Of a DNA stretch of 64,000 bases, positions 1 through 64,000 are shown in pieces. Both the position numbers and the translations under genes were made by a program. The notes beneath the pieces were generated by a model. It was given only the letters and a program-made list of their open reading frames with translations. It was not told the origin of the DNA and searched no databases. Position 1 is the first letter of the stretch; every line of letters begins with the position of its first letter. Origin of the DNA: Synechocystis sp. PCC 7338 (lineage in GTDB: Bacteria > Cyanobacteriota > Cyanobacteriia > Cyanobacteriales > Microcystaceae); assembly GCF_018282115.1 (NCBI RefSeq), contig NZ_CP054306.1:2961488-3025487 (forward strand), read 5' to 3'.

Positions 1-541
1 CCAAAATGACATAGTTATTAGCCACCATTTGCCGTAAAGGTTGATTGGGGCGGAAGGGCCAAATGACGATGGCTAACACCAAACCCCATAGGCCGCCGAT
101 CGCCAGGGAAATAAGTTCAAAAGAATCAGCACTAGCATTTTGGGAGCCCAACAGGAAAGCAAAACTGCTGACTACTCCCACCATGCCCCCCTGTTCTCCA
201 TACACCGTCAAATAACCAGAAATGAATAGTACTAAAATCGTCGCCATCAAACTGATTCCGCCATGATCCCCTACCACCATGCCCACCATCATGGCGATCG
301 CCGCTCCAATCCAAGCTCCCAAAATAGTTTTCAAGCGAACCGAGTACAGTCCCCCCACGTCGGCCAACAGGATTAACTGAGAAGCTAAACCGACGCCTAA
401 ACCAAGCTGAGGATCACCAAAAACCAGGCCAGCCAAGTAGGGCACCGCCATGCCGCAAAAAGTCCGAATGCCCCTACCCCAATCAATGGTGCCATTGGTA
501 CGGGCTAAAAAAGCAAGGCGTTGACGAAGTTTAGCCAGCAT
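1..541 (-). CDS. FUSC-like integral membrane protein (C-terminus outside window)
   Basis: Reading the reverse strand from the ATG at 541 gives an open frame with no stop to the window edge, so the gene is partial at its 3' end. The 180 visible residues contain several Gly/Ala/Leu/Val-rich membrane helices, including a stretch with ISLMATILVLFISGYLTVY, and a basic N-terminus. Overall this resembles FUSC/YccS-type (aromatic acid exporter-like) membrane proteins; that assignment is inference from hydropathy and general pattern, not from a catalytic motif. It is divergent from pfkA, with about 110 bp between the two starts, so both promoters must lie in 542-653. Confidence 0.6.
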   Translation of the reverse strand, partial: MLAKLRQRLAFLARTNGTIDWGRGIRTFCGMAVPYLAGLVFGDPQLGLGVGLASQLILLADVGGLYSVRLKTILGAWIGAAIAMMVGMVVGDHGGISLMATILVLFISGYLTVYGEQGGMVGVVSSFAFLLGSQNASADSFELISLAIGGLWGLVLAIVIWPFRPNQPLRQMVANNYVIL

Positions 542-653
542 CAGTTAAAAATTAGTTAAGAATCGAGGACAATTTTAAGAATTCTCACAATTTAGTTCCC
601 CGTTCCAACTTTGCCTCTACAAATAAATCAGCAACCACTTTGCAGGAACAACC

Positions 654-1739
654 ATGGGGGAAATTAAACGCATTGGTATTTTAACCAGTGGAGGAGACTG
701 TGCCGGACTAAACGCCGTGATCCGCTCCGTGGTACACCATGCCATTGGCACCTATGGTTGGGAGGTTGTTGGCATTCAGGAAGCAACCCAGGGACTAATG
801 GAAAATCCTCCCAAGGCGATCGCCCTGCACCGGGACAACATTGACCATTTGTTAATGATGGGGGGTACTTTTTTAGGCACCACTAATAAGGGTGATCCGT
901 TCGCTTTTCCCATGGGGGACGGCACGGTAAAGGACCGCACAGAAGATATTATTGCCGGTTATCGCCAGTTGGGATTGGATGCGTTAATTGGCATTGGTGG
1001 GGATGGCAGTTTGGCCATTTTGCGCCGCATTGCCCAACAGGGGTGCATTAACCTGGTGGGAATTCCCAAAACCATTGACAACGACGTGGGGGCTACCGAA
1101 ATCTCCATTGGCTTCGACACCGCCACCAACATTGCCACCGAAGCCTTGGACCGCCTCCATTTCACCGCCGCTAGCCACAACCGGGTCATGGTGCTGGAAG
1201 TGATGGGTAGGGATGCGGGGCACATTGCCCTAGCCGCTGGCATTGGGGGGGGAGCAGACATTATCCTCATTCCCGAAATTCCCTACCGCATTGAAAGTGT
1301 GTGCAACAAAATTCGCCAACGCCAAGCCCAGGGAAAAAACTTTTGCCTGGTGATGGTGTCGGAAGCGGTACGCACGGAATTAGGAGATCAGGTCAAACAA
1401 ATCCAACAATTTGGCGAAGACCGCTACGGTGGCATTGGTAAATACATTGCGGAACAGATTGCCCAACGCACCGGGGCAGAAACCAGGGTGACTGTACTGG
1501 GGCATATCCAACGAGGGGGCATTCCTTCCCCCTTCGATCGCCTGTTGGGCAGTGTGTTTGGGGTGGCGGCGGTGGACCTAATTGCGGAGGGTAAATTTGA
1601 CCACATGGTGGCCTGGCGTAATCGTCAAACCATTAGTGTACCCATTGAAGAAGCGATCCAAACCTATCAAACGGTGGAGTTGGATGGGGCACTGGTCAAA
1701 ACCGCCCGGGGATTGGGCATTTGCCTAGGCAATGATTAA
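654..1739 (+). CDS. pfkA: 6-phosphofructokinase
   Basis: Phosphorylates fructose 6-phosphate to fructose 1,6-bisphosphate in glycolysis. The 361-aa protein opens with the PFK signature GILTSGGDCAGLNA, has the nucleotide-site GGDG at residues 115-118 and the catalytic loop PKTIDND at 138-144, and the effector/substrate segment HIQRGGIPSPFDR near the C-terminus. GGDG (not GGDD) points to a nucleotide rather than pyrophosphate donor, while the Lys of PKTIDND differs from the Gly of the E. coli enzyme; this Gly/Lys combination is known in some ATP-dependent bacterial PFKs. Length is normal for the family. The ATG start follows an AGGAAC stretch. It corresponds to the pfkA next to trmD in Synechocystis. 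Confidence 0.95.
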   Translation: MGEIKRIGILTSGGDCAGLNAVIRSVVHHAIGTYGWEVVGIQEATQGLMENPPKAIALHRDNIDHLLMMGGTFLGTTNKGDPFAFPMGDGTVKDRTEDIIAGYRQLGLDALIGIGGDGSLAILRRIAQQGCINLVGIPKTIDNDVGATEISIGFDTATNIATEALDRLHFTAASHNRVMVLEVMGRDAGHIALAAGIGGGADIILIPEIPYRIESVCNKIRQRQAQGKNFCLVMVSEAVRTELGDQVKQIQQFGEDRYGGIGKYIAEQIAQRTGAETRVTVLGHIQRGGIPSPFDRLLGSVFGVAAVDLIAEGKFDHMVAWRNRQTISVPIEEAIQTYQTVELDGALVKTARGLGICLGND

Positions 1740-1944
1740 TGATTAGCCCAACTAGGGGCAGTATGAGGGAATTTTTTCCAGTGAGGGGAAATAATTGTAA
1801 AGAAATATGGAGGATGTTAAAGCTTAGTTGCGAAAACCGTTGTTTTTCTCCCCTCTTCCCCAAGGGGGTGATAACTTGTAAGACGAAAATTTTTCGATAA
1901 CTTTAACAAATTTAACCAATAAATAAGGGTGGGGGTTAGAGGTT
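1740..1944. other. Intergenic region between pfkA and the 57-aa gene
   Basis: About 200 bp of A+T-rich DNA that must contain the 3' end of pfkA and the promoter of the small gene at 1945. I see no convincing intrinsic terminator or protein-coding frame here; GGGGGTTAGAGG just before 1945 could serve as the ribosome binding site of the small gene. Confidence 0.4.
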
Positions 1945-2118
1945 ATGTTTGATCGTCCCAACAAAGATTTGATTAGTGCTGGTTTAGTTTCTGCTCTGGG
2001 AGCCGGCATTGTGACTTCCTTTGCAGTTAATCAGGGGCAAGACCCTTTGGTTGCTTTGATGATCACGGCGATCGCCAGTGTTTGTGGTATGGTGTGTCAC
2101 CAGTTTGATCTAATTTGA
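1945..2118 (+). CDS. Small hypothetical protein, 57 aa
   Basis: An ATG preceded by GGGGGTTAGAGG opens a 57-codon frame ending in TGA only ten bases before the likely trmD start, which suggests coupling with trmD. The protein begins MFDRPNKDLISAG, then is mostly small hydrophobic residues (one or two short membrane-like helices, with QGQDP between them) and ends MVCHQFDLI. I do not recognise a family. Codon use, including an in-frame HIP1 core (ACGGCGATCGCC encoding TAIA), looks like that of neighbouring real genes, which is the main reason for calling it. Confidence 0.55.
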   Translation: MFDRPNKDLISAGLVSALGAGIVTSFAVNQGQDPLVALMITAIASVCGMVCHQFDLI

Positions 2119-2128
2119 TTTGCCCTCT

Positions 2129-2824
2129 GTGCAGTTTGACGTTCTCACCCTATTCCCTGATTTTTTCACTTCTCCCCTGCAATCTGGTCTCCTGGGTAAG
2201 GCCCTAGAAAAAGCGATCGCCAGCGTTAATTTGATTAACCCCAGGGATTTCACCACGGATAAACATCGCCGGGTGGACGATGAACCCTACGGCGGTGGCG
2301 TGGGTATGGTGATTAAGCCAGAGCCAATTTTTGCGGCGGTGGAATCGTTACCAATACTGCCAAAACGGGAAGTAATTTTGCTCACTCCCCAGGGACAACC
2401 CATGAACCAGGCTTTATTTCGGGAGTTGACGGATTATGACCAACTGGTGCTGATCTGTGGCCACTATGAAGGGGTGGATGAACGGGTTTGCCAACTGGTG
2501 ACCAGGGAAGTTTCCCTCGGAGATTTTGTCCTCACCTGTGGCGAAATTCCCGCCCTCACTTTGATCAATGGTGTCACCCGTTTACTGCCCGGCACCGTGG
2601 GCAAAGAAGCCTCCCTAATCGCCGAAAGTTTTAGCACCGACCTGTTGGACTATCCCCACTACACCAGACCACCAGTATTTCGGGGCTTGGCTGTCCCCCC
2701 AGTGTTACTTTCAGGCAACCATCAGGCGATCGCCCAGTGGAGATTAGAGCAACAGGAGGAACGTACCCAACAGAGGCGGCCAGACCTATGGCAGAAGTGG
2801 CAAAATCAGTCGCCTTCCCCATGA
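2129..2824 (+). CDS. trmD: tRNA (guanine-N1)-methyltransferase TrmD
   Basis: Transfers a methyl group from S-adenosylmethionine to N1 of G37 in tRNAs with a G at position 36, preventing +1 frameshifts. The N-terminus QFDVLTLFPDFF, the SPOUT-knot motifs LICGHYEGVDERV and LGDFVLTCGE, and the C-terminal YTRPPVFRGLAVPPVLLSGNH region are diagnostic. The frame is open from a TTG at 2120, but the GTG at 2129 places the start at the position usual for the family (M-x-FDVLTLFP), giving 231 aa. No strong Shine-Dalgarno is visible, consistent with translational coupling to the small gene that ends at 2118. Confidence 0.93.
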   Translation: MQFDVLTLFPDFFTSPLQSGLLGKALEKAIASVNLINPRDFTTDKHRRVDDEPYGGGVGMVIKPEPIFAAVESLPILPKREVILLTPQGQPMNQALFRELTDYDQLVLICGHYEGVDERVCQLVTREVSLGDFVLTCGEIPALTLINGVTRLLPGTVGKEASLIAESFSTDLLDYPHYTRPPVFRGLAVPPVLLSGNHQAIAQWRLEQQEERTQQRRPDLWQKWQNQSPSP

Positions 2825-2913
2825 GGGGTAAACGACAACCCAATCACAATGGTTAAGGGATAAATCAACAGAGCAGATTCTTTCCTCAACCATTGCGACT
2901 AGATCCTAGGACA

Positions 2914-3996
2914 CTACTTCCAGCCCGCTTCGTTCATGATTTTGGTGGCGGGAGCGAGGGCTGGGCCCAACTTATCCAAATTGGTGGTGTCGGACTTAAA
3001 TTCCCCAAAGGAAGCCACGGACTTGTTCAGGGGAACCCCAGCCAAAACAGGATATTCGTAGTTATTTTGGGCTAAAAAGGCCTGGGCCGGTTCACTGACC
3101 AAAAATTCAATGAATTTAACCGCCCCTTCCCGGTTAGGAGCCGTTTTCACTACCCCCACACCGCTGACATTGACGTGGGCGCCCCGCCCTTCTTGGTTGG
3201 GAAAGAATACACCGACATTTTCGGCGATCGCCTTTTTGGCCGGATCTTCGCTTTCCAGCAGTCGCCCCATGTAATAGGTATTGGCTAAGGTCAAATCCGC
3301 TTCCCCGGAGGACACCGCTTCGATTTGGGCCGTGTCATTGCCTTGGGGTTCCCTGGCAAAGTTACTGACAAAACCCTTGGCCCATTCCAAAGTGGACTGT
3401 TCCCCATCGGCCACTATCAATGACGCCACCAGGGATTGATTATATTCATTGCTGGAGGAACGGATAATCACCCGGCCTTTCCATTTCGGATCCGCCAGCT
3501 CTTCGTAGGTGGACAGCTCCTCTGGTTTAACTTTGGCTTTGTTATACATAATCACCCGAGCCCGCTTGGTGAAGCCAAACCACATCCCATCTGGAGAGCG
3601 GAGATATTCCGGGATGCTAGTCTGTAAAATTTCGCTTTCCACCGGCTGAAAAATGCCATCTTCTTCCGCTCGCCATAAACGGGCCAAATCCACCGTGAGC
3701 AGCACATCCGCCGGGCTATTGGCTCCTTCGGACTTAATCCGTTCTAGCAGTTCGTCTGCCTTACCTTCAATCAGGTTAACTTTAATGCCCGTTTCTTCAG
3801 TGAATTTGGCGTAGAGTTCGTTATCGGTGTTGTAGTGCCGGGATGAATATAAATTGATCTCCTGCTGTTCCCCTGGTGTATCGACGATCGGGGCATCGGG
3901 GGATTGACCACAGCTACTGAGCAACTGGGAACCCACTACAACAGTGAACGCGGTTCCAATGGACAAAAACAAGCGACGGGATAATTTCTGGACCAT
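2914..3996 (-). CDS. futA1: Iron(III)-binding lipoprotein of the Fut ABC importer
   Basis: Ferric-iron binding protein feeding the FutB/FutC ABC transporter. The 360-aa product has an N-terminal signal with a twin-arginine-like SRRLFL and a lipobox ending at Cys29 (LSSC), so it is probably membrane-anchored on the periplasmic side. The mature part has the iron-binding-protein opening INLYSSRHYNTD, and the NTYYMGRL segment that supplies the adjacent tyrosine ligands in this family. The sequence closely matches my recollection of Synechocystis FutA1 rather than the Tat substrate FutA2. It is monocistronic, convergent with trmD. The long 5' region (3997-4450) suggests regulated expression, presumably by iron, although I could not identify a Fur box. 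Confidence 0.92.
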   Translation of the reverse strand: MVQKLSRRLFLSIGTAFTVVVGSQLLSSCGQSPDAPIVDTPGEQQEINLYSSRHYNTDNELYAKFTEETGIKVNLIEGKADELLERIKSEGANSPADVLLTVDLARLWRAEEDGIFQPVESEILQTSIPEYLRSPDGMWFGFTKRARVIMYNKAKVKPEELSTYEELADPKWKGRVIIRSSSNEYNQSLVASLIVADGEQSTLEWAKGFVSNFAREPQGNDTAQIEAVSSGEADLTLANTYYMGRLLESEDPAKKAIAENVGVFFPNQEGRGAHVNVSGVGVVKTAPNREGAVKFIEFLVSEPAQAFLAQNNYEYPVLAGVPLNKSVASFGEFKSDTTNLDKLGPALAPATKIMNEAGWK

Positions 3997-4449
3997 GGCG
4001 GCTAAATCTTCTCACTCCTCTAATAAAAGTAATTCTCAATAATTTTATCAGCAGTGGAGATATATTTAGTGATTTTTCTGATTGTTTGGTTAGGCGATCG
4101 GCTAAATACTATAAATAAGTCCTATTATTTTGTCCTTAAAATCTGAGAGAAAAAATTCCTTTGACTGGGGATGGAGAGACTAAGGCTTTTATTTTGCACT
4201 ACTTTCGCAGATTAGGAAGAGAAATTTAACTGATTCTAAACTTTAGCAAAGATCCTCTTTTTCCTTGGTTGTGATAGCCTGAGCTGATAAAAAGCCTTAT
4301 TCACTAACAGAATTAATTATTAATAATGTAGGCAAGCAAAATCCCCCTGGTACCACAGAGGGAAAATGTAAGTGAACCGTGGTCGGTGGATCTGGACGCT
4401 AAGAATCCTAACCACCAATCAAATTTTCAGCCACCGGAGTTATGTCGGT
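3997..4449. other. Intergenic region upstream of futA1
   Basis: A 450-bp A+T-rich stretch between the futA1 start and the 3' end of the YggT gene. It must contain the futA1 promoter and any iron-responsive operator. One plus-strand frame overlaps the YggT gene in antisense and is not credible. I see no RNA gene or repeat here. Confidence 0.4.
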
Positions 4450-4722
4450 TTAAAAACCAGCGTAGGGAACCGCCACACTGCTGAGAGCCTGTTGGAGAAA
4501 CTGCAACGCAAAAATGGCCAGAATGGGGGAGAAATCAATGCCTCCCAGGGGCGGGATAAAAGAGCGGAAAATATTCAAATAGGGATCGGTCACGGGGCTG
4601 AGAAAACCCATGATATTGCCGGCCCACTCCGCAGTTTGAAACCAGGACAGCAAAATACGGACAAATAACAACACTAGGTAGATGTTGATGAAGCTGACGA
4701 GGGTAGAAAGGAGTAGGTCCAT
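4450..4722 (-). CDS. YggT/Ycf19 family membrane protein
   Basis: A 90-aa protein with two hydrophobic helices: one near the N-terminus (LVSFINIYLVLLFVRILLSW) and one near the C-terminus (DFSPILAIFALQFLQQAL). The loop between them, TDPYLNIFRSFIPPLGGIDFSP, is the conserved YggT signature. In cyanobacteria and chloroplasts such proteins (Ycf19/CCB3) are linked to thylakoid protein-complex or nucleoid functions; the role here is inference. The frame extends upstream to a TTG at 4755, but the ATG at 4722 (MDLLLSTL) fits the family start better. It lies 24-57 bp downstream of crtD on the same strand and may be co-transcribed. Confidence 0.85.
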   Translation of the reverse strand: MDLLLSTLVSFINIYLVLLFVRILLSWFQTAEWAGNIMGFLSPVTDPYLNIFRSFIPPLGGIDFSPILAIFALQFLQQALSSVAVPYAGF

Positions 4723-4778
4723 AGTGGCAATGGTGATATCGATAGCAATGAACAATTGTCTTTCATCTTAACCTGGCC

Positions 4779-6302
4779 CTAGAAATTTATTGCTTCACTA
4801 GCGCAAATTTGCCGGGCAATGGTGAGAGCACTGTAACTTACCCCAGCGGTGCCTTCCCCCGGATGGACGGAATCCCCCACTAACCACAAATTACGGATGG
4901 GGGTACGGGGGGCAAAGCCAAAGGGGCCAAAGGTGGTCAAACGCTGGCCGACTCCGCCCACAATGCCTTGATCTCGGGCAGTATAGCGGGCAAAGGTACG
5001 GGGAGTGGCACTTTCTTGGTGGACAATGTTGGATTCATTCAGGTTGAAATATTCTCCCAATCTGGCGATCGCCGTGGTTATGTAACTTTGCTTGTGGGCT
5101 TGATATTGTGCCGGGGAAGCATCCCACCAGGGGGCCACATCGGTGAAGGAAGAAGCAATTAGAGTTCTACAGCCCAGGGGAGCCCGGCCATCCCCCGGTT
5201 TACTGACGCTGACAAAAAGGGAATTATTTTCGCCAATGGGGCCCTGGCGATCGTACAAAAACTGTAGGTGGGGAGCACAGTCGGACGGAATGGCATCTTC
5301 TCTGACACCTAAATAAATGACAAAAGCACCGGAACTAGGGGGTAAATTAGTCACCCTTTGGTGATAACCAGGCAATGGCTGGTCCACCGCTTGGAGTAAA
5401 TTCTGCACCGTTAAATTGGCCACCACTTGCTGAGCTTCCTCCCGACGTACTTCGCCGCTTTTAATGTCCCGCACCGTCACCCCCTGTACTTGCCCTTGGT
5501 CACAATGAATCTGCTCCACGCACCGGCCACAAAATACTTCCCCTCCATAGTTTTTTAAAGCTTCCACCAGGCGATCGCCTAGGGCTTGCATACTGCCCTG
5601 GAGATGCCATAAACCCTGGGGAGCTTGGGAAACACTCAAGGCGGTAGCGGCGTATAACAATGCTGTCTCATCGGCTCCCACCTGGGAATAGAGTTTCAAC
5701 TGTAAATCAAGGAAAGTTTTTAGACGGTGGTCTGCCCCTAAACCCAATAGCCGGAGAGCATCCCCCACCGTGAGGGTGACAAAGGGGGTCGTGAGCAGAG
5801 TATCTGGCCGCAACGCCTGCAACAATTGCCCCAAATCCCAGGCATTACGGGGAGGTAAAACGGGATCTCGTGCCTGAAAACGCCAACTAATTTGGAAGAG
5901 GGTTTGTAGTAATTGCCAAAATCTGCCACTCCCTGGAAATTGCCGCTCCCTTTCCTTTTGCCATCGATCAGGGTTATGCCAAATGTTAATTGGTTGGCTT
6001 TCCCCCGGTAAAAAAACGGCACAGGACGGATCACAAAGGGTTGCCTCCGGTAAATCCACCTGTAACTGCCGGAAAATGCGATGGTGAATACCCCCCGGTT
6101 CTAGTCCCGCTACTTGGGTGGCCCCCACATCAAAAATGAAACCCCGTCTCCGAAAAGTGGAAGCACAGCCCCCGACCATGGTTGCCTGTTCATAAACTTT
6201 AACTTGGTAGCCCTGCTGGGCCAACAAGGCCGCCGTTGTTAGACCGCCAATGCCAGCGCCAATGACGATTACGGATTGAGATTCAGCCTTGTTCAGGGTC
6301 AT
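4779..6302 (-). CDS. crtD: Phytoene-desaturase-like oxidoreductase, probable C-3',4' desaturase CrtD
   Basis: FAD-dependent carotenoid desaturase family member of 507 aa. The N-terminal dinucleotide-binding motif is VIGAGIGGLTTAALL, followed by the YEQATMVGGCAST region, and the C-terminus has the family motif LWLVGDSVHPGEGTAGV. Position (next to the YggT gene, the PucC-type transporter and ndhD) matches the Synechocystis gene shown to encode the desaturase for myxoxanthophyll synthesis. The family call is firm; the specific reaction rests on recalled synteny, and CrtO or CrtH paralogues are the alternative. Confidence 0.85.
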   Translation of the reverse strand: MTLNKAESQSVIVIGAGIGGLTTAALLAQQGYQVKVYEQATMVGGCASTFRRRGFIFDVGATQVAGLEPGGIHHRIFRQLQVDLPEATLCDPSCAVFLPGESQPINIWHNPDRWQKERERQFPGSGRFWQLLQTLFQISWRFQARDPVLPPRNAWDLGQLLQALRPDTLLTTPFVTLTVGDALRLLGLGADHRLKTFLDLQLKLYSQVGADETALLYAATALSVSQAPQGLWHLQGSMQALGDRLVEALKNYGGEVFCGRCVEQIHCDQGQVQGVTVRDIKSGEVRREEAQQVVANLTVQNLLQAVDQPLPGYHQRVTNLPPSSGAFVIYLGVREDAIPSDCAPHLQFLYDRQGPIGENNSLFVSVSKPGDGRAPLGCRTLIASSFTDVAPWWDASPAQYQAHKQSYITTAIARLGEYFNLNESNIVHQESATPRTFARYTARDQGIVGGVGQRLTTFGPFGFAPRTPIRNLWLVGDSVHPGEGTAGVSYSALTIARQICASEAINF

Positions 6303-6514
6303 GACAAAAGGGGCGTTGGGAAATTTTCTTTACATTTCTTAATGTAGCTGGTTGCAAATGTTCGTGGCCCAGACATTGTTCAGAATTCTGTCAATCGTCA
6401 ATTGATTTAGTGGGATAAATACGATAGGCTCGGCTCCAACAGTGGCAGGTATTGATAAACAGTTTTCAACGCTAACAACAGCAAATTAAATCCCCCTTGA
6501 ATTAGGAATTATCC
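6303..6514. promoter_or_regulatory. Divergent promoter region crtD / pucC-like gene
   Basis: About 210 bp separates the divergent starts of crtD (6302, reverse) and the transporter gene (6515, forward). The region is A+T-rich and must contain both promoters. I could not pick out confident -35/-10 pairs, so the call rests on gene orientation alone. Confidence 0.4.
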
Positions 6515-7666
6515 ATGAGTCAGCATTCTGCAGTTCTGTGGCGACGGGTTTGGGCCATTGCCTTGGTCCAGGGCTCGGTAACTTTGATGTGGATAACCTA
6601 CCGCCTTTATCTGGGGAATTTGCTCAAGGGTTGGGGATTTTCACCGGAGTTTGTGGTCGGATTACTAACCTTTGAGATGGTTTTAGGGGTGGTGATGGAA
6701 CCCCTATTTGGTGCTCTGAGTGATCGCCAACAGCGGACTTTAGGCACCCGATTGCCGCTGATTTCTTTGGGGGTGATTCTCGCCGCCGGTTTTTTCCTCC
6801 TAATTCCCCTGGTATTTTTCCTGCCCCTTGCCAACGTAGCCCGCTTCTTACTGCCGGCATTGGCGATCGCCTGGGCCATAGCTATGACCCTATTCCGTAG
6901 TCCCACCATGGTGCTGATTGGTCAATGTGCTCCCATCAATCAACTGCCCCTAGCTATGGGAATTCTGAGTTTGGTGGGTGGCCTATTCGCCTCATTTCGG
7001 AAACCCATGGGTCAGTGGTTATTAAGCTTGGGTAGCTTACCAGCTTTTTTACTCGGTTCAGTGGTGTTATTGGGGGCCAGTCTATTTTTAAGTCGAGTTT
7101 TACCACCGACCACTGAAAAAGCCGAAGCAAGTACTGCAAGGGTGAAAGCTTTTCCTTGGATTGCCATGGTCAACATTGCTCTCTTCGCCATTGGCACCAC
7201 CTGGGGCACGAGGGTGTTAATGCTAGTTTTCACCCAACAATTGGAGGGAATTAACAATGGTTTAATGGGTTTGCAACTGCTGCTGGCATTAATGGCCCTG
7301 CCCATGGGTTGGTTGATTCGTAAAATAGGTCATCCAGTGGCATCCCTAACCACAGCCCTAGGACTTCTGGTGCTGACTTTACTATGTTTGCTCAATGGCT
7401 TTTGGCTACCGGCGATCGCCTTCTCCTGGTTATTGGGTTCTAGCATTTTAAACAATGGACTAATTCCGCTGTTACTACAAATCCTCCAGGGCAATCGAGC
7501 CGGTGTAGGTATTGGTTTGTATTTCGGCTGTGTCGGTCTGGCGGGGGATATTTTTAGCCGTTATTGGTCAACTCAACCCGGCCATATTCAAGCAGGATTG
7601 GGATTAGCAATGCTAGTCATGGCTACCTTACTTTGTGCCCAATATTGGCAACGTTCAGATTTGTAA
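6515..7666 (+). CDS. BCD/PucC-family MFS transporter
   Basis: A 383-aa polytopic membrane protein with about twelve hydrophobic helices. The N-terminal part contains the family-typical FEMVLGVVMEPLFGALSDR and LGTRLPLI loop. Members of this branch (PucC, LhaA, bacteriochlorophyll-delivery) help load pigments into light-harvesting complexes in purple bacteria; cyanobacterial homologues are annotated as putative chlorophyll or pigment transporters. Its place beside crtD and ndhD suits a thylakoid role, but the substrate is unknown. Confidence 0.8.
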   Translation: MSQHSAVLWRRVWAIALVQGSVTLMWITYRLYLGNLLKGWGFSPEFVVGLLTFEMVLGVVMEPLFGALSDRQQRTLGTRLPLISLGVILAAGFFLLIPLVFFLPLANVARFLLPALAIAWAIAMTLFRSPTMVLIGQCAPINQLPLAMGILSLVGGLFASFRKPMGQWLLSLGSLPAFLLGSVVLLGASLFLSRVLPPTTEKAEASTARVKAFPWIAMVNIALFAIGTTWGTRVLMLVFTQQLEGINNGLMGLQLLLALMALPMGWLIRKIGHPVASLTTALGLLVLTLLCLLNGFWLPAIAFSWLLGSSILNNGLIPLLLQILQGNRAGVGIGLYFGCVGLAGDIFSRYWSTQPGHIQAGLGLAMLVMATLLCAQYWQRSDL

Positions 7667-7769
7667 ACAAAAAAAGGGAGTAGGAGACTCATTTTCCCCC
7701 ACTCCTCTCTATTTCATAAAATCACGCAGTAGTCTAAAAGTTGTCCAATTAACTCACAAGACTAAATCA

Positions 7770-9449
7770 CTAGGGTTGAACTTTGACCGTGGCAAAGTCC
7801 GTGGTGGGAATGTGGGGAGCAGTTAATGCTGCCGCATAAACCCGGGGATTGGTTTCAGCAATTTGCACATAGGATTGGCGCACTTGGCTGTTCACCGCTA
7901 CCGTGGTGGCATCGTAAACCTGGGTAGCTAATTTGGGATAAAGACCCACTCCAATAATCGGCAAGAGGAAGCAGGCGGCGATAAATACCTCCCGGGGACG
8001 GGCATCGTCATAGATGGCATTGCCGGGGAGCACACAACTAGTGCCAAAACAAACGGCTTCTTGGTCGGAATTGGGGGAAAGGCTATCCTGTTCCAGATTG
8101 CAGGAAGGGGGAATGTTGTTGCCGTAGAAAAGTTGGCGCAACATAGACAACAGGTAAATGGGGGTAAGCACCAAACCTACAGCAGCGAGGAAAACGGTCA
8201 CTGTTTTGAAGGGGGTGCTGTAAATGTCGCTGGAACTTACTCCAACAAAGACAGTTAATTCGCTGACAAAACCGCTCATGCCGGGGAGGGCGAGGGATGC
8301 CATGGCGCCCATGGTGAACAGGGCAAAAACCGTCGGCATTACTTTGCCAATGTTGCCCATCTGGGCCAAGGAAAGGGTGTGGGTCCGGTCGTAGGTAACC
8401 CCCGCCAGGAAGAAGAGGACGGCGGCAATTAAACCGTGGGAGAGCATTTGCAACATGGCTCCACTGATGCCCAAGTCGGTAAAGGAAGCAATACCCAGCA
8501 ACACAAAGCCCATGTGGGAAACGGAGGAGTAGGCCAAGCGGCGTTTCATGTTGTCCTGGGCAAAGGAGGAGAAACCACCGTAGATGATGTTAACCACCCC
8601 AAGGATGACTAAGATCGGCGCAAAGTAAACGTGGGCATCTTCCAACAGACCAAGGTTCAAACGAATGAGACCGTAACCGCCCATTTTCAGCAGCACCCCA
8701 GCCAAAATCATGGAAACGGGGGCAGAGGCTTCACCGTGGGCATCGGGTAACCAGGTATGGAATGGGAAAATGGCTAATTTAACGCCAAAGGCAATCAGTA
8801 AACCGGCGTATAAAAACAGTTCTAAGGCGATCGGGTAATCTTTCAGACCCAATTCCGCAATGTCAAAGGTGGTTACATCACCGTAGAAAGCTAAGCCCAG
8901 GGCGGCAACCAAAATGAATACGGAGGCGGCGGCGGTGTAGAGCAAAAACTTCATGGCGGCATACTGGCGTCTTTGACCACCCCAAATGCAAACTAGGAGG
9001 TAAACCGGCACCAATTCCAGTTCCCACATGATGAACAGTAGGAGCATGTCTTGGGCTACAAACACGCCAATCTGGGCCGCATAAAGCACCAACATTAGGA
9101 AGTAGAAGAGGCGGGGCTTATGGTCAACCTGCCAGGCAGCAAAGATGGAAAGGGTGGTAACCAATCCAGCCAGTAACACTAGGGGCATGGAGATGCCATC
9201 CACGGAAACACTCCAACTGAGCCCGAATTGGGGAATCCAGCTAAATTTTTCCTGGAGCTGAAAACCGGTATTGCTGATGTCGTAGTTAGTCCAAAAAACG
9301 TAGCTCATCAAAACAAAATCCGCTAGACCCACACCAAGGGCATACCAGCGGACTTGTTTTCCATCTTTGTCGGGAATTAACGGAATGAAAAGGGCGGCGA
9401 CTAACGGCAGGGCAATCATCGTTGTCAGCCAGGGGAAGTGTTCCAACAT
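7770..9449 (-). CDS. ndhD: NAD(P)H-quinone oxidoreductase subunit NdhD
   Basis: A proton-pumping membrane subunit (ND4/Mrp antiporter-like) of the photosynthetic NDH-1 complex, which moves electrons from ferredoxin to plastoquinone in cyclic flow and respiration. The 559-aa sequence has around fourteen helices, the conserved [19 protein letters not shown] segment with its key Glu, and the [19 protein letters not shown] motif of the antiporter fold. NdhD1 and NdhD2 are both close in length; synteny with crtD suggests NdhD2, but I leave the paralogue number open. Monocistronic, convergent with the transporter gene. Confidence 0.95.
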
Positions 9450-9674
9450 GGTAATGAGAATAAATACCTAGTGATCTTCCTCCGATTATATTAAACTTTG
9501 TAAACTTTTGAGAATTTTTTTTGAGATTTTCGTTATAGCAGTCAGAGATTCGGCTCTATCAATGGGAATAATTTCTTTAACTTCGGCTTTTCCCCACCTA
9601 AATTCCTTAAATTTTTGCCAATTATCTGGCGATCGCCTGGCGGATCTCTAGGAGATTACCAGTAGAATTCGGCT

Positions 9675-10457
9675 ATGTTTGACAATCTCTGCAAATTTCT
9701 GGCTGAATCCTTTTCTGAAGACTATGCCGCCTGGTTACTGGGACGATCCATTAAATTGACTAAGCTGAGTCCGACGGAACTATCTTTGGAGCCAATTCGG
9801 GCTGACTCCCTGATTTTGGAGCAATCGGAAGACTTGGTGTTGCATCTGGAATTCCAAACGGAGCCTGACCCCACCATGGGCTTTCGAATGTTGGACTATC
9901 GGGTGAGGGTATATCGCCGTTTCCCCCAGAAGACGATGCACCAATTTGTCATCTACTTAAAACGTAGTAGTAATGACTTGGTTTATCAGGACAGTTTTCA
10001 AGTGGGAGAGACTGTCCATCGTTATCAAGCCATTCGGCTCTGGGAGCAACCATCGGAAGCATTTCTCCAAAGCCCAGGGCTATTGCCCCTAGCGGTATTG
10101 ACGCAGACCTCTGACCCCGCATTAAAATTGAGGGAAGTGGCGACTGTGCTGGAACAGATTGAGGATAATCGAGTTAAGGCAAACCTCATGGCAGCAACTT
10201 CTGTTTTTGGAGGAATTTTGCTGGCCCCTGAATTTATTAGAACAATTTTAAGGAGTGAAATCATGCAGGAATCCGCTGTTTACCAGGAAATCTTACGGGA
10301 AGGGGAACAACGAGGTTTACTCAAAGGCAAACTAGAAGGCAAACTGGAAACTATACCCCTGCTGAAGAAATTGGGTCTTACAATTGCCGAAATTGCCAAG
10401 GAATTAGATATTGATGTTGAACTGGTTAATCGGTTTGTCGCTAACCAGAACAATTAA
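9675..10457 (+). CDS. Rpn-family recombination-promoting nuclease / putative transposase
   Basis: A 260-aa protein of the Rpn/PD-(D/E)XK type common in cyanobacteria. It opens with DNLCKFLAESFSEDYAAWLLG, has the family core RADSLILEQSEDLVLHLEFQTEPDP (acidic residues of the nuclease core), then RMLDYRVRVYRRF, and ends in a short repeat (LLKGKLEGKLETI) and a helix-turn-helix-like tail GLTIAEIAKELDID. E. coli RpnA homologues promote RecA-independent recombination and are horizontally mobile; function here is inferred. It marks the start of a small accessory patch. Confidence 0.8.
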   Translation: MFDNLCKFLAESFSEDYAAWLLGRSIKLTKLSPTELSLEPIRADSLILEQSEDLVLHLEFQTEPDPTMGFRMLDYRVRVYRRFPQKTMHQFVIYLKRSSNDLVYQDSFQVGETVHRYQAIRLWEQPSEAFLQSPGLLPLAVLTQTSDPALKLREVATVLEQIEDNRVKANLMAATSVFGGILLAPEFIRTILRSEIMQESAVYQEILREGEQRGLLKGKLEGKLETIPLLKKLGLTIAEIAKELDIDVELVNRFVANQNN

Positions 10458-10686
10458 GGGTTGAAATGGTCATTTGATTTTTTCGACTAATGTAGTGGGA
10501 CAGTGAAGATTCAGATAAGCTATAAAATTTGATGTCTGGAAGCATTACTAGATAAAGCTTTCAGCCTTAACGACCAAAATTTTTCCACTGCTAATGCTAA
10601 GCCAAAATTAGCTGCAACAAAAATTAATGATTATCTCAATATAAATAGCACATCATAAATGTTTCTTCCTGATTAAAGCAATACTA

Positions 10687-11442
10687 ATGACGAACAAATT
10701 TAAAGAATTATCATCACCTCCAATAATTATGCTAATTGCTTTTTTGGTTGGATTTCTATCTCTTAGAATTGTACCTATTATGGAGCAACGTCGTCAGGAA
10801 AAAGCTCTACAAAAAGTAAAAGAAGAATTTGTTATAAATAGAAAAAAAATTATCGATGATATAAAAAAGGAAATTTCCGTAAAGAACTATGAATTAGCTT
10901 TACAAAAATCAAATAAATATTTACTTAGTCAGGATAAAGAACTTATGGAACTAAATTCTAAAGCAAGTAAGGAAAATGAAATACAAAAGTTGATTGCTGA
11001 CTCCAAACAAGAATTGACTCAAGATACAAAAACTAATCTTAGAATTTATAAAAAGCTATCAAAAATATATCCTACAAATAAAATTTATAAACAAAAAGTT
11101 CAGTTTTATATAAAACGTAAAAATTTTATTGAATCTTTATTTAATAAAGATGGTACTTTTCCTTTTTTAGAAGATGACCTTAGAGAAGAATTTATTAATG
11201 AAAATTCTGACGAAAGAGGTCGCTTATTTTCTTTTGAGATTGAACATATTAGTACATCATATCATGATAAAGGGGACGATTTAATAATTGAAGGCATTTA
11301 TAAAATCAAACAACTTACTGGAGCCGGGACGTTTTATTATACATATTTAGCAGAAAAAGGAGTTGATTTAAGAAATTCTAAAAAAGGTAGTATTACTGAA
11401 GAGTATTTCATCATATATGAAAAAGATTTTGATGTTAAGTAA
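10687..11442 (+). CDS. Unknown single-pass membrane protein, A+T-rich
   Basis: A 251-aa protein that I cannot assign. After a short polar N-terminus there is one membrane helix (IIMLIAFLVGFLSLRIV, about residues 14-30), then a highly charged Lys/Glu-rich, probably coiled-coil region (residues about 35-110), then a compact C-terminal domain rich in aromatic residues. The gene is visibly A+T-rich, uses AAA/GAA/ATA codons far more than its neighbours, and contains no HIP1 site, which suggests recent acquisition. Immediate neighbours are an Rpn nuclease and a MITE-like repeat. Confidence 0.65.
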   Translation: MTNKFKELSSPPIIMLIAFLVGFLSLRIVPIMEQRRQEKALQKVKEEFVINRKKIIDDIKKEISVKNYELALQKSNKYLLSQDKELMELNSKASKENEIQKLIADSKQELTQDTKTNLRIYKKLSKIYPTNKIYKQKVQFYIKRKNFIESLFNKDGTFPFLEDDLREEFINENSDERGRLFSFEIEHISTSYHDKGDDLIIEGIYKIKQLTGAGTFYYTYLAEKGVDLRNSKKGSITEEYFIIYEKDFDVK

Positions 11443-12101
11443 TTAAAAGACTAGCTTCAGATCTGGCCCCTAGTGAGAGATTAAGGATATAGCTCCATGA
11501 CGAGATACACGTAAAACCATTTATCTATAACCTACATTCCGCACGTAGTACACCTTCGTCTGAAGTCGAGTACGACGGCAAGCCTATTTCGGGGTTTGCC
11601 TCTTGACCCCCAGTCAGTCAATACTAGAAAACTACGCTATCTGTAGTGTTTTCTCGAAAACTTAGTAACTATTGGTAGAGCCTGCGGAATGTAGGCTATA
11701 ACTAAAAGGAGTCACAACAGAAAAGTAAAAAACGTATGCTAAGCAAAAATTAGCAATAAAAAAGCTTACATATCAAGGGTTTTAGCATCTAGCCACGCTT
11801 CCAAATATAGTCACCAGTAAGGCTAATATGCTCCCAGTCTAGGGATGACAAATATAGGAATAATCTGGCATAATTGCTCTATTTTAACTTCTTTTGTTAA
11901 ATTATTTCCTCTCCTCTTCATTAGCGTACGATTTCCCCCTTTTTCTATGGTGAACCCTATCCTCAGAAAAAAAATTCGGCTTCAAGCCGATCGCCAACGA
12001 ACCCCTACTTATTCCTTCTCCTCCAATCCCAGGGGCGTTCCGCATTGCCATTAGCCCAAACCCCAGCTTTAGAGGCGATCGCCAAAAAGAAATTAATCGA
12101 C
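11443..12101. other. Gene-poor accessory interval
   Basis: 660 bp with no credible gene. It contains the inverted-repeat element at 11526-11700, then A+T-rich DNA, and from about 11940 sequence of normal composition with HIP1 cores that reads as degraded coding DNA but yields no sustained frame on either strand. Short frames on both strands between 11845 and 12105 lack recognisable protein character. Confidence 0.45.
11526..11700. repeat. MITE-like element bounded by 18-bp inverted repeats
   Basis: The left end (11526-11543) reads TATAACCTACATTCCGCA and the right end (11683-11700) is its reverse complement with one mismatch (TGCGGAATGTAGGCTATA). The 139 bp between them have no start-to-stop frame of note but differ in texture from the flanks. 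Terminal inverted repeats around a short non-coding body suggest a miniature inverted-repeat transposable element or the relic ends of a deleted insertion sequence. I could not recognise a parent family or a clear target-site duplication. Confidence 0.5.
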
Positions 12102-12674
12102 TCAAAGTGACAAACCCCGATAAAGAACACTTACAGGGAAGGTTAAACCAATGCTTTTAAGTTCTACTCGATCGCCGGCCTGATAATTGAGGATTAACCA
12201 ATCACCTTCATCATTTTTGTGATAAAGATCAATTTCCACACTGGTGGAGCTGACCAAGAGATAGTCCTGCAACATGGGATTACGGGCATAGAGTCGAAAT
12301 TTACTACCCCGGTCATAGGCTTCGGTACTGGGGGATAAAACCTCCACAACCAGGCAGGGATAGGTAATAAATTGTGTTGATTGCTGATCCCGTGGATCAC
12401 AGGTGACGCTGACATCGGGATAGGTGTAGTTTTGGGTGTTGACAATCTGAATTTTTAAATCTGAATTGCCAGTTTCGCAATCACCGCCATCAAGATGATT
12501 ACAAAATAAAGTCGATAGGCGGACACTAATGACACTGTGGTTTTTGCTGCCGCCCCCCATGGCATAGATTTGGCCGTCAAGATATTCATGCTTCTCCCTC
12601 TGCCGTTCCTCCCATTGCAAATATTCCTCTGGGCTAAGTTTTGGGAATGGGGCAGATGGGGAGTGAGCAATCAT
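12102..12674 (-). CDS. Uma2-family (DUF820) putative endonuclease
   Basis: A 190-aa member of the Uma2/DUF820 family of PD-(D/E)XK nuclease-fold proteins that are expanded in cyanobacteria. Visible family features are SPEEYLQWEERQREKHEYLDG near the N-terminus, YPDVSVTCDPRD (Asp of the core) and CLVVEVLSPSTEAYDRGSKFRLYA (Glu of the core and downstream Lys). Biological role is unknown; association with mobile DNA is common. It is 21 bp downstream of icd on the same strand, so may be read from the icd transcript. Confidence 0.88.
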   Translation of the reverse strand: MIAHSPSAPFPKLSPEEYLQWEERQREKHEYLDGQIYAMGGGSKNHSVISVRLSTLFCNHLDGGDCETGNSDLKIQIVNTQNYTYPDVSVTCDPRDQQSTQFITYPCLVVEVLSPSTEAYDRGSKFRLYARNPMLQDYLLVSSTSVEIDLYHKNDEGDWLILNYQAGDRVELKSIGLTFPVSVLYRGLSL

Positions 12675-12694
12675 GGCGGGTTATTTATTGAAAA

Positions 12695-14122
12695 TTAATC
12701 ATCAAAATGACTGACGATCGCCTGGGCAAATTCGGAACATTTCAATGGCTGATCCACCTTCGGTTCCATTAACCGGGCCAGGTCATAGGTCACTTCTCGA
12801 TTGGCGATCGCCGCGCCGATGCCTTTTTTAATCAGGTCAGCGGCCTCCTGCCAGCCCATAAATTCCAACATCATGACGCCGGAGAGGATCACAGAGCCGG
12901 GGTTAATGCGGTCTAGCCCAGCGTGTTTGGGGGCAGTGCCGTGGGTGGCTTCAAAAATGGCTGCACTATCACCAATGTTAGCTCCAGGACCCATGCCCAA
13001 ACCTCCTACCACAGCGGCGGCGGCATCAGAAAGATAATCCCCGTTTAAATTCATCGTCGCCAGAATGGAATACTCGTCGGGGCGGGTTTGAATTTGTTGG
13101 AAAATGCTATCGGCAATCCGGTCATTGACCATTACCTTTTCTTTCCACTGGCCATTACCATGGGATTCCCAAATGGAGTCCAAAACTTGCTCCACTTCCT
13201 CTTTAATTACCGCTTTTTTCTCTTCAGTAAGGGTATCGTAACCGGGGTCAATCATGTGGGCGTTGGCCTCAATGGTCAAATCAAGATTACTTTCTTTGTT
13301 GCCCAAAATCCAAGATTCCCGCTCCGTGACACATTCCGCCCGAAATTCTGTTGTAGCCAATTCATAGCCCCAATCCCGGAAAGCTCCTTCGGTGAATTTC
13401 ATAATGTTGCCCTTATGGACCAGCGTCACCATCTGTTTTTCCTTCGGCAACCGCAGAGCATGGAGGATGGCCCGCCGCACCAGTCGTTGGGACCCGGTTT
13501 TACTAATGGGTTTGATGCCAATGCCGGAATCGAGGCGAATTTGTTTTTTGCCTAAAGCCGGGGTAGCGGGAATCAGTTCATCGTTCAGATAGGCTATTAA
13601 CGTTTTAGCTCCTTCTGTACCTTCCGCCCATTCAATGCCCAGGTAAATATCCTCCGTATTTTCCCGATAAACAATGATGTCCAATTTTTCCGGGGTTTTA
13701 TGGGGGGAGGGAGTGCCGGGATAATAACGACAGGGCCGCACACAGGTGTAGAGGTCAAAAATCTGTCTCAGGGCCACGTTCAAAGAACGGATGCCACCGC
13801 CCACTGGAGTAGTCAAAGGCCCTTTGATAGCCACCCCGTACTCCTTGATCGCCGTTAGGGTATCTTCCGGTAAATACTGATAGGTGCCGTATAGTTCACA
13901 GGCTTCGTCCCCGGCATAGACTTTGAACCAGTTGATTTTCCTCTCGCCGCCATAGGCCTTGGCGATCGCCGCATTGATGACTAATTCGGTGGCGGGCCAA
14001 ATATCAACCCCGGTGCCGTCCCCCCGGATGTAGGGAATAATCGGATCGTTGGGCACTACGGGCTTACCTGCAACAAAGGTGATTTTTGACCCAACGCTGG
14101 GGGGCTGAAGTTTTTCGTACAT
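12695..14122 (-). CDS. icd: NADP-dependent isocitrate dehydrogenase
   Basis: Oxidatively decarboxylates isocitrate to 2-oxoglutarate, the carbon skeleton for ammonium assimilation in cyanobacteria. The 475-aa protein has the phosphate-loop region [21 protein letters not shown], the substrate-binding [14 protein letters not shown], and [13 protein letters not shown] near the C-terminus, typical of the bacterial NADP enzyme. The family is NtcA-controlled in Synechocystis, but I could not see a clean GTA-N8-TAC site in the short upstream region. It is divergent from the toxin-antitoxin remnant. Confidence 0.96.
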
Positions 14123-14245
14123 AGCAAATTGTCATTGAAAAAACGGCACGGAGCAGATCATAATCCTTTCTGGAAGCTCTGATTGCATTCGGGGTTACGA
14201 AATTGTAGAACTCAGACCAGTCCATGGTAGGGACAATTTCTATGA

Positions 14246-14359
14246 CAAAATTCAGGCATTCAGGACGAAAACACCCTATTGCGCCCTATCAGTGCTCGTT
14301 ATATACATCAAGTAGAAGTACAAAAGTATAAAGAAGCCTTTACCCAAAATGAACAGTGA
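14246..14359 (+). pseudogene. C-terminal remnant of a BrnT-type toxin gene
   Basis: After an in-frame TGA (14243-14245) a 37-codon frame encodes the end of a BrnT-like ribonuclease toxin: it contains DENTLLRPISARYIHQVEVQKY, which carries the (R)xISAR motif that closes BrnT toxins. It has no start codon and the N-terminal two thirds, with the catalytic residues, is missing. It overlaps the antitoxin start by 11 bp, the tight coupling usual for brnTA operons. Identification rests on the motif plus the overlapping antitoxin. Confidence 0.6.
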
Positions 14360-14579
14360 TCAAGAAGCAGAAGACTTTTTGGAGCAGGATTTGACAGACT
14401 ATTTAGTCCCAGAGAACTTTACCAAGACAACTTTTGAGTTCGCCCCTAAGGATAAAAGCATTACCCTGCGCTTGTCATCGGAACTCCTGACTGCTGTTAA
14501 AAATACCGCTAGGGCTCAAGGAATTAATTATCAAAAGTACATTAGGGAAGTTCTAGAACAATCGGTACTTCGCCCTTAA
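14349..14579 (+). CDS. CopG/BrnA-type antitoxin
   Basis: A 76-aa protein with an acidic N-terminal toxin-binding tail (SDQEAEDFLEQDLTDYL) and a C-terminal ribbon-helix-helix DNA-binding domain (SITLRLSSELLTAVKNTARAQGINYQKYIREVLEQ). This domain order is that of CopG_antitoxin proteins that neutralise BrnT toxins and autoregulate their operon. Its toxin partner directly upstream is truncated, so this is an orphan antitoxin; it might still act in trans on other toxins. Confidence 0.78.
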   Translation: MNSDQEAEDFLEQDLTDYLVPENFTKTTFEFAPKDKSITLRLSSELLTAVKNTARAQGINYQKYIREVLEQSVLRP

Positions 14580-14646
14580 CTTAAGCCCAAACTTTACATC
14601 AGTACCATGGCGAGTTAAAAAGAAATTTGACCAATCTGGAAATTGG

Positions 14647-15363
14647 ATGAGTAAGTCCCCCTTAACCCAACCGACTCAGGAGAGCGTGCAGAAAATTTTT
14701 GCCCGCATCGCGCCCCAGTACGATGACCTCAACACATTTTTGAGCTTTGGTCAGCACCATATTTGGAAGGCCATGGCAGTGAAGTGGAGCGGCGTATTAC
14801 CTGGCGATCGCCTGTTGGACGTGTGTTGTGGCAGTGGGGATTTGGCTTTCCAGGGGGCCAAGGCGGTGAGAATTACCGGGGAAGTGGTCGGAGTGGATTT
14901 TTGTGCGGAACTCTTGGCGATCGCCGCTGGCAAACATAAAAGTAAATATGCCCAATTTCCCATGCAATGGCTGCAGGGAGACGCCCTGGCCTTACCCTTC
15001 GCTGATAATGAATTTGACGGGGCCACCATGGGTTACGGCCTCCGCAATGTGGGCAATATTCCCCAAGCCCTGGGGGAGTTACAACGGGTGCTCAAACCGC
15101 GCAAAAAAGTAGCCATCCTCGATTTTCACCAACCAAGTAATGTTCTAGTGGCCAACTTTCAGCGTTGGTACCTGGCCAATGTGGTGGTGCCCATGGCCAA
15201 ACAATGGCAGTTAACCGAAGAGTACGCCTATCTACAACCCAGTTTAGACCGCTTTCCCACTGGCCCTGCCCAAGTCAAACTCGCCTTAGAAGCTGGGTTT
15301 GCCAAAGCCATACACTATCCCATTGCTGCTGGTTTAATGGGGGTTTTAGTGGCGGAAAAATAG
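14647..15363 (+). CDS. menG: Demethylphylloquinone / 2-phytyl-1,4-naphthoquinone methyltransferase
   Basis: UbiE/MenG-family SAM-dependent C-methyltransferase performing the last methylation of phylloquinone, the A1 cofactor of photosystem I. The 238-aa protein shows the SAM motif LLDVCCGSGDLAF, the VVGVDFCAELL acidic loop, FDGATMGYGLRNV, and LKPRKKVAILDFHQP, all diagnostic of UbiE/MenG. menB of the same pathway lies near the other end of the window (59859). ATG start chosen; it is followed 128 bp later by the stress-protein gene. Confidence 0.93.
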   Translation: MSKSPLTQPTQESVQKIFARIAPQYDDLNTFLSFGQHHIWKAMAVKWSGVLPGDRLLDVCCGSGDLAFQGAKAVRITGEVVGVDFCAELLAIAAGKHKSKYAQFPMQWLQGDALALPFADNEFDGATMGYGLRNVGNIPQALGELQRVLKPRKKVAILDFHQPSNVLVANFQRWYLANVVVPMAKQWQLTEEYAYLQPSLDRFPTGPAQVKLALEAGFAKAIHYPIAAGLMGVLVAEK

Positions 15364-15490
15364 GCAAATAATCAGTTTGATTTCCCCAAATTTGGCGAAC
15401 TGATCAAACAATGCCTGTAAAATTTGATGTCGATCAATTGCTGGCGATCGCCTAATCGCGCTATTGGTAGGAGATAGCGGAGGTGTAATT

Positions 15491-15901
15491 ATGTTCAAAA
15501 CCATTCTATTTCCCCTGGACCGGAGCCGAGAAGCAAGGGATGCGGCCCAAATGGTCGCGGAGTTGGTCAAAATCCACCAAAGTCATTTGGTTTTGCTATC
15601 GGTGGTGGAAAAAACTTCCCCCGGCCAAGACCACGAAGCCCACGGCATGGATTCCCCGGAAGCAGTGGCCAAATTGCTGGAGGCAGCCCAGGCTGTTTTT
15701 TCCCAACAGGGTATTGCCACCAAAACCATTGAACGGGAAGGCATGGCGTCTTTCACCATTTGTGACGTGGCCGATGAAGTAAATGCAGACCTGATCGTGA
15801 TGGGCTGTCGGGGTTTAGGTCTCACCAGCGAAGGAGCAGCGGAAAGCGTCACTGCGAGGGTAATTAATCTTTCCCCCTGCCCAGTGCTGGTGGTGCCCTA
15901 G
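15491..15901 (+). CDS. Universal stress protein (UspA family)
   Basis: A 136-aa single-domain Usp starting at the ATG at 15491 (MFKTILFPLDRSREARDAA), preceded by GGAGGTG, which decides this start over a frame extension to 15464. It has the family's central VNADLIVMGCRGLG segment and the C-terminal SPCPVLVVP strand. The ATP-binding signature G-x2-G-x9-G(S/T) is only partly kept: the last Gly is replaced (AAESVTARV), so nucleotide binding is uncertain. 18 bp separate it from birA. Confidence 0.9.
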   Translation: MFKTILFPLDRSREARDAAQMVAELVKIHQSHLVLLSVVEKTSPGQDHEAHGMDSPEAVAKLLEAAQAVFSQQGIATKTIEREGMASFTICDVADEVNADLIVMGCRGLGLTSEGAAESVTARVINLSPCPVLVVP

Positions 15902-15919
15902 GGTTAGTCCCCAAGTTCC

Positions 15920-16744
15920 ATGGCAGAAATCAGCAACGTTGGCGAGGGGGATTGGCTCAATCAAGCTTGGCGCGAGAACCATGATCAACCCCTATCCCTG
16001 GCCCGCCCGGACATTCTCTCTGGGTTAAAAGTCATTACCCCTGCCTGTACCGAATCCACCAACCAACTGCTGTGGGACTTACGACATCAAGGTTATCAAC
16101 CGCCCCTAGCGGTGATCGCCAGGGAACAAACCGCTGGCCGGGGGCAATGGGGTCGGAGTTGGCAGTCTCCACCGGGGGGATTGTATCTATCCCTGTGGTT
16201 AGCCACTAATTTACCCATAAGCCATAGTCCCCACCTGGTTTTATGGAGTGCTTGGGGCATCGCCTACGCCCTAGTTCAGCACGGCATTCCAGTACAACTC
16301 AAATGGCCCAATGATCTGCTATTACAGGGGAAAAAATTGGCCGGGATTAAAACAGAAAGCAAAATTAGTGGGGGCATAATCACCGCCGCCATCGTTGGAG
16401 TTGGTATTAACTGGATTAACCCCGTACCGGCCAGCGGCATTGCCCTCGGTCGCTTTTGTGAAGCCCAATCAGTCCAGAGTGTGACCAACCTAACGGACTT
16501 AGCAGAAATTACCTTAGCGGGGCTTACCCTCGGCTGGCACCGTTACCAAAGCCAGGGAATTGGAGCCATTGTGGTGGATTTCCTGCAATTATTTGCCCAT
16601 CGGGGTCGGGAAATTAGCTTACCCCAAGGTATGGGCATGATTGAATCCATCACCCCCCAGGGGGAATTGGTGGTACTGGTTGATCAACAACGGGAAATAA
16701 TTCCCCCCGGTGCCATTAGTCTGGGCTACGATCAGGGCGAATAA
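15920..16744 (+). CDS. birA: Biotin--[acetyl-CoA carboxylase] ligase
   Basis: Attaches biotin to the carboxyl-carrier protein of acetyl-CoA carboxylase through biotinyl-AMP. The 274-aa protein has the adenylate loop AGRGQWGRSWQSPPGGLYLS and the catalytic LKWPNDLLLQGKKLAGIKTE segment of the BirA/LplA fold, then GVGINW. It lacks an N-terminal helix-turn-helix, so it is a class I ligase without repressor function. The gene is close behind the stress-protein gene and 38 bp before the DUF3611 gene, and may share their transcript. Confidence 0.92.
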   Translation: MAEISNVGEGDWLNQAWRENHDQPLSLARPDILSGLKVITPACTESTNQLLWDLRHQGYQPPLAVIAREQTAGRGQWGRSWQSPPGGLYLSLWLATNLPISHSPHLVLWSAWGIAYALVQHGIPVQLKWPNDLLLQGKKLAGIKTESKISGGIITAAIVGVGINWINPVPASGIALGRFCEAQSVQSVTNLTDLAEITLAGLTLGWHRYQSQGIGAIVVDFLQLFAHRGREISLPQGMGMIESITPQGELVVLVDQQREIIPPGAISLGYDQGE

Positions 16745-16782
16745 CGGCTAAAATACGGACAAGTTAACGCCTACGCCCCACC

Positions 16783-17358
16783 ATGAACCGACGCAACACC
16801 GAATTGGCCAATCCCATTCCCCAGGCCGCCTTGCGGGCCTCCGTAGACTTAACCACCTGGGGTAACATCGGCTTTTGGGTGCAGATTGTCCTGGGAGCCT
16901 TTTCTGTGGTCACGTTTTTGTTTGCAGGTTTTAGTCTAAGTGGCCCCAATCGCACCACCGGCATTGAAGCGGGCATTCTTTCGGCCTTTATTTCCATTGT
17001 CCTATTGGGTTTTGGCATTTTCTTTTCTACTCGCTACCGTCGTTTAGGCCGCAACCTCAAGGACTCGGAAGCCACCAAGCATCCTCGTCGGGCAGATATT
17101 ATCAAGCTGATTCGTATTGGCTTGATCATCAACTTGGTGGGCATGGGCACCGCCATCATTGGGGGAGCGGCCATGAGTGGCATTGTGTTGGGCAAAGCCC
17201 TCAGTGTGCCACCGGGAACCTTTGCCTCCGCTGCTGACCCCAACCGCTTTGTGCAATCCACGGATTTGCTGGCCATTCAAGCTAACATCAACACCATCAT
17301 TGCCCACTTCACTGGTTTGTTGTCATCCCTGTGGTTGCTAGACCGTCTGAACAAGTAA
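16783..17358 (+). CDS. DUF3611 family membrane protein
   Basis: A 191-aa protein with about four membrane helices; the central region has FSTRYRRLGRNLKDSEATKHPRRAD between helix pairs and the C-terminus reads HFTGLLSSLWLLDRLNK. This matches the DUF3611 family of cyanobacteria and chloroplasts, of unknown function. Its 3' end overlaps the 3' end of the convergent gene at 17309-18376 by 50 bp. Confidence 0.8.
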   Translation: MNRRNTELANPIPQAALRASVDLTTWGNIGFWVQIVLGAFSVVTFLFAGFSLSGPNRTTGIEAGILSAFISIVLLGFGIFFSTRYRRLGRNLKDSEATKHPRRADIIKLIRIGLIINLVGMGTAIIGGAAMSGIVLGKALSVPPGTFASAADPNRFVQSTDLLAIQANINTIIAHFTGLLSSLWLLDRLNK

Positions 17359-18376
17359 TTTTTAAACGTACTGTGTTATTTCCATCCTCATCCAGGGGCA
17401 CTTCAATCACTTCCTGGGTTAACCCTTCAATGGCCGTCAACAGGGAACGTAGGTTGGGGGTGCTGGCTCCGGTGTCCACATAGAGGCGATCGGACAGGGT
17501 GGCTAAACGTTTCCAGGTGGTGAACAGTTTGCCCACGGACTGTTCCAATTGGGTAGCCTGTTTAAGTAAATCCGCCGCTGTGTTGAGGCAATCTAAGCGC
17601 AGGGCTTCTTCTAAGGCCAGTTCCATATCCAACGGGAAAGCTTTTAGGGTTTGTACCTTGGCTGCTGCATCCAGATACTTAGATAAATTGCGGGCGGAAG
17701 TGGTGAGATATTTAACTGTGTCCACATCGGGGGAGGCGATCGCCTCTTCCTGTAGAGCTTGTAAATGACCTTCTGGTACCTTTTCCAATTCCTTCACCAG
17801 GGGAGCCAAATGACGGGGGGACACAGTGCCGTCGGTGGCCTTTTCCTTGAGCACATCGGGCAACAGTTCCGAACTCATGGCAGTCCATTCATCAGCCAAC
17901 TGCTTCACTTCCCGTCGGGTAATGCGATCGCCATTATGGGCCGCATCACTGACCAACTTTTGCACTTCTGGATCAGCTTTAGCCGTTTCCACAAAGGCCC
18001 GTTTGCTGAAATTGTTAATGGAATCGGGGTCCAATTGTCCCTCGGCAATGAGGGTATCGGCACTATTGGCCAGTTGAATGAGACCATAGGCTTGGGTTTT
18101 GGAAATTTCCCTTTGCTTGAGCCAATTTAAAAAACCAGTACCCCGGCCGTCTCCACCAATTTTTTCCCGGTCCCGCACCGCCCGGAGAATGCGCCCCCGC
18201 CAAATTTCCGTCTGGAGGTCAAAGCGCTCACACAGTTGCCAAAAATCCTCCAACTGTTGCTGAAACTCATGCTCCTGGATTTCCTCATCGGCGGGATCCG
18301 GCAGTGCAAAGTTAATGTCAGCGGGAATTTCCAATGCGGCGGTAATGGCTTCGGGGGAAGGCGCAAGCTCAACCAT
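17309..18376 (-). CDS. Conserved hypothetical protein, helical
   Basis: A 355-aa acidic, mostly helical protein starting at the ATG at 18376 (MVELAPSPEAI); an upstream in-frame ATG at 18448 gives a less plausible Cys-containing leader. Residues about 75-105 (GTGFLNWLKQREISKTQAYGLIQLA) look like a helix-turn-helix of the kind seen in plasmid and phage KorB/DUF3102-like proteins; the rest is helical with no clear catalytic motif. No function is claimed. The gene may be in an operon with the repeat protein at 18528, which precedes it on the same strand. Confidence 0.75.
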   Translation of the reverse strand: MVELAPSPEAITAALEIPADINFALPDPADEEIQEHEFQQQLEDFWQLCERFDLQTEIWRGRILRAVRDREKIGGDGRGTGFLNWLKQREISKTQAYGLIQLANSADTLIAEGQLDPDSINNFSKRAFVETAKADPEVQKLVSDAAHNGDRITRREVKQLADEWTAMSSELLPDVLKEKATDGTVSPRHLAPLVKELEKVPEGHLQALQEEAIASPDVDTVKYLTTSARNLSKYLDAAAKVQTLKAFPLDMELALEEALRLDCLNTAADLLKQATQLEQSVGKLFTTWKRLATLSDRLYVDTGASTPNLRSLLTAIEGLTQEVIEVPLDEDGNNTVRLKITCSDGLATTGMTTNQ

Positions 18377-18527
18377 AGGGCTAATCTTTAATCTAGTTAA
18401 TGTTTGGGAACAGCAAAGCAAGGGCTTGGGGAAAGCAATGATTGCCAAAGCTTTACCAAGCTATCACAAGGGGGAGATTTTCCTGGTCGGTCGTCCTAAA
18501 ATAGAACCAAGACAGTCTCATCAGACT

Positions 18528-20441
18528 TTAATTTTGGGGATTCTCCACCGGGGGCAATGCCGGTTCCGTTGGCACAGGAGACTCAACCCTAGGGGCGGGG
18601 GGAGCGACGGGGGTAATGGGTAGCGGGGACGGTTGACTAAAGCTACGCCATTCCTGCAGAAAATTTTGAGCACTGTTATGGGCGGCGCTTTCGGCAGGAA
18701 TTTGCTGGAGGGCACGGATGGCTTGTTGGTAGTTACCGGCCCGGGCCTGTTCCTGGGCTAGGGACAAAATTTGGTAACTCCAATTGTTGACCAACTGTAA
18801 GCGTTGTCCACCGGCATCGGTGCTGCGAGGCACTTGGCGAATTAGTTGCACCGCCTGGCCGAGGGAATCTACGGTGCGGGAAGAGGCCATTTCCTGGGCT
18901 CTCTTTAGGTTATTTTGGGCATTAATTTCTGCCTGCCACCGGCTAATTTGTAGGCGAGCTTCCCCGGACAGGGCCCGGTTCCTCTCTATCTGACGGGCGG
19001 TGCTAATGGCCGCTTCATAATTTTGGGCATTGGCTAAGGCGATCGCCTGGTCGAGGATGGGTTGGTCAGTGCGGCGCTGGATGGTGGCCTGCCATTGATT
19101 AATACTTTGGCGAGCTTCGGAATATAGTGCTCGGCCGGCACCGATGCGTTCTGCTTGTTGAATAGCCTGTTCCAGATTGCCAGCATTGGCCAACTGTCTT
19201 GCTTGCCGCAGAATGGGGCGGTCTTCGTCTATTTGGATCCGTTCTGTCCAGTTGGCAATGTCCCTGGAAGCTTCCTGGTGGCGGGGATTATCCTTAGTAA
19301 TTGATTTGGCCTGGGCGATCGCCTCGTTGAGGGCACTGATGGTACCAATTTCGGCAGTGTTGCGGGCCTGGGCCAACTGTTGCAGGGCCGTTTCTTCCCG
19401 ACGCCAATCCTTAACTAATTCCTGGGCAAGGTTGTAGTAGGGGCTATTGCTGTCTGTTAACTTTTCTGCCGTGGTAATGGCTAAGCCCAAACCTTCCACA
19501 GTGCCCATTTGCGCTTCTAGTCCCGCCGTGGCGAGAATTTGCCAATCATTCAAATCCTTGGCGGGGAAGTAGGACTCCGGCAAACGACTCAGGGTATTGT
19601 TCAAAGTTTGCCAGTCTTGACGCTCAATCATAGTTTCAATGGAGCCGGTCAGTTTATCCACCGCCTGGGCAATTAATTTCTGAGCCTCTTGGTAGGCGTA
19701 GCTATCCTTAGGAATTTTGGCCGCATCCTCGATCGCCTTGAGCCAATTATCAGCACCCCCACGGCGAAGAATGCGATAGGCGTTGTCTAACTTACTGCTC
19801 TCTTCCTGGGCAATTTGAATATTGCGGATAGCTTGGTCGTATTTAGTGGTGGACCAAAAGGTATTGTCCAGATTCAACAAACGCACCGCATTGCGAAAAG
19901 CACTATTCCAACGGGAGTTACGCAAATCCGCTTCCACTTCGCCATAGATATTTTCCCCTTCCTGCCACAGTCCCCGCCAAGCGTTAATTCTTTCCTCCAC
20001 TAAGTCGTAGGCCTGCACATGGTCGGGGATTTTTTCTGCAGCGGCGATCGCCTCTTCTAACAATCCTTTTTGAAAATAATCTTCTGCTAGATCTAACAAA
20101 TCCGTGGCCCAGGTTTCAATATTGCGGTTAACTTCCACTGCCAAAGGGTGATCCTTGGGTAAGGCGGCCAAAAGATTAATGGCCCGCAACAGGCCGTCAA
20201 CGGTTTTTTCCTCCGCTGATAACTGGGCACAGTAAAGCCGCATGGAGGCCGAAGCCACCGGCCAAAACACCCGGTTACATTGGGGGCTTTTCGGCAAAAC
20301 CAACAACCAATTGGTGGAAACTAGGCCGATTCCCCCCGACATCAAAATCAGAAAAATAGCCCAAAACTGTAGGGGCAACCGTTGCAGTGGCAGACCAGAT
20401 CGAAAATAGCGGGCAACGGGGAGATTAAAGGTCTTATTCAT
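18528..20441 (-). CDS. Membrane-anchored helical-repeat protein
   Basis: A 637-aa protein with one N-terminal membrane helix (LQFWAIFLILMSGGIGLVSTNWLL) after a short basic segment, then a long region of degenerate helical repeats. The C-terminal half carries repeat units of the form A[IV]..A..I......EA...I..W...I, for example AIQQAERIGAGRALYSEARQ and AISTARQIERNRALSGEARL, resembling TPR/Sel1-type scaffolds; the tail is Pro-rich. The start at 20441 (ATG) is chosen over a TTG at 20447. Probably a cyanobacterial scaffold protein; partner unknown. Confidence 0.78.
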   Translation of the reverse strand: MNKTFNLPVARYFRSGLPLQRLPLQFWAIFLILMSGGIGLVSTNWLLVLPKSPQCNRVFWPVASASMRLYCAQLSAEEKTVDGLLRAINLLAALPKDHPLAVEVNRNIETWATDLLDLAEDYFQKGLLEEAIAAAEKIPDHVQAYDLVEERINAWRGLWQEGENIYGEVEADLRNSRWNSAFRNAVRLLNLDNTFWSTTKYDQAIRNIQIAQEESSKLDNAYRILRRGGADNWLKAIEDAAKIPKDSYAYQEAQKLIAQAVDKLTGSIETMIERQDWQTLNNTLSRLPESYFPAKDLNDWQILATAGLEAQMGTVEGLGLAITTAEKLTDSNSPYYNLAQELVKDWRREETALQQLAQARNTAEIGTISALNEAIAQAKSITKDNPRHQEASRDIANWTERIQIDEDRPILRQARQLANAGNLEQAIQQAERIGAGRALYSEARQSINQWQATIQRRTDQPILDQAIALANAQNYEAAISTARQIERNRALSGEARLQISRWQAEINAQNNLKRAQEMASSRTVDSLGQAVQLIRQVPRSTDAGGQRLQLVNNWSYQILSLAQEQARAGNYQQAIRALQQIPAESAAHNSAQNFLQEWRSFSQPSPLPITPVAPPAPRVESPVPTEPALPPVENPQN

Positions 20442-20691
20442 CTGCAATTACAGGGGAGAAAGCTAGTCAGCCTCGGCTATCTAGGCGATCGCCGGCTAGG
20501 CTCAAACAAAACTGAGTTACTAATGGGAGCCATATTTTTCTGGCCAATCTTAACATTAGTTGACCTGGAAGAATTCTAATCCACAGATGGCGTTAGGCTA
20601 GGGTCAGACTGCTTTCTTTTACTTAATTTTTGTGGCGGGAATCTGGTCAAAATTAACCAGAGTCGTAAAGTCACCGATGGGGGACAGAGCC

Positions 20692-21063
20692 ATGGTTTTC
20701 TACAAAAAAGCGTTTCTTACCATTGGCACTGTTCACTTCGCCGAGGTGGTGGCCTTTTACCAATCCATCCTGGAGCAGGAGCCCCTTCCCTACTCCCCTG
20801 GACGCTATGCCCAATTTCAGTTACTGGGCATGGTTTTAGCTATTTTCTCTCCCCATCCAGACCAAGCTCTAGAATTTTCCGCCTCTGAACGCAGTGGCTT
20901 CAGCCTCTGTTTGGAAGTAGCTGATTTACCAACGGCGATCGCCAAGATTGCTCGGTTCTATGCCCCCATCAAGGAACAAACTATTATCTATGCTAGCCAT
21001 GGGCGGGAAATTTATCTCTATGACCCAGCGGGAAATCGCATCATTCTTCACGAAAGTTGCTAG
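20692..21063 (+). CDS. VOC/glyoxalase-fold protein
   Basis: A 123-aa single-domain vicinal-oxygen-chelate protein: TIGTVHFAEVVAFYQSIL at the N-terminus, GFSLCLEVADLPTAIAKI in the middle and EIYLYDPAGNRIILHES at the C-terminus, where the terminal Glu is the usual metal ligand. The N-terminal metal-binding His is present in TVHF. The ATG at 20692 is preceded by GGGGGACAG; an ATG at 20677 or a GTG at 20632 are longer alternatives. Substrate unknown. Confidence 0.8.
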   Translation: MVFYKKAFLTIGTVHFAEVVAFYQSILEQEPLPYSPGRYAQFQLLGMVLAIFSPHPDQALEFSASERSGFSLCLEVADLPTAIAKIARFYAPIKEQTIIYASHGREIYLYDPAGNRIILHESC

Positions 21064-21189
21064 ATTTTATCCACCAGGTAGCTCGCAATGCACTCTAACC
21101 GGGCGATCGCCAATTTGAAAAAAGGCATCGGGCAAAACTGAGGTTACACTGTGGAGGAATGTCCATTTCCCTTCCCCTGACCCAGGCCA

Positions 21190-22347
21190 ATGGTTCTATC
21201 TGCCGTTAATCTTAACTTGATTGAAGAACTCGTTGCCCAAGCCCTGGCCCTGGAAGACTTGACTCCCCAGCAGGGTCTGCTCCTCCTCCAATGTGATGAC
21301 CCCCAAGGTTGGGAGTTAATCAGACAATACGGCGATCGCCTGCGGCAGAAATTAGTGGGGGAAACGGTCACCTATGTGGTCAATCGCAACATTAACTTCA
21401 CCAATATTTGCGAGCAACATTGTAATTTTTGCGCCTTTCGTCGGGATGATGGGGAGGTGGGAGCTTACTGGTTAAATGACTCGGAAATTTTCAACAAAAC
21501 TAAGGGCGCAGTGGCCCAGGGAGCAACGGAAATTTGCCTCCAGGGAGGGTTAAATCCTCAGGCAAAAATTAATGGTTCCAGCTTGACCTATTACGTCAAC
21601 TTAGTCGAAACCATCAAGGGACAATTTCCCCAACTCCATCTCCACGGCTTTTCTCCCCAGGAAATTCAATTTATCGCCCGCCAGGATGGTTTGACCTATG
21701 GAAAAGTGTTAGTGGCCCTCAAATTCGCTGGGTTGGATTCCTTACCAGGCACAGCGGCAGAAGTATTGGTAGACCGGGTACGGCGTATTATTTGCCCCGA
21801 AAAAATCGACAGTCAGACTTGGTTAGAGATCATTGGTTTGGCCCATAGCCACGGTTTACCCACCACTAGTACCCTCATGGCTGGCCACATTGAAACCCCA
21901 GAGGAGATCATTACCCATCTTGATCGCCTGCGACGAAGACAGCAGACTAGTCTGGCCCGAGGTTATGCCGCCAGTATTACTGAATTTATCCTCCTGCCCT
22001 TTGTGGGGGAAAAAGCGCCCCCCAGCCTGAGGAAACGGGTCGGTAGAGACCAACCGGATTTAAATCAAGCCTTGCAAATTATGGCGATCGCCCGTTTGTA
22101 TCTGGGGAAATGGATTGTCAATCACCAACCAAGCTGGGTCAAGCTAGGACTCGCGGGGGCCACCACCGCTTTGGCGTGGGGCTGTAACGATTTGGGGGGA
22201 ACCCTGATGGAAGAACACATCACCACCATGGCCGGGGCCAAAGGGGGAACCTGTCTGAGCGCAACCCAACTGCAAAATGCCATCATTGCCATGGGTCGTC
22301 CCCATCAACAACGAACTACCCTCTACAAGCATCTAGAGGCGAATTGA
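21190..22347 (+). CDS. cofH: FO synthase subunit 2 (radical SAM)
   Basis: Radical-SAM enzyme that with CofG forms the 8-hydroxy-5-deazaflavin chromophore FO from tyrosine and 5-amino-6-ribitylaminouracil. The [4Fe-4S] cluster motif [10 protein letters not shown] (CX3CX2C) sits at residues about 73-82 within [19 protein letters not shown], and [11 protein letters not shown] and [10 protein letters not shown] are CofH-typical. Cyanobacteria use FO as the antenna of class I DNA photolyase. No cofG, cofC, cofD or cofE is visible in this window, so FO rather than full F420 is the likely product. Confidence 0.9.
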
Positions 22348-22484
22348 AATAAAATTGACCTAAAATAAACTCTTCAAGCATTTAAGCAGATAATCAGTTT
22401 AAGCTCTGATTTCGTTTTCCCTTTGCTTGAGTTAGCTACAGCGGATCTTTACTCGGATTAGCAAGATTGACATCAGTAATTTCT

Positions 22485-23069
22485 ATGAATCTATCAAGTC
22501 CTCCTGCCCTCACTGACCGCTTTAGTGATGCTCTGGTATTAGCTAACCAATTACATGCTGAACAATACCGCAAGGGTTCCCGAGTGCCCTACGTCAGTCA
22601 TTTGTTGGGGGTGACGGCCCTGGTGTTGGAAATGGGGGGCAATGAAGATGAGGCGATCGCCGCTTTACTCCATGATGCGGTGGAAGATCAGGGGGGCATG
22701 GAAACCTTGACTATGATCGAACATCAATTTGGCCAAACCGTGGCAGCCTTAATCCGGGCCTGTTCAGACAGTACCACCGTGCCCAAACCTCCCTGGGAAC
22801 AACGCAAACAAGAACATTTGGCAAAAATGCGTCAGGTTTCCCTAGCGGTGCTAAAAATTTCTTTAGCAGATACCCTCCACAATGCCCGCACCATCGCCAT
22901 TGATTTACGTCGCCATGGCGATGAAATTTGGCAAGAGTTTAATCGGGGTAAGTCCGGTATTCTTTGGTATTACCAATCCATCTGGAGCATTTACCAAGAC
23001 CGTAATCCCAATGCTTGGTCCAATGAGTTGATTGATATCATCGATGGGTGGCGTTATGGCAAGTTGTAA
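22485..23069 (+). CDS. HD-domain phosphohydrolase, SpoT-hydrolase-like
   Basis: A 194-aa single HD domain. The metal-binding signature is spread as Y-x-SHLLGV (His), LLHDAVEDQGG (the HD pair and the ED acid pair) and ISLADTLHNAR (distal Asp), the arrangement of (p)ppGpp hydrolases of the SpoT/MESH1 type. There is no synthetase or TGS domain, so it would be a small alarmone hydrolase if active on (p)ppGpp; other nucleotide substrates are equally possible. The ATG at 22485 is preferred to a TTG at 22467. The cupin gene follows after 33 bp. Confidence 0.82.
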   Translation: MNLSSPPALTDRFSDALVLANQLHAEQYRKGSRVPYVSHLLGVTALVLEMGGNEDEAIAALLHDAVEDQGGMETLTMIEHQFGQTVAALIRACSDSTTVPKPPWEQRKQEHLAKMRQVSLAVLKISLADTLHNARTIAIDLRRHGDEIWQEFNRGKSGILWYYQSIWSIYQDRNPNAWSNELIDIIDGWRYGKL

Positions 23070-23102
23070 CGATTTTTAGCAGAGGTAATAAGAACCGCAA
23101 AA

Positions 23103-23483
23103 ATGGCTAAATCAACCATCACTTACTGGAACCCGTTAACTTCAAACAATCAAAACGAGTGGCATCCCATCGAAGGTCTTGAAGGCATGGCCGAGGAACT
23201 AACCCTTAGTATTGATTGCGAATCGGGGGAATATACCCGTTTAACCCGCTTTTTTCCCCGGGCCGACACAACGCCATTGGGAAGTAAAAGTCATGAATAT
23301 CCTGAAGAGATCTTCATCGTGAGCGGTCGCCTATATGATTGTGCTTTTCAGATGTGGTTAGAAACCGGCCATTACGCAAGCAGACCTCCCGGCGAAATTC
23401 ATGGGCCCTTTAAAACAGAGGAAGGGTGTGTGGTTCTTGAAGTGTCCTTTCCAAATAAAATCAGTAATCCACCAAATACTTAG
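23103..23483 (+). CDS. Cupin-domain protein (ChrR-like)
   Basis: A 126-aa cupin with the motif-1 segment SHEYPEEIFIVSGRLYD and motif-2 segment PPGEIHGPFKTEEGC. The one-domain arrangement and sequence resemble the ChrR-type cupins related to anti-sigma factors, without the N-terminal anti-sigma part. Likely metal-binding; role unknown. It may be co-transcribed with the HD hydrolase. It is the last gene before the exopolysaccharide locus. Confidence 0.78.
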   Translation: MAKSTITYWNPLTSNNQNEWHPIEGLEGMAEELTLSIDCESGEYTRLTRFFPRADTTPLGSKSHEYPEEIFIVSGRLYDCAFQMWLETGHYASRPPGEIHGPFKTEEGCVVLEVSFPNKISNPPNT

Positions 23484-23604
23484 CAAAAAGTGTATTTGGG
23501 TCAACGTTACGGCAAATTCCGAATCAACTTGATGCACACAAAACAGTTGTAACGCCTATTCTGTAGAGTTTTTACTGTGCCACCCTGATACCGCCACCGC
23601 TGTA

Positions 23605-23701
23605 TTAGACAGGAATTGCCATCGAAGCAAAGAAGTTAGACAACGATCGCCAAAGTTAAACATGGACGTAAACAGGAACGTAGATCTGCCCCTGGGATAG
23701 T
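23605..23701 (+). promoter_or_regulatory. Exopolysaccharide promoter box 1 (12-bp-period direct repeats)
   Basis: Upstream of the STAS-sugar transferase gene lie three 7-bp boxes at exact 12-bp period: TTAAACA (23656), GTAAACA (23668) and GTAGATC (23680). After the third there are 9 bp and then a -10-like GATAGT (23696-23701). Further copies TTAGACA (23636) and TTAGAC (23605) lie upstream. The same layout precedes the genes at 35757 and 36928. The third repeat occupies the place of a -35 element, as at an activator-dependent promoter. This is sequence pattern; the regulator is not known. Confidence 0.7.
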
Positions 23702-23762
23702 AGGGATAGGTCAACGGAGCCCCCTCCCAGACCGATGTCTCCTTCACCGCCTGGTAATCATT

Positions 23763-24722
23763 ATGGCTAGCGCTGTTCAACTAATTGAAATGCCCGCTCT
23801 GTTTGGTCAAGCAGAAGTAGTTGCTCTCCATGATCAGTTAAGAAATTGGCTCTATCAAGAAATTAACGTAGAAGCCCAACTGCAACGAGTAATTTTTGAT
23901 TTCGCTAAAACTCAGGGGTTGGATAGCAGTGCCATCATTTATCTACGACGGTTAGGGCGTTGGGCCCAGGCTCGGGGCATTGAAATTATGGGTTGGAGCG
24001 TGGGGCCAAAAGTACAGACCCTTTTCCAACAGGCTGGCATTGACGAGTATTTAACCCTGCCTGCCGTCACTAACCAAGTGATTGCCCCAGAAGAAAAATT
24101 AGCCCTGGAAGTCCACCCCTCAGTCCAGTCCAAGGCAAAACGGTTTATGGATATGGTAGGGGCAGTTATGGGTTTGGGAATCACTGCTCTGTTATTTGTT
24201 CCCCTGGCGATCGCCATTAAGTTAGATAGTCCTGGCCCGGTGCTTTATTCCCAACTGCGCTGTGGCTATCGGGGCAAACAATTTCGGATTTGGAAATTCC
24301 GTTCCATGGTGGTCAATGCCGACGACCTGAAACAAAAAGTGGAAAACCAAATTGAAGGAGCATTTTTCAAAAACGAAAATGACCCCCGCATCACCAAATT
24401 GGGTCACTTTCTACGCAAAACCAGCCTGGATGAATTTCCCCAATTTTTTAATATCCTGTTGGGAGAAATGAGTTTGGTGGGTACCCGCCCCCCCACATTA
24501 GATGAAGTAGATCAGTACGAAATTCATCATGGCGAACGGCTGGAAGTCAAACCTGGCTTAACGGGGGAATGGCAGGTCAATGGTCGCTCCTCCATCAGTA
24601 ATTTTGAAGAAGTGGTGGCCCTGGATTTGCAGTACCAACAAAAGTGGAGCATTTGGCATGACCTCAAGCTCCTGGTGAAAACCATCACCGTAGTATTTTC
24701 TAAACATAGCGGTGCTTGCTAG
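23763..24722 (+). CDS. STAS-domain / polyprenyl-phosphate sugar-1-phosphate transferase fusion
   Basis: Initiating enzyme of the exopolysaccharide pathway: transfers a sugar-1-phosphate from a nucleotide sugar to undecaprenyl phosphate at the inner membrane. Residues about 1-115 form a STAS domain (DFAKTQGLDSSAIIYLRRLG), normally a protein-interaction or anti-sigma-antagonist module. From about 125 on is a WbaP/CpsE-type transferase core: KRFMDMVGAVMGLGITALLF membrane hairpin, GKQFRIWKFRSMV, LRKTSLDEFPQFFNILLGEMSL, VGTRPPT, KPGLTGEWQVNGRS. The usual N-terminal multi-helix membrane domain is replaced by the STAS domain. First gene of the seven-gene operon. Confidence 0.88.
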   Translation: MASAVQLIEMPALFGQAEVVALHDQLRNWLYQEINVEAQLQRVIFDFAKTQGLDSSAIIYLRRLGRWAQARGIEIMGWSVGPKVQTLFQQAGIDEYLTLPAVTNQVIAPEEKLALEVHPSVQSKAKRFMDMVGAVMGLGITALLFVPLAIAIKLDSPGPVLYSQLRCGYRGKQFRIWKFRSMVVNADDLKQKVENQIEGAFFKNENDPRITKLGHFLRKTSLDEFPQFFNILLGEMSLVGTRPPTLDEVDQYEIHHGERLEVKPGLTGEWQVNGRSSISNFEEVVALDLQYQQKWSIWHDLKLLVKTITVVFSKHSGAC

Positions 24723-24770
24723 GTTGCCATTTTCCATCATTGCCTACCCTCACCAAGTTTCCCCTTACCC

Positions 24771-25703
24771 ATGGCTACTAACCTTTCGCTCCATCTCTCC
24801 ACCACTGCCCAAGCCAACCGGTTGCCTAACTTCTTCATTGTTGGCGCAGCCAAAGCTGGCACCACCGCCCTGCACCATTACCTCCAACAACATCCCGCTA
24901 TCTATATGACTCCAGGCAAAGAAACTAACTTTTTTGCCTACGAAGGACAGCAGTTAAATTTTCGGGGTCCAGGGGATGAGGCGGTGGCGGATTTTTCCAT
25001 CACTAATCTGGCTGATTACCAAGCCCAATTTCAAGGAGTAACTACCGAAACGGCGATCGGGGAAGCCTGTCCTTTATACCTTTACGATCGCCAAGTAGCC
25101 CAGAGAATCCAGCACCATTGCCCCACCGCAAAAATTATTATTATCCTGCGGGAGCCAGTGGCCCGGGCCTATGCCAATTATCTCCATCTAGTGAGAGATG
25201 GCCGGGAAACAACCTTGGATTTTGCCCAGGCCCTAGCCCAGGAACCGGAGCGGACGGAAGCGAACTGGGAATGGTTTTGGCACTATCAACAGGCCGGCTA
25301 CTACGCCGAGCAGGTGCGGCGATACTATGACCTTTTCCCTGCCAACCAAATTCGGGTTTACCTCTACGAAGACTTGCGGCGCGACGCCCAAGGGCTAATG
25401 CAAGATATTTTTACTTTCCTAGAAATTAATGCCCAATTCCTGCCGGATTTCAGTGAACGGCCCAATAAATCAGGAATGCCAAAAAATCCCTGGCTCCATG
25501 GCCTGTTGACCAAACCCAATGTCCTCAAAGCCCTTGTCAAGCCTCTATTACCGCAAAAACTACGGCAGTCCATCCAGCATAGTAATTTGACTACTCCTCC
25601 CCTCGATCCGGTGCTGAAGCAACAATTGCAAACCCAGTACCGAGAAGATATTCTGGCTTGTCAAGCGTTGATCAAGCGAGACCTAACCTCCTGGCTACCA
25701 TGA
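24771..25703 (+). CDS. PAPS-dependent polysaccharide sulfotransferase
   Basis: Transfers sulfate from 3'-phosphoadenosine-5'-phosphosulfate to a glycan. The 310-aa protein has the 5'-phosphosulfate loop FFIVGAAKAGTTALHHYL near residues 21-38 and the 3'-phosphate motif LREPVARAYANYLH, as in the heparan N-sulfotransferase-like branch, and ends its core with FPANQIRVYLYEDL. No signal peptide is seen, so it should act in the cytoplasm on lipid-linked repeat units before Wzx export. Its stop overlaps the next start by 4 bp (ATGA), indicating translational coupling. It is the reason to call the locus sulfated. Confidence 0.9.
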   Translation: MATNLSLHLSTTAQANRLPNFFIVGAAKAGTTALHHYLQQHPAIYMTPGKETNFFAYEGQQLNFRGPGDEAVADFSITNLADYQAQFQGVTTETAIGEACPLYLYDRQVAQRIQHHCPTAKIIIILREPVARAYANYLHLVRDGRETTLDFAQALAQEPERTEANWEWFWHYQQAGYYAEQVRRYYDLFPANQIRVYLYEDLRRDAQGLMQDIFTFLEINAQFLPDFSERPNKSGMPKNPWLHGLLTKPNVLKALVKPLLPQKLRQSIQHSNLTTPPLDPVLKQQLQTQYREDILACQALIKRDLTSWLP

Positions 25704-26692
25704 AAACTATCTGGCATTTAATTGGCGATCGCCGGCCGGGAGGCTCAAACCACCTGGTTCGCCATTTATTGAATTCTTCCCTGGGAGAGAGTTTTGCTAG
25801 CCAAACCCTGACCCTGGAGCAAGGGCTAAAGCGAGTCAAGGGAGAGTTACCAGACGCTATCATTTTCCATTACGCTAGTGCTTGGAAATATTTACCTGCC
25901 CTGTGGCGACTGCAGACCATGGCACCGGTATATATTTGTGAGCATCACTACTGTGCTGGCTTTGAACAGCATCAAGTTAAATCTCTCCGGCGCTTCCGGC
26001 TTTTACTTAAAACTGCCTACGGATTGGCTGATGGGGTGATCAGTGTTTCCCAAGCCCAAAAACAATGGCTAATCGGCCATAAATTAGTGCATCCAGCCAA
26101 GGTAAAGGTTATTCGTCCGGCCTCTCCTCTGGCCAATTTTTTGGCTTTGCCCCTGAAACCCCCCAGCTCGACCTTAACCCTGGGGGTCTATGGACGGTTT
26201 GCGCCCCAAAAAGGCTTCGACCTCTTGTTAAAGGCGATCGCCAACCTGCCCTCGGATCTTCCAATCCGAATCAAATTGGGGGGCTACGGTGAGGATGAAG
26301 CCTTGATTAGGCAATTAACCGCTGTCCTGCCTGTAGTGCAATTGGTGGGGCCAGTGGATGATGTACCAACTTTTTTGGCCGATTGTGACGGGGTAATTAT
26401 TCCCTCCCGTTGGGAACCTTGGGGTTTGGTGGCGTTGGAAGCCAAAGCGGCCGGAAAAGGTATCATCGCCACCGCCGTGGATGGACTTCCGGAACAAGTA
26501 GATGGGTTTGGTCTGCTTTGTCCCCCAGAACAGATGGAAATGTTGACTAGAGCGATCGCCAAAGTCAGTCCAGAACAATTACAACAATGGGGCCAGGAAG
26601 GAAGGATAGCCGTGGCCAATGCCTGGGAAAAATGTGTACAGGAATGGCATGACTATCTGACGGCGGCCATAGAGTGGGGCCATGGGAGCTAG
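25700..26692 (+). CDS. GT4 family glycosyltransferase
   Basis: A 330-aa GT-B fold glycosyltransferase. The start at ATG 25700 is set by the ATGA overlap with the sulfotransferase stop; the open frame extends further upstream but inside that gene. The C-terminal domain has the family donor-binding features LGVYGRFAPQKGFDLLLKAI, GGYGEDEALIRQL, VPTFLADCDGVIIPSRWEPWGLVALEAKAAG with the EX7E-type glutamates. It would add a sugar to the lipid-linked intermediate; donor and acceptor are unknown. Confidence 0.88.
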   Translation: MKTIWHLIGDRRPGGSNHLVRHLLNSSLGESFASQTLTLEQGLKRVKGELPDAIIFHYASAWKYLPALWRLQTMAPVYICEHHYCAGFEQHQVKSLRRFRLLLKTAYGLADGVISVSQAQKQWLIGHKLVHPAKVKVIRPASPLANFLALPLKPPSSTLTLGVYGRFAPQKGFDLLLKAIANLPSDLPIRIKLGGYGEDEALIRQLTAVLPVVQLVGPVDDVPTFLADCDGVIIPSRWEPWGLVALEAKAAGKGIIATAVDGLPEQVDGFGLLCPPEQMEMLTRAIAKVSPEQLQQWGQEGRIAVANAWEKCVQEWHDYLTAAIEWGHGS

Positions 26693-26704
26693 CTAAATGG
26701 CGGA

Positions 26705-28069
26705 ATGTCGTTGGCAATCTCTTACAATGAAGCCTTCAAAGTCAAATCAATCCGGTGTCCAGGGACGGTTAGGGGAGAAGAAACCCGGGTGAAGGAATTA
26801 ATCGCCAAGCTTAAAGCCAAATTTAGCCACAAAGACGGTACTTTTGTGCGAAACCTCGGTTGGCTGGGGGGATCGGGGGCGATTATTCGGGTTTCCCGGT
26901 TGATTGCAACGGTTATCCTAGCCCGATTTTTGACCAAGGAAGATTACGGCCTGGCGGCGTTGGTGTTAACCACCAATGAGTTTGTGCGAGTTTTTACCCG
27001 TAATGGGGTGGTCATTCGCCTGATCCAAACTGAAGCAGAGCGGTTGGAAGAGTTGGCCGAATCGGCCTACTGGCTCAATTGGCTGATGTTTATTGGGTTA
27101 TTTATGGTGCAATGTTTAGTGGCGTTCCCCATTGCTACTTTTTACGACAATCAACGCCTAATTTTGCCCATCTGTGCCATGGCAGTGAACCTGCTCACTA
27201 TTCCCCTGGGCATTATCCAAGCGGCCCTAATTCAGAGGGAAGGACGGTTTAAAATTATTGCCCTGGCGGAGTTAAGCCAAATTTCCAGCGACAATATCCT
27301 CTCCGCCATCTTTGCCCTGTTGGGGTTTGGTCTCTGGGCGATTATTTTGCCTAAAATTTTAGTAGCCCCCATTTGGGTTTACTTTATGCGCCGCTACCAT
27401 CCTTGGCGACCTTCTAAAGGGTTTCACCGTCATCACTGGGGGGATTTAATTGGTTTTGGTAAATCGGTGTTGGGGGTGGAGTTGTTAAATACCCTGCGTA
27501 GTAATTTGGATTACCTCATCATTGGCCGCTTTTTGAGCGTGGAAGCTTTGGGGGTTTACTACTTTGCTTTTAATGCTGGTCTAGGTATTAGTTTGGGCAT
27601 TATCACCTCCATTAAGGCGGCTCTGCTCCCCCACCTGTGTGACGTGCGAGATAACTTGGCTCAGTTCCGGGCCCGCTATTGGCAGAGTCAAAAAACCATT
27701 GCCATGGTGATTATTCCCTTTGTGCTTCTACAAGCCAGTTTGGCGCCCTTTTATGTGCCCCTCGTTTTTGGTGATCGGTGGGCTGGAGCCATTCCTATTT
27801 TGATGTTAATTTGTCTATCGGCCATTCCCCGGCCTTTTGCCGATGCTGCTTCCCAATTATTGCTAGCGGTGGATAAGCCCCAATGGGACCTTTGGTGGAA
27901 TTTAATTTTTACTACCCTTTTTGCTGGTTGTTTAATGTGGGGAGTGCAAGGGGGCAATGTGGGGGTGGCGATCGCCGTTTTGGCCACTCATTGGCTCTGT
28001 TTACCCCTATTTTCGCTTTGGGCTTCCCGCACAATATTTCGACGTTTGGCTTTGGCCGGGGAAGTATAA
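26705..28069 (+). CDS. Wzx-type polysaccharide repeat-unit flippase
   Basis: A MATE/MOP-superfamily flippase (RfbX/Wzx/WzxC branch) with 12 or more hydrophobic helices, expected to move lipid-linked repeat units across the inner membrane. Typical features are RVSRLIATVILARFLTKEDYGLAAL near the N-terminus and VYYFAFNAGLGISLG in the middle. The annotated start is ATG 26705, but a GTG at 26789 (VKELIAKLKAKF) has a better ribosome site (GGGAGAAG) and matches where homologues usually begin, so the true protein may be about 28 residues shorter. Its stop abuts the next start directly. Confidence 0.85.
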   Translation: MSLAISYNEAFKVKSIRCPGTVRGEETRVKELIAKLKAKFSHKDGTFVRNLGWLGGSGAIIRVSRLIATVILARFLTKEDYGLAALVLTTNEFVRVFTRNGVVIRLIQTEAERLEELAESAYWLNWLMFIGLFMVQCLVAFPIATFYDNQRLILPICAMAVNLLTIPLGIIQAALIQREGRFKIIALAELSQISSDNILSAIFALLGFGLWAIILPKILVAPIWVYFMRRYHPWRPSKGFHRHHWGDLIGFGKSVLGVELLNTLRSNLDYLIIGRFLSVEALGVYYFAFNAGLGISLGIITSIKAALLPHLCDVRDNLAQFRARYWQSQKTIAMVIIPFVLLQASLAPFYVPLVFGDRWAGAIPILMLICLSAIPRPFADAASQLLLAVDKPQWDLWWNLIFTTLFAGCLMWGVQGGNVGVAIAVLATHWLCLPLFSLWASRTIFRRLALAGEV

Positions 28070-29137
28070 ATGATGAGGCGTTGGTTGCTTACTTTGGGAT
28101 TACTTGCACTGGGTTGGCAACAAGGGGTCTGGGCCCTACCCTTTTCCCCAGGCGATCGCCTGGAAGTTTCCATTCCCAACGAAAAATATTTTGCTGGGGT
28201 TTACGTAGTCAACCAGGTCGGGGTGATCGAAGTGCCTTTTTTGGGGCCCGTGGCTGTGGAAGGGTTAGAACGTGCCGCAGTGGAAGAAAAACTCCATCAA
28301 TTACTAACCGACCAGGGTTATTTTCCCCCGGATAAACTCCAGCTATCAGTGCAGGTGCTGCAATGGGCTCCGGTACAAGTGACGGTGGCAGGGGAGGTAT
28401 TCCAGCCAGGGCGGGTACTGATTGAAAATCCTGGAGAACCCAGCAACGAAATTACGGTGCCTCCAGAAAGTCAGTCGGTGACGGGGGATTATCCTTTTTG
28501 GCGCTACGGCATTAACGCACTCCGGGCCGTGGGGGGCGTTTTACCCACAGCGGATGTAGCCAATATTGTGGTGCAACGGGGAGAGGAAGAAATTCCCCTA
28601 GACCTGTCGGGGGTATTCACCGGGGATGCGGTGGCCGATATTCCCCTCATGGCTGGCGATCGACTAGTGGTGCCCAGCACTGGCCAGGTGCAACCGGCCT
28701 TGGCACGTCCCTCCCAAATCACTCCCCCTGGTATAAAAGTATTTATTTCTAACCTCACCGTACCTGCCAATAGCAATGCCACCTCGGCAGTGGGGAACCA
28801 ACAAGAAGGCATCACCTTTCCCTATGGGGCCCGCTTTAGTCAGGCAGTGGTGGCGGCCAACTGTGTGGGGGGTACTGCTAATGTCAACGCCAATCGCCGC
28901 GCTATTTTGGTGCGGGTGGACACGGCCAGTGGAGCAACCCTGGTCACCGAAAAACCGGTGGAAGAATTGGTGCGTAATTCCCACAGCAACACAGACAATC
29001 CCCTACTCATGCCAAGGGACGCCATTGCTTGTTACGATTCCGGTATGACCAACACTAGGGATATTTTCCGCTCCATCACTGATTTACTCAGTCCCCTAGA
29101 CCCCTTTTTGATTTTCCGTAATCTTTTCTTCCGTTAG
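28070..29137 (+). CDS. Wza-like outer-membrane polysaccharide export protein
   Basis: OPX protein with a cleavable signal peptide (MMRRWLLTLGLLALGWQQGVWA, cleaved near ALP). The mature protein starts with the poly-export motif FSPGDRLEVSIPNE, followed by VVNQVGVIEVPFLGPV and an SLBB-like domain (VTVAGEVFQPGRVLIENPG). At 355 aa it is of normal size. No lipobox cysteine is seen, unlike E. coli Wza. The C-terminus ends in a hydrophobic DPFLIFRNLFFR segment. It forms the exit channel partner of the co-polymerase encoded next. Confidence 0.88.
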   Translation: MMRRWLLTLGLLALGWQQGVWALPFSPGDRLEVSIPNEKYFAGVYVVNQVGVIEVPFLGPVAVEGLERAAVEEKLHQLLTDQGYFPPDKLQLSVQVLQWAPVQVTVAGEVFQPGRVLIENPGEPSNEITVPPESQSVTGDYPFWRYGINALRAVGGVLPTADVANIVVQRGEEEIPLDLSGVFTGDAVADIPLMAGDRLVVPSTGQVQPALARPSQITPPGIKVFISNLTVPANSNATSAVGNQQEGITFPYGARFSQAVVAANCVGGTANVNANRRAILVRVDTASGATLVTEKPVEELVRNSHSNTDNPLLMPRDAIACYDSGMTNTRDIFRSITDLLSPLDPFLIFRNLFFR

Positions 29138-29168
29138 GGGTTTTAACTATACCGTTAGGTTAATCGCT

Positions 29169-30695
29169 ATGGCCACCACTTCCTCCTCCCCAACTAAGGA
29201 CCGGTTTCCCAACGGTAATGAATCTGAAGCCCTTAAATCCCCTGAAGATGGTGCCATGGACAATGTTGAGGTAGGGGAAATGGATGGAGAAGAGGGCATC
29301 GCAACAGTTAAACCAAGATTAAGCTTGCCTTTGGGGCGCATTGCTAAATATTTAACTTTGGCGGTGGGGGCCAATACATTACTGTGGGCGGGAACGTTAA
29401 GTTACCTGAAGCACACCGCTCCCACCTACACCAGTGAATTAGTGGTGCATGTCGCTGGTAATGCCCTGGGGGTAAACCTCAACCTCCCCGACGTGGGCCA
29501 GGCGGCCACTTCCACCACCTCCGCCTTTGGCAGTTCTTCTGACCCAAGGGAAAATTACAAATTACTAGCCCTGGGGGATACGGTGATTCAAGAAGCGGCG
29601 GCCAGTGTGAGCATAGATGTGGAAGAATTTGGTGAGCCGAAAATTATCCTCATTCCCAACACCACCACGATTCGTATTTCCCAATCGGGTCCTAGCCCCC
29701 AGATAGCCCAACGCAAAGCCCTCAGTTTGTACCAAACCCTAGAACGGCGGCTCAATACCCTGAGGCAAATTGAACAGGAAAAACGGGACGGGGCCATTAC
29801 TTCCGCCCTGGAGGATTCTCAAAACAAACTTACCCAGGCCCAAGCCCAGTTATCAAACTATAAAGCCCAGTCTGGCTTGAGTTCTTCCCAACAGGTGACT
29901 AATTTGATCAGCACCATCGAGACTCTCCGCAAACAACGGGCGGAAAAGGTGGCCGAAAGTCAACAAATTGGCGATCGCCTGCAAAGTTTGACCTTAGCGG
30001 TGCAATTAACGCCGGAACAAGCTCCCACGGTGTTGGCTCTGCAAACAGACCAATATTTTCAGAAGAGTTTGCAAGAATATACCACCGCCAGCACACAGTT
30101 AAATGCTCTGTTGGAAGAGCGGGGCCCCAACTATCCAGATGTGGTGCAACTCAAACAAAAGCAAGGGGCGGCCCTGGCCACGGTGCTGGAACGGGGTCAA
30201 GCTCTTTTGGGTAAGGCCATTACCCTGGAGGAAATTGAACGGTTGAATTTGGATAATAGCAATGAGTCCGGTGTGAAGCGGGGGGAACTGTTTCAGCAAC
30301 TAATTACCCTGCAGGCTGAGTATGAGGGCATTAGGGCGGAGGTGAATGCGTTAACCCAACAGGTGAGTGAGCTAGAAGCTCGGCTGAAAATTATGGTGCA
30401 AAAGGAATCGGTGCTGGAAAACTATCTCCGTAAAGTGCAGATAGCGGAGGCCATTTTTACTTCCACCCTGGCTAAGGCGGATTTGGGCAAAAGTGACCCC
30501 TTTGGTTCCTTTCCCCTGATGCAATTGGTGGAGCCCCCCACCTTGCCCGATACCCCCTCCGCACCGAAAACTAAGCTAGTGCTGGCCGGAGCGGCGATCG
30601 GTTCTGCCCTGGTTACCTTTGGGCTGACCTTACTGTGGTGGCGCAACACAATTTTAATAGTACTGACCAAAATTTCTCGCCAAATCCTCGCGTGA
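29169..30695 (+). CDS. Wzz/GumC-type polysaccharide co-polymerase (no kinase domain)
   Basis: A 508-aa polysaccharide co-polymerase controlling chain length and bridging to the export channel. The N-terminal 58 residues are acidic and cytoplasmic, TM1 is near residues 59-80 (YLTLAVGANTLLWAGTLSYL), followed by the Wzz-like PTYTSELVVHV strand, a long coiled coil (about 195-430), the PPTLPDTPSAPKTKLVL proline-rich motif, and TM2 near 474-494. The C-terminus stops soon after TM2, so there is no BY-kinase (Walker A/A' and Tyr cluster) as in Wzc; a separate kinase would have to lie elsewhere. Confidence 0.87.
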   Translation: MATTSSSPTKDRFPNGNESEALKSPEDGAMDNVEVGEMDGEEGIATVKPRLSLPLGRIAKYLTLAVGANTLLWAGTLSYLKHTAPTYTSELVVHVAGNALGVNLNLPDVGQAATSTTSAFGSSSDPRENYKLLALGDTVIQEAAASVSIDVEEFGEPKIILIPNTTTIRISQSGPSPQIAQRKALSLYQTLERRLNTLRQIEQEKRDGAITSALEDSQNKLTQAQAQLSNYKAQSGLSSSQQVTNLISTIETLRKQRAEKVAESQQIGDRLQSLTLAVQLTPEQAPTVLALQTDQYFQKSLQEYTTASTQLNALLEERGPNYPDVVQLKQKQGAALATVLERGQALLGKAITLEEIERLNLDNSNESGVKRGELFQQLITLQAEYEGIRAEVNALTQQVSELEARLKIMVQKESVLENYLRKVQIAEAIFTSTLAKADLGKSDPFGSFPLMQLVEPPTLPDTPSAPKTKLVLAGAAIGSALVTFGLTLLWWRNTILIVLTKISRQILA

Positions 30696-31963
30696 ACGAT
30701 CCCATCAAGCCTGAAAATTTTCCCGAACGGCTGGTTTGGTACAGCATGGTCTACATTTATGGTTTTTACCTCCTGGGGGCCACCTACATTGTCGGGTCGG
30801 TGTTGGGGGTAATTCTGGGACTATACGTAGGGCTGAAATGGTGGTTGCAAACGGAAGCCACCCCGGAAGCGGAAAAAATTAAAATCCATTGGCTGATCTG
30901 GGTTTGGATCATTAGCATGGCAATGATGCAGGTGGCATTAGTGATGGGACATTTAGATTTTGACCTGCCCACAAGCACCATTATCAAATCCTCCATTGGC
31001 TGGCTCAAGGGATGGGCGGCCCTAGCCCTGTATCCCCTGGCGGGCTGTTTACCCATTCGGCCCCGACTGATTTACCGAGCCGTTTGTGTGATCTGTTTGC
31101 AAACCCTGCTCATTTCTCCCCTACTAATCATTGCGCCCCTACTCCATTTCCCCGAAATTCTCTATGTTTCTCCCCTCAAAGCGGTGGGAGGCCCAGGCAC
31201 AACTTTTTTTGATGTTTCTTTTTACGAAGTGGATTTTGACGGTTCCATTCGTCAGCGGTTGTTTACTCCCTGGGGGCCGGCGTTGGGCTTTGTGGCCAAT
31301 ATCTATTTCGTGCTCGCCCTTAAGGAAAAAAATAAAAAATGGCGTTGGTTTGGCATTATCGGTTCCCTCTACCTAGCCCAAATTTGCAAGTCCCGCCTGG
31401 CGATCGTTTCCCTGATTTTGACCCCCATTTTCACCTTTTGCCTGGCCCGTCTCAGTCGTCCCTTTACCCTCATGGTGTTGGGCATAGGGAGTACCATTAC
31501 CGGCATCATGGCGCCCTGGTTATTCAACTTATTGGATACCATAATGCGAAAATTCACCGAGGCTCGGTCGGAATCTAGCCGAGTGCGCACCACCTTGAAG
31601 CAAATTGCCGGTTATCGCTGGGAAACGGAAGCTCCCATTTGGGGCCATGGCATTGTGGAATCGGGACCCCACGTGGTGGAATATATGCCCATTGGCTCCC
31701 ACCATACTTGGTACGGTTTGTTATTTGTCAAGGGCATTGTTGGTTTTTATGCTTTGGCCATTCCCATGGTTCTTAGTCTTTTTTTGTTATTAATTAAAGC
31801 CCAACGCTATGCAGTGGCGGAGGCGGGATTGGCAGTATTATTTATTCTTTTTCTCTACACTTTTGGGGAAAATTTAGAAATCCTCGCCTATCTTTATTGG
31901 CCTGGTCTAATTATCATGGGACTGGGTTTTTATGCTTCTGGCGATCGCCCGGATTATCAATGA
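30692..31963 (+). CDS. Wzy/O-antigen ligase-like polysaccharide polymerase
   Basis: A 423-aa polytopic membrane protein with about ten to twelve helices and a large periplasmic loop (about 160-260) as in Wzy/WaaL proteins; the O-antigen-ligase-like segment GSHHTWYGLLFVKGIVGFY follows a polar stretch rich in Arg/Glu. It would join flipped repeat units into polymer. The start is taken as GTG 30692, overlapping the co-polymerase stop by 4 bp (GTGA); the open frame begins at a GTG at 30635 inside the upstream gene. Last gene of the operon; it is convergent with the STAND gene, with 14 bp between the stops. Confidence 0.82.
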   Translation: MNDPIKPENFPERLVWYSMVYIYGFYLLGATYIVGSVLGVILGLYVGLKWWLQTEATPEAEKIKIHWLIWVWIISMAMMQVALVMGHLDFDLPTSTIIKSSIGWLKGWAALALYPLAGCLPIRPRLIYRAVCVICLQTLLISPLLIIAPLLHFPEILYVSPLKAVGGPGTTFFDVSFYEVDFDGSIRQRLFTPWGPALGFVANIYFVLALKEKNKKWRWFGIIGSLYLAQICKSRLAIVSLILTPIFTFCLARLSRPFTLMVLGIGSTITGIMAPWLFNLLDTIMRKFTEARSESSRVRTTLKQIAGYRWETEAPIWGHGIVESGPHVVEYMPIGSHHTWYGLLFVKGIVGFYALAIPMVLSLFLLLIKAQRYAVAEAGLAVLFILFLYTFGENLEILAYLYWPGLIIMGLGFYASGDRPDYQ

Positions 31964-31977
31964 GTCAATGTCACTAG

Positions 31978-34344
31978 CTAAGGTAAGTTGCTAGAAATTG
32001 ATGGTGCATAGATCAAGAGATTATTTTCCAGTTCTGCCTGCACAGCGGGGCTAACATAACAACCACTGTGGAGACATTTATGGAAGAAAACTAGCCCATG
32101 GTAATATTGCCGCAAAAGATTAATTTGGCTGGGGCTTAGTTCAGCTACACAACCAAGCTGATGATGTTGACACACGATGGTTTTCATCCCCTGATACCAA
32201 TCTGGCCCCTGCATCCGCCACCATTGCAACAGGGACGACTTCTCTTCCATGGGGGAAGGTAGTTGCTCTTTGCAAATTTGTAACGCTTTCGTCAAGGCAG
32301 GAGTGAGGGAAAATTTTCTTTCAATATCAAGGGCAAAGCCAAGGTTTAAATACTGCTCAAAAGTAGGATTTTGGGCGAGGGACTGGGCTAAGGAAAGTAT
32401 ACGGATCAATTGTAAATCTAGAGAAATTTCCTGGTGGGGATTTTCACTCAAACTCTGGTCTAGACGGGTAGCTAAATTAAGTCCAAAATCGTAGAGAATG
32501 CCCAAATAAAAAGCCCTAATGGCCACGGGTTTATGGTTAGTCTGGAGTAATTCACTTTTGGTATCTAAATATTTTATTACAGCAATTAAACCAGCATCAC
32601 TGGCCACTAGGCGATCGAGCTCGAATTTCAGTTGCAGTAGAAAATCATCTGCTAGGGGAGCAAGGGAAATGGCCAGAGCAATAACTTCCTGCCAATGGGG
32701 ATCAGTGAGCCGTTGGGCAATAATTTCGGGGTCATTAACTACGGAATCTGCAATGGCTAATTTTTTGCAAAAAACCCACTGTTGAGCCGTCAAATATTCC
32801 TGAAAAATGACATGGGAAAAGCAATACACTGCCTTGGCTTGCTCCACCAAAAGCCCATGTTGCACTTGAATAGCTCGTAGGACATTCTCGCTTTTGAGCC
32901 ACAGCAAATCCCCACTAACGGGGGCGCTGGCAATGCTAGCTAAATATTGTTGAATAATTAATAAAACTTGATCTTTTTCAAAATAAAAATAACCCTGCGC
33001 AAACATGCGGGCAGCTATTTCTGATAATAGTTTTAACTTTTGGGGTAGAGTTAACTCGTTATAGCCATAGTCTGTTTGAAATGCCTGGGAGCGGGAACCC
33101 CGGTTAAGCAGAACGTTTAGCCCTTCTTTATACAGTTTGGCTGGTTTACTGGGCAGTTGGGCCCTTTCTTGGAAAGCACAGCAAATTAACTCTAGTAAAA
33201 GGGGCGTTTTGGCTAGTTCGAGGACGAAGCGATTTTCTGGTCGTCGAAGATGGGCTAATAACTGGTCGCTTTTGCTAATTTTGTCATTGTCTTCAGGGAC
33301 AACGGACTGGTTAAACCAATTGTCAATATAGGATTTAATTTGGTGCTCATTGGCATTGGCAACTTCCAGGTATGTAAAACCAGTAAAAAAGTAATTTTGA
33401 GCAGCAATGCGGGAAGTAATTAAGATATTATTGTTGGGAAAAGATTGCACAAATTCCTGGATTTTTTGCAGAAATTTTTCACTGGTTTTGCGGGAAATTT
33501 CATCCAATGCGTCCAATAGTAACCAGAATTTGCCCTGTTGCAGTAACTCAGTTTGTAGCTCCGGAGTAATCTCTTCGATCACCAATAGGGTTTGGAGATA
33601 ATCTGTCATACTCCAATCTGGTTCATGCTGTTGGTAGCGTTCAATGTCCCGCAGGGGGATGAAAACAGGGATATGATCGGGCTGAATTTGGCTGTTGTAA
33701 CACTGTAGAGCTAGGTACTTCAACAAGGTAGTTTTGCCGGAGCCGGGCCGGCCCAAAATGATCAAATGTCCATGGTGGTCGATGGCCTCCTGAATGGATA
33801 AACCCATGGGCTGGGGCTGGGTCACACCTTGGAGCAAAGACCCTTGTAAATCATCTACCTCCAACCATTGTTGGTGGCTAAGGTGGGGCAACAAACTCAG
33901 ATCAGTGTAAATTTCGTCTAAGGCAAACTGCTGGGTCAAGTTAAAGGAAGATTGTACCCTGCTGTACTGCTTAAAGAACTGGTATCTCAACTTAGCTTTG
34001 ACCGCTAAATAGGTTTCCTCCAAGCTTGGTGGGGGCTGGGGCACGGTGGCTTCCATAACCAGGCGATCGCCTGCCTCGATGCTAACGCCTTCATCTACAT
34101 TGTCAGGGTCATCTTCTCCCTGGGGAAGATCGGCAATTTCCTCCCAATCTAGGCCCAACTGAAAACATAGTTCCATGAAAATGTAACGCTCCACGGGCCT
34201 GCCGCTGAGAAACTTCCAGACCGAATTGCGGGTGGAAAGTCCAGCTTCAGTCGCTAAATAAGCCTGGGTCCAGCCTCGTCTGGTCATGGCCTGTTTTGCC
34301 CTGGCTTGACCGCTAGAGGAAGACTTGAGGGAACGTTTGCTCAT
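31978..34344 (-). CDS. HTH-NACHT (STAND-class) regulatory NTPase
   Basis: A 788-aa signal-transduction ATPase. Residues about 10-75 form a helix-turn-helix-like domain (AMTRRGWTQAYLATEAGLST), then a linker and a NACHT NTPase with Walker A GRPGSGKTTLLKYL (near residue 200), Walker B LLLDALDE (near 275) and sensor NNILITSR. The C-terminal 400 residues are helical repeats without a clear enzymatic domain. ATG 34344 (MSKRSLKSS) is preferred over 34389. It lies 96 bp downstream of the response-regulator gene on the same strand, inside the exopolysaccharide locus, which suggests a transcriptional role; defence NACHT proteins are an alternative reading, made less likely by the context. Confidence 0.85.
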   Translation of the reverse strand: MSKRSLKSSSSGQARAKQAMTRRGWTQAYLATEAGLSTRNSVWKFLSGRPVERYIFMELCFQLGLDWEEIADLPQGEDDPDNVDEGVSIEAGDRLVMEATVPQPPPSLEETYLAVKAKLRYQFFKQYSRVQSSFNLTQQFALDEIYTDLSLLPHLSHQQWLEVDDLQGSLLQGVTQPQPMGLSIQEAIDHHGHLIILGRPGSGKTTLLKYLALQCYNSQIQPDHIPVFIPLRDIERYQQHEPDWSMTDYLQTLLVIEEITPELQTELLQQGKFWLLLDALDEISRKTSEKFLQKIQEFVQSFPNNNILITSRIAAQNYFFTGFTYLEVANANEHQIKSYIDNWFNQSVVPEDNDKISKSDQLLAHLRRPENRFVLELAKTPLLLELICCAFQERAQLPSKPAKLYKEGLNVLLNRGSRSQAFQTDYGYNELTLPQKLKLLSEIAARMFAQGYFYFEKDQVLLIIQQYLASIASAPVSGDLLWLKSENVLRAIQVQHGLLVEQAKAVYCFSHVIFQEYLTAQQWVFCKKLAIADSVVNDPEIIAQRLTDPHWQEVIALAISLAPLADDFLLQLKFELDRLVASDAGLIAVIKYLDTKSELLQTNHKPVAIRAFYLGILYDFGLNLATRLDQSLSENPHQEISLDLQLIRILSLAQSLAQNPTFEQYLNLGFALDIERKFSLTPALTKALQICKEQLPSPMEEKSSLLQWWRMQGPDWYQGMKTIVCQHHQLGCVAELSPSQINLLRQYYHGLVFFHKCLHSGCYVSPAVQAELENNLLIYAPSISSNLP

Positions 34345-34440
34345 GAATTTTTCCACAACAACAGTTAGCCATCCCAAACCCCATCGCACTACTATTGTTA
34401 ACTCGGCTGTAGATGGGGGAAGATGGTCGGCTATTCTTTA

Positions 34441-35373
34441 TTATCCATCGGTTTCCTGGAGTAGGAATCCCAGAAGATGGGAAAGATTTTCCCCTTGTTG
34501 AGTTACTTCCGTCTCCGCCATATCAAGATCCGATCGCCATTGGATAATCACTAGTCCTAGGGGCTGACCCCGCCAAGCAATGGGCTGAACCGCCGTGGGA
34601 AATAGGGCCATGGAAGGCAACTTGGTTGACCAATGGTTCTTTGCCGAAGGAGTCACACCGGCTTTAAACAAAATGCCTCCATCTATTTGCAGGCAAACTA
34701 AGGCGGCAAAGTCATCATTAATAGCGGTGAAATCAATCCCCATAGATTCCACTTCCGGATCGATAACCACAAAAGGAATGGCATCGGCGATCGATGCCAC
34801 CAGCACAATGCGCAATCCGTTGAAAAGTTTTAATGCCCCTGTGAGCATGCCGTTGAGGTAATTTTGGTTAGGATTAGTCTGGGCCAAAGACCGCCAATTT
34901 TCTTGCCAGAAACTATCCCAGTTCCTACGGGAAACCAACTCCTTCCGGGCGGCTTCTACTTCGTTGAACAAGGATTTGAGATTAATTAGTTGATGAATGC
35001 GACGACGGAAAGAAGACCAGTGGATCGGCTTATTGATGTAGTCCGTTGCTCCGGCCGTAAAGGCTTTATCAATGGATTCTTGATCATCCAAAAAAGTGAT
35101 CATTAAAATGGGCACTTTATATCCTCCAGGCAGAAGACGGATTTGCTCGCAACAGGTGAAACCGTCCATACCGGGCATAATTGCATCCAACAGTACAATG
35201 TCCGGTTGTAACTGGATAAATTTATCGAGGCACTCCTGACCGTTAGTGGCTTCCGCCAACCGATAATTATCCTCTTTAAGGGCCATCAACAGCAGCGATC
35301 GGGTGACTCTATCGTCTTCAACCACAAGAACCTTAAAAGTGCGTTGCCCACCGGCCAGATCATCAGACAACAT
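34441..35373 (-). CDS. Response regulator (REC plus GAF-like C-terminal domain)
   Basis: A 310-aa response regulator. The receiver domain (about residues 13-132) has the acidic pair D20/D21 (VVEDD), phosphoacceptor D63 (VLLDAIMPGMDG), the switch Thr in MITF and the conserved Lys in YINKP. The C-terminal 150 residues have a GAF/PAS-like pattern (GLRIVLVASIADAIPFVVID ... GQPLGLVIIQWRSD), with no DNA-binding domain, so its output is probably by protein contact, perhaps with the STAND protein encoded downstream. No cognate histidine kinase is in this window. Its promoter must lie in the 380-bp divergent region. Confidence 0.88.
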   Translation of the reverse strand: MLSDDLAGGQRTFKVLVVEDDRVTRSLLLMALKEDNYRLAEATNGQECLDKFIQLQPDIVLLDAIMPGMDGFTCCEQIRLLPGGYKVPILMITFLDDQESIDKAFTAGATDYINKPIHWSSFRRRIHQLINLKSLFNEVEAARKELVSRRNWDSFWQENWRSLAQTNPNQNYLNGMLTGALKLFNGLRIVLVASIADAIPFVVIDPEVESMGIDFTAINDDFAALVCLQIDGGILFKAGVTPSAKNHWSTKLPSMALFPTAVQPIAWRGQPLGLVIIQWRSDLDMAETEVTQQGENLSHLLGFLLQETDG

Positions 35374-35756
35374 TATTGTGAATAAACCCTGAATTAACGA
35401 GAGATGATTGGTGTCATTGCTTGCTTAAAGAAAAAATCTCACTATTGCCTAATTTTTAGAGAAAATAAAGCCCCACAGACCGCCAAAAATAGTTTTCGTG
35501 CTGAGGAGGAGTGGTTTTTGTCTTCGTTTCCTGCACGGGTTCGGCCCCGTAAACGGTGAGATAGCCTTGATGGACAGATTTTATTGTAACTATTTTGGGC
35601 ATGGCATTTCACCCCATTGGGTTAGACGTTTGGAACCGATTAATCAGAAGTTAGACAAATTTGCCCTGAAGTTAAACATTGGCGTCAACAGGAACGTAGG
35701 TCCTCGTCCTCCATCATTGGAGTTATGGAAAACGTTTCGCCCCGAGGATGCCTACG
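35374..35756. other. Divergent intergenic region of the exopolysaccharide regulators
   Basis: This 383-bp region separates the reverse response-regulator gene from the forward GT2 gene. It contains promoter box 2 (35622-35717) oriented towards the GT2 gene. The response-regulator promoter should be in the A+T-rich left part (35374-35470). A plus-strand frame at 35498 reads through the box into the GT2 gene in another frame and is not credible. Confidence 0.5.
35622..35717 (+). promoter_or_regulatory. Exopolysaccharide promoter box 2 (12-bp-period direct repeats)
   Basis: Same architecture as upstream of 23763: TTAAACA (35672), GTCAACA (35684) and GTAGGTC (35696) at exact 12-bp period, then 9 bp, then a -10-like CATCAT (35712-35717). 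Upstream copies TTAGACA (35651) and TTAGAC (35622) recur at similar spacing. From 35647 to 35700 the two regions are near-identical in long runs (for example AACAGGAACGTAG), so they may derive from a duplicated promoter. The -10 match here is weaker than in boxes 1 and 3. Confidence 0.65.
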
Positions 35757-36797
35757 ATGAAACTAGTCTCTGTGATTATTCCCCTCCACAACACCGAAGC
35801 CTACATTGCCGATACAATTCGTTCTGTGCTGGCCCAAACCTATACCAATTTTGAACTCATAGTTGTGGATGATGAATCCAGCGATCAGAGTGCGATGATC
35901 GTGCGTCAGTTCAAGGACCAACGGATTAAACTAATTCATCAGAAAAATCGGGGACTAGCGGGGTCGCGCAACACGGGAATTCGCCAAGCCCAAGGTGAAT
36001 ATTTCGCTTTTTTAGATGCGGATGACCTCTGGTTACCAGAAAAATTGGCCAGCCACGTTGAACATCTAGACCAAAATCCCCACATTGGGGTAAGTTTTAG
36101 CCGTTCTTCCTTCATTGATGGTCAAGGTCAACCCTTGGGTATCCATCAAATGCCCAAGTTAAAAGACATTGATGCCGGCCATCTCCTCTGCCGTAATCCC
36201 GTGGGCAACGGTTCTGCTCCAGTAATCCGTCGCCAGGTATTGGATGATATTGGTTTTTTGGACGATCGCCATGGTTTTCCCGAGTTCTGTTACTTTGACG
36301 AAGCGTTCCGGTTGCGGTCAGAGGACATTGAATGTTGGATTCGCATTGCCATTGTGACCGACTGGGTAATAGAAGGCATTCCTGCTGCGTTAACTCTCTA
36401 CCGTGTCAATAATCAGGGACTGTCGGCGGATGTGGACTTGCAATTCCAGTCCTGGCTCCAGGTAATGGAAAAAACTGCCCAGTATGCACCAGCATTAGTG
36501 GCCCGATGGGGCAAACCGGCCAAGGCTTATCAATTGCGTTACCTGGCTCGGCGGGCAGTGCGCTTCCAAGACACACACAACGCCCTGAATTTATTAGGCC
36601 AGGCCCTCAGCACCCATTGGCAAATTATTCTAGTGGAACCCCGTCGCACCGGCCTGACCATTGCCGCTGCCTGTTTACTCAAAATCTGTCCCCCTACTTT
36701 TTATCAATCCATCGAGGCGATCGCCATTAAAGTTACCGGAGCTCTGCAGGCCAGAAAAATTGAACGGGAAGCCAACGCTTCGTTCCAACTGGTCTAG
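35757..36797 (+). CDS. GT2 family glycosyltransferase
   Basis: A 346-aa GT-A fold enzyme: VSVIIPLHNTEAYIADTIRSVLAQTY at the N-terminus, VVDDESSDQS, the nucleotide-sugar DXD region FLDADDLW, and a C-terminal helical portion with ADVDLQFQSW. It would elongate the lipid-linked repeat unit from the cytoplasmic face. The start at ATG 35757 (MKLVSVIIP) is favoured because GAGG lies at a proper distance; ATG 35748 is in frame but too close to it. First gene of a second forward transcription unit of the locus. Confidence 0.9.
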   Translation: MKLVSVIIPLHNTEAYIADTIRSVLAQTYTNFELIVVDDESSDQSAMIVRQFKDQRIKLIHQKNRGLAGSRNTGIRQAQGEYFAFLDADDLWLPEKLASHVEHLDQNPHIGVSFSRSSFIDGQGQPLGIHQMPKLKDIDAGHLLCRNPVGNGSAPVIRRQVLDDIGFLDDRHGFPEFCYFDEAFRLRSEDIECWIRIAIVTDWVIEGIPAALTLYRVNNQGLSADVDLQFQSWLQVMEKTAQYAPALVARWGKPAKAYQLRYLARRAVRFQDTHNALNLLGQALSTHWQIILVEPRRTGLTIAAACLLKICPPTFYQSIEAIAIKVTGALQARKIEREANASFQLV

Positions 36798-36831
36798 GGA
36801 ATTTACTGGGAATTTCATCAAAAGCATTAGG

Positions 36832-36877
36832 TTAGACAATTACGTAAACACGACTGTAAACATGCCCCCCTCATACT
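36832..36877 (+). promoter_or_regulatory. Exopolysaccharide promoter box 3 (12-bp-period direct repeats)
   Basis: Three boxes TTAGACA (36832), GTAAACA (36844) and GTAAACA (36856), each 12 bp apart, then nine bases (TGCCCCCCT) and a -10-like CATACT (36872-36877). In box 1 the nine bases are TGCCCCTGG, so the spacing to the -10 is identical and the spacer partly conserved. It lies about 50 bp upstream of the Alg14-like gene. It is the cleanest of the three copies. Confidence 0.7.
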
Positions 36878-36927
36878 GAAAATTAAGGAAAACGGGGTAT
36901 GCCCCCACCATCAATGGGATGCAGACA

Positions 36928-37380
36928 ATGAAACTTTTACTGATTAGCTCCAGCGGCGGCCACTTCAATGCCCTATGTCAACTGGCTTCCTTCTGGAAAA
37001 ACCATGATCGCCAATGGGTCACCTTCCCCACCGCCACCACCTGCAATTACCTCGCCCAGGAAAAAGTCCATTGGGCCTTTGGCCCCACCAACCGAAATTT
37101 GCCCAACCTCTGCCGCAATCTGGGTTTAGCCGCCTGCATTATCTACCAAGAACGGCCAGACATGGTGATCACCACCGGAGCCGGGGTAGCAGTGCCCTTC
37201 CTTTTATTCGCCAAACTGTTGGGCATTAAAACTATTTTTATTGAATCCTTCACTAGGGTTAATGACCTCAGCCTCTCTGCCAAATTAATTCTGCCCTGTA
37301 TTGATGTGCTCTATGTGCAGTGGAAACAGTTACAACAGCGTTATCCCCAAGCTAAGTTGATCGAAGTTTCAGTCCAATAA
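36928..37380 (+). CDS. PssD/Alg14-like glycosyltransferase subunit
   Basis: A 150-aa protein matching the Alg14/PssD/Cps14F family: KLLLISSSGGHFNALCQL at the N-terminus, PDMVITTGAGVAVPFLLFAKLLGIKTIFIES in the centre, and DVLYVQWKQLQQRYPQAKLI at the end. In this family Alg14 is the membrane-anchored acceptor subunit that recruits a catalytic Alg13-type partner, here encoded 82 bp downstream. ATG 36928 is chosen over 36919 because of the GGGA upstream. Sugar and acceptor unknown. Confidence 0.87.
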   Translation: MKLLLISSSGGHFNALCQLASFWKNHDRQWVTFPTATTCNYLAQEKVHWAFGPTNRNLPNLCRNLGLAACIIYQERPDMVITTGAGVAVPFLLFAKLLGIKTIFIESFTRVNDLSLSAKLILPCIDVLYVQWKQLQQRYPQAKLIEVSVQ

Positions 37381-37462
37381 ATAGCAATAATCTGATTATT
37401 TTTGCATCTTTTCTATTTAAATTTACTAAACCCAATACCCTTCCCAAAAACTAATTCAAGCC

Positions 37463-38050
37463 ATGATTTTAATTACCGTCGGCACAGAAAAATTCCCCTT
37501 CAACCGTCTCCTGCAATGGATTGATTATCTAATTCAACAGCAATTTATTAATCCCCAACAAGAAAAGGTACTAATTCAATATGGCAGTTGTACATTTCTG
37601 CCCCAAGGGGGAGAAAAATATCAAGTTTTGGTAGAAGCAGATTTTAAAACCATGCTAGACCAGGCCCGACTAATTATTTCCCACTGTGGAGAAGGTAGTT
37701 TCGACATTCTCGCCAAACTAAACAAACCCTTTATTTTGGTTCCCCGTAGCCATGGGTTCGATGAACATGTGGACGACCATCAAGTGGAACTGGCCCAAGC
37801 CTTAGCCGAAAAGGGAGTGCCCATTGCCTATACCCCCGGTGATTTGGTGCGGTTTCTGACTAACCCTGTCCATGTTGTCGTCCCGGCTCCCAGTCATTGC
37901 TATGCCCAGGCCAGTCAGTGGTTAACCCAGACAGCCCAGACGGCTCAACCACCTCGCAGAAGTTCTGTTTATCCAGGCTGGATCAACGCTGTAGTCGAAT
38001 TTGCTAAGGGCTTAGCCCGCCGTTTACCAGATTTTGCCCAGGAAGGCTAA
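37463..38050 (+). CDS. PssE/Alg13-like glycosyltransferase subunit
   Basis: A 195-aa donor-binding partner of the Alg14-like protein. It opens MILITVGTEKFPFNRLLQWID and contains ARLIISHCGEGSFDILAKLNKPFILVPR and the HGFDEHVDDHQVELAQALAEKG motif, all typical of Alg13/PssE/Cps14G. Together with the upstream gene it makes a split GT-B glycosyltransferase as in several capsule loci. It is longer than the usual ~160 aa because of a C-terminal tail from about residue 155. Confidence 0.87.
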   Translation: MILITVGTEKFPFNRLLQWIDYLIQQQFINPQQEKVLIQYGSCTFLPQGGEKYQVLVEADFKTMLDQARLIISHCGEGSFDILAKLNKPFILVPRSHGFDEHVDDHQVELAQALAEKGVPIAYTPGDLVRFLTNPVHVVVPAPSHCYAQASQWLTQTAQTAQPPRRSSVYPGWINAVVEFAKGLARRLPDFAQEG

Positions 38051-38128
38051 TGTTTTTCCCCAAGGTAATCTGCCAATAACTCGTTCCCCCCTCCCTAACC
38101 ATATTGTTCACCTTACCAAAACTCCATT

Positions 38129-38443
38129 ATGAATATTTCCTCCTTAGCCCCGATCCCTTACCAACTAGAAATTGTTAATCCAACAATCTATTGCCCGTCG
38201 GAGCACATTGCCCCCCAAGAAATGTTCGACTGGATTCACCATGCTCCTTTCTCCACATTGATTATTGATTTGGGACAAGTAAAAACTATCCATAGCAATT
38301 TACTGATGATCCTAGCCAAAGCCCAGCATCAGGCAAGAAAAATAAGCAAAACCATTGCCCTGACTTCCGTTTCTCCAGAATGGAAAATTGTCCTGGAGAT
38401 TTCCAAACTGGATGGCCTATTCCCAATCTTGCCGTCGTTGTAG
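38129..38443 (+). CDS. Stand-alone STAS-domain protein
   Basis: A 104-aa protein with a STAS fold: FSTLIIDLGQVKTIHSNLLMILAKAQHQARKI and IALTSVSPEWKIVLEISKLDGLFPIL. The residue corresponding to the phosphorylatable Ser (D-S-[ST]-G-x-x-x-L in SpoIIAA) falls in KTIHSNLLMIL, with His before Ser; whether it is a substrate is unclear. As the locus starts with a STAS-fused transferase, this small protein may interact with the same partner. The same frame continues after the TAG, interrupted by the IS630 insertion 46 bp downstream. Confidence 0.75.
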   Translation: MNISSLAPIPYQLEIVNPTIYCPSEHIAPQEMFDWIHHAPFSTLIIDLGQVKTIHSNLLMILAKAQHQARKISKTIALTSVSPEWKIVLEISKLDGLFPILPSL

Positions 38444-38489
38444 AGCCAGTTATTATTCACATTCAACCAATCTTCAACTGGGACGGTTA

Positions 38490-39517
38490 CGGCGGATTTG
38501 GCGTCTAAGTGTCATAGTAGCAACAATGAGTAAAATAGTTCCGTCTAATTGTGGCAGAATTTAAGATAATGCCGATTGCTGCTAAGTTTTCAACAGATTC
38601 TTTGCCTTGAGGTCTAAATCTCCGAATAAAAGCCTTGAGTTCCCACCAAAAATGTTCAATGGGATTAAAATCTGGGGAGTAGCGTGGTAAATAAATCACC
38701 TTGGCTCCTGACGCTTCGATCATTTCTTTGACTCCTTGAACTTTATGAGCATTGAGATTGTCCATAACAACGACAGTACCTTCCCAGAGTTGTGGGATGA
38801 ATTCTTCTTTGACAAAATCTATGAACAGTTCTCCATTCATAGATTTAGGTAATAATTTTAAGCATAAAATCCCCGACAAACTCATTGCTCCTGCATAGTT
38901 GAGGCGGGCGCCCCTGTAGACAGAATCAAAGTCATAGGCTCTAGTTCCCATAAGACTTCTCGGCATATCTCGCATAATTCCCAGTAAGATGCCCATTTAG
39001 TCAAGAAATACTAAATTTTCAGGTTTCTCTTTCACAATTAAATGCCAATATTCCTTTCTTTCTTGTTGAATTTCTTCTGAGCTAGCTTTGCGATTCCTTT
39101 TTGTTTTTTTTTCGTGTTAATCTCAGGGTTTGTAAGAAGCGACACATGGTAGGTTCGCTGATTTTAATACCAGTTTTTTCTAGCCATAGCTCACAGTATT
39201 CTGAAAGAGTATAATCGGGATATTCTGCCACCATTGCTATAGCCTGCTCTTCTTTACCCATCAGCTGACTAGGTTTCCCTCCACTTGGAGCTTTTGGACA
39301 AACTTGTCACATTTCTCGTTTTAGTTTAAGCAAATCCTGTACCGTTGTTTTGCTCACTTGAAACTGCTTTGCTACTTTTCTAATCGAGGTTTGATCGCCT
39401 TCATAGGTCTTGACTATTCTCTCTCTGATGTCCACTGATAGAGCAGACATTTTACTTTTCGGTGAATTTTTACTTATGTTTATCGCCTACTTTACCACTT
39501 CGTCATGGAATCCGCCG
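38490..39517 (-). mobile_element. Degenerate IS630-family insertion sequence
   Basis: About 1.03 kb bounded by TA dinucleotides, the target duplicated by IS630/Tc1 elements: TA at 38488-38489 and 39518-39519. The ends begin CGGCGGATT on each side in inverted orientation, and a looser inverted repeat extends to about 36 bp (38485-38520 against 39487-39522). It encodes one reverse-strand transposase, now a pseudogene. It has inserted downstream of the STAS gene, at the edge of the exopolysaccharide locus. Confidence 0.85.
38505..39450 (-). pseudogene. IS630-type transposase, disrupted
   Basis: Read from ATG 39450, the N-terminal helix-turn-helix part is MSALSVDIRERIVKTYEGDQ, continuing through SIRKVAKQFQVSKTTVQDL to KREM, where a TGA interrupts. 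The frame continues to a run of nine A, where a one-base frameshift is needed (LRLTRKK to KRNRKASSEE), and the first catalytic region VFLD is followed by a TAA immediately before MGILLG, where a Glu codon is usual. The remaining C-terminal part (38505-38996) is intact, with VVVMDNLNAHK and YLPRYSPDFNPIEHFWWELK catalytic motifs. Three lesions make activity unlikely. Confidence 0.85.
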
Positions 39518-39878
39518 TATCCCTCTTGCGTCAGGCTGGGCAAGTCGATTTGCTGGAAATCATCGAAAGCCTTTAGCAACAACGGTTTTATGTGGTGTAC
39601 TTAATAAGATATTGTCTCCCATGATTGTCGAGTCTTGAAAACATTGAAACGCCTCCACATTGAGACTTTTTATGTAGTACTGAAAAATATTCTTTCCGAG
39701 ATTCAGGAAAGAGGTGCATTTACAAACGTTGTCAAACATTTCGACACTTTATCATTGATTGCTATGGTTCCTCATTGACTTTATGAGCCGAGCTAAACTT
39801 AATTTGTTTGAGCTTTTGTGAACATTTAAACTTGTTAAATAAAAGTGTTTTTAGGAAGAATTAGTTGAAGTCAGGTTT
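39518..39878. other. Region between the IS and hypA, gene remnants
   Basis: About 360 bp with no complete gene. Just after the IS, LLRQAGQVDLLEIIESL followed by TAG is in frame with the STAS gene across the insertion (if the STAS stop is read through), suggesting that the STAS gene or a following one was once longer. A 47-codon frame at 39635-39778 (LKTLKRLHIETFYVVLKNIL...) looks protein-like but has no good start and no recognised family. The last 90 bp, A+T-rich, must contain the hypA promoter. Confidence 0.4.
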
Positions 39879-40220
39879 ATGCATGAAGTTAGTCTGATGG
39901 AACAAACTTTGGAGATCGCCATTGCCCAGGCGGAGAACCATGGAGCCAGTAAAATTCACCGCTTAACCCTACGGGTGGGGCAACAGTCTGGGGTAGTGAC
40001 CGATGCCCTGCGGTTTGCGTTTGAAGTGGTGCGACAAAACACCATGGCCGCTGAAGCTAGATTGGAAATTGAAGAAATTCCCGTTACCTGTCATTGCCAA
40101 CGGTGCCAACAAAATTTCCAGCCAGAGGATTGGATTTACCGTTGTCCCCAATGCGACCAGATTAGCCAAACAGTACTGGATGGCAAACAATTAGAACTAG
40201 CATCTCTAGAATTGAGCTGA
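39879..40220 (+). CDS. hypA: Hydrogenase/urease nickel incorporation protein HypA
   Basis: Nickel metallochaperone for maturation of the bidirectional [NiFe] hydrogenase. The 113-aa protein starts [14 protein letters not shown] with the nickel-binding MHE motif, and has the structural zinc site CHCQRCQ ... CPQCDQ near residues 70-100, all standard. The ATG is that of MHE, as demanded by the nickel site. It is the first core gene right of the exopolysaccharide locus and marks the return to conserved chromosome. Confidence 0.95.
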
Positions 40221-40347
40221 GCCTCTGCCAAGTCCCAACCCGGGGAAGAACCGCCGTCACCATGGGCTGTGTTAAATTTCTTTAAGCAACCGTAGCTCAG
40301 CTTTTCCCAAGCTGAATTAACTACGACCAATCATCAACTTGATTAAA

Positions 40348-40839
40348 ATGATGTTTCCTCTACTTGCCCTTGAGATTCCTGAACCGGTTAAAATTTATAG
40401 CCAATTTGGCCATCCCATCATGATGTGGGCGCTGTTCTTTACTTCGATGTACGCCATGTGGCTGGGATTCCAGTCCCGAAAAATTCGCTCCGCAGAACCG
40501 GAAAAGCGGAAGGAGTTGATCCAAAAAGATGTTAAGGGTAAGCATTTTATCCTCGGCTCTCTCCTACTTTCTTTGATGGTTTTGGGCACCATTGGCGGCA
40601 TGGCTGTTACCTATATCAACAACGGCAAACTGTTTGTCGGCCCCCACTTACTCGTTGGTCTTGCCATGGTCGCTTTAATTGCTACGGCGGCGGCGTTGGT
40701 ACCCTGGATGCAAAAGGGTAATGAAACGGCCCGTTTAACTCACATCACCCTCAACGTTACCTTGATTGGTTTATTTGGTTGGCAAGCTTTCACCGGGGTG
40801 GAAATTGTCCAGAGAATTATTAGCAAATTGGGTTCCTAG
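40348..40839 (+). CDS. DUF4079 family membrane protein
   Basis: A 163-aa membrane protein with about four helices, of the DUF4079 family found in cyanobacteria and chloroplasts. It contains YSQFGHPIMMWALFFTSMYAMWLGFQSRKIR and KHFILGSLLLSLMVLGTIGGMAVTYINNGKLFVGPHLLVG, with conserved His residues in helices that could bind haem, although this is inference. The ATG at 40348 (MMFPLLALEIPEPV) is preferred to a TTG at 40339. The next gene starts 12 bp after its stop. Confidence 0.82.
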   Translation: MMFPLLALEIPEPVKIYSQFGHPIMMWALFFTSMYAMWLGFQSRKIRSAEPEKRKELIQKDVKGKHFILGSLLLSLMVLGTIGGMAVTYINNGKLFVGPHLLVGLAMVALIATAAALVPWMQKGNETARLTHITLNVTLIGLFGWQAFTGVEIVQRIISKLGS

Positions 40840-40851
40840 GTTGTTACTGTT

Positions 40852-42144
40852 TTGCAAACTTTGCCCGTATTAACTAATCCCGTTGACGTTTTAATTCTGT
40901 CCAATGGCCCAGGGGAAGTGACCACCTGGGTTCGTCCCGTTGTCCATGCTTTGCGTCAACTGCCAAATGGCGATCGCCTGAGAATTTCGGTGATGCTTTC
41001 CCCCTGTCCCCATGCCATGGGTAAAGAAGCGGAGGTAGTGCGTAGCTATGGGGAAGTGAATCGGGTGCAGAGCAGTGAACATTTTTGGAATTTCTTGCTC
41101 TGGGGTAAAACGGCGGAGTCATGGCCCTGGCATGCCCACGGGGTGGTTCTTTTTTTAGGAGGGGACCAATTCTTTGCCCTGGCGATTGCCAAACGTTTAG
41201 GCTATCGTTCTGTGGTCTATGCCGAGTGGGATGCCCGCTGGCCCCGGTGGATTGACTCCTTTGGGGTGATGAATGGACAAGTACGCCAAGCTTTACCCCG
41301 GATTTATCAAGCAAAAGCCACCGTAGTGGGGGATTTGATGGTGGATGTGGATGCCACTGATTCCCCAGTAGATCCATCGGCCAAACCGTTAATCGGCCTA
41401 CTGCCCGGTTCCAAGGCGACTAAACTTAGCCAAGGGGTTCCCCTGGAAGTGGCGATCGCCGTGGAGTTGCATAAAATCCATCCCCAATGTCAATTTGTGC
41501 TCTTTTTAGCGCCCACTGTGGATTTGGCCCAATTGCAAAGCTACGGCCAGGTAAAAACCAATCCCTTGGTTAGTGCCATGGGCAACATTGAAATAGAGGT
41601 GGTGGAAAAAGAGGGACAAGAACCCTATTTGTTGACCGCCACGGGGTTAAGAATTGATATCTGCCGCCAATTTCCCGCCCTGACGGCATTAAAAACATTA
41701 ACCTTCGCCTTAACCACAGTGGGGGCCAACACCGCTCAATTGGGAGCTTTAGGTATTCCCATGGTGATTTTATTGCCCACCCAACACACGGAAGCCCTCA
41801 AACATTTAGACGGCTTGCCGGGATTAATTGCCCGTATTCCCTGGGTCGGGCCCCAATCCACCCGCTTGATTAATTACCTCATTGCCAAGAAAAAACGTCT
41901 TTTTGCCTGGCCCAATCTCTGGGCTGGTCGGGAAATTGTGCCGGAATTGATGGGGGATTTAACGCCCGCTGGGGTAGCTAGTCAATTAACACCTTGGTTA
42001 GATGATCCTGAACAGTTAACCCAGATACGCCAAGAATTACAGCAGGCACGGGGCCAATCCGGAGCGGCGATCGCCATGGCCGAGTTAGTCGCAGAACAAA
42101 TTGCGGTTCAGCAAAAGCCAGTTAGGATGAGTTTGACAAAATAG
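40852..42144 (+). CDS. Lipid-A-disaccharide synthase-like protein (LpxB-related)
   Basis: A 430-aa GT-B fold protein of the cyanobacterial LpxB-like family. It opens VDVLILSNGPGEVTTWVRPVVHAL, and the donor-binding half has IGLLPGSKATKLSQGVPL and LTFALTTVGANTAQLGALGIPMVILLPTQHTEALKHLDGLPGL, LpxB-like in layout. Synechocystis lacks conventional lipid A, so LpxB activity is not expected; the sugar-nucleotide substrate is unknown. The start is TTG 40852 in this reading; the next in-frame starts lie inside the conserved N-terminus. Confidence 0.78.
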   Translation: MQTLPVLTNPVDVLILSNGPGEVTTWVRPVVHALRQLPNGDRLRISVMLSPCPHAMGKEAEVVRSYGEVNRVQSSEHFWNFLLWGKTAESWPWHAHGVVLFLGGDQFFALAIAKRLGYRSVVYAEWDARWPRWIDSFGVMNGQVRQALPRIYQAKATVVGDLMVDVDATDSPVDPSAKPLIGLLPGSKATKLSQGVPLEVAIAVELHKIHPQCQFVLFLAPTVDLAQLQSYGQVKTNPLVSAMGNIEIEVVEKEGQEPYLLTATGLRIDICRQFPALTALKTLTFALTTVGANTAQLGALGIPMVILLPTQHTEALKHLDGLPGLIARIPWVGPQSTRLINYLIAKKKRLFAWPNLWAGREIVPELMGDLTPAGVASQLTPWLDDPEQLTQIRQELQQARGQSGAAIAMAELVAEQIAVQQKPVRMSLTK

Positions 42145-42313
42145 CTAGCAACTTAGAAAATAGAAGATCGCTTGTCAACTATCCCGCTCGGATCAGGTTA
42201 CGACAATCATCAGCAAAAAATGCCAAAGCTGGCGGGTTTTTCCTGAAATTCACTGGAATAAACCGGAAAACTTGACGGCGGCATACCTGTACGGCAATCT
42301 ACGCAAATAAATT
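42145..42313 (+). promoter_or_regulatory. rplU: rplU leader region
   Basis: The 170 bp upstream of rplU. A short hairpin TGCCAAAGCTGGC followed by GGGTTTTTCC (about 42220-42243) could terminate the preceding gene or act as an attenuator. Ribosomal protein operons such as rplU-rpmA often carry a structured, autoregulatory leader; whether this one does cannot be judged by eye. Confidence 0.4.
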
Positions 42314-42688
42314 ATGAGTTACGCCATTATTGAAATTGGGGGCACCCAAGTTCGGGTCGAGCCCGGCCGTTTTTACGAGATTAATCACCTCGACGGAGCA
42401 CCGGAAGACAGCTATGTTGTCGACAAAGTGTTACTGGTCAAAGACGGCGACAATGTTACCATCGGCCAGCCCTACGTAGCCGGGGCCACTGTGGAAGGGG
42501 AAATTCTCTCCCACCGTCGGGGTCGCAAGGTCATTGTTTATAAAATGCAACCCAAAAAGAAAACCCGCAAAAAACGGGGTCACCGTCAAGAGTTAACCCG
42601 TCTGTTGATCAAGTCCATTTCCGTTAACGGTAAGGGGATCGCCGAGGCACCCGAAGTGGATGCCAAAACCCCAGTGGTGGCAGGTTAA
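42314..42688 (+). CDS. rplU: 50S ribosomal protein L21
   Basis: A 124-aa ribosomal protein with the L21 N-terminus MSYAIIEIGGTQVRVEPGRFYEI, the VLLVKDGDNVTIGQPYVAGATV region, and the basic KVIVYKMQPKKKTRKKRGHRQ block that contacts 23S rRNA. The C-terminus has a ~25-residue extension (SVNGKGIAEAPEVDAKT) common in cyanobacteria. Paired with rpmA, 106 bp downstream, as in most bacteria. Confidence 0.97.
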   Translation: MSYAIIEIGGTQVRVEPGRFYEINHLDGAPEDSYVVDKVLLVKDGDNVTIGQPYVAGATVEGEILSHRRGRKVIVYKMQPKKKTRKKRGHRQELTRLLIKSISVNGKGIAEAPEVDAKTPVVAG

Positions 42689-42794
42689 GACTGACCAGCT
42701 AAAGCCACCCAAATTTGGCTAAATTGTAGATTGGGCTAACAAAAAAGCCCCTAACTACCCCACTAATCCAACCTAATCAGGATCATTAATAACC

Positions 42795-43058
42795 ATGGCA
42801 CATAAGAAAGGAACGGGGAGTACCCGGAACGGTCGGGATTCTAATGCCCAACGCTTGGGAGTCAAACGCTACGGTGGTCAAACCGTCACCGCCGGCAGCA
42901 TCATTGTTCGTCAACGGGGCACCCAAGTTCACCCGGGTAACAACGTTGGCCGGGGCAGTGATGACACCCTTTTCGCTTTGATTGACGGCGTGGTTAAGTT
43001 TGAGCACAAAACCAGAAGCCGTCGTAAAGTGAGCGTATATCCCGCCACTGCTGAATAA
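42795..43058 (+). CDS. rpmA: 50S ribosomal protein L27
   Basis: An 87-aa protein beginning [20 protein letters not shown], with the L27 hallmark [23 protein letters not shown]; its N-terminal tail reaches the peptidyl-transferase centre. There is no Firmicutes-type cleavable N-terminal extension. Follows rplU and ends before a clear hairpin terminator. Confidence 0.97.
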
Positions 43059-43082
43059 AATTTCATTCAGTTAAAGTTTTGA

Positions 43083-43117
43083 AAATCCTCCAAATTTTGG
43101 GGGATTTACTATTTTTT
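43083..43117 (+). terminator. Intrinsic terminator of rplU-rpmA
   Basis: A 9-bp stem, AAATCCTCC paired with GGGGGATTT (one G-T pair), with a 7-base loop, followed within three bases by a run of T (ATTTTTTATC). It lies 25 bp after the rpmA stop. Confidence 0.8.
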
Positions 43118-43170
43118 ATCCTTTTTTACCTTGGTAATCTGGTTTAAATACCCGTTTCTGCGTCAAATCA

Positions 43171-43896
43171 ATGAAACTTTACCGTTCTGTTTCCATCCAA
43201 GATTGTGGTGAATTCCTTGCTCCCATCAATCTTAAAGGTGTTAAGTTGCTCGAGCCCCATCCCTACGAAAAATTGGGCGTCGACTATCAAGGGCGATCGC
43301 CATATATGTTACGCATCGGGGTATTAAAAAGATTGGATCAAGCCCGGTTGACCTTGGCTGAGATTGAACCGACATGGCAAATTTTAGTGTTTGATGCCTA
43401 TCGACCCATCGCCGTTCAGCAATTTATGGTGGATCATACTTTTACCGAAATTGTGGCTAGAGACGGTTTACAGGGGCAAGTTTTAACCTCCGAGCAAAGG
43501 GAAAATATTTATCAGCAGGTCTATCAAATTTGGGCTATTCCCAGTTCCAATCCCCTCACTCCTCCCCCCCACAGCACCGGAGCAGCCTTAGACATAACGC
43601 TACTGGATCAATCGGGCAAACCTGTAGATATGGGGGGAGAAATTGACGAACTTTCGCCCCGTTCCCAGCCCAATTATTATCAAACAGCACAAGCAAAAAG
43701 TGATACTCAAAGGGAAGAATTTAAACGCTATCAACAGCGTCGGGAGCTTTTAAATAAGATTATGGAAAGTGCTGGATTTTTACGACATCCAGGGGAATGG
43801 TGGCATTTTTCCCAGGGGGATCAACTCTGGGCATGGCAATATAATCAACAACATCCCGATCGCCAAAAGATTGCCTATTACGGCCGGGTTGAATAA
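43171..43896 (+). CDS. D-alanyl-D-alanine dipeptidase (VanX/DdpX-type)
   Basis: A 241-aa zinc dipeptidase of peptidase family M15D. The zinc site is seen in PHSTGAALDITLLD (the S-x-H-x(6)-D motif type) and in the C-terminal catalytic/ligand element GEWWHFSQGDQ (Glu and His). The conserved Arg segment is VFDAYRPIAVQQF. Such enzymes in cyanobacteria probably recycle D-Ala-D-Ala from cell-wall turnover rather than confer vancomycin resistance. Confidence 0.88.
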   Translation: MKLYRSVSIQDCGEFLAPINLKGVKLLEPHPYEKLGVDYQGRSPYMLRIGVLKRLDQARLTLAEIEPTWQILVFDAYRPIAVQQFMVDHTFTEIVARDGLQGQVLTSEQRENIYQQVYQIWAIPSSNPLTPPPHSTGAALDITLLDQSGKPVDMGGEIDELSPRSQPNYYQTAQAKSDTQREEFKRYQQRRELLNKIMESAGFLRHPGEWWHFSQGDQLWAWQYNQQHPDRQKIAYYGRVE

Positions 43897-43948
43897 TGTT
43901 TCAAATTTCGTTTACAAACTTTAAATTTTAAGTGATAAATTTATCTGC

Positions 43949-44386
43949 CTAGCGATCGCCAATGGCCACAAATTCTTTCACACCAAAAATTGCTTCCCGG
44001 TGACGATACCATTTAAATTCCAGGTAATTATGGAAGGGGTCAGCTAGGAAAAAAGTGCGATGCTCCGTCAACTCTCCTCCAAAACGGAGCTTGGGCGGCA
44101 AATGATAGGCAATGCCCTGGGTTTCCACTCTGTCACAGAGAGTAAACCAATCCGCCTCGGCGGTGAACACTAAACCAAAATGTCGGGGATAGATGCCCTG
44201 TTGTTTTACCAACGGCTCCAGGGTAACGTGGGCCACCACTTGATGGCCATAGAAATCCAGAATTACTGCCTTATCGGTTTCCCTACCGGCCTTGGCCCCC
44301 AGGCGATCGCAGTAAAATTCCTTGGTTTTCGGAATATCATTAACGGGGATGGCGAGGTGAAAAATAACAGGGGCTGTCATCGGCAT
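43949..44386 (-). CDS. VOC/glyoxalase-family protein
   Basis: A 145-aa single-domain VOC protein: FHLAIPVNDIPKTKEFYCDRLGAKAGR at the N-terminus, GLVFTAEADWFTLCDRVE in the middle and TFFLADPFHNYLEFKWYRH with the C-terminal metal-ligand Glu. The family includes extradiol dioxygenase-like and fosfomycin-resistance-like proteins; substrate here unknown. Reverse strand, convergent with the dipeptidase gene and divergent from dnaX. Confidence 0.82.
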   Translation of the reverse strand: MPMTAPVIFHLAIPVNDIPKTKEFYCDRLGAKAGRETDKAVILDFYGHQVVAHVTLEPLVKQQGIYPRHFGLVFTAEADWFTLCDRVETQGIAYHLPPKLRFGGELTEHRTFFLADPFHNYLEFKWYRHREAIFGVKEFVAIGDR

Positions 44387-44546
44387 TGCACTCCAGCCTT
44401 ACAAATCGGCACTGACCCTCCTATTCTAAGCTTCTTGCCCCTTGCCTTTGCTCCCGCCGTCACAGGCTGTTAACTTGACTTCTTTTTTTGCCTTTTGGAG
44501 TTAGGCTGAGAATCCCCCTGTTTGTCGATCGCCCGGTTACTCCGCC

Positions 44547-47003
44547 ATGGCTTACGAACCTCTGCACCATAAATATCGCCCCCAGACCTTTGCGGATTTG
44601 GTGGGTCAAACGGCGATCGCCGCTACGTTGAGCAATGCCATCGCCCAGGAACGCATTGTTCCCGCTTATCTGTTCACAGGACCTAGGGGAACGGGGAAAA
44701 CTTCTTCAGCACGAATTTTGGCCAAGTCCTTAAATTGCATAAGTGGCGATCGGCCTACCGCTAGTCCCTGTGGTCAATGTGCCACCTGTCGCTCCATTAC
44801 CAATGGTTCCGCTTTAGACGTAATTGAGATTGATGCGGCCAGTAATACAGGGGTTGATAATATTCGGGAGATTATTGAAAGGGCCCAATTTGCCCCAGTG
44901 CAATGTAGATATAAGGTTTATGTTATTGACGAGTGTTTAACGGGAGATTCACAAATCTTGACCCGCAAGGGCTTAATGTCGATTGATAATCCCCAAATTA
45001 AAGGACAGGAAGCTCTTAGTTACAACGAAAATTTACAGCAATGGGAATATAAAAAAATTTTAAGATGGCTTGACAGGGGAGAAAAGAAAACATTAATCAT
45101 TAAAACAAAGAACTCCACAGTACGCTGTACGGGCAATCATTTAATTAGGACTGAAGAAGGATGGACAAAGGCAGAAGACATCGCCCCAGGAATGAAGATA
45201 CTATCCCCTGTGAATGTGGATGTGGTACAAGCAAAATCTCTTCAATGGAATACAAATTTCGAGGAAGTTGAATCAGTTACTAAGGGCATAGTAGAGAAAG
45301 TTTATGATCTGGAAGTAGAAGACAATCATAATTTTGTCGCTAATGGCTTACTGGTTCATAACTGCCATATGTTAAGCACTGCGGCCTTTAACGCCTTACT
45401 AAAAACCCTAGAAGAACCGCCGGAACGGGTTGTTTTTGTTTTGGCCACCACCGATCCCCAGCGGGTGCTACCCACCATCATTTCCCGCTGTCAAAGATTT
45501 GATTATCGCCGCATTCCTCTAGAAGCAATGGTTAACCACCTGCGCTACATTGCCCAGCAAGAACAGATTTATATTGACGACCCAGCTTTGACCCTAGTGG
45601 CCCAAATTGCCAATGGTGGTTTACGAGATGCGGAAAGTTTATTAGATCAACTAAGTTTACTGCCCGATCTAATTACCCCTGATAAGGTTTGGGATCTTGT
45701 GGGGGCAGTGCCGGAGCAGGATTTGTTGACCCTCCTAGAGGCGATCGCCAGTGATAATGCAGAAACGCTGTTGAGCACCTGTCTGCAAATTTTGAACCGG
45801 GGACGGGAACCCCTGGTGGTATTACAAAACCTAGCAAGCTTTTACTTAAACTTACTCATTGCCCAAACTGCGCCCCAACGGTCGGATTTAGTGGCGGTGA
45901 CAGCGGAAACTTGGCAAGCACTCTGCGGTCTGGCTCCCCAGTGGGAGAGGGGGGTAATTTTACAAGGACAACAAAAACTGAAGGAGAGTGAAATCCAAAT
46001 TCGCAATACCACCCAACCCCGACTCTGGTTGGAGGTGACCCTGTTGGGCTTGTTACCATCAGCCTGTGCAGTGGCAACCGTTGCAGTTCAGCAATCTTCA
46101 GCCAAAACATCTGGGGGCCAACGGACAGCCCAGGTAAAACCCAGTAATGTGGTGGCCTTTCCCAATGGCCAGCATAACCATCTGACGGTGGTGGAATCCC
46201 CCATTACCTCGCCACCCCCCATTCCCGAAACCATCGAGCCGGAACCAACCCCAGAGTCCCAGCAATCTAGCCCTGGAGTGAGTGATGCCCATTGGGATCT
46301 GTCCCAAGTGTGGGAAGAAACGCTAAATAACCTGGGAGCCCTTAGTCAGTCATTATTTAAATCCTTTGGTGCTTTAGTTGGCTTAGTGGGCAACAATGCC
46401 ACTGTGAGTGTCACCACCCAACAATTGCTGAAAATTGCGGCAGGCAAAAAAGACGAACTGGAAGCTGCTTTGGGGCAAGCCTGCGGCCAATCAATGAAAG
46501 TGAATTTGGTGGTGGGCAAACCTTCAGCCCCGGCGCAAACTCCAGCTAGTGCTTCTCCTGCCGCTAAAAGCCACCCTAAACCGCCTGCTTTCACCTCGGA
46601 ACCAAGCCCTCCTCCGACAAAAACCGTAGCTTCCACTCCCCCGACGTCTCCACCGATCGCCTCTGGAACTGCCACTTCGGAAATTAAACCTTCTCCCCGA
46701 CGGGAATCCCATGGTCAGCCCAGACCAATACCGCCACCGGAACCAGTCAGCGAAGCCCCTCCTCCAGAAAATATTAGTGAAACTGCTACCCGTAAGGCGA
46801 TCGAGCAGTTCGCCAAAAATTTTGATGGGGAAATTGTGGCGTCCGATGCCACTCCCCAACAGGGAACTGATAATGGAGAGAATTTGCCGAAAGATCTAGA
46901 TCAGCCTCCCATGGATCGCAACGAGCATCTTCAAGCGAACCAACCCACCGTGCTCAATCGACCGGCGATCGCCCCGGAAGAAGAAGAAGATTTACCTTTT
47001 TAG
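44547..47003 (+). CDS. dnaX: DNA polymerase III subunits gamma/tau, with intein
   Basis: Clamp-loader ATPase of the replisome. Of 818 encoded residues, 143 form an intein, leaving a 675-aa spliced protein. The extein has the N-terminal YRPQTFADLVGQ, Walker A GPRGTGKT (45-52), a zinc module with CGQC and CATC, Walker B VIDE (ending at 129), interrupted, then CHMLSTAAFNALLKTLEEPP and the sensor-1 region. The C-terminal 250 residues are Pro/Ser/Glu-rich with a short conserved domain near residue 570-640, ending EEEEDLPF as in other tau subunits. Function in the cell requires protein splicing. Confidence 0.95.
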   Translation: MAYEPLHHKYRPQTFADLVGQTAIAATLSNAIAQERIVPAYLFTGPRGTGKTSSARILAKSLNCISGDRPTASPCGQCATCRSITNGSALDVIEIDAASNTGVDNIREIIERAQFAPVQCRYKVYVIDECLTGDSQILTRKGLMSIDNPQIKGQEALSYNENLQQWEYKKILRWLDRGEKKTLIIKTKNSTVRCTGNHLIRTEEGWTKAEDIAPGMKILSPVNVDVVQAKSLQWNTNFEEVESVTKGIVEKVYDLEVEDNHNFVANGLLVHNCHMLSTAAFNALLKTLEEPPERVVFVLATTDPQRVLPTIISRCQRFDYRRIPLEAMVNHLRYIAQQEQIYIDDPALTLVAQIANGGLRDAESLLDQLSLLPDLITPDKVWDLVGAVPEQDLLTLLEAIASDNAETLLSTCLQILNRGREPLVVLQNLASFYLNLLIAQTAPQRSDLVAVTAETWQALCGLAPQWERGVILQGQQKLKESEIQIRNTTQPRLWLEVTLLGLLPSACAVATVAVQQSSAKTSGGQRTAQVKPSNVVAFPNGQHNHLTVVESPITSPPPIPETIEPEPTPESQQSSPGVSDAHWDLSQVWEETLNNLGALSQSLFKSFGALVGLVGNNATVSVTTQQLLKIAAGKKDELEAALGQACGQSMKVNLVVGKPSAPAQTPASASPAAKSHPKPPAFTSEPSPPPTKTVASTPPTSPPIASGTATSEIKPSPRRESHGQPRPIPPPEPVSEAPPPENISETATRKAIEQFAKNFDGEIVASDATPQQGTDNGENLPKDLDQPPMDRNEHLQANQPTVLNRPAIAPEEEEDLPF
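44934..45362 (+). other. DnaX mini-intein, 143 residues
   Basis: An in-frame intein from C130 to N272 of the precursor, inserted after VIDE in Walker B. Block A is CLTGDSQILTRKG (catalytic Cys1), block B is STVRCTGNHLIRTEEGW with the Thr-x-x-His, block F is EKVYDLEVEDNHNFVANGL, and block G is LLVHN followed by the +1 Cys of CHML. Between blocks B and F there are only about 40 residues (GMKILSPVNVDVVQAK...), with no LAGLIDADG endonuclease. The insertion site is the one known for the Synechocystis DnaX intein, which as I recall is about 430 residues. Confidence 0.92.
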
Positions 47004-47041
47004 TGCCTGTTGCTCAGGTCTGACTTTTCACCTAACTGGAC

Positions 47042-47266
47042 CTATGGCTTTTCGGCAAAGAAGCCCTTAACTTTTTCTACCCCCGTTTGCACATCCTGCC
47101 AGGAAAGTTTGAGCAGGGAAAACAGGCCCACAAATACCAGGGCAATGCCAATGAGAAAATTACTATCGGCCAAAACTAGCCCAACAACGACGATGAAATA
47201 GGGGGAAAGGATCGCGCTAACTTTTTCCACCACCTGGACGGTTTCGGTCTGTTTTGGTTCATTCAT
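47042..47266 (-). CDS. Small two-helix membrane protein
   Basis: A 74-aa protein with a polar N-terminus (NEPKQTETVQVVEKVSAIL), a hydrophobic pair (SPYFIVVVGLVLADSNFLIG and ALVFVGLFSLLKL) and a charged C-terminus. It looks like a conserved cyanobacterial hypothetical membrane protein; I do not recognise a function. It is convergent with dnaX and divergent from ileS. Confidence 0.7.
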   Translation of the reverse strand: MNEPKQTETVQVVEKVSAILSPYFIVVVGLVLADSNFLIGIALVFVGLFSLLKLSWQDVQTGVEKVKGFFAEKP

Positions 47267-47460
47267 AGCCCGTTGTTCCGGAAAAATGAGCAGGTTGATA
47301 GAGGATTATCCCTTGGAATTATACTGGCCCGCCAGGGGAGATCAAGCAAAAACCAGCCGATGGCGATCGCCGAGGGGGGAGTAAAACAGCGGTGGATGGG
47401 TTAGGAAAACGGGGTAAAATCAGCAAGTATTCCTATGCACAATTCTGCCCTAAAGCCACT

Positions 47461-50334
47461 GTGACTGAAGCCAAAAGTTATAAAGACACCGTTAACTTGC
47501 CCCAAACCCGCTTTGATATGCGGGCCAATGCCAGCAAAAGAGAGCCGGAAATTCAGCAATATTGGCAGGAAAAAGGAATTTACGCCGACCTAGCAGAAAA
47601 TAATCCCAAAGACTTGTTTGTGCTCCACGACGGGCCGCCCTACGCCAACGGGGCTCTACACATGGGCCATGCGTTGAATAAAGTTTTAAAGGATATTGTT
47701 AATAAATATAAACTATTACAGGGCCATAAAATCCACTATGTCCCCGGTTGGGACTGCCACGGTTTGCCCATTGAGCTAAAAGTTTTGCAAAGCTTGAAAA
47801 GCAGCGAACGGGCAGAATTAACTCCCCTCACCCTCCGGCACAAAGCCAGGGATTTTGCCCTCAAAGCCCAGCAGGAACAGGCGGTGGGATTCCAGCGTTA
47901 TGGCATTTGGGGTGATTGGGAACACCCTTATTTAACCCTAACCCCCGAGTATGAAGCGGCCCAAATTGGCGTATTTGGGGCCATGGCGTTGAAAGGTTAC
48001 ATCTACCGGGGTTTAAAACCTGTCCATTGGAGCCCCAGTTCCCGCACGGCATTGGCGGAAGCGGAGTTGGAATACCCGGAAGGGCACACTTCCCGCAGCA
48101 TTTACGTTGGCTTTCCTGTCACCCAGGCGGGAGAAAAGGCTACAGAAATTCTAGCGCCCTACGTTGATGATTTAGCGGTGGCGATCTGGACCACTACTCC
48201 CTGGACTCTGCCCGGTAACTTGGCGGTGGCATTGAACCCAGATTTAACCTACGCAGTGGTACAAACGGAATCCCATATTTTTCAGAACAGTCACCTAATT
48301 GTGGCACTGGATTTGGTGGAAAAATTAAGTGAAATCTTTGGGGTCAAATTAACTGTTAAAACCACCATCAAGGGGGAAGCCCTGGAAAATGCCCAGTATC
48401 GCCATCCTCTATATGATCGGGTTAGCCCCATTGTCATTGGTGGAGATTATGTCACCACGGAATCCGGTACAGGATTAGTTCACACAGCCCCCGGCCATGG
48501 TCAGGAAGATTACATTGTCGGGCAACGGTACGGTTTACCGATTTTGTCCCCGGTAGATGGAGCAGGCAATTTGACGGCGGAAGCGGGGCAGTTTGCCGGT
48601 TTAAATGTGCTCAAAGATGCCAATGAAGCGATTATTAATGCCCTCCAAGATCAGAAAGCGTTATTGAAGGAAGAGGCCTATGAGCATAAATATCCCTACG
48701 ATTGGCGCACCAAAAAACCGACTATTTTCCGAGCCACGGAACAGTGGTTTGCCTCAGTGGAGGGTTTTCGAGACCAAGCCTTAAAAGCTATCAAAGAAGT
48801 TACCTGGATTCCTGCCCAGGGGGAAAATCGTATCACTCCCATGGTTGGCGATCGTAGTGATTGGTGTATTTCCCGGCAACGGGCTTGGGGGGTACCTATT
48901 CCCGTATTTTACGATGAGGAAACCAATGAGCCTTTGTTAACGGAAGAAACCATTAACCATGTGCAACAAATCATTGCCGAAAAAGGTTCTGATGCCTGGT
49001 GGGAGCTAACCGTGGAGGAGTTATTACCGGAAAGCTACCGTAACAACGGGCGTACTTACCGTAAAGGGGAAGACACCATGGACGTCTGGTTCGACTCTGG
49101 CTCCTCTTGGGCGGCGGTCGCAAAAGCAAAAAATCGGCCATTAAAATACCCTGTGGATATGTATTTAGAAGGTTCCGACCAGCATCGGGGTTGGTTCCAA
49201 TCTAGTTTGCTCACCAGTGTGGCGGTCAATGGCATTGCCCCCTACAAAACTGTGTTGACCCATGGTTTTGTCCTGGATGAGAAGGGCCATAAAATGAGTA
49301 AGTCCCTGGGCAATGTGGTGGACCCTTACCAGATTATTAATGGCGGTAAAAATCAAAAACAGGAACCCGCCTATGGAGCTGATGTGTTGCGCCTTTGGGT
49401 CGCTTCGGTGGATTACGCCAACGATGTGCCCATTAGTCAAAGTATTCTCAAACAGTTAGTGGATGTACGCAATAAAATTCGCAATACCGCTCGATTTTTA
49501 CTCGGTAATTTGCATGATTTTAATCCTGAAACCGATGCGGTGGCCTATGAAGATTTGCCAGAATTAGACCGCTATATGCTGCATCGAATGACCGAAGTAT
49601 TTACGGAAGTGACGGAGGCTTATGAAAGTTTCCAATTCTTCAAGTTTTTCCAAACGGTGCAAAACTTCTGTGTAGTCGATCTATCTAACTTTTATTTGGA
49701 CATTGCTAAAGACCGTCTGTATATTTCTGCTGCCAATGCTCCCCGCCGCCGCAGTTGCCAAACCATTCTCCAGTTAGCGTTGGAAAATTTGGTCAAGGCG
49801 ATCGCCCCGGTGCTGTGTCACTTAGCAGAGGATATTTGGCAATTTTTACCCTACGAAAAACCAACGGAATCAGTGTTTCAAGCTGGTTGGGTAAGGCTAG
49901 AGCCCCAGTGGCAACAGCCGGAATTAGCCCAAACCTGGGTTAAGTTGCGCCAATTACGCACGGAAGTTAACAAAGTTATGGAATCGGCCCGCACAGCCAA
50001 GGCGATCGGTGCATCTTTGGAAGCTAAAGTATTAATCCACACCCACGATGAGCATTGGTCGCAGTTACTACAGTGTTATAACCAAGGAGAATCCAATCAA
50101 GTGGATACTCTGCGTTATTTATTGCTGGCTTCCCAGGTGGAATTGTCGGAGGATCCCGCTGGAATTAATGCCTTGCAATTCAAGGCGGAAACAGATGAGC
50201 TGACCTTAGGCATTACCAATGCAGATGGTCATAAATGTGAGCGTTGCTGGAATTATTCCACCCAAGTTGGAACCTTTAGCAATGACCCCACCATTTGTGA
50301 GCGGTGCAATGAGGCTCTCCAGGGAAATTTTTAG
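47461..50334 (+). CDS. ileS: Isoleucyl-tRNA synthetase
   Basis: Charges tRNA-Ile. The 957-aa class I enzyme has the HIGH-type motif ALHMGH near residue 65-70, the WDCHGLPIE segment, the editing domain (TTTPWTLPGN, GTGLVHTAPGHG), and KMSKS at residue 611 (GHKMSKSLGN). The C-terminal zinc finger has CERCWNYS and CERC near the end. The GTG at 47461 (VTEAKSYKDTVNLP) is taken as the start, as in my recollection of other Synechocystis IleS, over an in-frame GTG at 47392. Confidence 0.95.
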   Translation: MTEAKSYKDTVNLPQTRFDMRANASKREPEIQQYWQEKGIYADLAENNPKDLFVLHDGPPYANGALHMGHALNKVLKDIVNKYKLLQGHKIHYVPGWDCHGLPIELKVLQSLKSSERAELTPLTLRHKARDFALKAQQEQAVGFQRYGIWGDWEHPYLTLTPEYEAAQIGVFGAMALKGYIYRGLKPVHWSPSSRTALAEAELEYPEGHTSRSIYVGFPVTQAGEKATEILAPYVDDLAVAIWTTTPWTLPGNLAVALNPDLTYAVVQTESHIFQNSHLIVALDLVEKLSEIFGVKLTVKTTIKGEALENAQYRHPLYDRVSPIVIGGDYVTTESGTGLVHTAPGHGQEDYIVGQRYGLPILSPVDGAGNLTAEAGQFAGLNVLKDANEAIINALQDQKALLKEEAYEHKYPYDWRTKKPTIFRATEQWFASVEGFRDQALKAIKEVTWIPAQGENRITPMVGDRSDWCISRQRAWGVPIPVFYDEETNEPLLTEETINHVQQIIAEKGSDAWWELTVEELLPESYRNNGRTYRKGEDTMDVWFDSGSSWAAVAKAKNRPLKYPVDMYLEGSDQHRGWFQSSLLTSVAVNGIAPYKTVLTHGFVLDEKGHKMSKSLGNVVDPYQIINGGKNQKQEPAYGADVLRLWVASVDYANDVPISQSILKQLVDVRNKIRNTARFLLGNLHDFNPETDAVAYEDLPELDRYMLHRMTEVFTEVTEAYESFQFFKFFQTVQNFCVVDLSNFYLDIAKDRLYISAANAPRRRSCQTILQLALENLVKAIAPVLCHLAEDIWQFLPYEKPTESVFQAGWVRLEPQWQQPELAQTWVKLRQLRTEVNKVMESARTAKAIGASLEAKVLIHTHDEHWSQLLQCYNQGESNQVDTLRYLLLASQVELSEDPAGINALQFKAETDELTLGITNADGHKCERCWNYSTQVGTFSNDPTICERCNEALQGNF

Positions 50335-50373
50335 ATCTCCATGGTCTGAACAGAGTTAATTGAGCCATAGTTC

Positions 50374-50411
50374 AAGGGATGGTTTCGGGGGTTTTCACGA
50401 CCCCCTCCCTT
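50374..50411. terminator. Hairpin between convergent ileS and mutarotase-like genes
   Basis: GGGGGT (50387-50392) pairs with ACCCCC (50400-50405) with a 7-base loop, and an outer AAGGGA/TCCCTT arm extends it across a one-sided bulge. There is no T run on either side, so the efficiency as an intrinsic terminator is uncertain; its location between convergent genes is what supports the call. Confidence 0.45.
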
Positions 50412-50460
50412 AAGTTGGAACTGCCAACAGACTGTTATTCAAGGGAGAAAGACAGCAAAA

Positions 50461-51330
50461 TCACTCCATTGATACCTGAAAATTCACCCAGGCGGAACGG
50501 GAAGAATAGGGTTCCACCCAGGCTAACTGCTCGCCGCTATTGAGGGCATTGCGGGGGCCACTCCAAGGTTCCAGGCAAAGATAATCTTTCCCGGCCACAG
50601 TCCACAACACCAGAGTTTGGTAAAGTTCGCTGAAGCTAACTTCTATCTTCACATTCCGGTCTGGGTCGACAAAATGGGCCCTTGGTTGGGAAATTTGGGT
50701 AAAGGCTAAATCCAATTCCGGGGCAGTGAGGTCCAGTTGGCCATCATAGTCATGGCGATCGCCAGTTTTTTGGTCTAGGTAATCATGGGCGGGAATTGCT
50801 AACGTAACCCTTTGCTTCTCTCGGCAAAAAAAGTAGGGATGCAATCCAAGGGAAAAGGGCATTCGGCGATCACCAAGATTGGCAATACGTTGTTCAATGC
50901 GGAGGTTATGGCCCTGGAGTTGATAGCTAAAAACTAGTTCAAATTCAAAGGGAAAAGCCTCGAGGGTGGCATCATTGTGGCTCAACCGTAAATCTAACCG
51001 GGCACTATCTTGGGCTTGCTGGCCAATTACTTCCCAAGGCAGATCCCTAGCAAAACCATGTTGTCTGAGACGATAACTTGTACCTGCATGGTCAAACTGA
51101 TCATGGGGCAGATTGCCGCAAATGGGAAATAAAATCGGGATCCCCCCCCGCACCGACAGGGATGGATCTTGGAACCGCTCTTGATCAAAATATAGGACGG
51201 GTTGACCTTGAATAGTCCACTCAGTCACCAGGCCGCCCCGCCCCGGCACAAGGGAAAGTCGAGCCAAACTTTGATCGTCTTCCAGATGGTAGGTCAACGG
51301 GCGATCGGGAGTAAAACTAATGTTGTACAT
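50461..51330 (-). CDS. Aldose-1-epimerase-like protein
   Basis: A 289-aa protein of the galactose mutarotase-like / aldose-1-epimerase family (interconverts anomers of hexoses or hexose phosphates). Conserved segments are GGIPILFPICGNL, RQHGFARDLPWEV (with the active-site His), SLGLHPYF (second His) and LCLEPWSGPRNAL near the C-terminus, with the catalytic Glu. The YeaD/D-hexose-6-phosphate mutarotase subfamily is most likely. The monooxygenase-fold gene precedes it by 2 bp. Confidence 0.85.
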   Translation of the reverse strand: MYNISFTPDRPLTYHLEDDQSLARLSLVPGRGGLVTEWTIQGQPVLYFDQERFQDPSLSVRGGIPILFPICGNLPHDQFDHAGTSYRLRQHGFARDLPWEVIGQQAQDSARLDLRLSHNDATLEAFPFEFELVFSYQLQGHNLRIEQRIANLGDRRMPFSLGLHPYFFCREKQRVTLAIPAHDYLDQKTGDRHDYDGQLDLTAPELDLAFTQISQPRAHFVDPDRNVKIEVSFSELYQTLVLWTVAGKDYLCLEPWSGPRNALNSGEQLAWVEPYSSRSAWVNFQVSME

Positions 51331-51332
51331 GG

Positions 51333-51671
51333 TTAGCAGAGCACCTTGCCGTAGGCTTCCACCTCACTACAAACTTCGTAAATATTGGTGACCGGAGGAA
51401 CATTGAACAAAGGCCCCATTTCATCCAGAATTTTGCGGTGGACTTCCGTTTGATTCGCTTCCATGTCTTCGATGGTATTCCAGAGAATCACAGCAATGCC
51501 TTCATCGGAATTGGGTTTTCTCAGCAGGAAGGCGCCCTTAAAGCCGCTTTTATAGGTGGAAATAGCCTTTTCATACAACCGTTGGGCCTCTGTAAACCGA
51601 CCGGGTTTAAATTCTCCGATCGCCACATAGGCGCATTTATGTTGTAGGCAGTCAAAAAATTCGGCGGACAT
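51333..51671 (-). CDS. Small conserved hypothetical, ABM-like fold possible
   Basis: A 112-aa soluble protein, MSAEFFDCLQHKCAYVAIGEFKPGRFTEAQRLYEKAI..., with a pattern reminiscent of dimeric alpha-beta barrel (antibiotic-biosynthesis-monooxygenase-like) proteins: EFKPGRFTEA..LY.. and IAVILWNTIEDMEANQ. It is nearly contiguous with the mutarotase-like gene on the same strand, so probably in one operon. No function assigned. Confidence 0.68.
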   Translation of the reverse strand: MSAEFFDCLQHKCAYVAIGEFKPGRFTEAQRLYEKAISTYKSGFKGAFLLRKPNSDEGIAVILWNTIEDMEANQTEVHRKILDEMGPLFNVPPVTNIYEVCSEVEAYGKVLC

Positions 51672-51813
51672 AGTTGTTCTCTCCGGCGGTGAAGGGGCCT
51701 TACTCTACTTATAAGCCTAGGCTTTGGCCACCAAGACAAATTAGTCATTATTCTTAACTTTCCCCTGCCCAGGGTAAATCCCCACCACCACAATGGCGAT
51801 CACCCCCAGAAAT

Positions 51814-52665
51814 TTAAGCAAGTTTTTGCCAAAGTTGAATTTCATAGCATAAATGATCCCGAAAAATATTCCCGGCCTGTAATCCTTCCTTCACCAGAGC
51901 TTTGGCCTGTTTCCCTAAAAAGTAGTCGAAAATTTTATACAAGGGAGGGACTGCAATCCTAACTAAACTAGCCAAATAAGTTAAAGTCGAAACGCCAAAG
52001 GTTTGAAAACTTTGCACACAAAGATCCAGGGTCGGTACAATTTGTTGAGAAATATCATCGCTGTCGAGCAGAACAAAACCAGCCTTTGCCATCGCCATCT
52101 GCAATTCATCTTTAATCAAACAATTGGAAAACATCCCTGTTTGATACTGTCCATTTTTACGAAACATATCAGCTAGTAGAACATAACCTCCCGGTTTCAC
52201 CAAGAATTTCGACCCATCAGCAATGGTGTCTGAAGCCATATATTGGGTACTTTCACTAAAAAGCAACAAGTCATATTTGGGAGCGGAATTAATCCGTTGC
52301 AAATCTTCTATAAATCCTTGGAAAGTATTGCTATTAAAGCGAGCTTTACCTGCGGTCTTTTGTAAAAAATTGGACTCCTGAAAAGGATCTGGAGCAATGC
52401 CTTCCACTTGTAAACCTTTGCCAATTAGTCGACTGGCATTATCCCCGTTGCCACAGCCCACATCCAGTACAGTTTCGATATTTTGTGGTAAAAATGAGAG
52501 CAAGTGGTCAGTATATTTTTCCTGGGCATGGCGAAGTTTGGCCATAGTTAAATCATCTTTTGTCTCCGGAACTGGTTGCCAATAACCATAGTGGAGATGG
52601 GAAGATCCTGTCAGATCTTGATAGTACTGAAGCGCGGCGTTTTGGTAGCGAGTAACATTATTCAT
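51814..52665 (-). CDS. SAM-dependent methyltransferase
   Basis: A 283-aa class I methyltransferase. SAM-binding motif I is ETVLDVGCGNGDNASRLIGKG, followed by VEGIAPDPFQ and the post-motif YVLLADMFRK. The N-terminus DLTGSSHLHYGYW is typical of the branch that contains tocopherol/sterol and small-molecule methyltransferases acting on membrane-near substrates. C-terminal hydrophobic patches (LTYLASLVRIAVPPLYKIFDYFLG) suggest membrane association. Substrate unknown. Confidence 0.82.
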   Translation of the reverse strand: MNNVTRYQNAALQYYQDLTGSSHLHYGYWQPVPETKDDLTMAKLRHAQEKYTDHLLSFLPQNIETVLDVGCGNGDNASRLIGKGLQVEGIAPDPFQESNFLQKTAGKARFNSNTFQGFIEDLQRINSAPKYDLLLFSESTQYMASDTIADGSKFLVKPGGYVLLADMFRKNGQYQTGMFSNCLIKDELQMAMAKAGFVLLDSDDISQQIVPTLDLCVQSFQTFGVSTLTYLASLVRIAVPPLYKIFDYFLGKQAKALVKEGLQAGNIFRDHLCYEIQLWQKLA

Positions 52666-52766
52666 TCAATTACAGTACCATCAAAGCCTAAACAACCGTT
52701 GCGCAAATTCCTGATCAGATTTTTTCAATGGTAGTCAAACCGAAATTTCAGCGCCCAAATATAGCG

Positions 52767-54050
52767 CTAGGCAGTGATGGATACCCCATCTAAAATAATT
52801 GATGGAGTAGCACAGGAACCCTGCCAACGGCGGTCTGACCCCAAAGCGACAATCTGACTTAATAGTTCATAAACATTACCGGAAACCATGGTGTCCTTCA
52901 CTCTGCCGGTAATTTCGCCGTTCTGCACTCGATAGCCCAAATCCACATTGATGGAAAAATCCCCGGAAATATCCGCTCCTCCCCCAAGAATTTGATCGAT
53001 AATTAAACCATTGTCCAATTTTTTCAGTAACTGATCAAAACTAGCACTTCCCGGTGTGACCAACATATTGACCAAACCCGGTTGGGGGGCACTGCTTAAG
53101 CTGGGACGAAAGCCATTTCCCGTGGTGCTTTTACCTAATTCTTCCGCTGTTTCCTGGTCAGTGTAAAACTGGGCAATTGTCCCTGCCTTAATCAAGGCAA
53201 GTTTTTGGGTAGGGCTTCCTTCATCGTCAAAGGGGCAATCAAAGGGAATAGCGGTGGGGTCTTGACTAATATTTAATTCCTCAATGGCTACAGTCTGTCC
53301 TAACCTTTCGGCCCAGGGAGAGGAACCTTCCACGATCCGTTGGCCATGGAGGGCTTCCCCCACTGTGTCCCACAGTAAACCGGCGGCTCCACTGGTGAGT
53401 AAGGCGGGCATTTTGCCCCCCTGGATTTGTTGATTAACCTGTGCCCAAAGTAGGCGTTGCCTCAGATTTTCCACTACCTGTTTGACGTCAGCCTGACCTC
53501 GACATTGCTCCCCATCGTAAATAGCCAGGAAATCTTCCCCCCGAATCCATTCCACCCCGAAATAGTAGCTTAAGCTTCTTTCTGTCCAGGTACAGTCTAA
53601 GCCTTCACTGTTGAGTAGGCGGGTGCTGTCGGTACTACAGGCTAATTCCCCACTACAAAGCACTTCCGCAAACTCTGACCGTAAACTGGCGATCGCCGTT
53701 TGGCCCCAATCGATTAACTGTTCTACAGAAAAACCTTCCCCTAAACTTTCCCGATATTCTTGCCGGGGGCTAGTAAAGCGGGGCGGATTGGGGGGATTCA
53801 GTGCGGCCAGGGCCAAGGCTTTTTCGACTAAAATCCCAGGTTCTACCGGCCCATAGGCCACCGCTAAACCGGCCTGACCATTTTTCCATAATCGCAGGGC
53901 TACCCCTTCCGATTCTGAACTTTCCAACTGCTTTAACCGATTAGCTTCAAAAAAAACTGGACGAGAAAAGGAACGAGAGCAGTAAACTTCCGCCGCCTCT
54001 GCACCGGCTCGTTGTGCTTGGTCAAGGTAAACCGATAGATCGGTGGTCAT
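52767..54050 (-). CDS. pmbA: TldE/PmbA-family metalloprotease subunit
   Basis: The TldE (PmbA) partner of the TldD/TldE zinc protease, which degrades unfolded or modified peptides. The 427-aa protein has AEAAEVYCSRSF and ESSESEGVALRLWKNGQAGLA near the N-terminus and the C-terminal FDDEGSPTQKLALIKAGTIAQFYTD and GGADISGDFSINVDLGYRVQNGEI blocks of the PmbA type. There is no HExxxH motif, which is in TldD rather than TldE, consistent with this subunit. tldD is not in the window. Confidence 0.9.
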   Translation of the reverse strand: MTTDLSVYLDQAQRAGAEAAEVYCSRSFSRPVFFEANRLKQLESSESEGVALRLWKNGQAGLAVAYGPVEPGILVEKALALAALNPPNPPRFTSPRQEYRESLGEGFSVEQLIDWGQTAIASLRSEFAEVLCSGELACSTDSTRLLNSEGLDCTWTERSLSYYFGVEWIRGEDFLAIYDGEQCRGQADVKQVVENLRQRLLWAQVNQQIQGGKMPALLTSGAAGLLWDTVGEALHGQRIVEGSSPWAERLGQTVAIEELNISQDPTAIPFDCPFDDEGSPTQKLALIKAGTIAQFYTDQETAEELGKSTTGNGFRPSLSSAPQPGLVNMLVTPGSASFDQLLKKLDNGLIIDQILGGGADISGDFSINVDLGYRVQNGEITGRVKDTMVSGNVYELLSQIVALGSDRRWQGSCATPSIILDGVSITA

Positions 54051-54285
54051 GGCAAAAAATCAAACGTAATTCTTTCCCCATTATCAACCCCCACTGCTGA
54101 ATGGAGGGCGATCGCCGCCACAATGCAATACCACCAAGTAGTTGACGGCCTAACCCCGTACAATAGACTTCCGTCGTCAACTGTAGTCGCTAGAAGTGCC
54201 CCAATCTCCTCAAAACCACAGTTGAACCTTGCCAGACCACTCAAAATTCGCCAGGATCAGTAACACTCCTGCGGACTATTTCTTT

Positions 54286-54753
54286 ATGCTCCTTTCTTCG
54301 ACGGCAACGGAACTTATTTTTAACGTTAGTAATCTAGGGGTTCTACCGTTCTGGGCCCTGATGATCCTTCTACCGGGATGGCAGGGAACCCAAAAGGTGA
54401 TGCAGTCATTCATTCCCCTGGCCCTTTTGGCAGTTGTTTATTTGCTCTTATTCATTAATTCCCTGGGATCAACATCGGCCGCCGCCCTGGCTAGCCCGGA
54501 ATTGGGGGTAATTGCCCAGGCCTTTAGCGACCCCAGTATCATGGCTGTCGGTTGGATACATTACTTAGTGATGGATTTGTTTGTCGGACGCTGGATCTAT
54601 TGGCAAGGGCGAGAAACGGGCATCTGGACGACCCATTCCCTGATTTTGTGCTTGTTTGCCGGGCCCATCGGTCTTTTATCCCATCTCCTAACCACGGCGA
54701 TCGTTCAAAAATGGCCAAAATCTTCTTCTTCCCTGGCCTCCACCGATACGTAA
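54286..54753 (+). CDS. ABA4-like (DUF4281) membrane protein
   Basis: A 155-aa protein with four membrane helices of the ABA4 (ABA DEFICIENT 4)-like DUF4281 family. Typical features are ELIFNVSNLGVLPFWALMILLPGW and VGWIHYLVMDLFVGRWIYWQGRETG, then GPIGLLSHLLTTAIV. In plants ABA4 takes part in neoxanthin synthesis; cyanobacterial homologues are uncharacterised. The ATG at 54286 (MLLSSTATELIFN) is chosen over a TTG at 54229 because family members start just before ELLFN. Confidence 0.85.
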   Translation: MLLSSTATELIFNVSNLGVLPFWALMILLPGWQGTQKVMQSFIPLALLAVVYLLLFINSLGSTSAAALASPELGVIAQAFSDPSIMAVGWIHYLVMDLFVGRWIYWQGRETGIWTTHSLILCLFAGPIGLLSHLLTTAIVQKWPKSSSSLASTDT

Positions 54754-54889
54754 ACCCGCCAGCCCCAATCTCTGGCCCACACCCGCCTAATTATCTTTGG
54801 TGTGGATAACCATCAATAACCGTTGGCAAAAATAGGGGAAATTGTCCACTTCCCCCATTCGCCAATTGATTATGTTTTCAGTGGTGATC

Positions 54890-56332
54890 CTAGGCAGAAA
54901 CTAGAACCCTATCGCCACTGGTCGCCTCGTCCTTGGCCCGTAGTTGGGTCAAAATGGCATCGACATTTTTCTTGGCATCCCCGAATAGCATTTGGGTATT
55001 TTCCTTATAAAACAAAGGATTTTCCACGCCGGCATAACCAGAAGCCATACTCCGTTTCATCACCACCACCTGTTTAGCTTTCCACACTTCCAACACCGGC
55101 ATGCCGGCGATCGCACTGGTGGGATCTTCCAATGCACTGGGATTCACCGTGTCATTGGCTCCAATTACCAACACCACATCGGTTTCGGGGAAATCTTCGT
55201 TAATTTCGTCCATTTCCAGCACCACATCGTAGGGCACATTGGCTTCCGCCAGTAAAACGTTCATGTGACCGGGAAGACGGCCAGCGACGGGGTGAATACC
55301 AAACCGAACGGCAATGCCCTTTTCCTTGAGTAATTTGGTGATTTCTGCCACGGGATGCTGGGCTTGGGCCACTGCCATACCGTAACCAGGGGTAATGATT
55401 ACACTCTGGGCATCGAGTAATTCCTCTGCCACTTCTTCCGCACTGGTTTTAGTGACTGTACCAGTTACCTCCTGGACTGGCCCTTTGGAAGCTGCACTAG
55501 AACCCTCCCCAAAACCACCAAGGATAACGCTGATGAAGGAACGGTTCATGGCTTTACACATGATGTAGCTCAGAATTGCGCCACTGCTTCCCACTAAAGC
55601 TCCGGTAATAATCAGCAAATCGTTGGAGAGCATAAAGCCTGCCGCCGCCGCTGCCCAACCGGAGTAGCTGTTGAGCATGGAAATTACCACCGGCATATCT
55701 GCCCCCCCGATCGCCGCAACGAGATGGAGGCCCAACACTCCGGCAATGGCAGTCATAATCAGCAGTGGCGTTAAACCAGCGGAATTGTCCAACTGCATGA
55801 ATTGCACGCCCAAAATGACCGTAGCCACCAGCAGGGAAATGTTCAAAAAGTGCCTAGCCGGGAGCATGAGGGGTTTGCTGCCGATGATGGCCCGCAATTT
55901 ACCGAAGGCCACAATGGAGCCGGTGAAGGTGACAGCCCCAATAAATACGCCCACATAAATTTCTATTTGATGAATGAAGGCTTCGGAGCCCGTTAGGCCA
56001 TTTTCCGGAGCCAGGTAATTGGCAACTCCCACTAGGACAGCGGCTAAACCAACAAAACTGTGCAAAATAGCCACCAATTCCGGCATGGAGGTCATGGCCA
56101 CCCTGGATGCCAATAGGAAACCAATCACGACAGCGGGGATAATAGCCCCCAACAAAGTGGTGTAACCGGTGAAACTTCCCCCCAAAGCCGTGGCTAAAAA
56201 GGCGATCGCCATACCGGCAATGCCGTAGAGGTTTCCCCGGCGGGCACTTTCTTGGTTAGCCAGTCCCCCTAGGCTAAAAATAAAGAGAATACTGGCGGCA
56301 ACGTAGGCCACGGTCTGTAAACTGTTAGACAT
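54890..56332 (-). CDS. pntB: NAD(P) transhydrogenase subunit beta
   Basis: Membrane and NADP(H)-binding subunit of the proton-translocating transhydrogenase, which exchanges reducing equivalents between NADH and NADP+. The 480-aa protein has about nine N-terminal helices ([17 protein letters not shown]) and a C-terminal dIII domain with the [15 protein letters not shown] fold motif, [27 protein letters not shown] and [14 protein letters not shown]. In PCC 6803 pntA and pntB are, as I recall, at separate loci; here they are 1.3 kb apart on the same strand. Confidence 0.96.
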
Positions 56333-56375
56333 AGAAATGTTTGATTTTGATTAATGTTAATGATGAAAAAAATGG

Positions 56376-56720
56376 TCAATCATTTCCTGATTCAATAATG
56401 CTTTCCAAAGCGATTATCAAAGGAGGCAAGGAAAACTGAACGGTTTGCCAGATACGATCAATATTGAGACGATCATATTCATGACCAATACGATGTCTCA
56501 TACCAATGACTTGTCGCCAAGGAATATCTGTAATTGCTTCTTTAGACTTAACTGATATTCTACGGGGCGCTTCACCAATAATTTCAAGTTGGCGAGTGAC
56601 AGCTGATTGGCACATTAAATTATCTTGAAAAGATTCTAAACTAATGCCCATTGTAAAACTTTGAACCAATTTTGCCGCATTAAGCATATCTTTCGGGTAA
56701 CTCAACTCGCGGGTTTGCAT
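56376..56720 (-). CDS. HEPN-domain toxin (HepT-like)
   Basis: A 114-aa HEPN ribonuclease-fold protein: LSYPKDMLNAAKLVQSF at the N-terminus and the catalytic RX4HXY motif as R75-HRIG-H80-E-Y82. In the HepT/MntA system such proteins are tRNA-cleaving toxins whose activity is blocked by AMPylation near this Tyr by the adjacent nucleotidyltransferase. It starts 41 bp inside the MNT gene (same strand), the normal overlap for this module, and ends 44 bp before the pntB start. Confidence 0.87.
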   Translation of the reverse strand: MQTRELSYPKDMLNAAKLVQSFTMGISLESFQDNLMCQSAVTRQLEIIGEAPRRISVKSKEAITDIPWRQVIGMRHRIGHEYDRLNIDRIWQTVQFSLPPLIIALESIIESGND

Positions 56721-57042
56721 AAATAACCTGGCAGGATTCTAAAGTTGCCTTTTTTCTAAAGGGATTTTGACTTTTTTCGATGCTGATTCGCTCTACTAAG
56801 TCAACTTTCCGGTTAAAGATTTCTTCAAGTTGATCTTCCATATCCACTAGATCTAGAATTGTCCAGAGGATGTTAGACGCAAAAGAGACCAAAACGTCAA
56901 TGTCACTGTTATCTAGATCAAAATCATCTCGAAGAACTGAACCAAATAGGGCAAGCTCAGTTATTTGCCATTGCTGACAAAATGTAGTAACTTTGCCTGG
57001 ATCAATGGAAATTTTATGTTTAAATGCTGGGGAAATTTGCAT
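56680..57042 (-). CDS. MNT-domain nucleotidyltransferase antitoxin (MntA-like)
   Basis: A 120-aa minimal nucleotidyltransferase. The active site G34-S35 and D47-x-D49 is seen in FGSVLRDDFDLDNSDIDVLV. In the paired system MntA transfers AMP groups to the HEPN toxin and so neutralises it. It precedes and overlaps the HEPN gene by 41 bp, and follows the 179-aa gene by 5 bp. C-terminal residues (ILDLVDMEDQLEEIFNRKVDLVERISI) match the family. Confidence 0.87.
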   Translation of the reverse strand: MQISPAFKHKISIDPGKVTTFCQQWQITELALFGSVLRDDFDLDNSDIDVLVSFASNILWTILDLVDMEDQLEEIFNRKVDLVERISIEKSQNPFRKKATLESCQVIYANPRVELPERYA

Positions 57043-57047
57043 AGGAA

Positions 57048-57587
57048 TTATCGGGCTATAACGTAGGAAACAGAAATATGAAAACCGGCCTCATGTTGAG
57101 TTAATTGGAAATCTTTGATAATTCTGTTGTCCTTAGGGAATACATCCAATTTGCGCTCAGTTAACTCCTCAACAAAATCTCTTAAATCCTGCGTCACTTC
57201 TATACTTTCTGGCTCGAGGGGATTGACCAGGCCTTCAAAAAAACTTTCCATAAGTTTTTCTCGTCCGCTTTCAGAAAATACAGCACAATTCCAGGCTAAT
57301 ACTGCCAACTCAAAGGAAAATTCCCTTTCTTCATAGGAATCTTCATCATCAAGAAAGGGGGAAGCAAATTGCTCTAAAACCACAGACATTTTTTTCATGC
57401 CCTTTGGTTTTTCAACAAAGGTAATTCCTTTATTGTCCTCGTCATTTGCAAGTCTTTTTTTAAATTGATCGTAGGCCGCTAATTCCTCTTTTCTAATAGA
57501 TTGAGGAGTAGGCTCCCTTCTTGGTAATTTCTCGCCACGAGTTTCTTCGTGAAATAACCTTTGAAATTCTTTTGATTTTGTGGCCAT
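57048..57587 (-). CDS. Unknown 179-aa protein between pntA and the HEPN/MNT pair
   Basis: I do not recognise this soluble, acidic protein. It has a charged N-terminus (MATKSKEFQRLFHEETRGEK), a mid region with GMKKMSVVLEQFASPFLDDEDSYEER and FELAVLAWNCAVF, and a C-terminal GFHISVSYVIAR strand. It starts 27 bp after the pntA stop and stops 5 bp before the MNT start, so it is likely co-transcribed with both. Whether it belongs to the toxin-antitoxin module or is an independent insert is open. Confidence 0.65.
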   Translation of the reverse strand: MATKSKEFQRLFHEETRGEKLPRREPTPQSIRKEELAAYDQFKKRLANDEDNKGITFVEKPKGMKKMSVVLEQFASPFLDDEDSYEEREFSFELAVLAWNCAVFSESGREKLMESFFEGLVNPLEPESIEVTQDLRDFVEELTERKLDVFPKDNRIIKDFQLTQHEAGFHISVSYVIAR

Positions 57588-57613
57588 AATTTAATTCTGA
57601 TTAAAAAATAAAA

Positions 57614-59206
57614 TTACTTCCGGAACATTTTTAGCATCCGTTGGGTAACTAAAAATCCCCCAGCAATATTGATTGTTCCCACCAAAATGGCGATCGCCCC
57701 CAGGATGGTGGTGGGACTATTCAATGGGCCGGAAATTTGGAGCATGCCGCCGATGATGATGATGCCACTAATGGCATTGGTCACGCTCATCAAAGGAGTA
57801 TGGAGGGCCGGGGCCACATTCCAAATTAATTGCCAGCCCACCACACAGGCCAACACAAAAACTGTGAAATGGGAAAGGAAAGAAGTTGGTGCCCCCAGCC
57901 CAATGCCCACCAAGGCGATCGCCGCTAGGGCTAACCAAAGGAAATTACCAGAGCCGGATTTTTTGCCGGATTTGGCTTCACTGTCCACTACGGTCACGGC
58001 GGGTTTAGTCGGTTGGGGAGGACTGGGGGGATTAATTTTTGGCGGCGGCCAGGTAACTTTGCCTTCATGGGATACTAAAGCTCCCCGGATTACCTCGTCT
58101 TCCACATCCACCTTAAAGTCTTCCGAGCCCCCCATGTCCTTGAGCAAATGCCAAAGATTAGTGCCATACAGTTGGCTGGATTGACTGGCCATGCGACTGG
58201 GTAAATCGGTGTAGCCAATGATGGTTACCCCTTCGTAATCGTAAACTTCTCCAGGTTTAGTGACTTCACAATTTCCCCCCTGTTCCGCCGCTAGATCTAC
58301 CACGACGGAACCGGCCCGCATGGATTTCACCATTGCTTCGGTAATTAACTTGGGAGCAGGACGACCAGGAATTAACGCTGTGGTGATAATAATGTCCACC
58401 TCCTGGGCCTGGGCCGCAAATAACGCCATTTCCGCCGCAATGAATTCTTCACTCATGGTCTTGGCGTAACCACCTTGCCCTGTGCCATCCTCTTTGAAAT
58501 CCAGCAGGAGAAACTCGCCGCCTAAACTTTCCACCTGTTCTTTGACCACTGGGCGGGTATCAAAGGCCCGCACGATCGCCCCTAAACTTTTGGCCGCCCC
58601 GATCGCCGCTAGACCGGCCACCCCGGCCCCAATGACTAGAACTTTGGCCGGGGGAACTTTCCCTGCCGCGGTAATTTGCCCGGTGAAAAAGCGTCCAAAC
58701 CGATTAGCCGCTTCAATTACAGCCCGATAACCGGCAATGTTGGCCATGGAACTAAGGGCATCTAGCTTCTGGGCCCGGCTAATACGGGGCACCGCATCCA
58801 TGGCTAGCACGGTGATATTTTTGGCGGCCAATTTCTCCAGCAGTTCTGGACTCTGGGCGGGCCAAATGAAACTAATTAAAGTTTTCCCTTCCGGCAACTC
58901 TTCCACTTCCTCCGGAGCAGGGGGACGCACCTTGAGAATAATATCCGCTTGGTTAAATAACGTTTGGCGATCGCCAACGATTTGACAACCGAGGGCTTCG
59001 TAGAGTGCATCAGCAAAATCAGCCCGACTGCCGGCCCCCGTTTCTAGCAGGAGGTCAAAGCCCAACTTTTGTAGCTTTTTCGCGGTGTCAGGGGTCATGG
59101 CCACCCGACATTCCTGGTCAAAGCACTCCCTGGGCACCCCAATCTTTTTCGGGGCTGGGGCAGAAGTAAGGGGAGCAACAGCAGTGGCTGGGGCGGCAAT
59201 GGTCAT
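57614..59206 (-). CDS. pntA: NAD(P) transhydrogenase subunit alpha (dI plus alpha2 membrane part)
   Basis: A 530-aa alpha subunit. After an Ala/Pro-rich leader come [28 protein letters not shown] and the NAD(H)-binding dI fold ([22 protein letters not shown]), then a Pro-rich linker ([13 protein letters not shown]) near residue 390 and a C-terminal membrane part with about three to four helices ([28 protein letters not shown]). Many cyanobacteria split this into PntAA and PntAB; here it is fused, as in Synechocystis. First gene of a probable five-gene unit ending with pntB. Confidence 0.95.
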
Positions 59207-59325
59207 GGAAAAAAAATTGGAATAAACACTGGGTTCCTAACTTGCATACTAAGGCGATCATCAAAGTTTTGGGCCAATTTCTTAGAATTGAACAGTTAAG
59301 ATTGTTTGACAACCAAGTTTCAGCT

Positions 59326-59709
59326 ATGACTAGGCGTAAGGCAAAAAAGCAAAAATTGGAAGCCGCCAGACTCCGCCGAGTTAAGCAAAGAGGCCCCATA
59401 AATCCCTGTGATCCCAACGTTATTCCACCAGCGGAAGCCATCATGGCCAATCCCCAGGCATTGAGCCATAACAACACCTATGGCCCGATGCCCAGATTCT
59501 ATGTGGACCAATTGGTGCAATGTCGTCAGTGCGGCAAGGAAGAGATCTGGAGAGCCGCAGCCCAGCAATGGTGGTACGAAGTGGCCAAGGGCAATATCAA
59601 TTCCAAGGCCGTACTCTGTCGAGCCTGTCGGGCTGTGGAAAAACAAAGGAAAGCAGCGGCTAGAAAGCAACACCAGAATGGCTTAGCCTTGAAAGAAAAA
59701 CGTGATTAG
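59326..59709 (+). CDS. Zinc-ribbon protein
   Basis: A 127-aa basic protein starting at ATG 59326 (MTRRKAKKQKLEAARLRRVKQ). It contains a zinc ribbon with the cysteine pairs CRQCGKEEIWRA and CRACRAVE (C-x2-C ... C-x2-C), and the PMPRFYVDQLVQCRQCG segment of the 'probable zinc-ribbon' family. Lys/Arg-rich termini suggest nucleic-acid contact. An in-frame GTG/TTG extension to 59242 is not favoured because the region must hold a promoter divergent from pntA. Confidence 0.78.
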   Translation: MTRRKAKKQKLEAARLRRVKQRGPINPCDPNVIPPAEAIMANPQALSHNNTYGPMPRFYVDQLVQCRQCGKEEIWRAAAQQWWYEVAKGNINSKAVLCRACRAVEKQRKAAARKQHQNGLALKEKRD

Positions 59710-59858
59710 TCTGACTTTAGGATTGGGGGCAATGGTCATGGGGTGATTGATTGTCGCTTCAGATTCACTATTACCATCCAACGGCGATCGTCCAAAAAGA
59801 GAGTGAAACCTTCACCCTGCAACCGTAAGATAGGTAGGGATTGCTCAGGAGGGAACCC

Positions 59859-60686
59859 ATGGATTGGCACGTTGCAAAAAATTACGAGGATATTCTCTAT
59901 TACAAAGCAGGTGGCATCGCCAAAATTGTCATCAACCGTCCCCATAAACGCAACGCCTTTCGTCCCCAAACCGTTTTTGAACTCTATGATGCGTTTTGTA
60001 ACGCCCGGGAAGATAGCCGCATTGGCGTAGTGCTACTAACCGGAGCCGGGCCCCACAGTGATGGCAAGTATGCATTTTGTTCCGGTGGTGACCAATCTGT
60101 CCGGGGGGAAGGGGGCTATATCGACGATCAAGGCACTCCCCGCCTTAACGTGCTTGATTTGCAACGGTTAATTCGCTCCATGCCCAAGGTTGTCATCGCC
60201 CTAGTCGCTGGCTATGCCATTGGCGGTGGCCACGTTTTACATCTGGTGTGTGACCTAACTATTGCCGCCGATAACGCTGTTTTTGGCCAAACTGGGCCGA
60301 AAGTCGGTAGTTTTGACGGAGGCTTTGGCTCCAGTTACTTAGCTCGCATTGTTGGGCAAAAAAAAGCTAGGGAAATTTGGTATCTCTGCCGGCAATACTC
60401 TGCCCAGGAAGCCGAACGCATGGGCATGGTCAACACCGTTGTTCCCGTCGACCGCCTGGAGAAAGAAGGTGTTCAATGGGCCAAGGAAATTTTGAGTAAA
60501 AGCCCTTTGGCAATCCGTTGCCTCAAAGCCGCTTTTAATGCAGACTGTGACGGCCAAGCCGGGTTACAGGAATTAGCCGGTAACGCCACCTTGCTCTATT
60601 ACATGACCGCCGAAGGTAGTGAAGGCAAACAAGCCTTTTTGGAAAAACGCTCCCCCGATTTTAGCCAATATCCCTGGTTGCCATAA
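59859..60686 (+). CDS. menB: 1,4-dihydroxy-2-naphthoyl-CoA synthase
   Basis: Crotonase-fold enzyme that closes the second ring of the naphthoquinone in phylloquinone synthesis. The 275-aa protein starts at [16 protein letters not shown] (ATG 59859; an upstream ATG at 59841 is in frame), has [22 protein letters not shown] with the MenB-specific loop, the oxyanion-hole [40 protein letters not shown] block, and the C-terminal [11 protein letters not shown]. The GGAGGGAAC just upstream acts as ribosome site. Works in the pathway ending with MenG (14647). Confidence 0.96.
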
Positions 60687-60770
60687 CTCTAATAATGAAC
60701 TTTTCGCGCCATCAGTCCCAAGCTATCTAGTTAATTCTAACCAATCCTGCCATGCCCAAAAACGCCTTAC

Positions 60771-61034
60771 CTAGGCCGCTTCGGCGGTGATCATAGTTTC
60801 TGAAGGTTCTTCCACCACATCATCCTTGGTGGTGAGGGCATAGGCATGCTCCAAATGAACCACATCTTCAAGGTTTTCCCAAGAACCAGCAAAGGGCCTT
60901 GCCGCCAAAGAACAAGCTTTCCATTGTGCTTGCACTGGCACATTCAGTTGATTACAAATGCCTCCCCGCCTACCTTCAGCTTGGTAGTAACGGCAATAGC
61001 GACAGGAAGAAGTAACAAAGTTAGCGGTTTTCAT
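60771..61034 (-). CDS. Cys-rich conserved cyanobacterial protein
   Basis: An 87-aa protein with a compact N-terminal cysteine set, CRYCRYYQAEGRRGGICNQLN and WKACSLAARPF, i.e. C-x2-C-x11-C-x12-C, which suggests a metal or iron-sulfur site; the C-terminal half is acidic (LTTKDDVVEEPSETMITAEAA). I take it as a conserved cyanobacterial small protein of unknown function. It has a long 5' region (61035-61400), implying regulated expression. Confidence 0.72.
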   Translation of the reverse strand: MKTANFVTSSCRYCRYYQAEGRRGGICNQLNVPVQAQWKACSLAARPFAGSWENLEDVVHLEHAYALTTKDDVVEEPSETMITAEAA

Positions 61035-61400
61035 TGGTGAGGCGTGGGGAAATTAGGCAGTTATTAAAGTGTTTGAAAAATATCAGCTCGAACTTTCTAG
61101 ATGTTTATATTTTGCCCTATGCAACCAAGGGGGCAGATTCCCATTAAACTGTTACCCTGTCTGCGTTTACCTGTCCAACGGGAGCAAATTCTCTTCAGGT
61201 TGTCTTAATATTCGTTTTACAAATCGATACGTTTGGCATAGTACCTAACCTTAGCGCGTAACAAAATCTTTAAATAGTGGAATGGGATGGAATAAAAAAA
61301 GGCGGGGATCAAGAAAAAACAAGGCTAAAATGACCGGTTGCCCAATTAATAATCTTTTTTTTAATCAAACTTACTAAGATTGAGCTATCTTGATCCCAGG
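61035..61400. other. Intergenic region with distant inverted repeat
   Basis: A 366-bp A+T-rich region between the Cys-rich gene and the gshB stop, both on the reverse strand. It must hold the promoter of the Cys-rich gene. GGGATCAAG (61305-61313) and CTTGATCCC (61389-61397) form a perfect 9-bp inverted repeat 75 bp apart; it is too long a loop for a terminator and might be relic or chance. No gene is seen. Confidence 0.4.
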
Positions 61401-62363
61401 TTAAAATTGCTTTTCTAACCAGTAAATTACCTTTTCCCCCAGGCGCACTCCTTCGAGGCGGTCAATCTCCCGGATCCCCGTCGGACTCGTAACATTGACT
61501 TCCGTTAGGTAGCCTCCGATAACATCAATGCCGACAAAATATAGACCATCGGCCTGCAATTTAGGTTTTAGTAAAGCGCAAATTTCTGCTTCCCTGGAGG
61601 TAATGATTGTGGGGGCCACTCGACCACCGACTGCCATATTTCCCCGGAATTCCGCCCCGCTGGGAATGCGATTGACAGCCCCAATCGGATCACCATCCAG
61701 CAGGATAATCCGTTTGTCACCGTCTTTGGCAGCAGGTAAAAAACGTTGCACCATTACTGGTTCCCTACCTTGTTGAGTACTAATTTCAACCAGGGAGTTA
61801 AAGTTACGATCGCCAGGATCTAGGAATAAAATTCCCTCCCCAGCCTTACCACCCAAGGGTTTTAACACTGCCGCTCCCTGCTCTTCCAAAAATTGACGGA
61901 TCAGACCCTTATCCAAACTAACTACTGTGGAGGGCATCATCGACGCAAATTGCAGGGTGTACATTTTTTCGTTAGCTTCCCGCAGCCCCTGGGGAGAATT
62001 GATTACCATGGTTTCTGTGGGGGCCAGTAACTCCAAAATGAAAGTGGCGTAAAGGTACTGAACTGTCACCGGCGGGTCCTTGCGCATGAACACCGCTTGG
62101 CATGTAGTCAGAGACATCCACTGGGACTCAGACACTTCGTACCAAGGTTGGGAAACTTGCCAGTGGCCATCCACCAAACTCACCGGCTGAAGACGAACCG
62201 CCGCCAACTTAGCCCAGGCTTGGCCATTGATAACCGATAAGTCCCCCACTGAGGTTACCAAAACTTCATGGCCCAGTTTTTGGGCTGCTTCCATCATGGC
62301 CACAGTGGAATCATGGCCAGGATCGAGTTTTTCTAGGGGATCGACAATAAAAGCCAGTTTCAC
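61401..62363 (-). CDS. gshB: Glutathione synthetase
   Basis: ATP-grasp enzyme that joins gamma-glutamylcysteine and glycine to form glutathione. The 320-aa protein starts MKLAFIVDPLEKLDPGHDST, and carries FMRKDPPVTVQYLYATFILEL, INSPQGLREANEKMYTL, the glycine-rich ATP loop KPLGGKAGEGILFLDPGDRN and YFVGIDVIGGYLTEVNVTSPTGIREID, as in bacterial GshB. The glutaredoxin gene is upstream on the same strand (79 bp), linking the synthesis and use of glutathione. Confidence 0.95.
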   Translation of the reverse strand: MKLAFIVDPLEKLDPGHDSTVAMMEAAQKLGHEVLVTSVGDLSVINGQAWAKLAAVRLQPVSLVDGHWQVSQPWYEVSESQWMSLTTCQAVFMRKDPPVTVQYLYATFILELLAPTETMVINSPQGLREANEKMYTLQFASMMPSTVVSLDKGLIRQFLEEQGAAVLKPLGGKAGEGILFLDPGDRNFNSLVEISTQQGREPVMVQRFLPAAKDGDKRIILLDGDPIGAVNRIPSGAEFRGNMAVGGRVAPTIITSREAEICALLKPKLQADGLYFVGIDVIGGYLTEVNVTSPTGIREIDRLEGVRLGEKVIYWLEKQF

Positions 62364-62442
62364 AGGGTCAATATCCTTGGGATGGGGGCAAAAGCCGTAA
62401 TGATTAAAGACAAATAGTACAAATACCGATTAGCTCGCCCAA

Positions 62443-62712
62443 CTATTGAAGCAGGGGGTCTAATTTGCCGGCACTTTCCAGGGCGTAGATATCATCACAG
62501 CCGCCAATGTGTTGGTCGTCAATAAAAATTTGGGGCAAGCTCCTTCTGCCGTTGGCCCTTTCTGCCATGGACTCTCTGGCTTCGTTATCGCCGTCAATGC
62601 AATATTCTTGAAACTCTATCCCTTTACGTTTCAATAACGCCAGGGCTCTCATGCAAAAGGGGCAGGTGCTCCATGTATAAATTTCAACCTTTGCCGAAAC
62701 AGCCATGGCCAT
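62443..62712 (-). CDS. grxC: Glutaredoxin (grxC-type)
   Basis: An 89-aa dithiol glutaredoxin with the active site TWSTCPFCMRA, the GSH-binding RSLPQIFIDDQHIGGCDDIYAL (TVP-like cis-proline and GG-C-D) and a typical C-terminus. It reduces disulfides with glutathione as donor. Two Met starts (62712, 62706) are possible. Likely co-transcribed with gshB. Confidence 0.94.
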   Translation of the reverse strand: MAMAVSAKVEIYTWSTCPFCMRALALLKRKGIEFQEYCIDGDNEARESMAERANGRRSLPQIFIDDQHIGGCDDIYALESAGKLDPLLQ

Positions 62713-62817
62713 GCTTAATGTAAAGATTTGTACAGTTATGATTATAGCTGACCCTGTTCGTGGTTAGCGGTGAGCGACAAGCAATAATTGGCTGATCCTA
62801 ATGGGCCATGCTCAATC

Positions 62818-62997
62818 TTAAGGTAGCAATGGGCCGTTGGCGATCGCCGTAATGAAGGGAAACAGACCCATGGTTTCCATTGGCGCTGGCACCATTTCCC
62901 CACGAAAGTCGAGAATTTGTACTAAAACTAGATAGGCTACAGCTAAAATAATCGAGATGGCACCGGTGACAATGGCCACAATTTTGCCTGAATCCAT
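62818..62997 (-). CDS. Small single-pass membrane protein, 59 aa
   Basis: ATG 62997 opens a 59-codon frame, MDSGKIVAIVTGAISIILAV..., with one membrane helix in residues 5-27, then the polar ILDFRGEMVPAPMETMG and a short hydrophobic C-terminus (FPFITAIANGPLLP). A GCGATCGCC core encodes part of it. It looks like a conserved cyanobacterial small thylakoid or plasma-membrane protein; I know no function for it. It lies between the glutaredoxin gene and the divergent hydrolase gene. Confidence 0.6.
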   Translation of the reverse strand: MDSGKIVAIVTGAISIILAVAYLVLVQILDFRGEMVPAPMETMGLFPFITAIANGPLLP

Positions 62998-63129
62998 AGT
63001 GAGCTCCGCCCCAATTTCCCTGGGGAGATCTGTTTTCGCCTGATCCTACCACGGCTTCTCCAGGGGTTTTGGGACAGGCTTGTTCCTCCCCAACCACCGA
63101 TCGCCACTTTTGGCCAGCACCATTTGACT

Positions 63130-64000
63130 ATGATTTTTTCCTTAACTGTCCCCGTACCGGCATTTACCGAAGCAACGTCCTTGGAATGTTGGCGACAAAT
63201 GCAACAAGTTTCCTTGCCCGTCCATTGCTCCGATCGCCCCAGCCCCATTGCCGTGGACACTAACTATGTCGACCAGGGTCAGGGGGAAACGATGCTTTTC
63301 CTCCATGGCTTTGACAGTTCGGTGTTGGAATTTCGCCGCCTACTGCCCCTAATAAAAAAAGATTTTCGGGTGATCGCCGTCGATTTGTTGGGATTTGGCT
63401 TCACAACTAGATCTAAAACATTACCGCCTACTCCAGCTAACATCAAAATTCACCTAGATCATTTTTGGCAAACAGTTATTCAAGAACCAATTACCTTAGT
63501 GGGGGTGTCCATGGGGGGAGCAGTGGCCCTAGATTTTTGCCTCAGCTTTCCCGAACGAGTCAAAAAACTAGTGCTGATAGATAGTGCTGGTCTGGCCAAA
63601 CAACCCTTTGCCAGTCGGTTGATGTTTGCACCGGTTGATCGTTGGTTGACTAAATTTTTAGCTAATCCTAACGTGCGACAAAGCATTGGCCAGGCCGCCT
63701 ATTACGACCGGAATTTGGCCAGTGAGGATGCTCGCCGCTGTGCAGAAGCCCATTTAGCCTGTGCCGGTTGGAGTGACGGACTGATTGCCTTCACCAAAAG
63801 CGGCGGCTATGGCTCCTTTTCCCAGCAGTTGGGGCAAATTGCCTCACCGAGTCTGATTATTTGGGGTAAACAAGACAAAATTTTAGGCACTAAAGCCCCG
63901 GAGCAGTTCCGTCGCCTGTTGCCCCAGAGCCAACTACTCTGGCTTGATACCTGTGGCCATGTGCCTCACTTGGAACAACCGGAAGCCACCGCCGCTGCCC
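63130..64000 (+). CDS. Alpha/beta-hydrolase (3' end outside window)
   Basis: An open frame from ATG 63130 to the window edge. Conserved segments are FLHGFDSSVLEFRRLLPL (oxyanion loop HGF), AVDLLGFGFTTR, the nucleophile elbow LVGVSMGGAVAL (GxSxG), IIWGKQDKILG (acid) and TCGHVPHLEQPE (catalytic His). The 290 visible residues cover the whole fold, so little is missing. Substrate unknown; the family includes esterases and C-C hydrolases. Confidence 0.85.
   Translation, partial: MIFSLTVPVPAFTEATSLECWRQMQQVSLPVHCSDRPSPIAVDTNYVDQGQGETMLFLHGFDSSVLEFRRLLPLIKKDFRVIAVDLLGFGFTTRSKTLPPTPANIKIHLDHFWQTVIQEPITLVGVSMGGAVALDFCLSFPERVKKLVLIDSAGLAKQPFASRLMFAPVDRWLTKFLANPNVRQSIGQAAYYDRNLASEDARRCAEAHLACAGWSDGLIAFTKSGGYGSFSQQLGQIASPSLIIWGKQDKILGTKAPEQFRRLLPQSQLLWLDTCGHVPHLEQPEATAAA

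Follow-up and report, generated by a model that had tools for sequence, protein, structure and literature searches.

We have found three direct-repeat arrays in a 64,000-nucleotide stretch of the genome of Synechocystis sp. PCC 7338 (the window), lying upstream of the genes at 23763 (P1), 35757 (P2) and 36928 (P3), all three on the plus strand. Judging from sequence comparison, we estimate a probability of about 85% that these arrays serve as operators for the XssQ homolog, whose gene lies between them. Their grammar is three heptamer boxes of the form [GC][GT]T[AC]RA[CT], repeated directly at 12-bp steps, and at all three sites a -10-like hexamer follows, its first base exactly 17 bp past that of the last box. 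The locus is related to the xss (synechan) cluster known from Synechocystis PCC 6803, and the regulatory system itself is not new: both the consensus and the activator, a STAND protein that carries an HTH at its N-terminus, were published in 2021 (PMC8205485). New here is that the published word forms part of a larger unit, a three-box core with optional distal boxes on an approximately 11-bp lattice, locked to the -10. In the literature on the XssQ system, we found no description of a 12-bp period or of a fixed distance to the -10.

The first transcription unit (23763..31963, plus strand; co-transcription suggested by gene spacing) consists of xss-type genes. It encodes an XssP-like sugar transferase, a sulfotransferase (24771), a glycosyltransferase, a Wzx flippase (26705), an OPX export protein (28070), a PCP-like protein whose weak NCBIfam match falls below the cut-off of that family, and a last protein with no family match, which its place suggests to be a polymerase. 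The sulfotransferase and the Wzx/Wzy-type genes expected of an xss regulon are both found in this unit. The minus strand carries the XssQ homolog (31978..34344; 38% to PCC 6803 XssQ; start taken at the ATG at 34344, with the ORF open to 34389) and the XssR homolog, a receiver-domain protein (34441..35373; 41% over the matched region). On the plus strand there follow a family 2 glycosyltransferase (GT2; 35757..36797, with a further in-frame ATG upstream at 35748) and a presumed third unit (36928..38443) of PssD-like, Glyco_tran_28_C (PssE-like) and STAS-domain proteins.

The XssQ homolog is a STAND protein (NACHT, Pfam 2.6e-14, and NCH2) with an N-terminal Cro/C1-like HTH, and its recognition helix, STRNSVWK, is identical to that of PCC 6803 XssQ. 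In the AlphaFold model, the HTH helices occupy residues 10-70 as a block with pLDDT 81-93, and the linker at 75-102 has a pLDDT under 50. The HTH profile gave weak HipB matches only (E about 0.09), and a sequence search against the PDB yielded nothing useful. The top Foldseek matches of the model include NLRC4, NOD2 and NLRP3, with low query-normalised TM-scores of about 0.2-0.4. The first-pass annotation had named the HTH of this STAND protein as the best candidate for the activator and had denied the REC protein a DNA-binding domain. Indeed, no DNA-binding family is among the Pfam matches of the REC protein, and the choice of activator is supported because the window encodes homologs of XssQ and XssR, which makes this a known regulatory system; PCC 6803 XssQ is reported to bind such boxes in EMSA (PMC8205485). 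The best reading is that of activator-dependent promoters controlled by the STAND protein of the locus through its HTH.

At P1, the core (23655..23685, model score 36.1) comprises GTTAAAC at 23655, CGTAAAC at 23667 and CGTAGAT at 23679, and the hexamer GATAGT (23696..23701) starts at +17 from the last-box start. A distal box at P1, AAGTTAGAC (23633..23641), holds GTTAGAC at 23635, -44 from the last box. The P2 core (35671..35701, score 26.8) comprises GTTAAAC at 35671, CGTCAAC at 35683 and CGTAGGT at 35695, with distal GTTAGAC boxes at 35621 and 35650 (35621..35656) and the hexamer CATCAT (35712..35717). At P3, GTTAGAC at 36831, CGTAAAC at 36843 and TGTAAAC at 36855 form the core (36831..36861, score 32.0), and the hexamer is CATACT (36872..36877). 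All these elements lie on the plus strand, and the hexamers were called by conservation. AACAGGAACGTAG is common to P1 and P2 in the region of boxes 2-3, and P3 shares little with either apart from the boxes and the -10. A 9-of-12 consensus scan of the three upstream regions for a sigma-70 pair, with a TTGACA-like -35 spaced 16-18 bp from its -10, found none on the plus strand.

On re-reading the sequence, the box coordinates and 12-bp steps given in the first-pass annotation were reproduced, as were the TGCCCC start of two spacers and the 9 bp between the last box and the hexamer, which correspond to 10 bp in our 7-mer box frame. Its motif, (G/T)TARACA three times over, is exact at P3 only (one exact match in the genome), but P1 and P2 depart from it in their third boxes, and P2, at four mismatches, escapes a search allowing up to three. 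As for the extra upstream copies, those at 23635, 35621 and 35650 are conserved in the relative G001, but TTAGAC at 23604 is not. The 12-bp period holds in this strain but is not universal, as steps of 11 bp occur in PCC 6803, and the distal boxes of the promoter set fall on the approximately 11-bp lattice.

That the repeats exceed chance, as had been claimed, was confirmed with the originally proposed motif, which at up to three mismatches matched the window three times (two matches overlapping, at P3) against 0.02 expected. They are also confined to one locus as stated: across the whole genome, the consensus of the three sites (up to three mismatches) matched these three places only, all on the plus strand, and the reversed-pattern control gave one match. 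We also trained a model on 14 promoters, all of them taken from other genomes, and scanned both strands of the window with it: the P1-P3 cores ranked first to third (26.8-36.1) and the next score was 8.4; the best score on Markov sequences (200 x 20 kb) was 16.7. The single parts were not significant, with 18 copies of the box GTTARAC in the window (12.5 expected) and 11 of AAGTTNNAC alone (7.9 expected). AAGTTNNAC is present twice in P1, twice in P2 and not in P3, which carries AGGTTAGAC in place of the published word AAGTTXXAC (zero copies at P3). Since the boxes are degenerate, consecutive near-identical heptamer pairs were in no group commoner than at control offsets. As a cross-genus probe, the three-site DNA pattern was rejected: outside the genus it matched 3 of 45 genomes (five matches) and the reversed pattern gave nine, so these matches are background. 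Those in G040 look like a repeated coding stretch.

According to the published account of PCC 6803, XssQ is required for the expression of xssA-E and xssL-P, xssF, H and K are described as not substantially affected, and EMSA with a mutant competitor showed a need for AAGTTXXAC, a consensus given as 'single or tandem' (PMC8205485). XssQ/XssR are reported to suffice in Synechococcus 7942 (PMC13125312). We applied a model trained without PCC 6803 to the 18 xss upstream regions of that strain. The scores were 29.5 for xssP, 26.4 for xssA, 18.4 for xssN, 13.1 for xssL and 3.9 for xssE, and the remaining 13 of 18 were at -0.4 or below. The top five coincide exactly with the starts published as XssQ-regulated, the fifth being weak. 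xssE, the EMSA target in PCC 6803, has two AAGTTXXAC words and weak further boxes and fits the fixed geometry poorly (3.9 against 2.5 for the best reversed control over the 18 regions); xssA lacks a good third box.

Arrays are present in the genomes of all nine loci with an STRNSVWK-type XssQ. The box at 0 is kept in 15 of 17 promoters and that at -12 in 16, partly by selection, considering that the offsets 0/-12/-24/+17 were used in choosing the set. Six of eight GT2 ortholog upstreams scored 25.7 or more and four of eight XssP upstreams 28.0 or more, with a matrix that contained boxes of G000, G003, G004 and 6803. The out-of-sample genomes are therefore G024, G025 and G026 only, where GT2 scored 32.2, 28.0 and 25.7 and XssP was low (5.6-9.8); the GT2 ortholog of G004 was also low (5.4). 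None of 22 sugar-transferase paralogs exceeded 4.8. Among 13 sulfotransferase paralog controls, one (L161, in G003) scored 21.1; because G003 has an STRN-type XssQ, this paralog may be a true XssQ target and is an ambiguous control.

A scan of all heptamers that counted only those with a -10-like hexamer at +17 placed CTTAAAC and CTTAGAC at the top for the STRN group (4 of 7 genomes; 11/12-bp spacing), and no heptamer exceeded two genomes at two control spacings. For SSRQ- or KTRQ-type XssQ, no alternative box rose above the control spacings in stretches of at most 20 kb around their genes. Arrays were not found in relatives with other XssQ helices in a search that covered mainly 20-kb loci with a single strict pattern and could overlook arrays in SSRQ/KTRQ genomes that are distant or divergent. 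The Lyngbya confervoides homolog L173 was considered as an STRN type without an array and rejected: its helix reads ETRQSVWK, which is another type and thus no exception. Since the STRN XssQ proteins form one clade, the match between helix and box may reflect a single shared ancestry rather than repeated co-change.

Could the functional unit be simpler than the array? We consider it unlikely that XssQ reads only a pair of AAGTTXXAC words (distal box plus box 1, 20-21 bp), with boxes 2 and 3 and the -10 spacing incidental. Such a pair would suit P1 and P2, each with AAGTTNNAC twice, and 6803 xssE with its two words, but P3 has the best-formed three boxes and no AAGTTNNAC, which occurs at chance in the window, and the array model tells the regulated genes of 6803 from the unregulated ones. 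The retention of boxes 0 and -12, with the reservation made above, also argues for the array. An origin of the likeness in recent duplication of one promoter, rather than in functional constraint, would account for AACAGGAACGTAG in P1 and P2, but we regard it as very improbable, as P3 has little in common with them beyond boxes and -10, and G003, G004, G024-G026 and 6803 have the same geometry with upstream DNA that otherwise looks different by eye.

XssQ as the reader of the boxes in this strain is a prediction, and the boxes might be read by another response regulator or HTH protein, with XssQ merely nearby. A period of 11-12 bp would fit many proteins that bind direct repeats, OmpR-type response regulators among them. 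We judge this quite improbable, since 6803 XssQ needs the same word in EMSA (PMC8205485), the arrays accompany STRN-type XssQ and are not found upstream of the three orthologs (GT2, XssP and sulfotransferase) in G023, which has an SSRQ-type XssQ, and the REC protein is no evident DNA binder.

If XssQ does read the arrays, XssR, under a sensor kinase, would switch it on, and XssQ would oligomerise like other STAND proteins into an activator laid along the DNA. Each protomer would place one Cro/C1-like HTH, on its flexible linker of about 30 residues, into one box, the occupied boxes lying roughly on one DNA face. The promoter-proximal protomers may then bring RNA polymerase to the -10 in place of -35 recognition, so that priming, chain building, sulfation, flipping and export would be switched on together in this strain. 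A bolder and rather doubtful version is that XssQ forms a DNA-templated STAND filament on a box lattice of about 11-12 bp, with one HTH per repeat, up to about five, the last replacing the -35 contact of sigma. Its last protomer would sit in the spacer between -35 and -10 (about -29 to -23), an inflammasome-like assembly serving as a -35 substitute. If that were true, the length of an array would determine its switching threshold, and among the many proteins of this kind in cyanobacteria each recognition helix (STRN, SSRQ and KTRQ clades) would have a box alphabet of its own.

Our analysis refines a loose published consensus, found at chance frequency in the window, to an operator grammar by which XssQ targets can be told from their neighbours. 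With this grammar, regulons for sulfated polysaccharides could be predicted in other cyanobacteria, and promoters could be designed to produce these polymers. The locus may also offer a compact system for studying the contact of an NLR-like STAND assembly with DNA and RNA polymerase, for which the studied model so far is MalT.

On the one hand, the locus resembles the xss cluster of PCC 6803 in its STAND activator with an N-terminal HTH, its REC partner, its sulfated-polysaccharide genes and its GTTARAC-type upstream boxes, and 6803 xssP has the same 12/12/+17 geometry. On the other hand, the 6803 cluster is on pSYSM and the present locus on the 3.7-Mb main contig, and here Wzx, OPX and PCP-like genes belong to a box-controlled unit, unlike the little affected xssF, H and K. 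No XssS kinase lies in or beside the locus (best own-genome matches 45-46%, far away), which bears on the full XssS/R/Q triplet and not on the XssQ operators. With the inflammasome proteins NLRC4 and NLRP3, the XssQ homolog shares the NACHT core, and both are among the best Foldseek matches of its model, but they are not known to have an HTH and their output is protein assembly, not transcription. The DNA-binding domain of MalT is of the LuxR type. In E. coli, it is described as C-terminal, and MalT needs oligomerisation for DNA binding and binds cooperatively at several sites, four of them at malPp800 (PMC10427625). The XssQ homolog has the STAND ATPase core (NACHT) in common with MalT and may, by analogy, also share its oligomerisation driven by ligand and ATP, but its Cro/C1-like HTH is N-terminal. 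By this analogy, XssQ would work like a MalT, but it is not one.

Three promoter arrays at this locus are real and non-random, and sequence comparison indicates that they are very likely the operator set of the XssQ homolog of PCC 7338. By sequence inspection, three heptamer boxes in 12-bp steps lie upstream of each of the genes at 23763, 35757 and 36928 (P1, P2 and P3, beginning at 23655, 35671 and 36831), and the -10-like hexamers GATAGT, CATCAT and CATACT, respectively, begin 17 bp past the start of the last box. The first-pass annotation located and spaced all three sites correctly. Its strict motif, three copies of (G/T)TARACA, holds at P3, the single exact match in the genome, and fails at P1 and P2, which have divergent third boxes (CGTAGAT and CGTAGGT). 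With up to 3 mismatches, its pattern gave 3 matches in the window versus 0.02 in shuffles, two of them overlapping at P3 and P2 being missed. The claimed confinement of the sites was borne out in the 3.83-Mb genome, whose 3.7-Mb contig carries the window: a three-site consensus with up to 3 mismatches matched only these three, all on the plus strand, and its reversed control matched once.

Since this consensus was written from the sites themselves, we trained a further model on 14 promoters taken from other genomes. On both strands of the window, the three sites ranked 1, 2 and 3 (36.1, 32.0 and 26.8; next 8.4), the training promoters themselves having been picked by resemblance to these sites and to published targets in Synechocystis PCC 6803. 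Random sequences matched to upstream regions in composition (200 of 20 kb each) reached no more than 16.7. Single boxes were not enriched in the window, and no consensus -35/-10 pair was found on the array strand in the three upstream regions that hold P1, P2 and P3.

Putative transcription unit 1 (23763-31963, plus strand) starts with the gene of an XssP-like priming sugar transferase and continues with genes for a sulfotransferase, a glycosyltransferase, a Wzx flippase, OPX and PCP-like proteins and a last protein without assignment. It is followed by minus-strand genes for a STAND and a receiver protein (31978-35373), beyond which the plus strand carries the gene of a family 2 glycosyltransferase (GT2, 35757) and a PssD/PssE-like/STAS unit (unit 3, 36928). 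The STAND protein is an XssQ homolog (38% to PCC 6803; 95% to Synechocystis salina LEGE 00031, the closest named record to this locus), and the receiver protein is an XssR homolog (41% to PCC 6803). No XssS kinase was found beside this pair, and the best XssS-like matches in the genome are distant (45-46%, at 164645 and 2806929 of the main contig, G000:C1). The priming sugar transferase (23763-24722) carries an N-terminal STAS domain and unit 3 encodes a free STAS protein (38129-38443), and a contact between the two is possible. A DDE_3 transposase piece (38505-38996) lies immediately 3' of unit 3, and the DNA polymerase III gamma/tau-like protein encoded at 44547-47003 contains an intein splicing domain.

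Of 50 genomes in the family, 8 contained a GT2 match at E <= 1e-60, and an array preceded 6 of these 8 orthologs (25.7-33.4; the others were 5.4 in G004 and 2.4 in G023). An array also preceded four of the 8 best XssP orthologs (28.0-33.6; rest 2.9-9.8), the scoring matrix including boxes of G000 (the own genome), G003, G004 and PCC 6803, which leaves G024, G025 and G026 as the only out-of-sample genomes. The sulfotransferase, an inner gene in the window, has 8 orthologs scoring at most 15.4. Of the sugar-transferase paralogs with a locus returned, 0/22 exceeded 4.8; one of 13 sulfotransferase paralogs reached 21.1, in a genome of the STRN type described below, and the others were at most 3.3. 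The regulon may extend past sugar chemistry, since one well-formed array, in G003 (L028:9697-12427), lies upstream of the gene for a DUF4114 protein of 875 aa.

The recognition helix of the XssQ HTH could be read in 38 of 47 loci, giving the types STRN (9, including a genome matching Hydrococcus rivularis NIES-593 and the B12 plasmid, a near copy of PCC 6803), SSRQ (20) and KTRQ (9). Arrays were present in the genomes of all nine STRN loci, the type found here (STRNSVWK), and no site in SSRQ or KTRQ loci exceeded the reversed-sequence controls (best 20.1). G023 is the most informative genome, having orthologous genes, an SSRQ-type XssQ and no array before any of the three genes scored. Another helix, ETRQSVWK, occurs in a homolog from Lyngbya confervoides, and the 17.7 kb examined there contained no array. 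A repeated stretch in G040 (28.3) was rejected, not being an XssQ locus. The three main helix types form three clades, and the array-helix link is therefore an association along one tree rather than repeated co-change. GLSTRNSVWK is the longest invariant run among six aligned STRN proteins (10 columns versus 4 for the next), its STRN part being fixed by their selection.

We compared 17 promoters from seven genomes (the PCC 6803 cluster and relatives), some of these promoters being closely related to one another. With the -10-like hexamer at +17, boxes matching at least 6 of 7 positions lie at 0 in 15, -12 in 16 and -24 in 13, offsets that had served for selection. Offsets outside the selection were also prominent, at -33 or -34 (5 and 3), -44 (6) and -56 (3). 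Accordingly, the array is a three-box core to which distal boxes may be added at steps of an approximately 11-bp lattice; in PCC 6803, 11-bp steps occur within the core. In a search of all heptamers that demanded a -10-like hexamer at +17, CTTAAAC and CTTAGAC came top in the STRN group at 11/12 bp (4 of 7 genomes), and none exceeded two genomes at control spacings or, at 11/12 bp, in the SSRQ and KTRQ groups.

If the hexamer occupies -12 to -7, the core extends from about -53 to about -23. An AlphaFold model of the XssQ homolog (24 sequences, mean pLDDT 80.8) places HTH helices at residues 10-70, before a low-confidence linker (75-102) and a STAND core. Weak Pfam matches (HTH_3, HTH_31) class the HTH as Cro/C1-like, and NLRC4, NOD2 and NLRP3 are among the best structural matches of the core. 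An XssQ oligomer could thus place a single HTH on each box through a flexible tether, occupy the place where sigma reads the -35 and recruit polymerase to the -10. MalT, the studied STAND activator, is described in PMC10427625 as needing oligomerisation for DNA binding and as using several sites, which supports the analogy; its DNA-binding domain differs in position.

According to Maeda et al. (PMC8205485), xssA-E and xssL-P of PCC 6803 require XssQ, and the locus described here, with its XssQ and XssR homologs, is therefore a relative of that regulon; the kind of system is already known. The authors report AAGTTXXAC, 'single or tandem', upstream of xssA, xssE, xssL, xssN and xssP, an EMSA on xssE that depended on it, and similar sequences before some genes in other cyanobacterial clusters. 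That word alone occurs at chance frequency in the window, and P3 lacks any copy. We applied a model without PCC 6803 (14 promoters) to 250 bp upstream of 18 annotated xss genes, named by gene order, xssD being absent from the annotation used. The top five, xssP (29.5), xssA (26.4), xssN (18.4), xssL (13.1) and xssE (3.9, a weak fit), coincide exactly with the five XssQ-dependent starts that have been published; the other 13 were at most -0.4, and the best reversed control was 2.5. On the Synechocystis sp. B12 plasmid (L015:4040-10856), the annotation splits the counterparts of xssQ and xssS into several ORFs, and arrays resembling those of 6803 xssN and xssP are nonetheless kept. Judged by the literature searched, the grammar, the tie to the -10 and the link to the recognition helix add new detail. 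Unlike 6803 xssF, H and K, for which Maeda et al. report no substantial effect of XssQ loss, and chromosomal xssT, the flippase and export genes here lie in unit 1 behind P1, and the arrays would therefore control them too.
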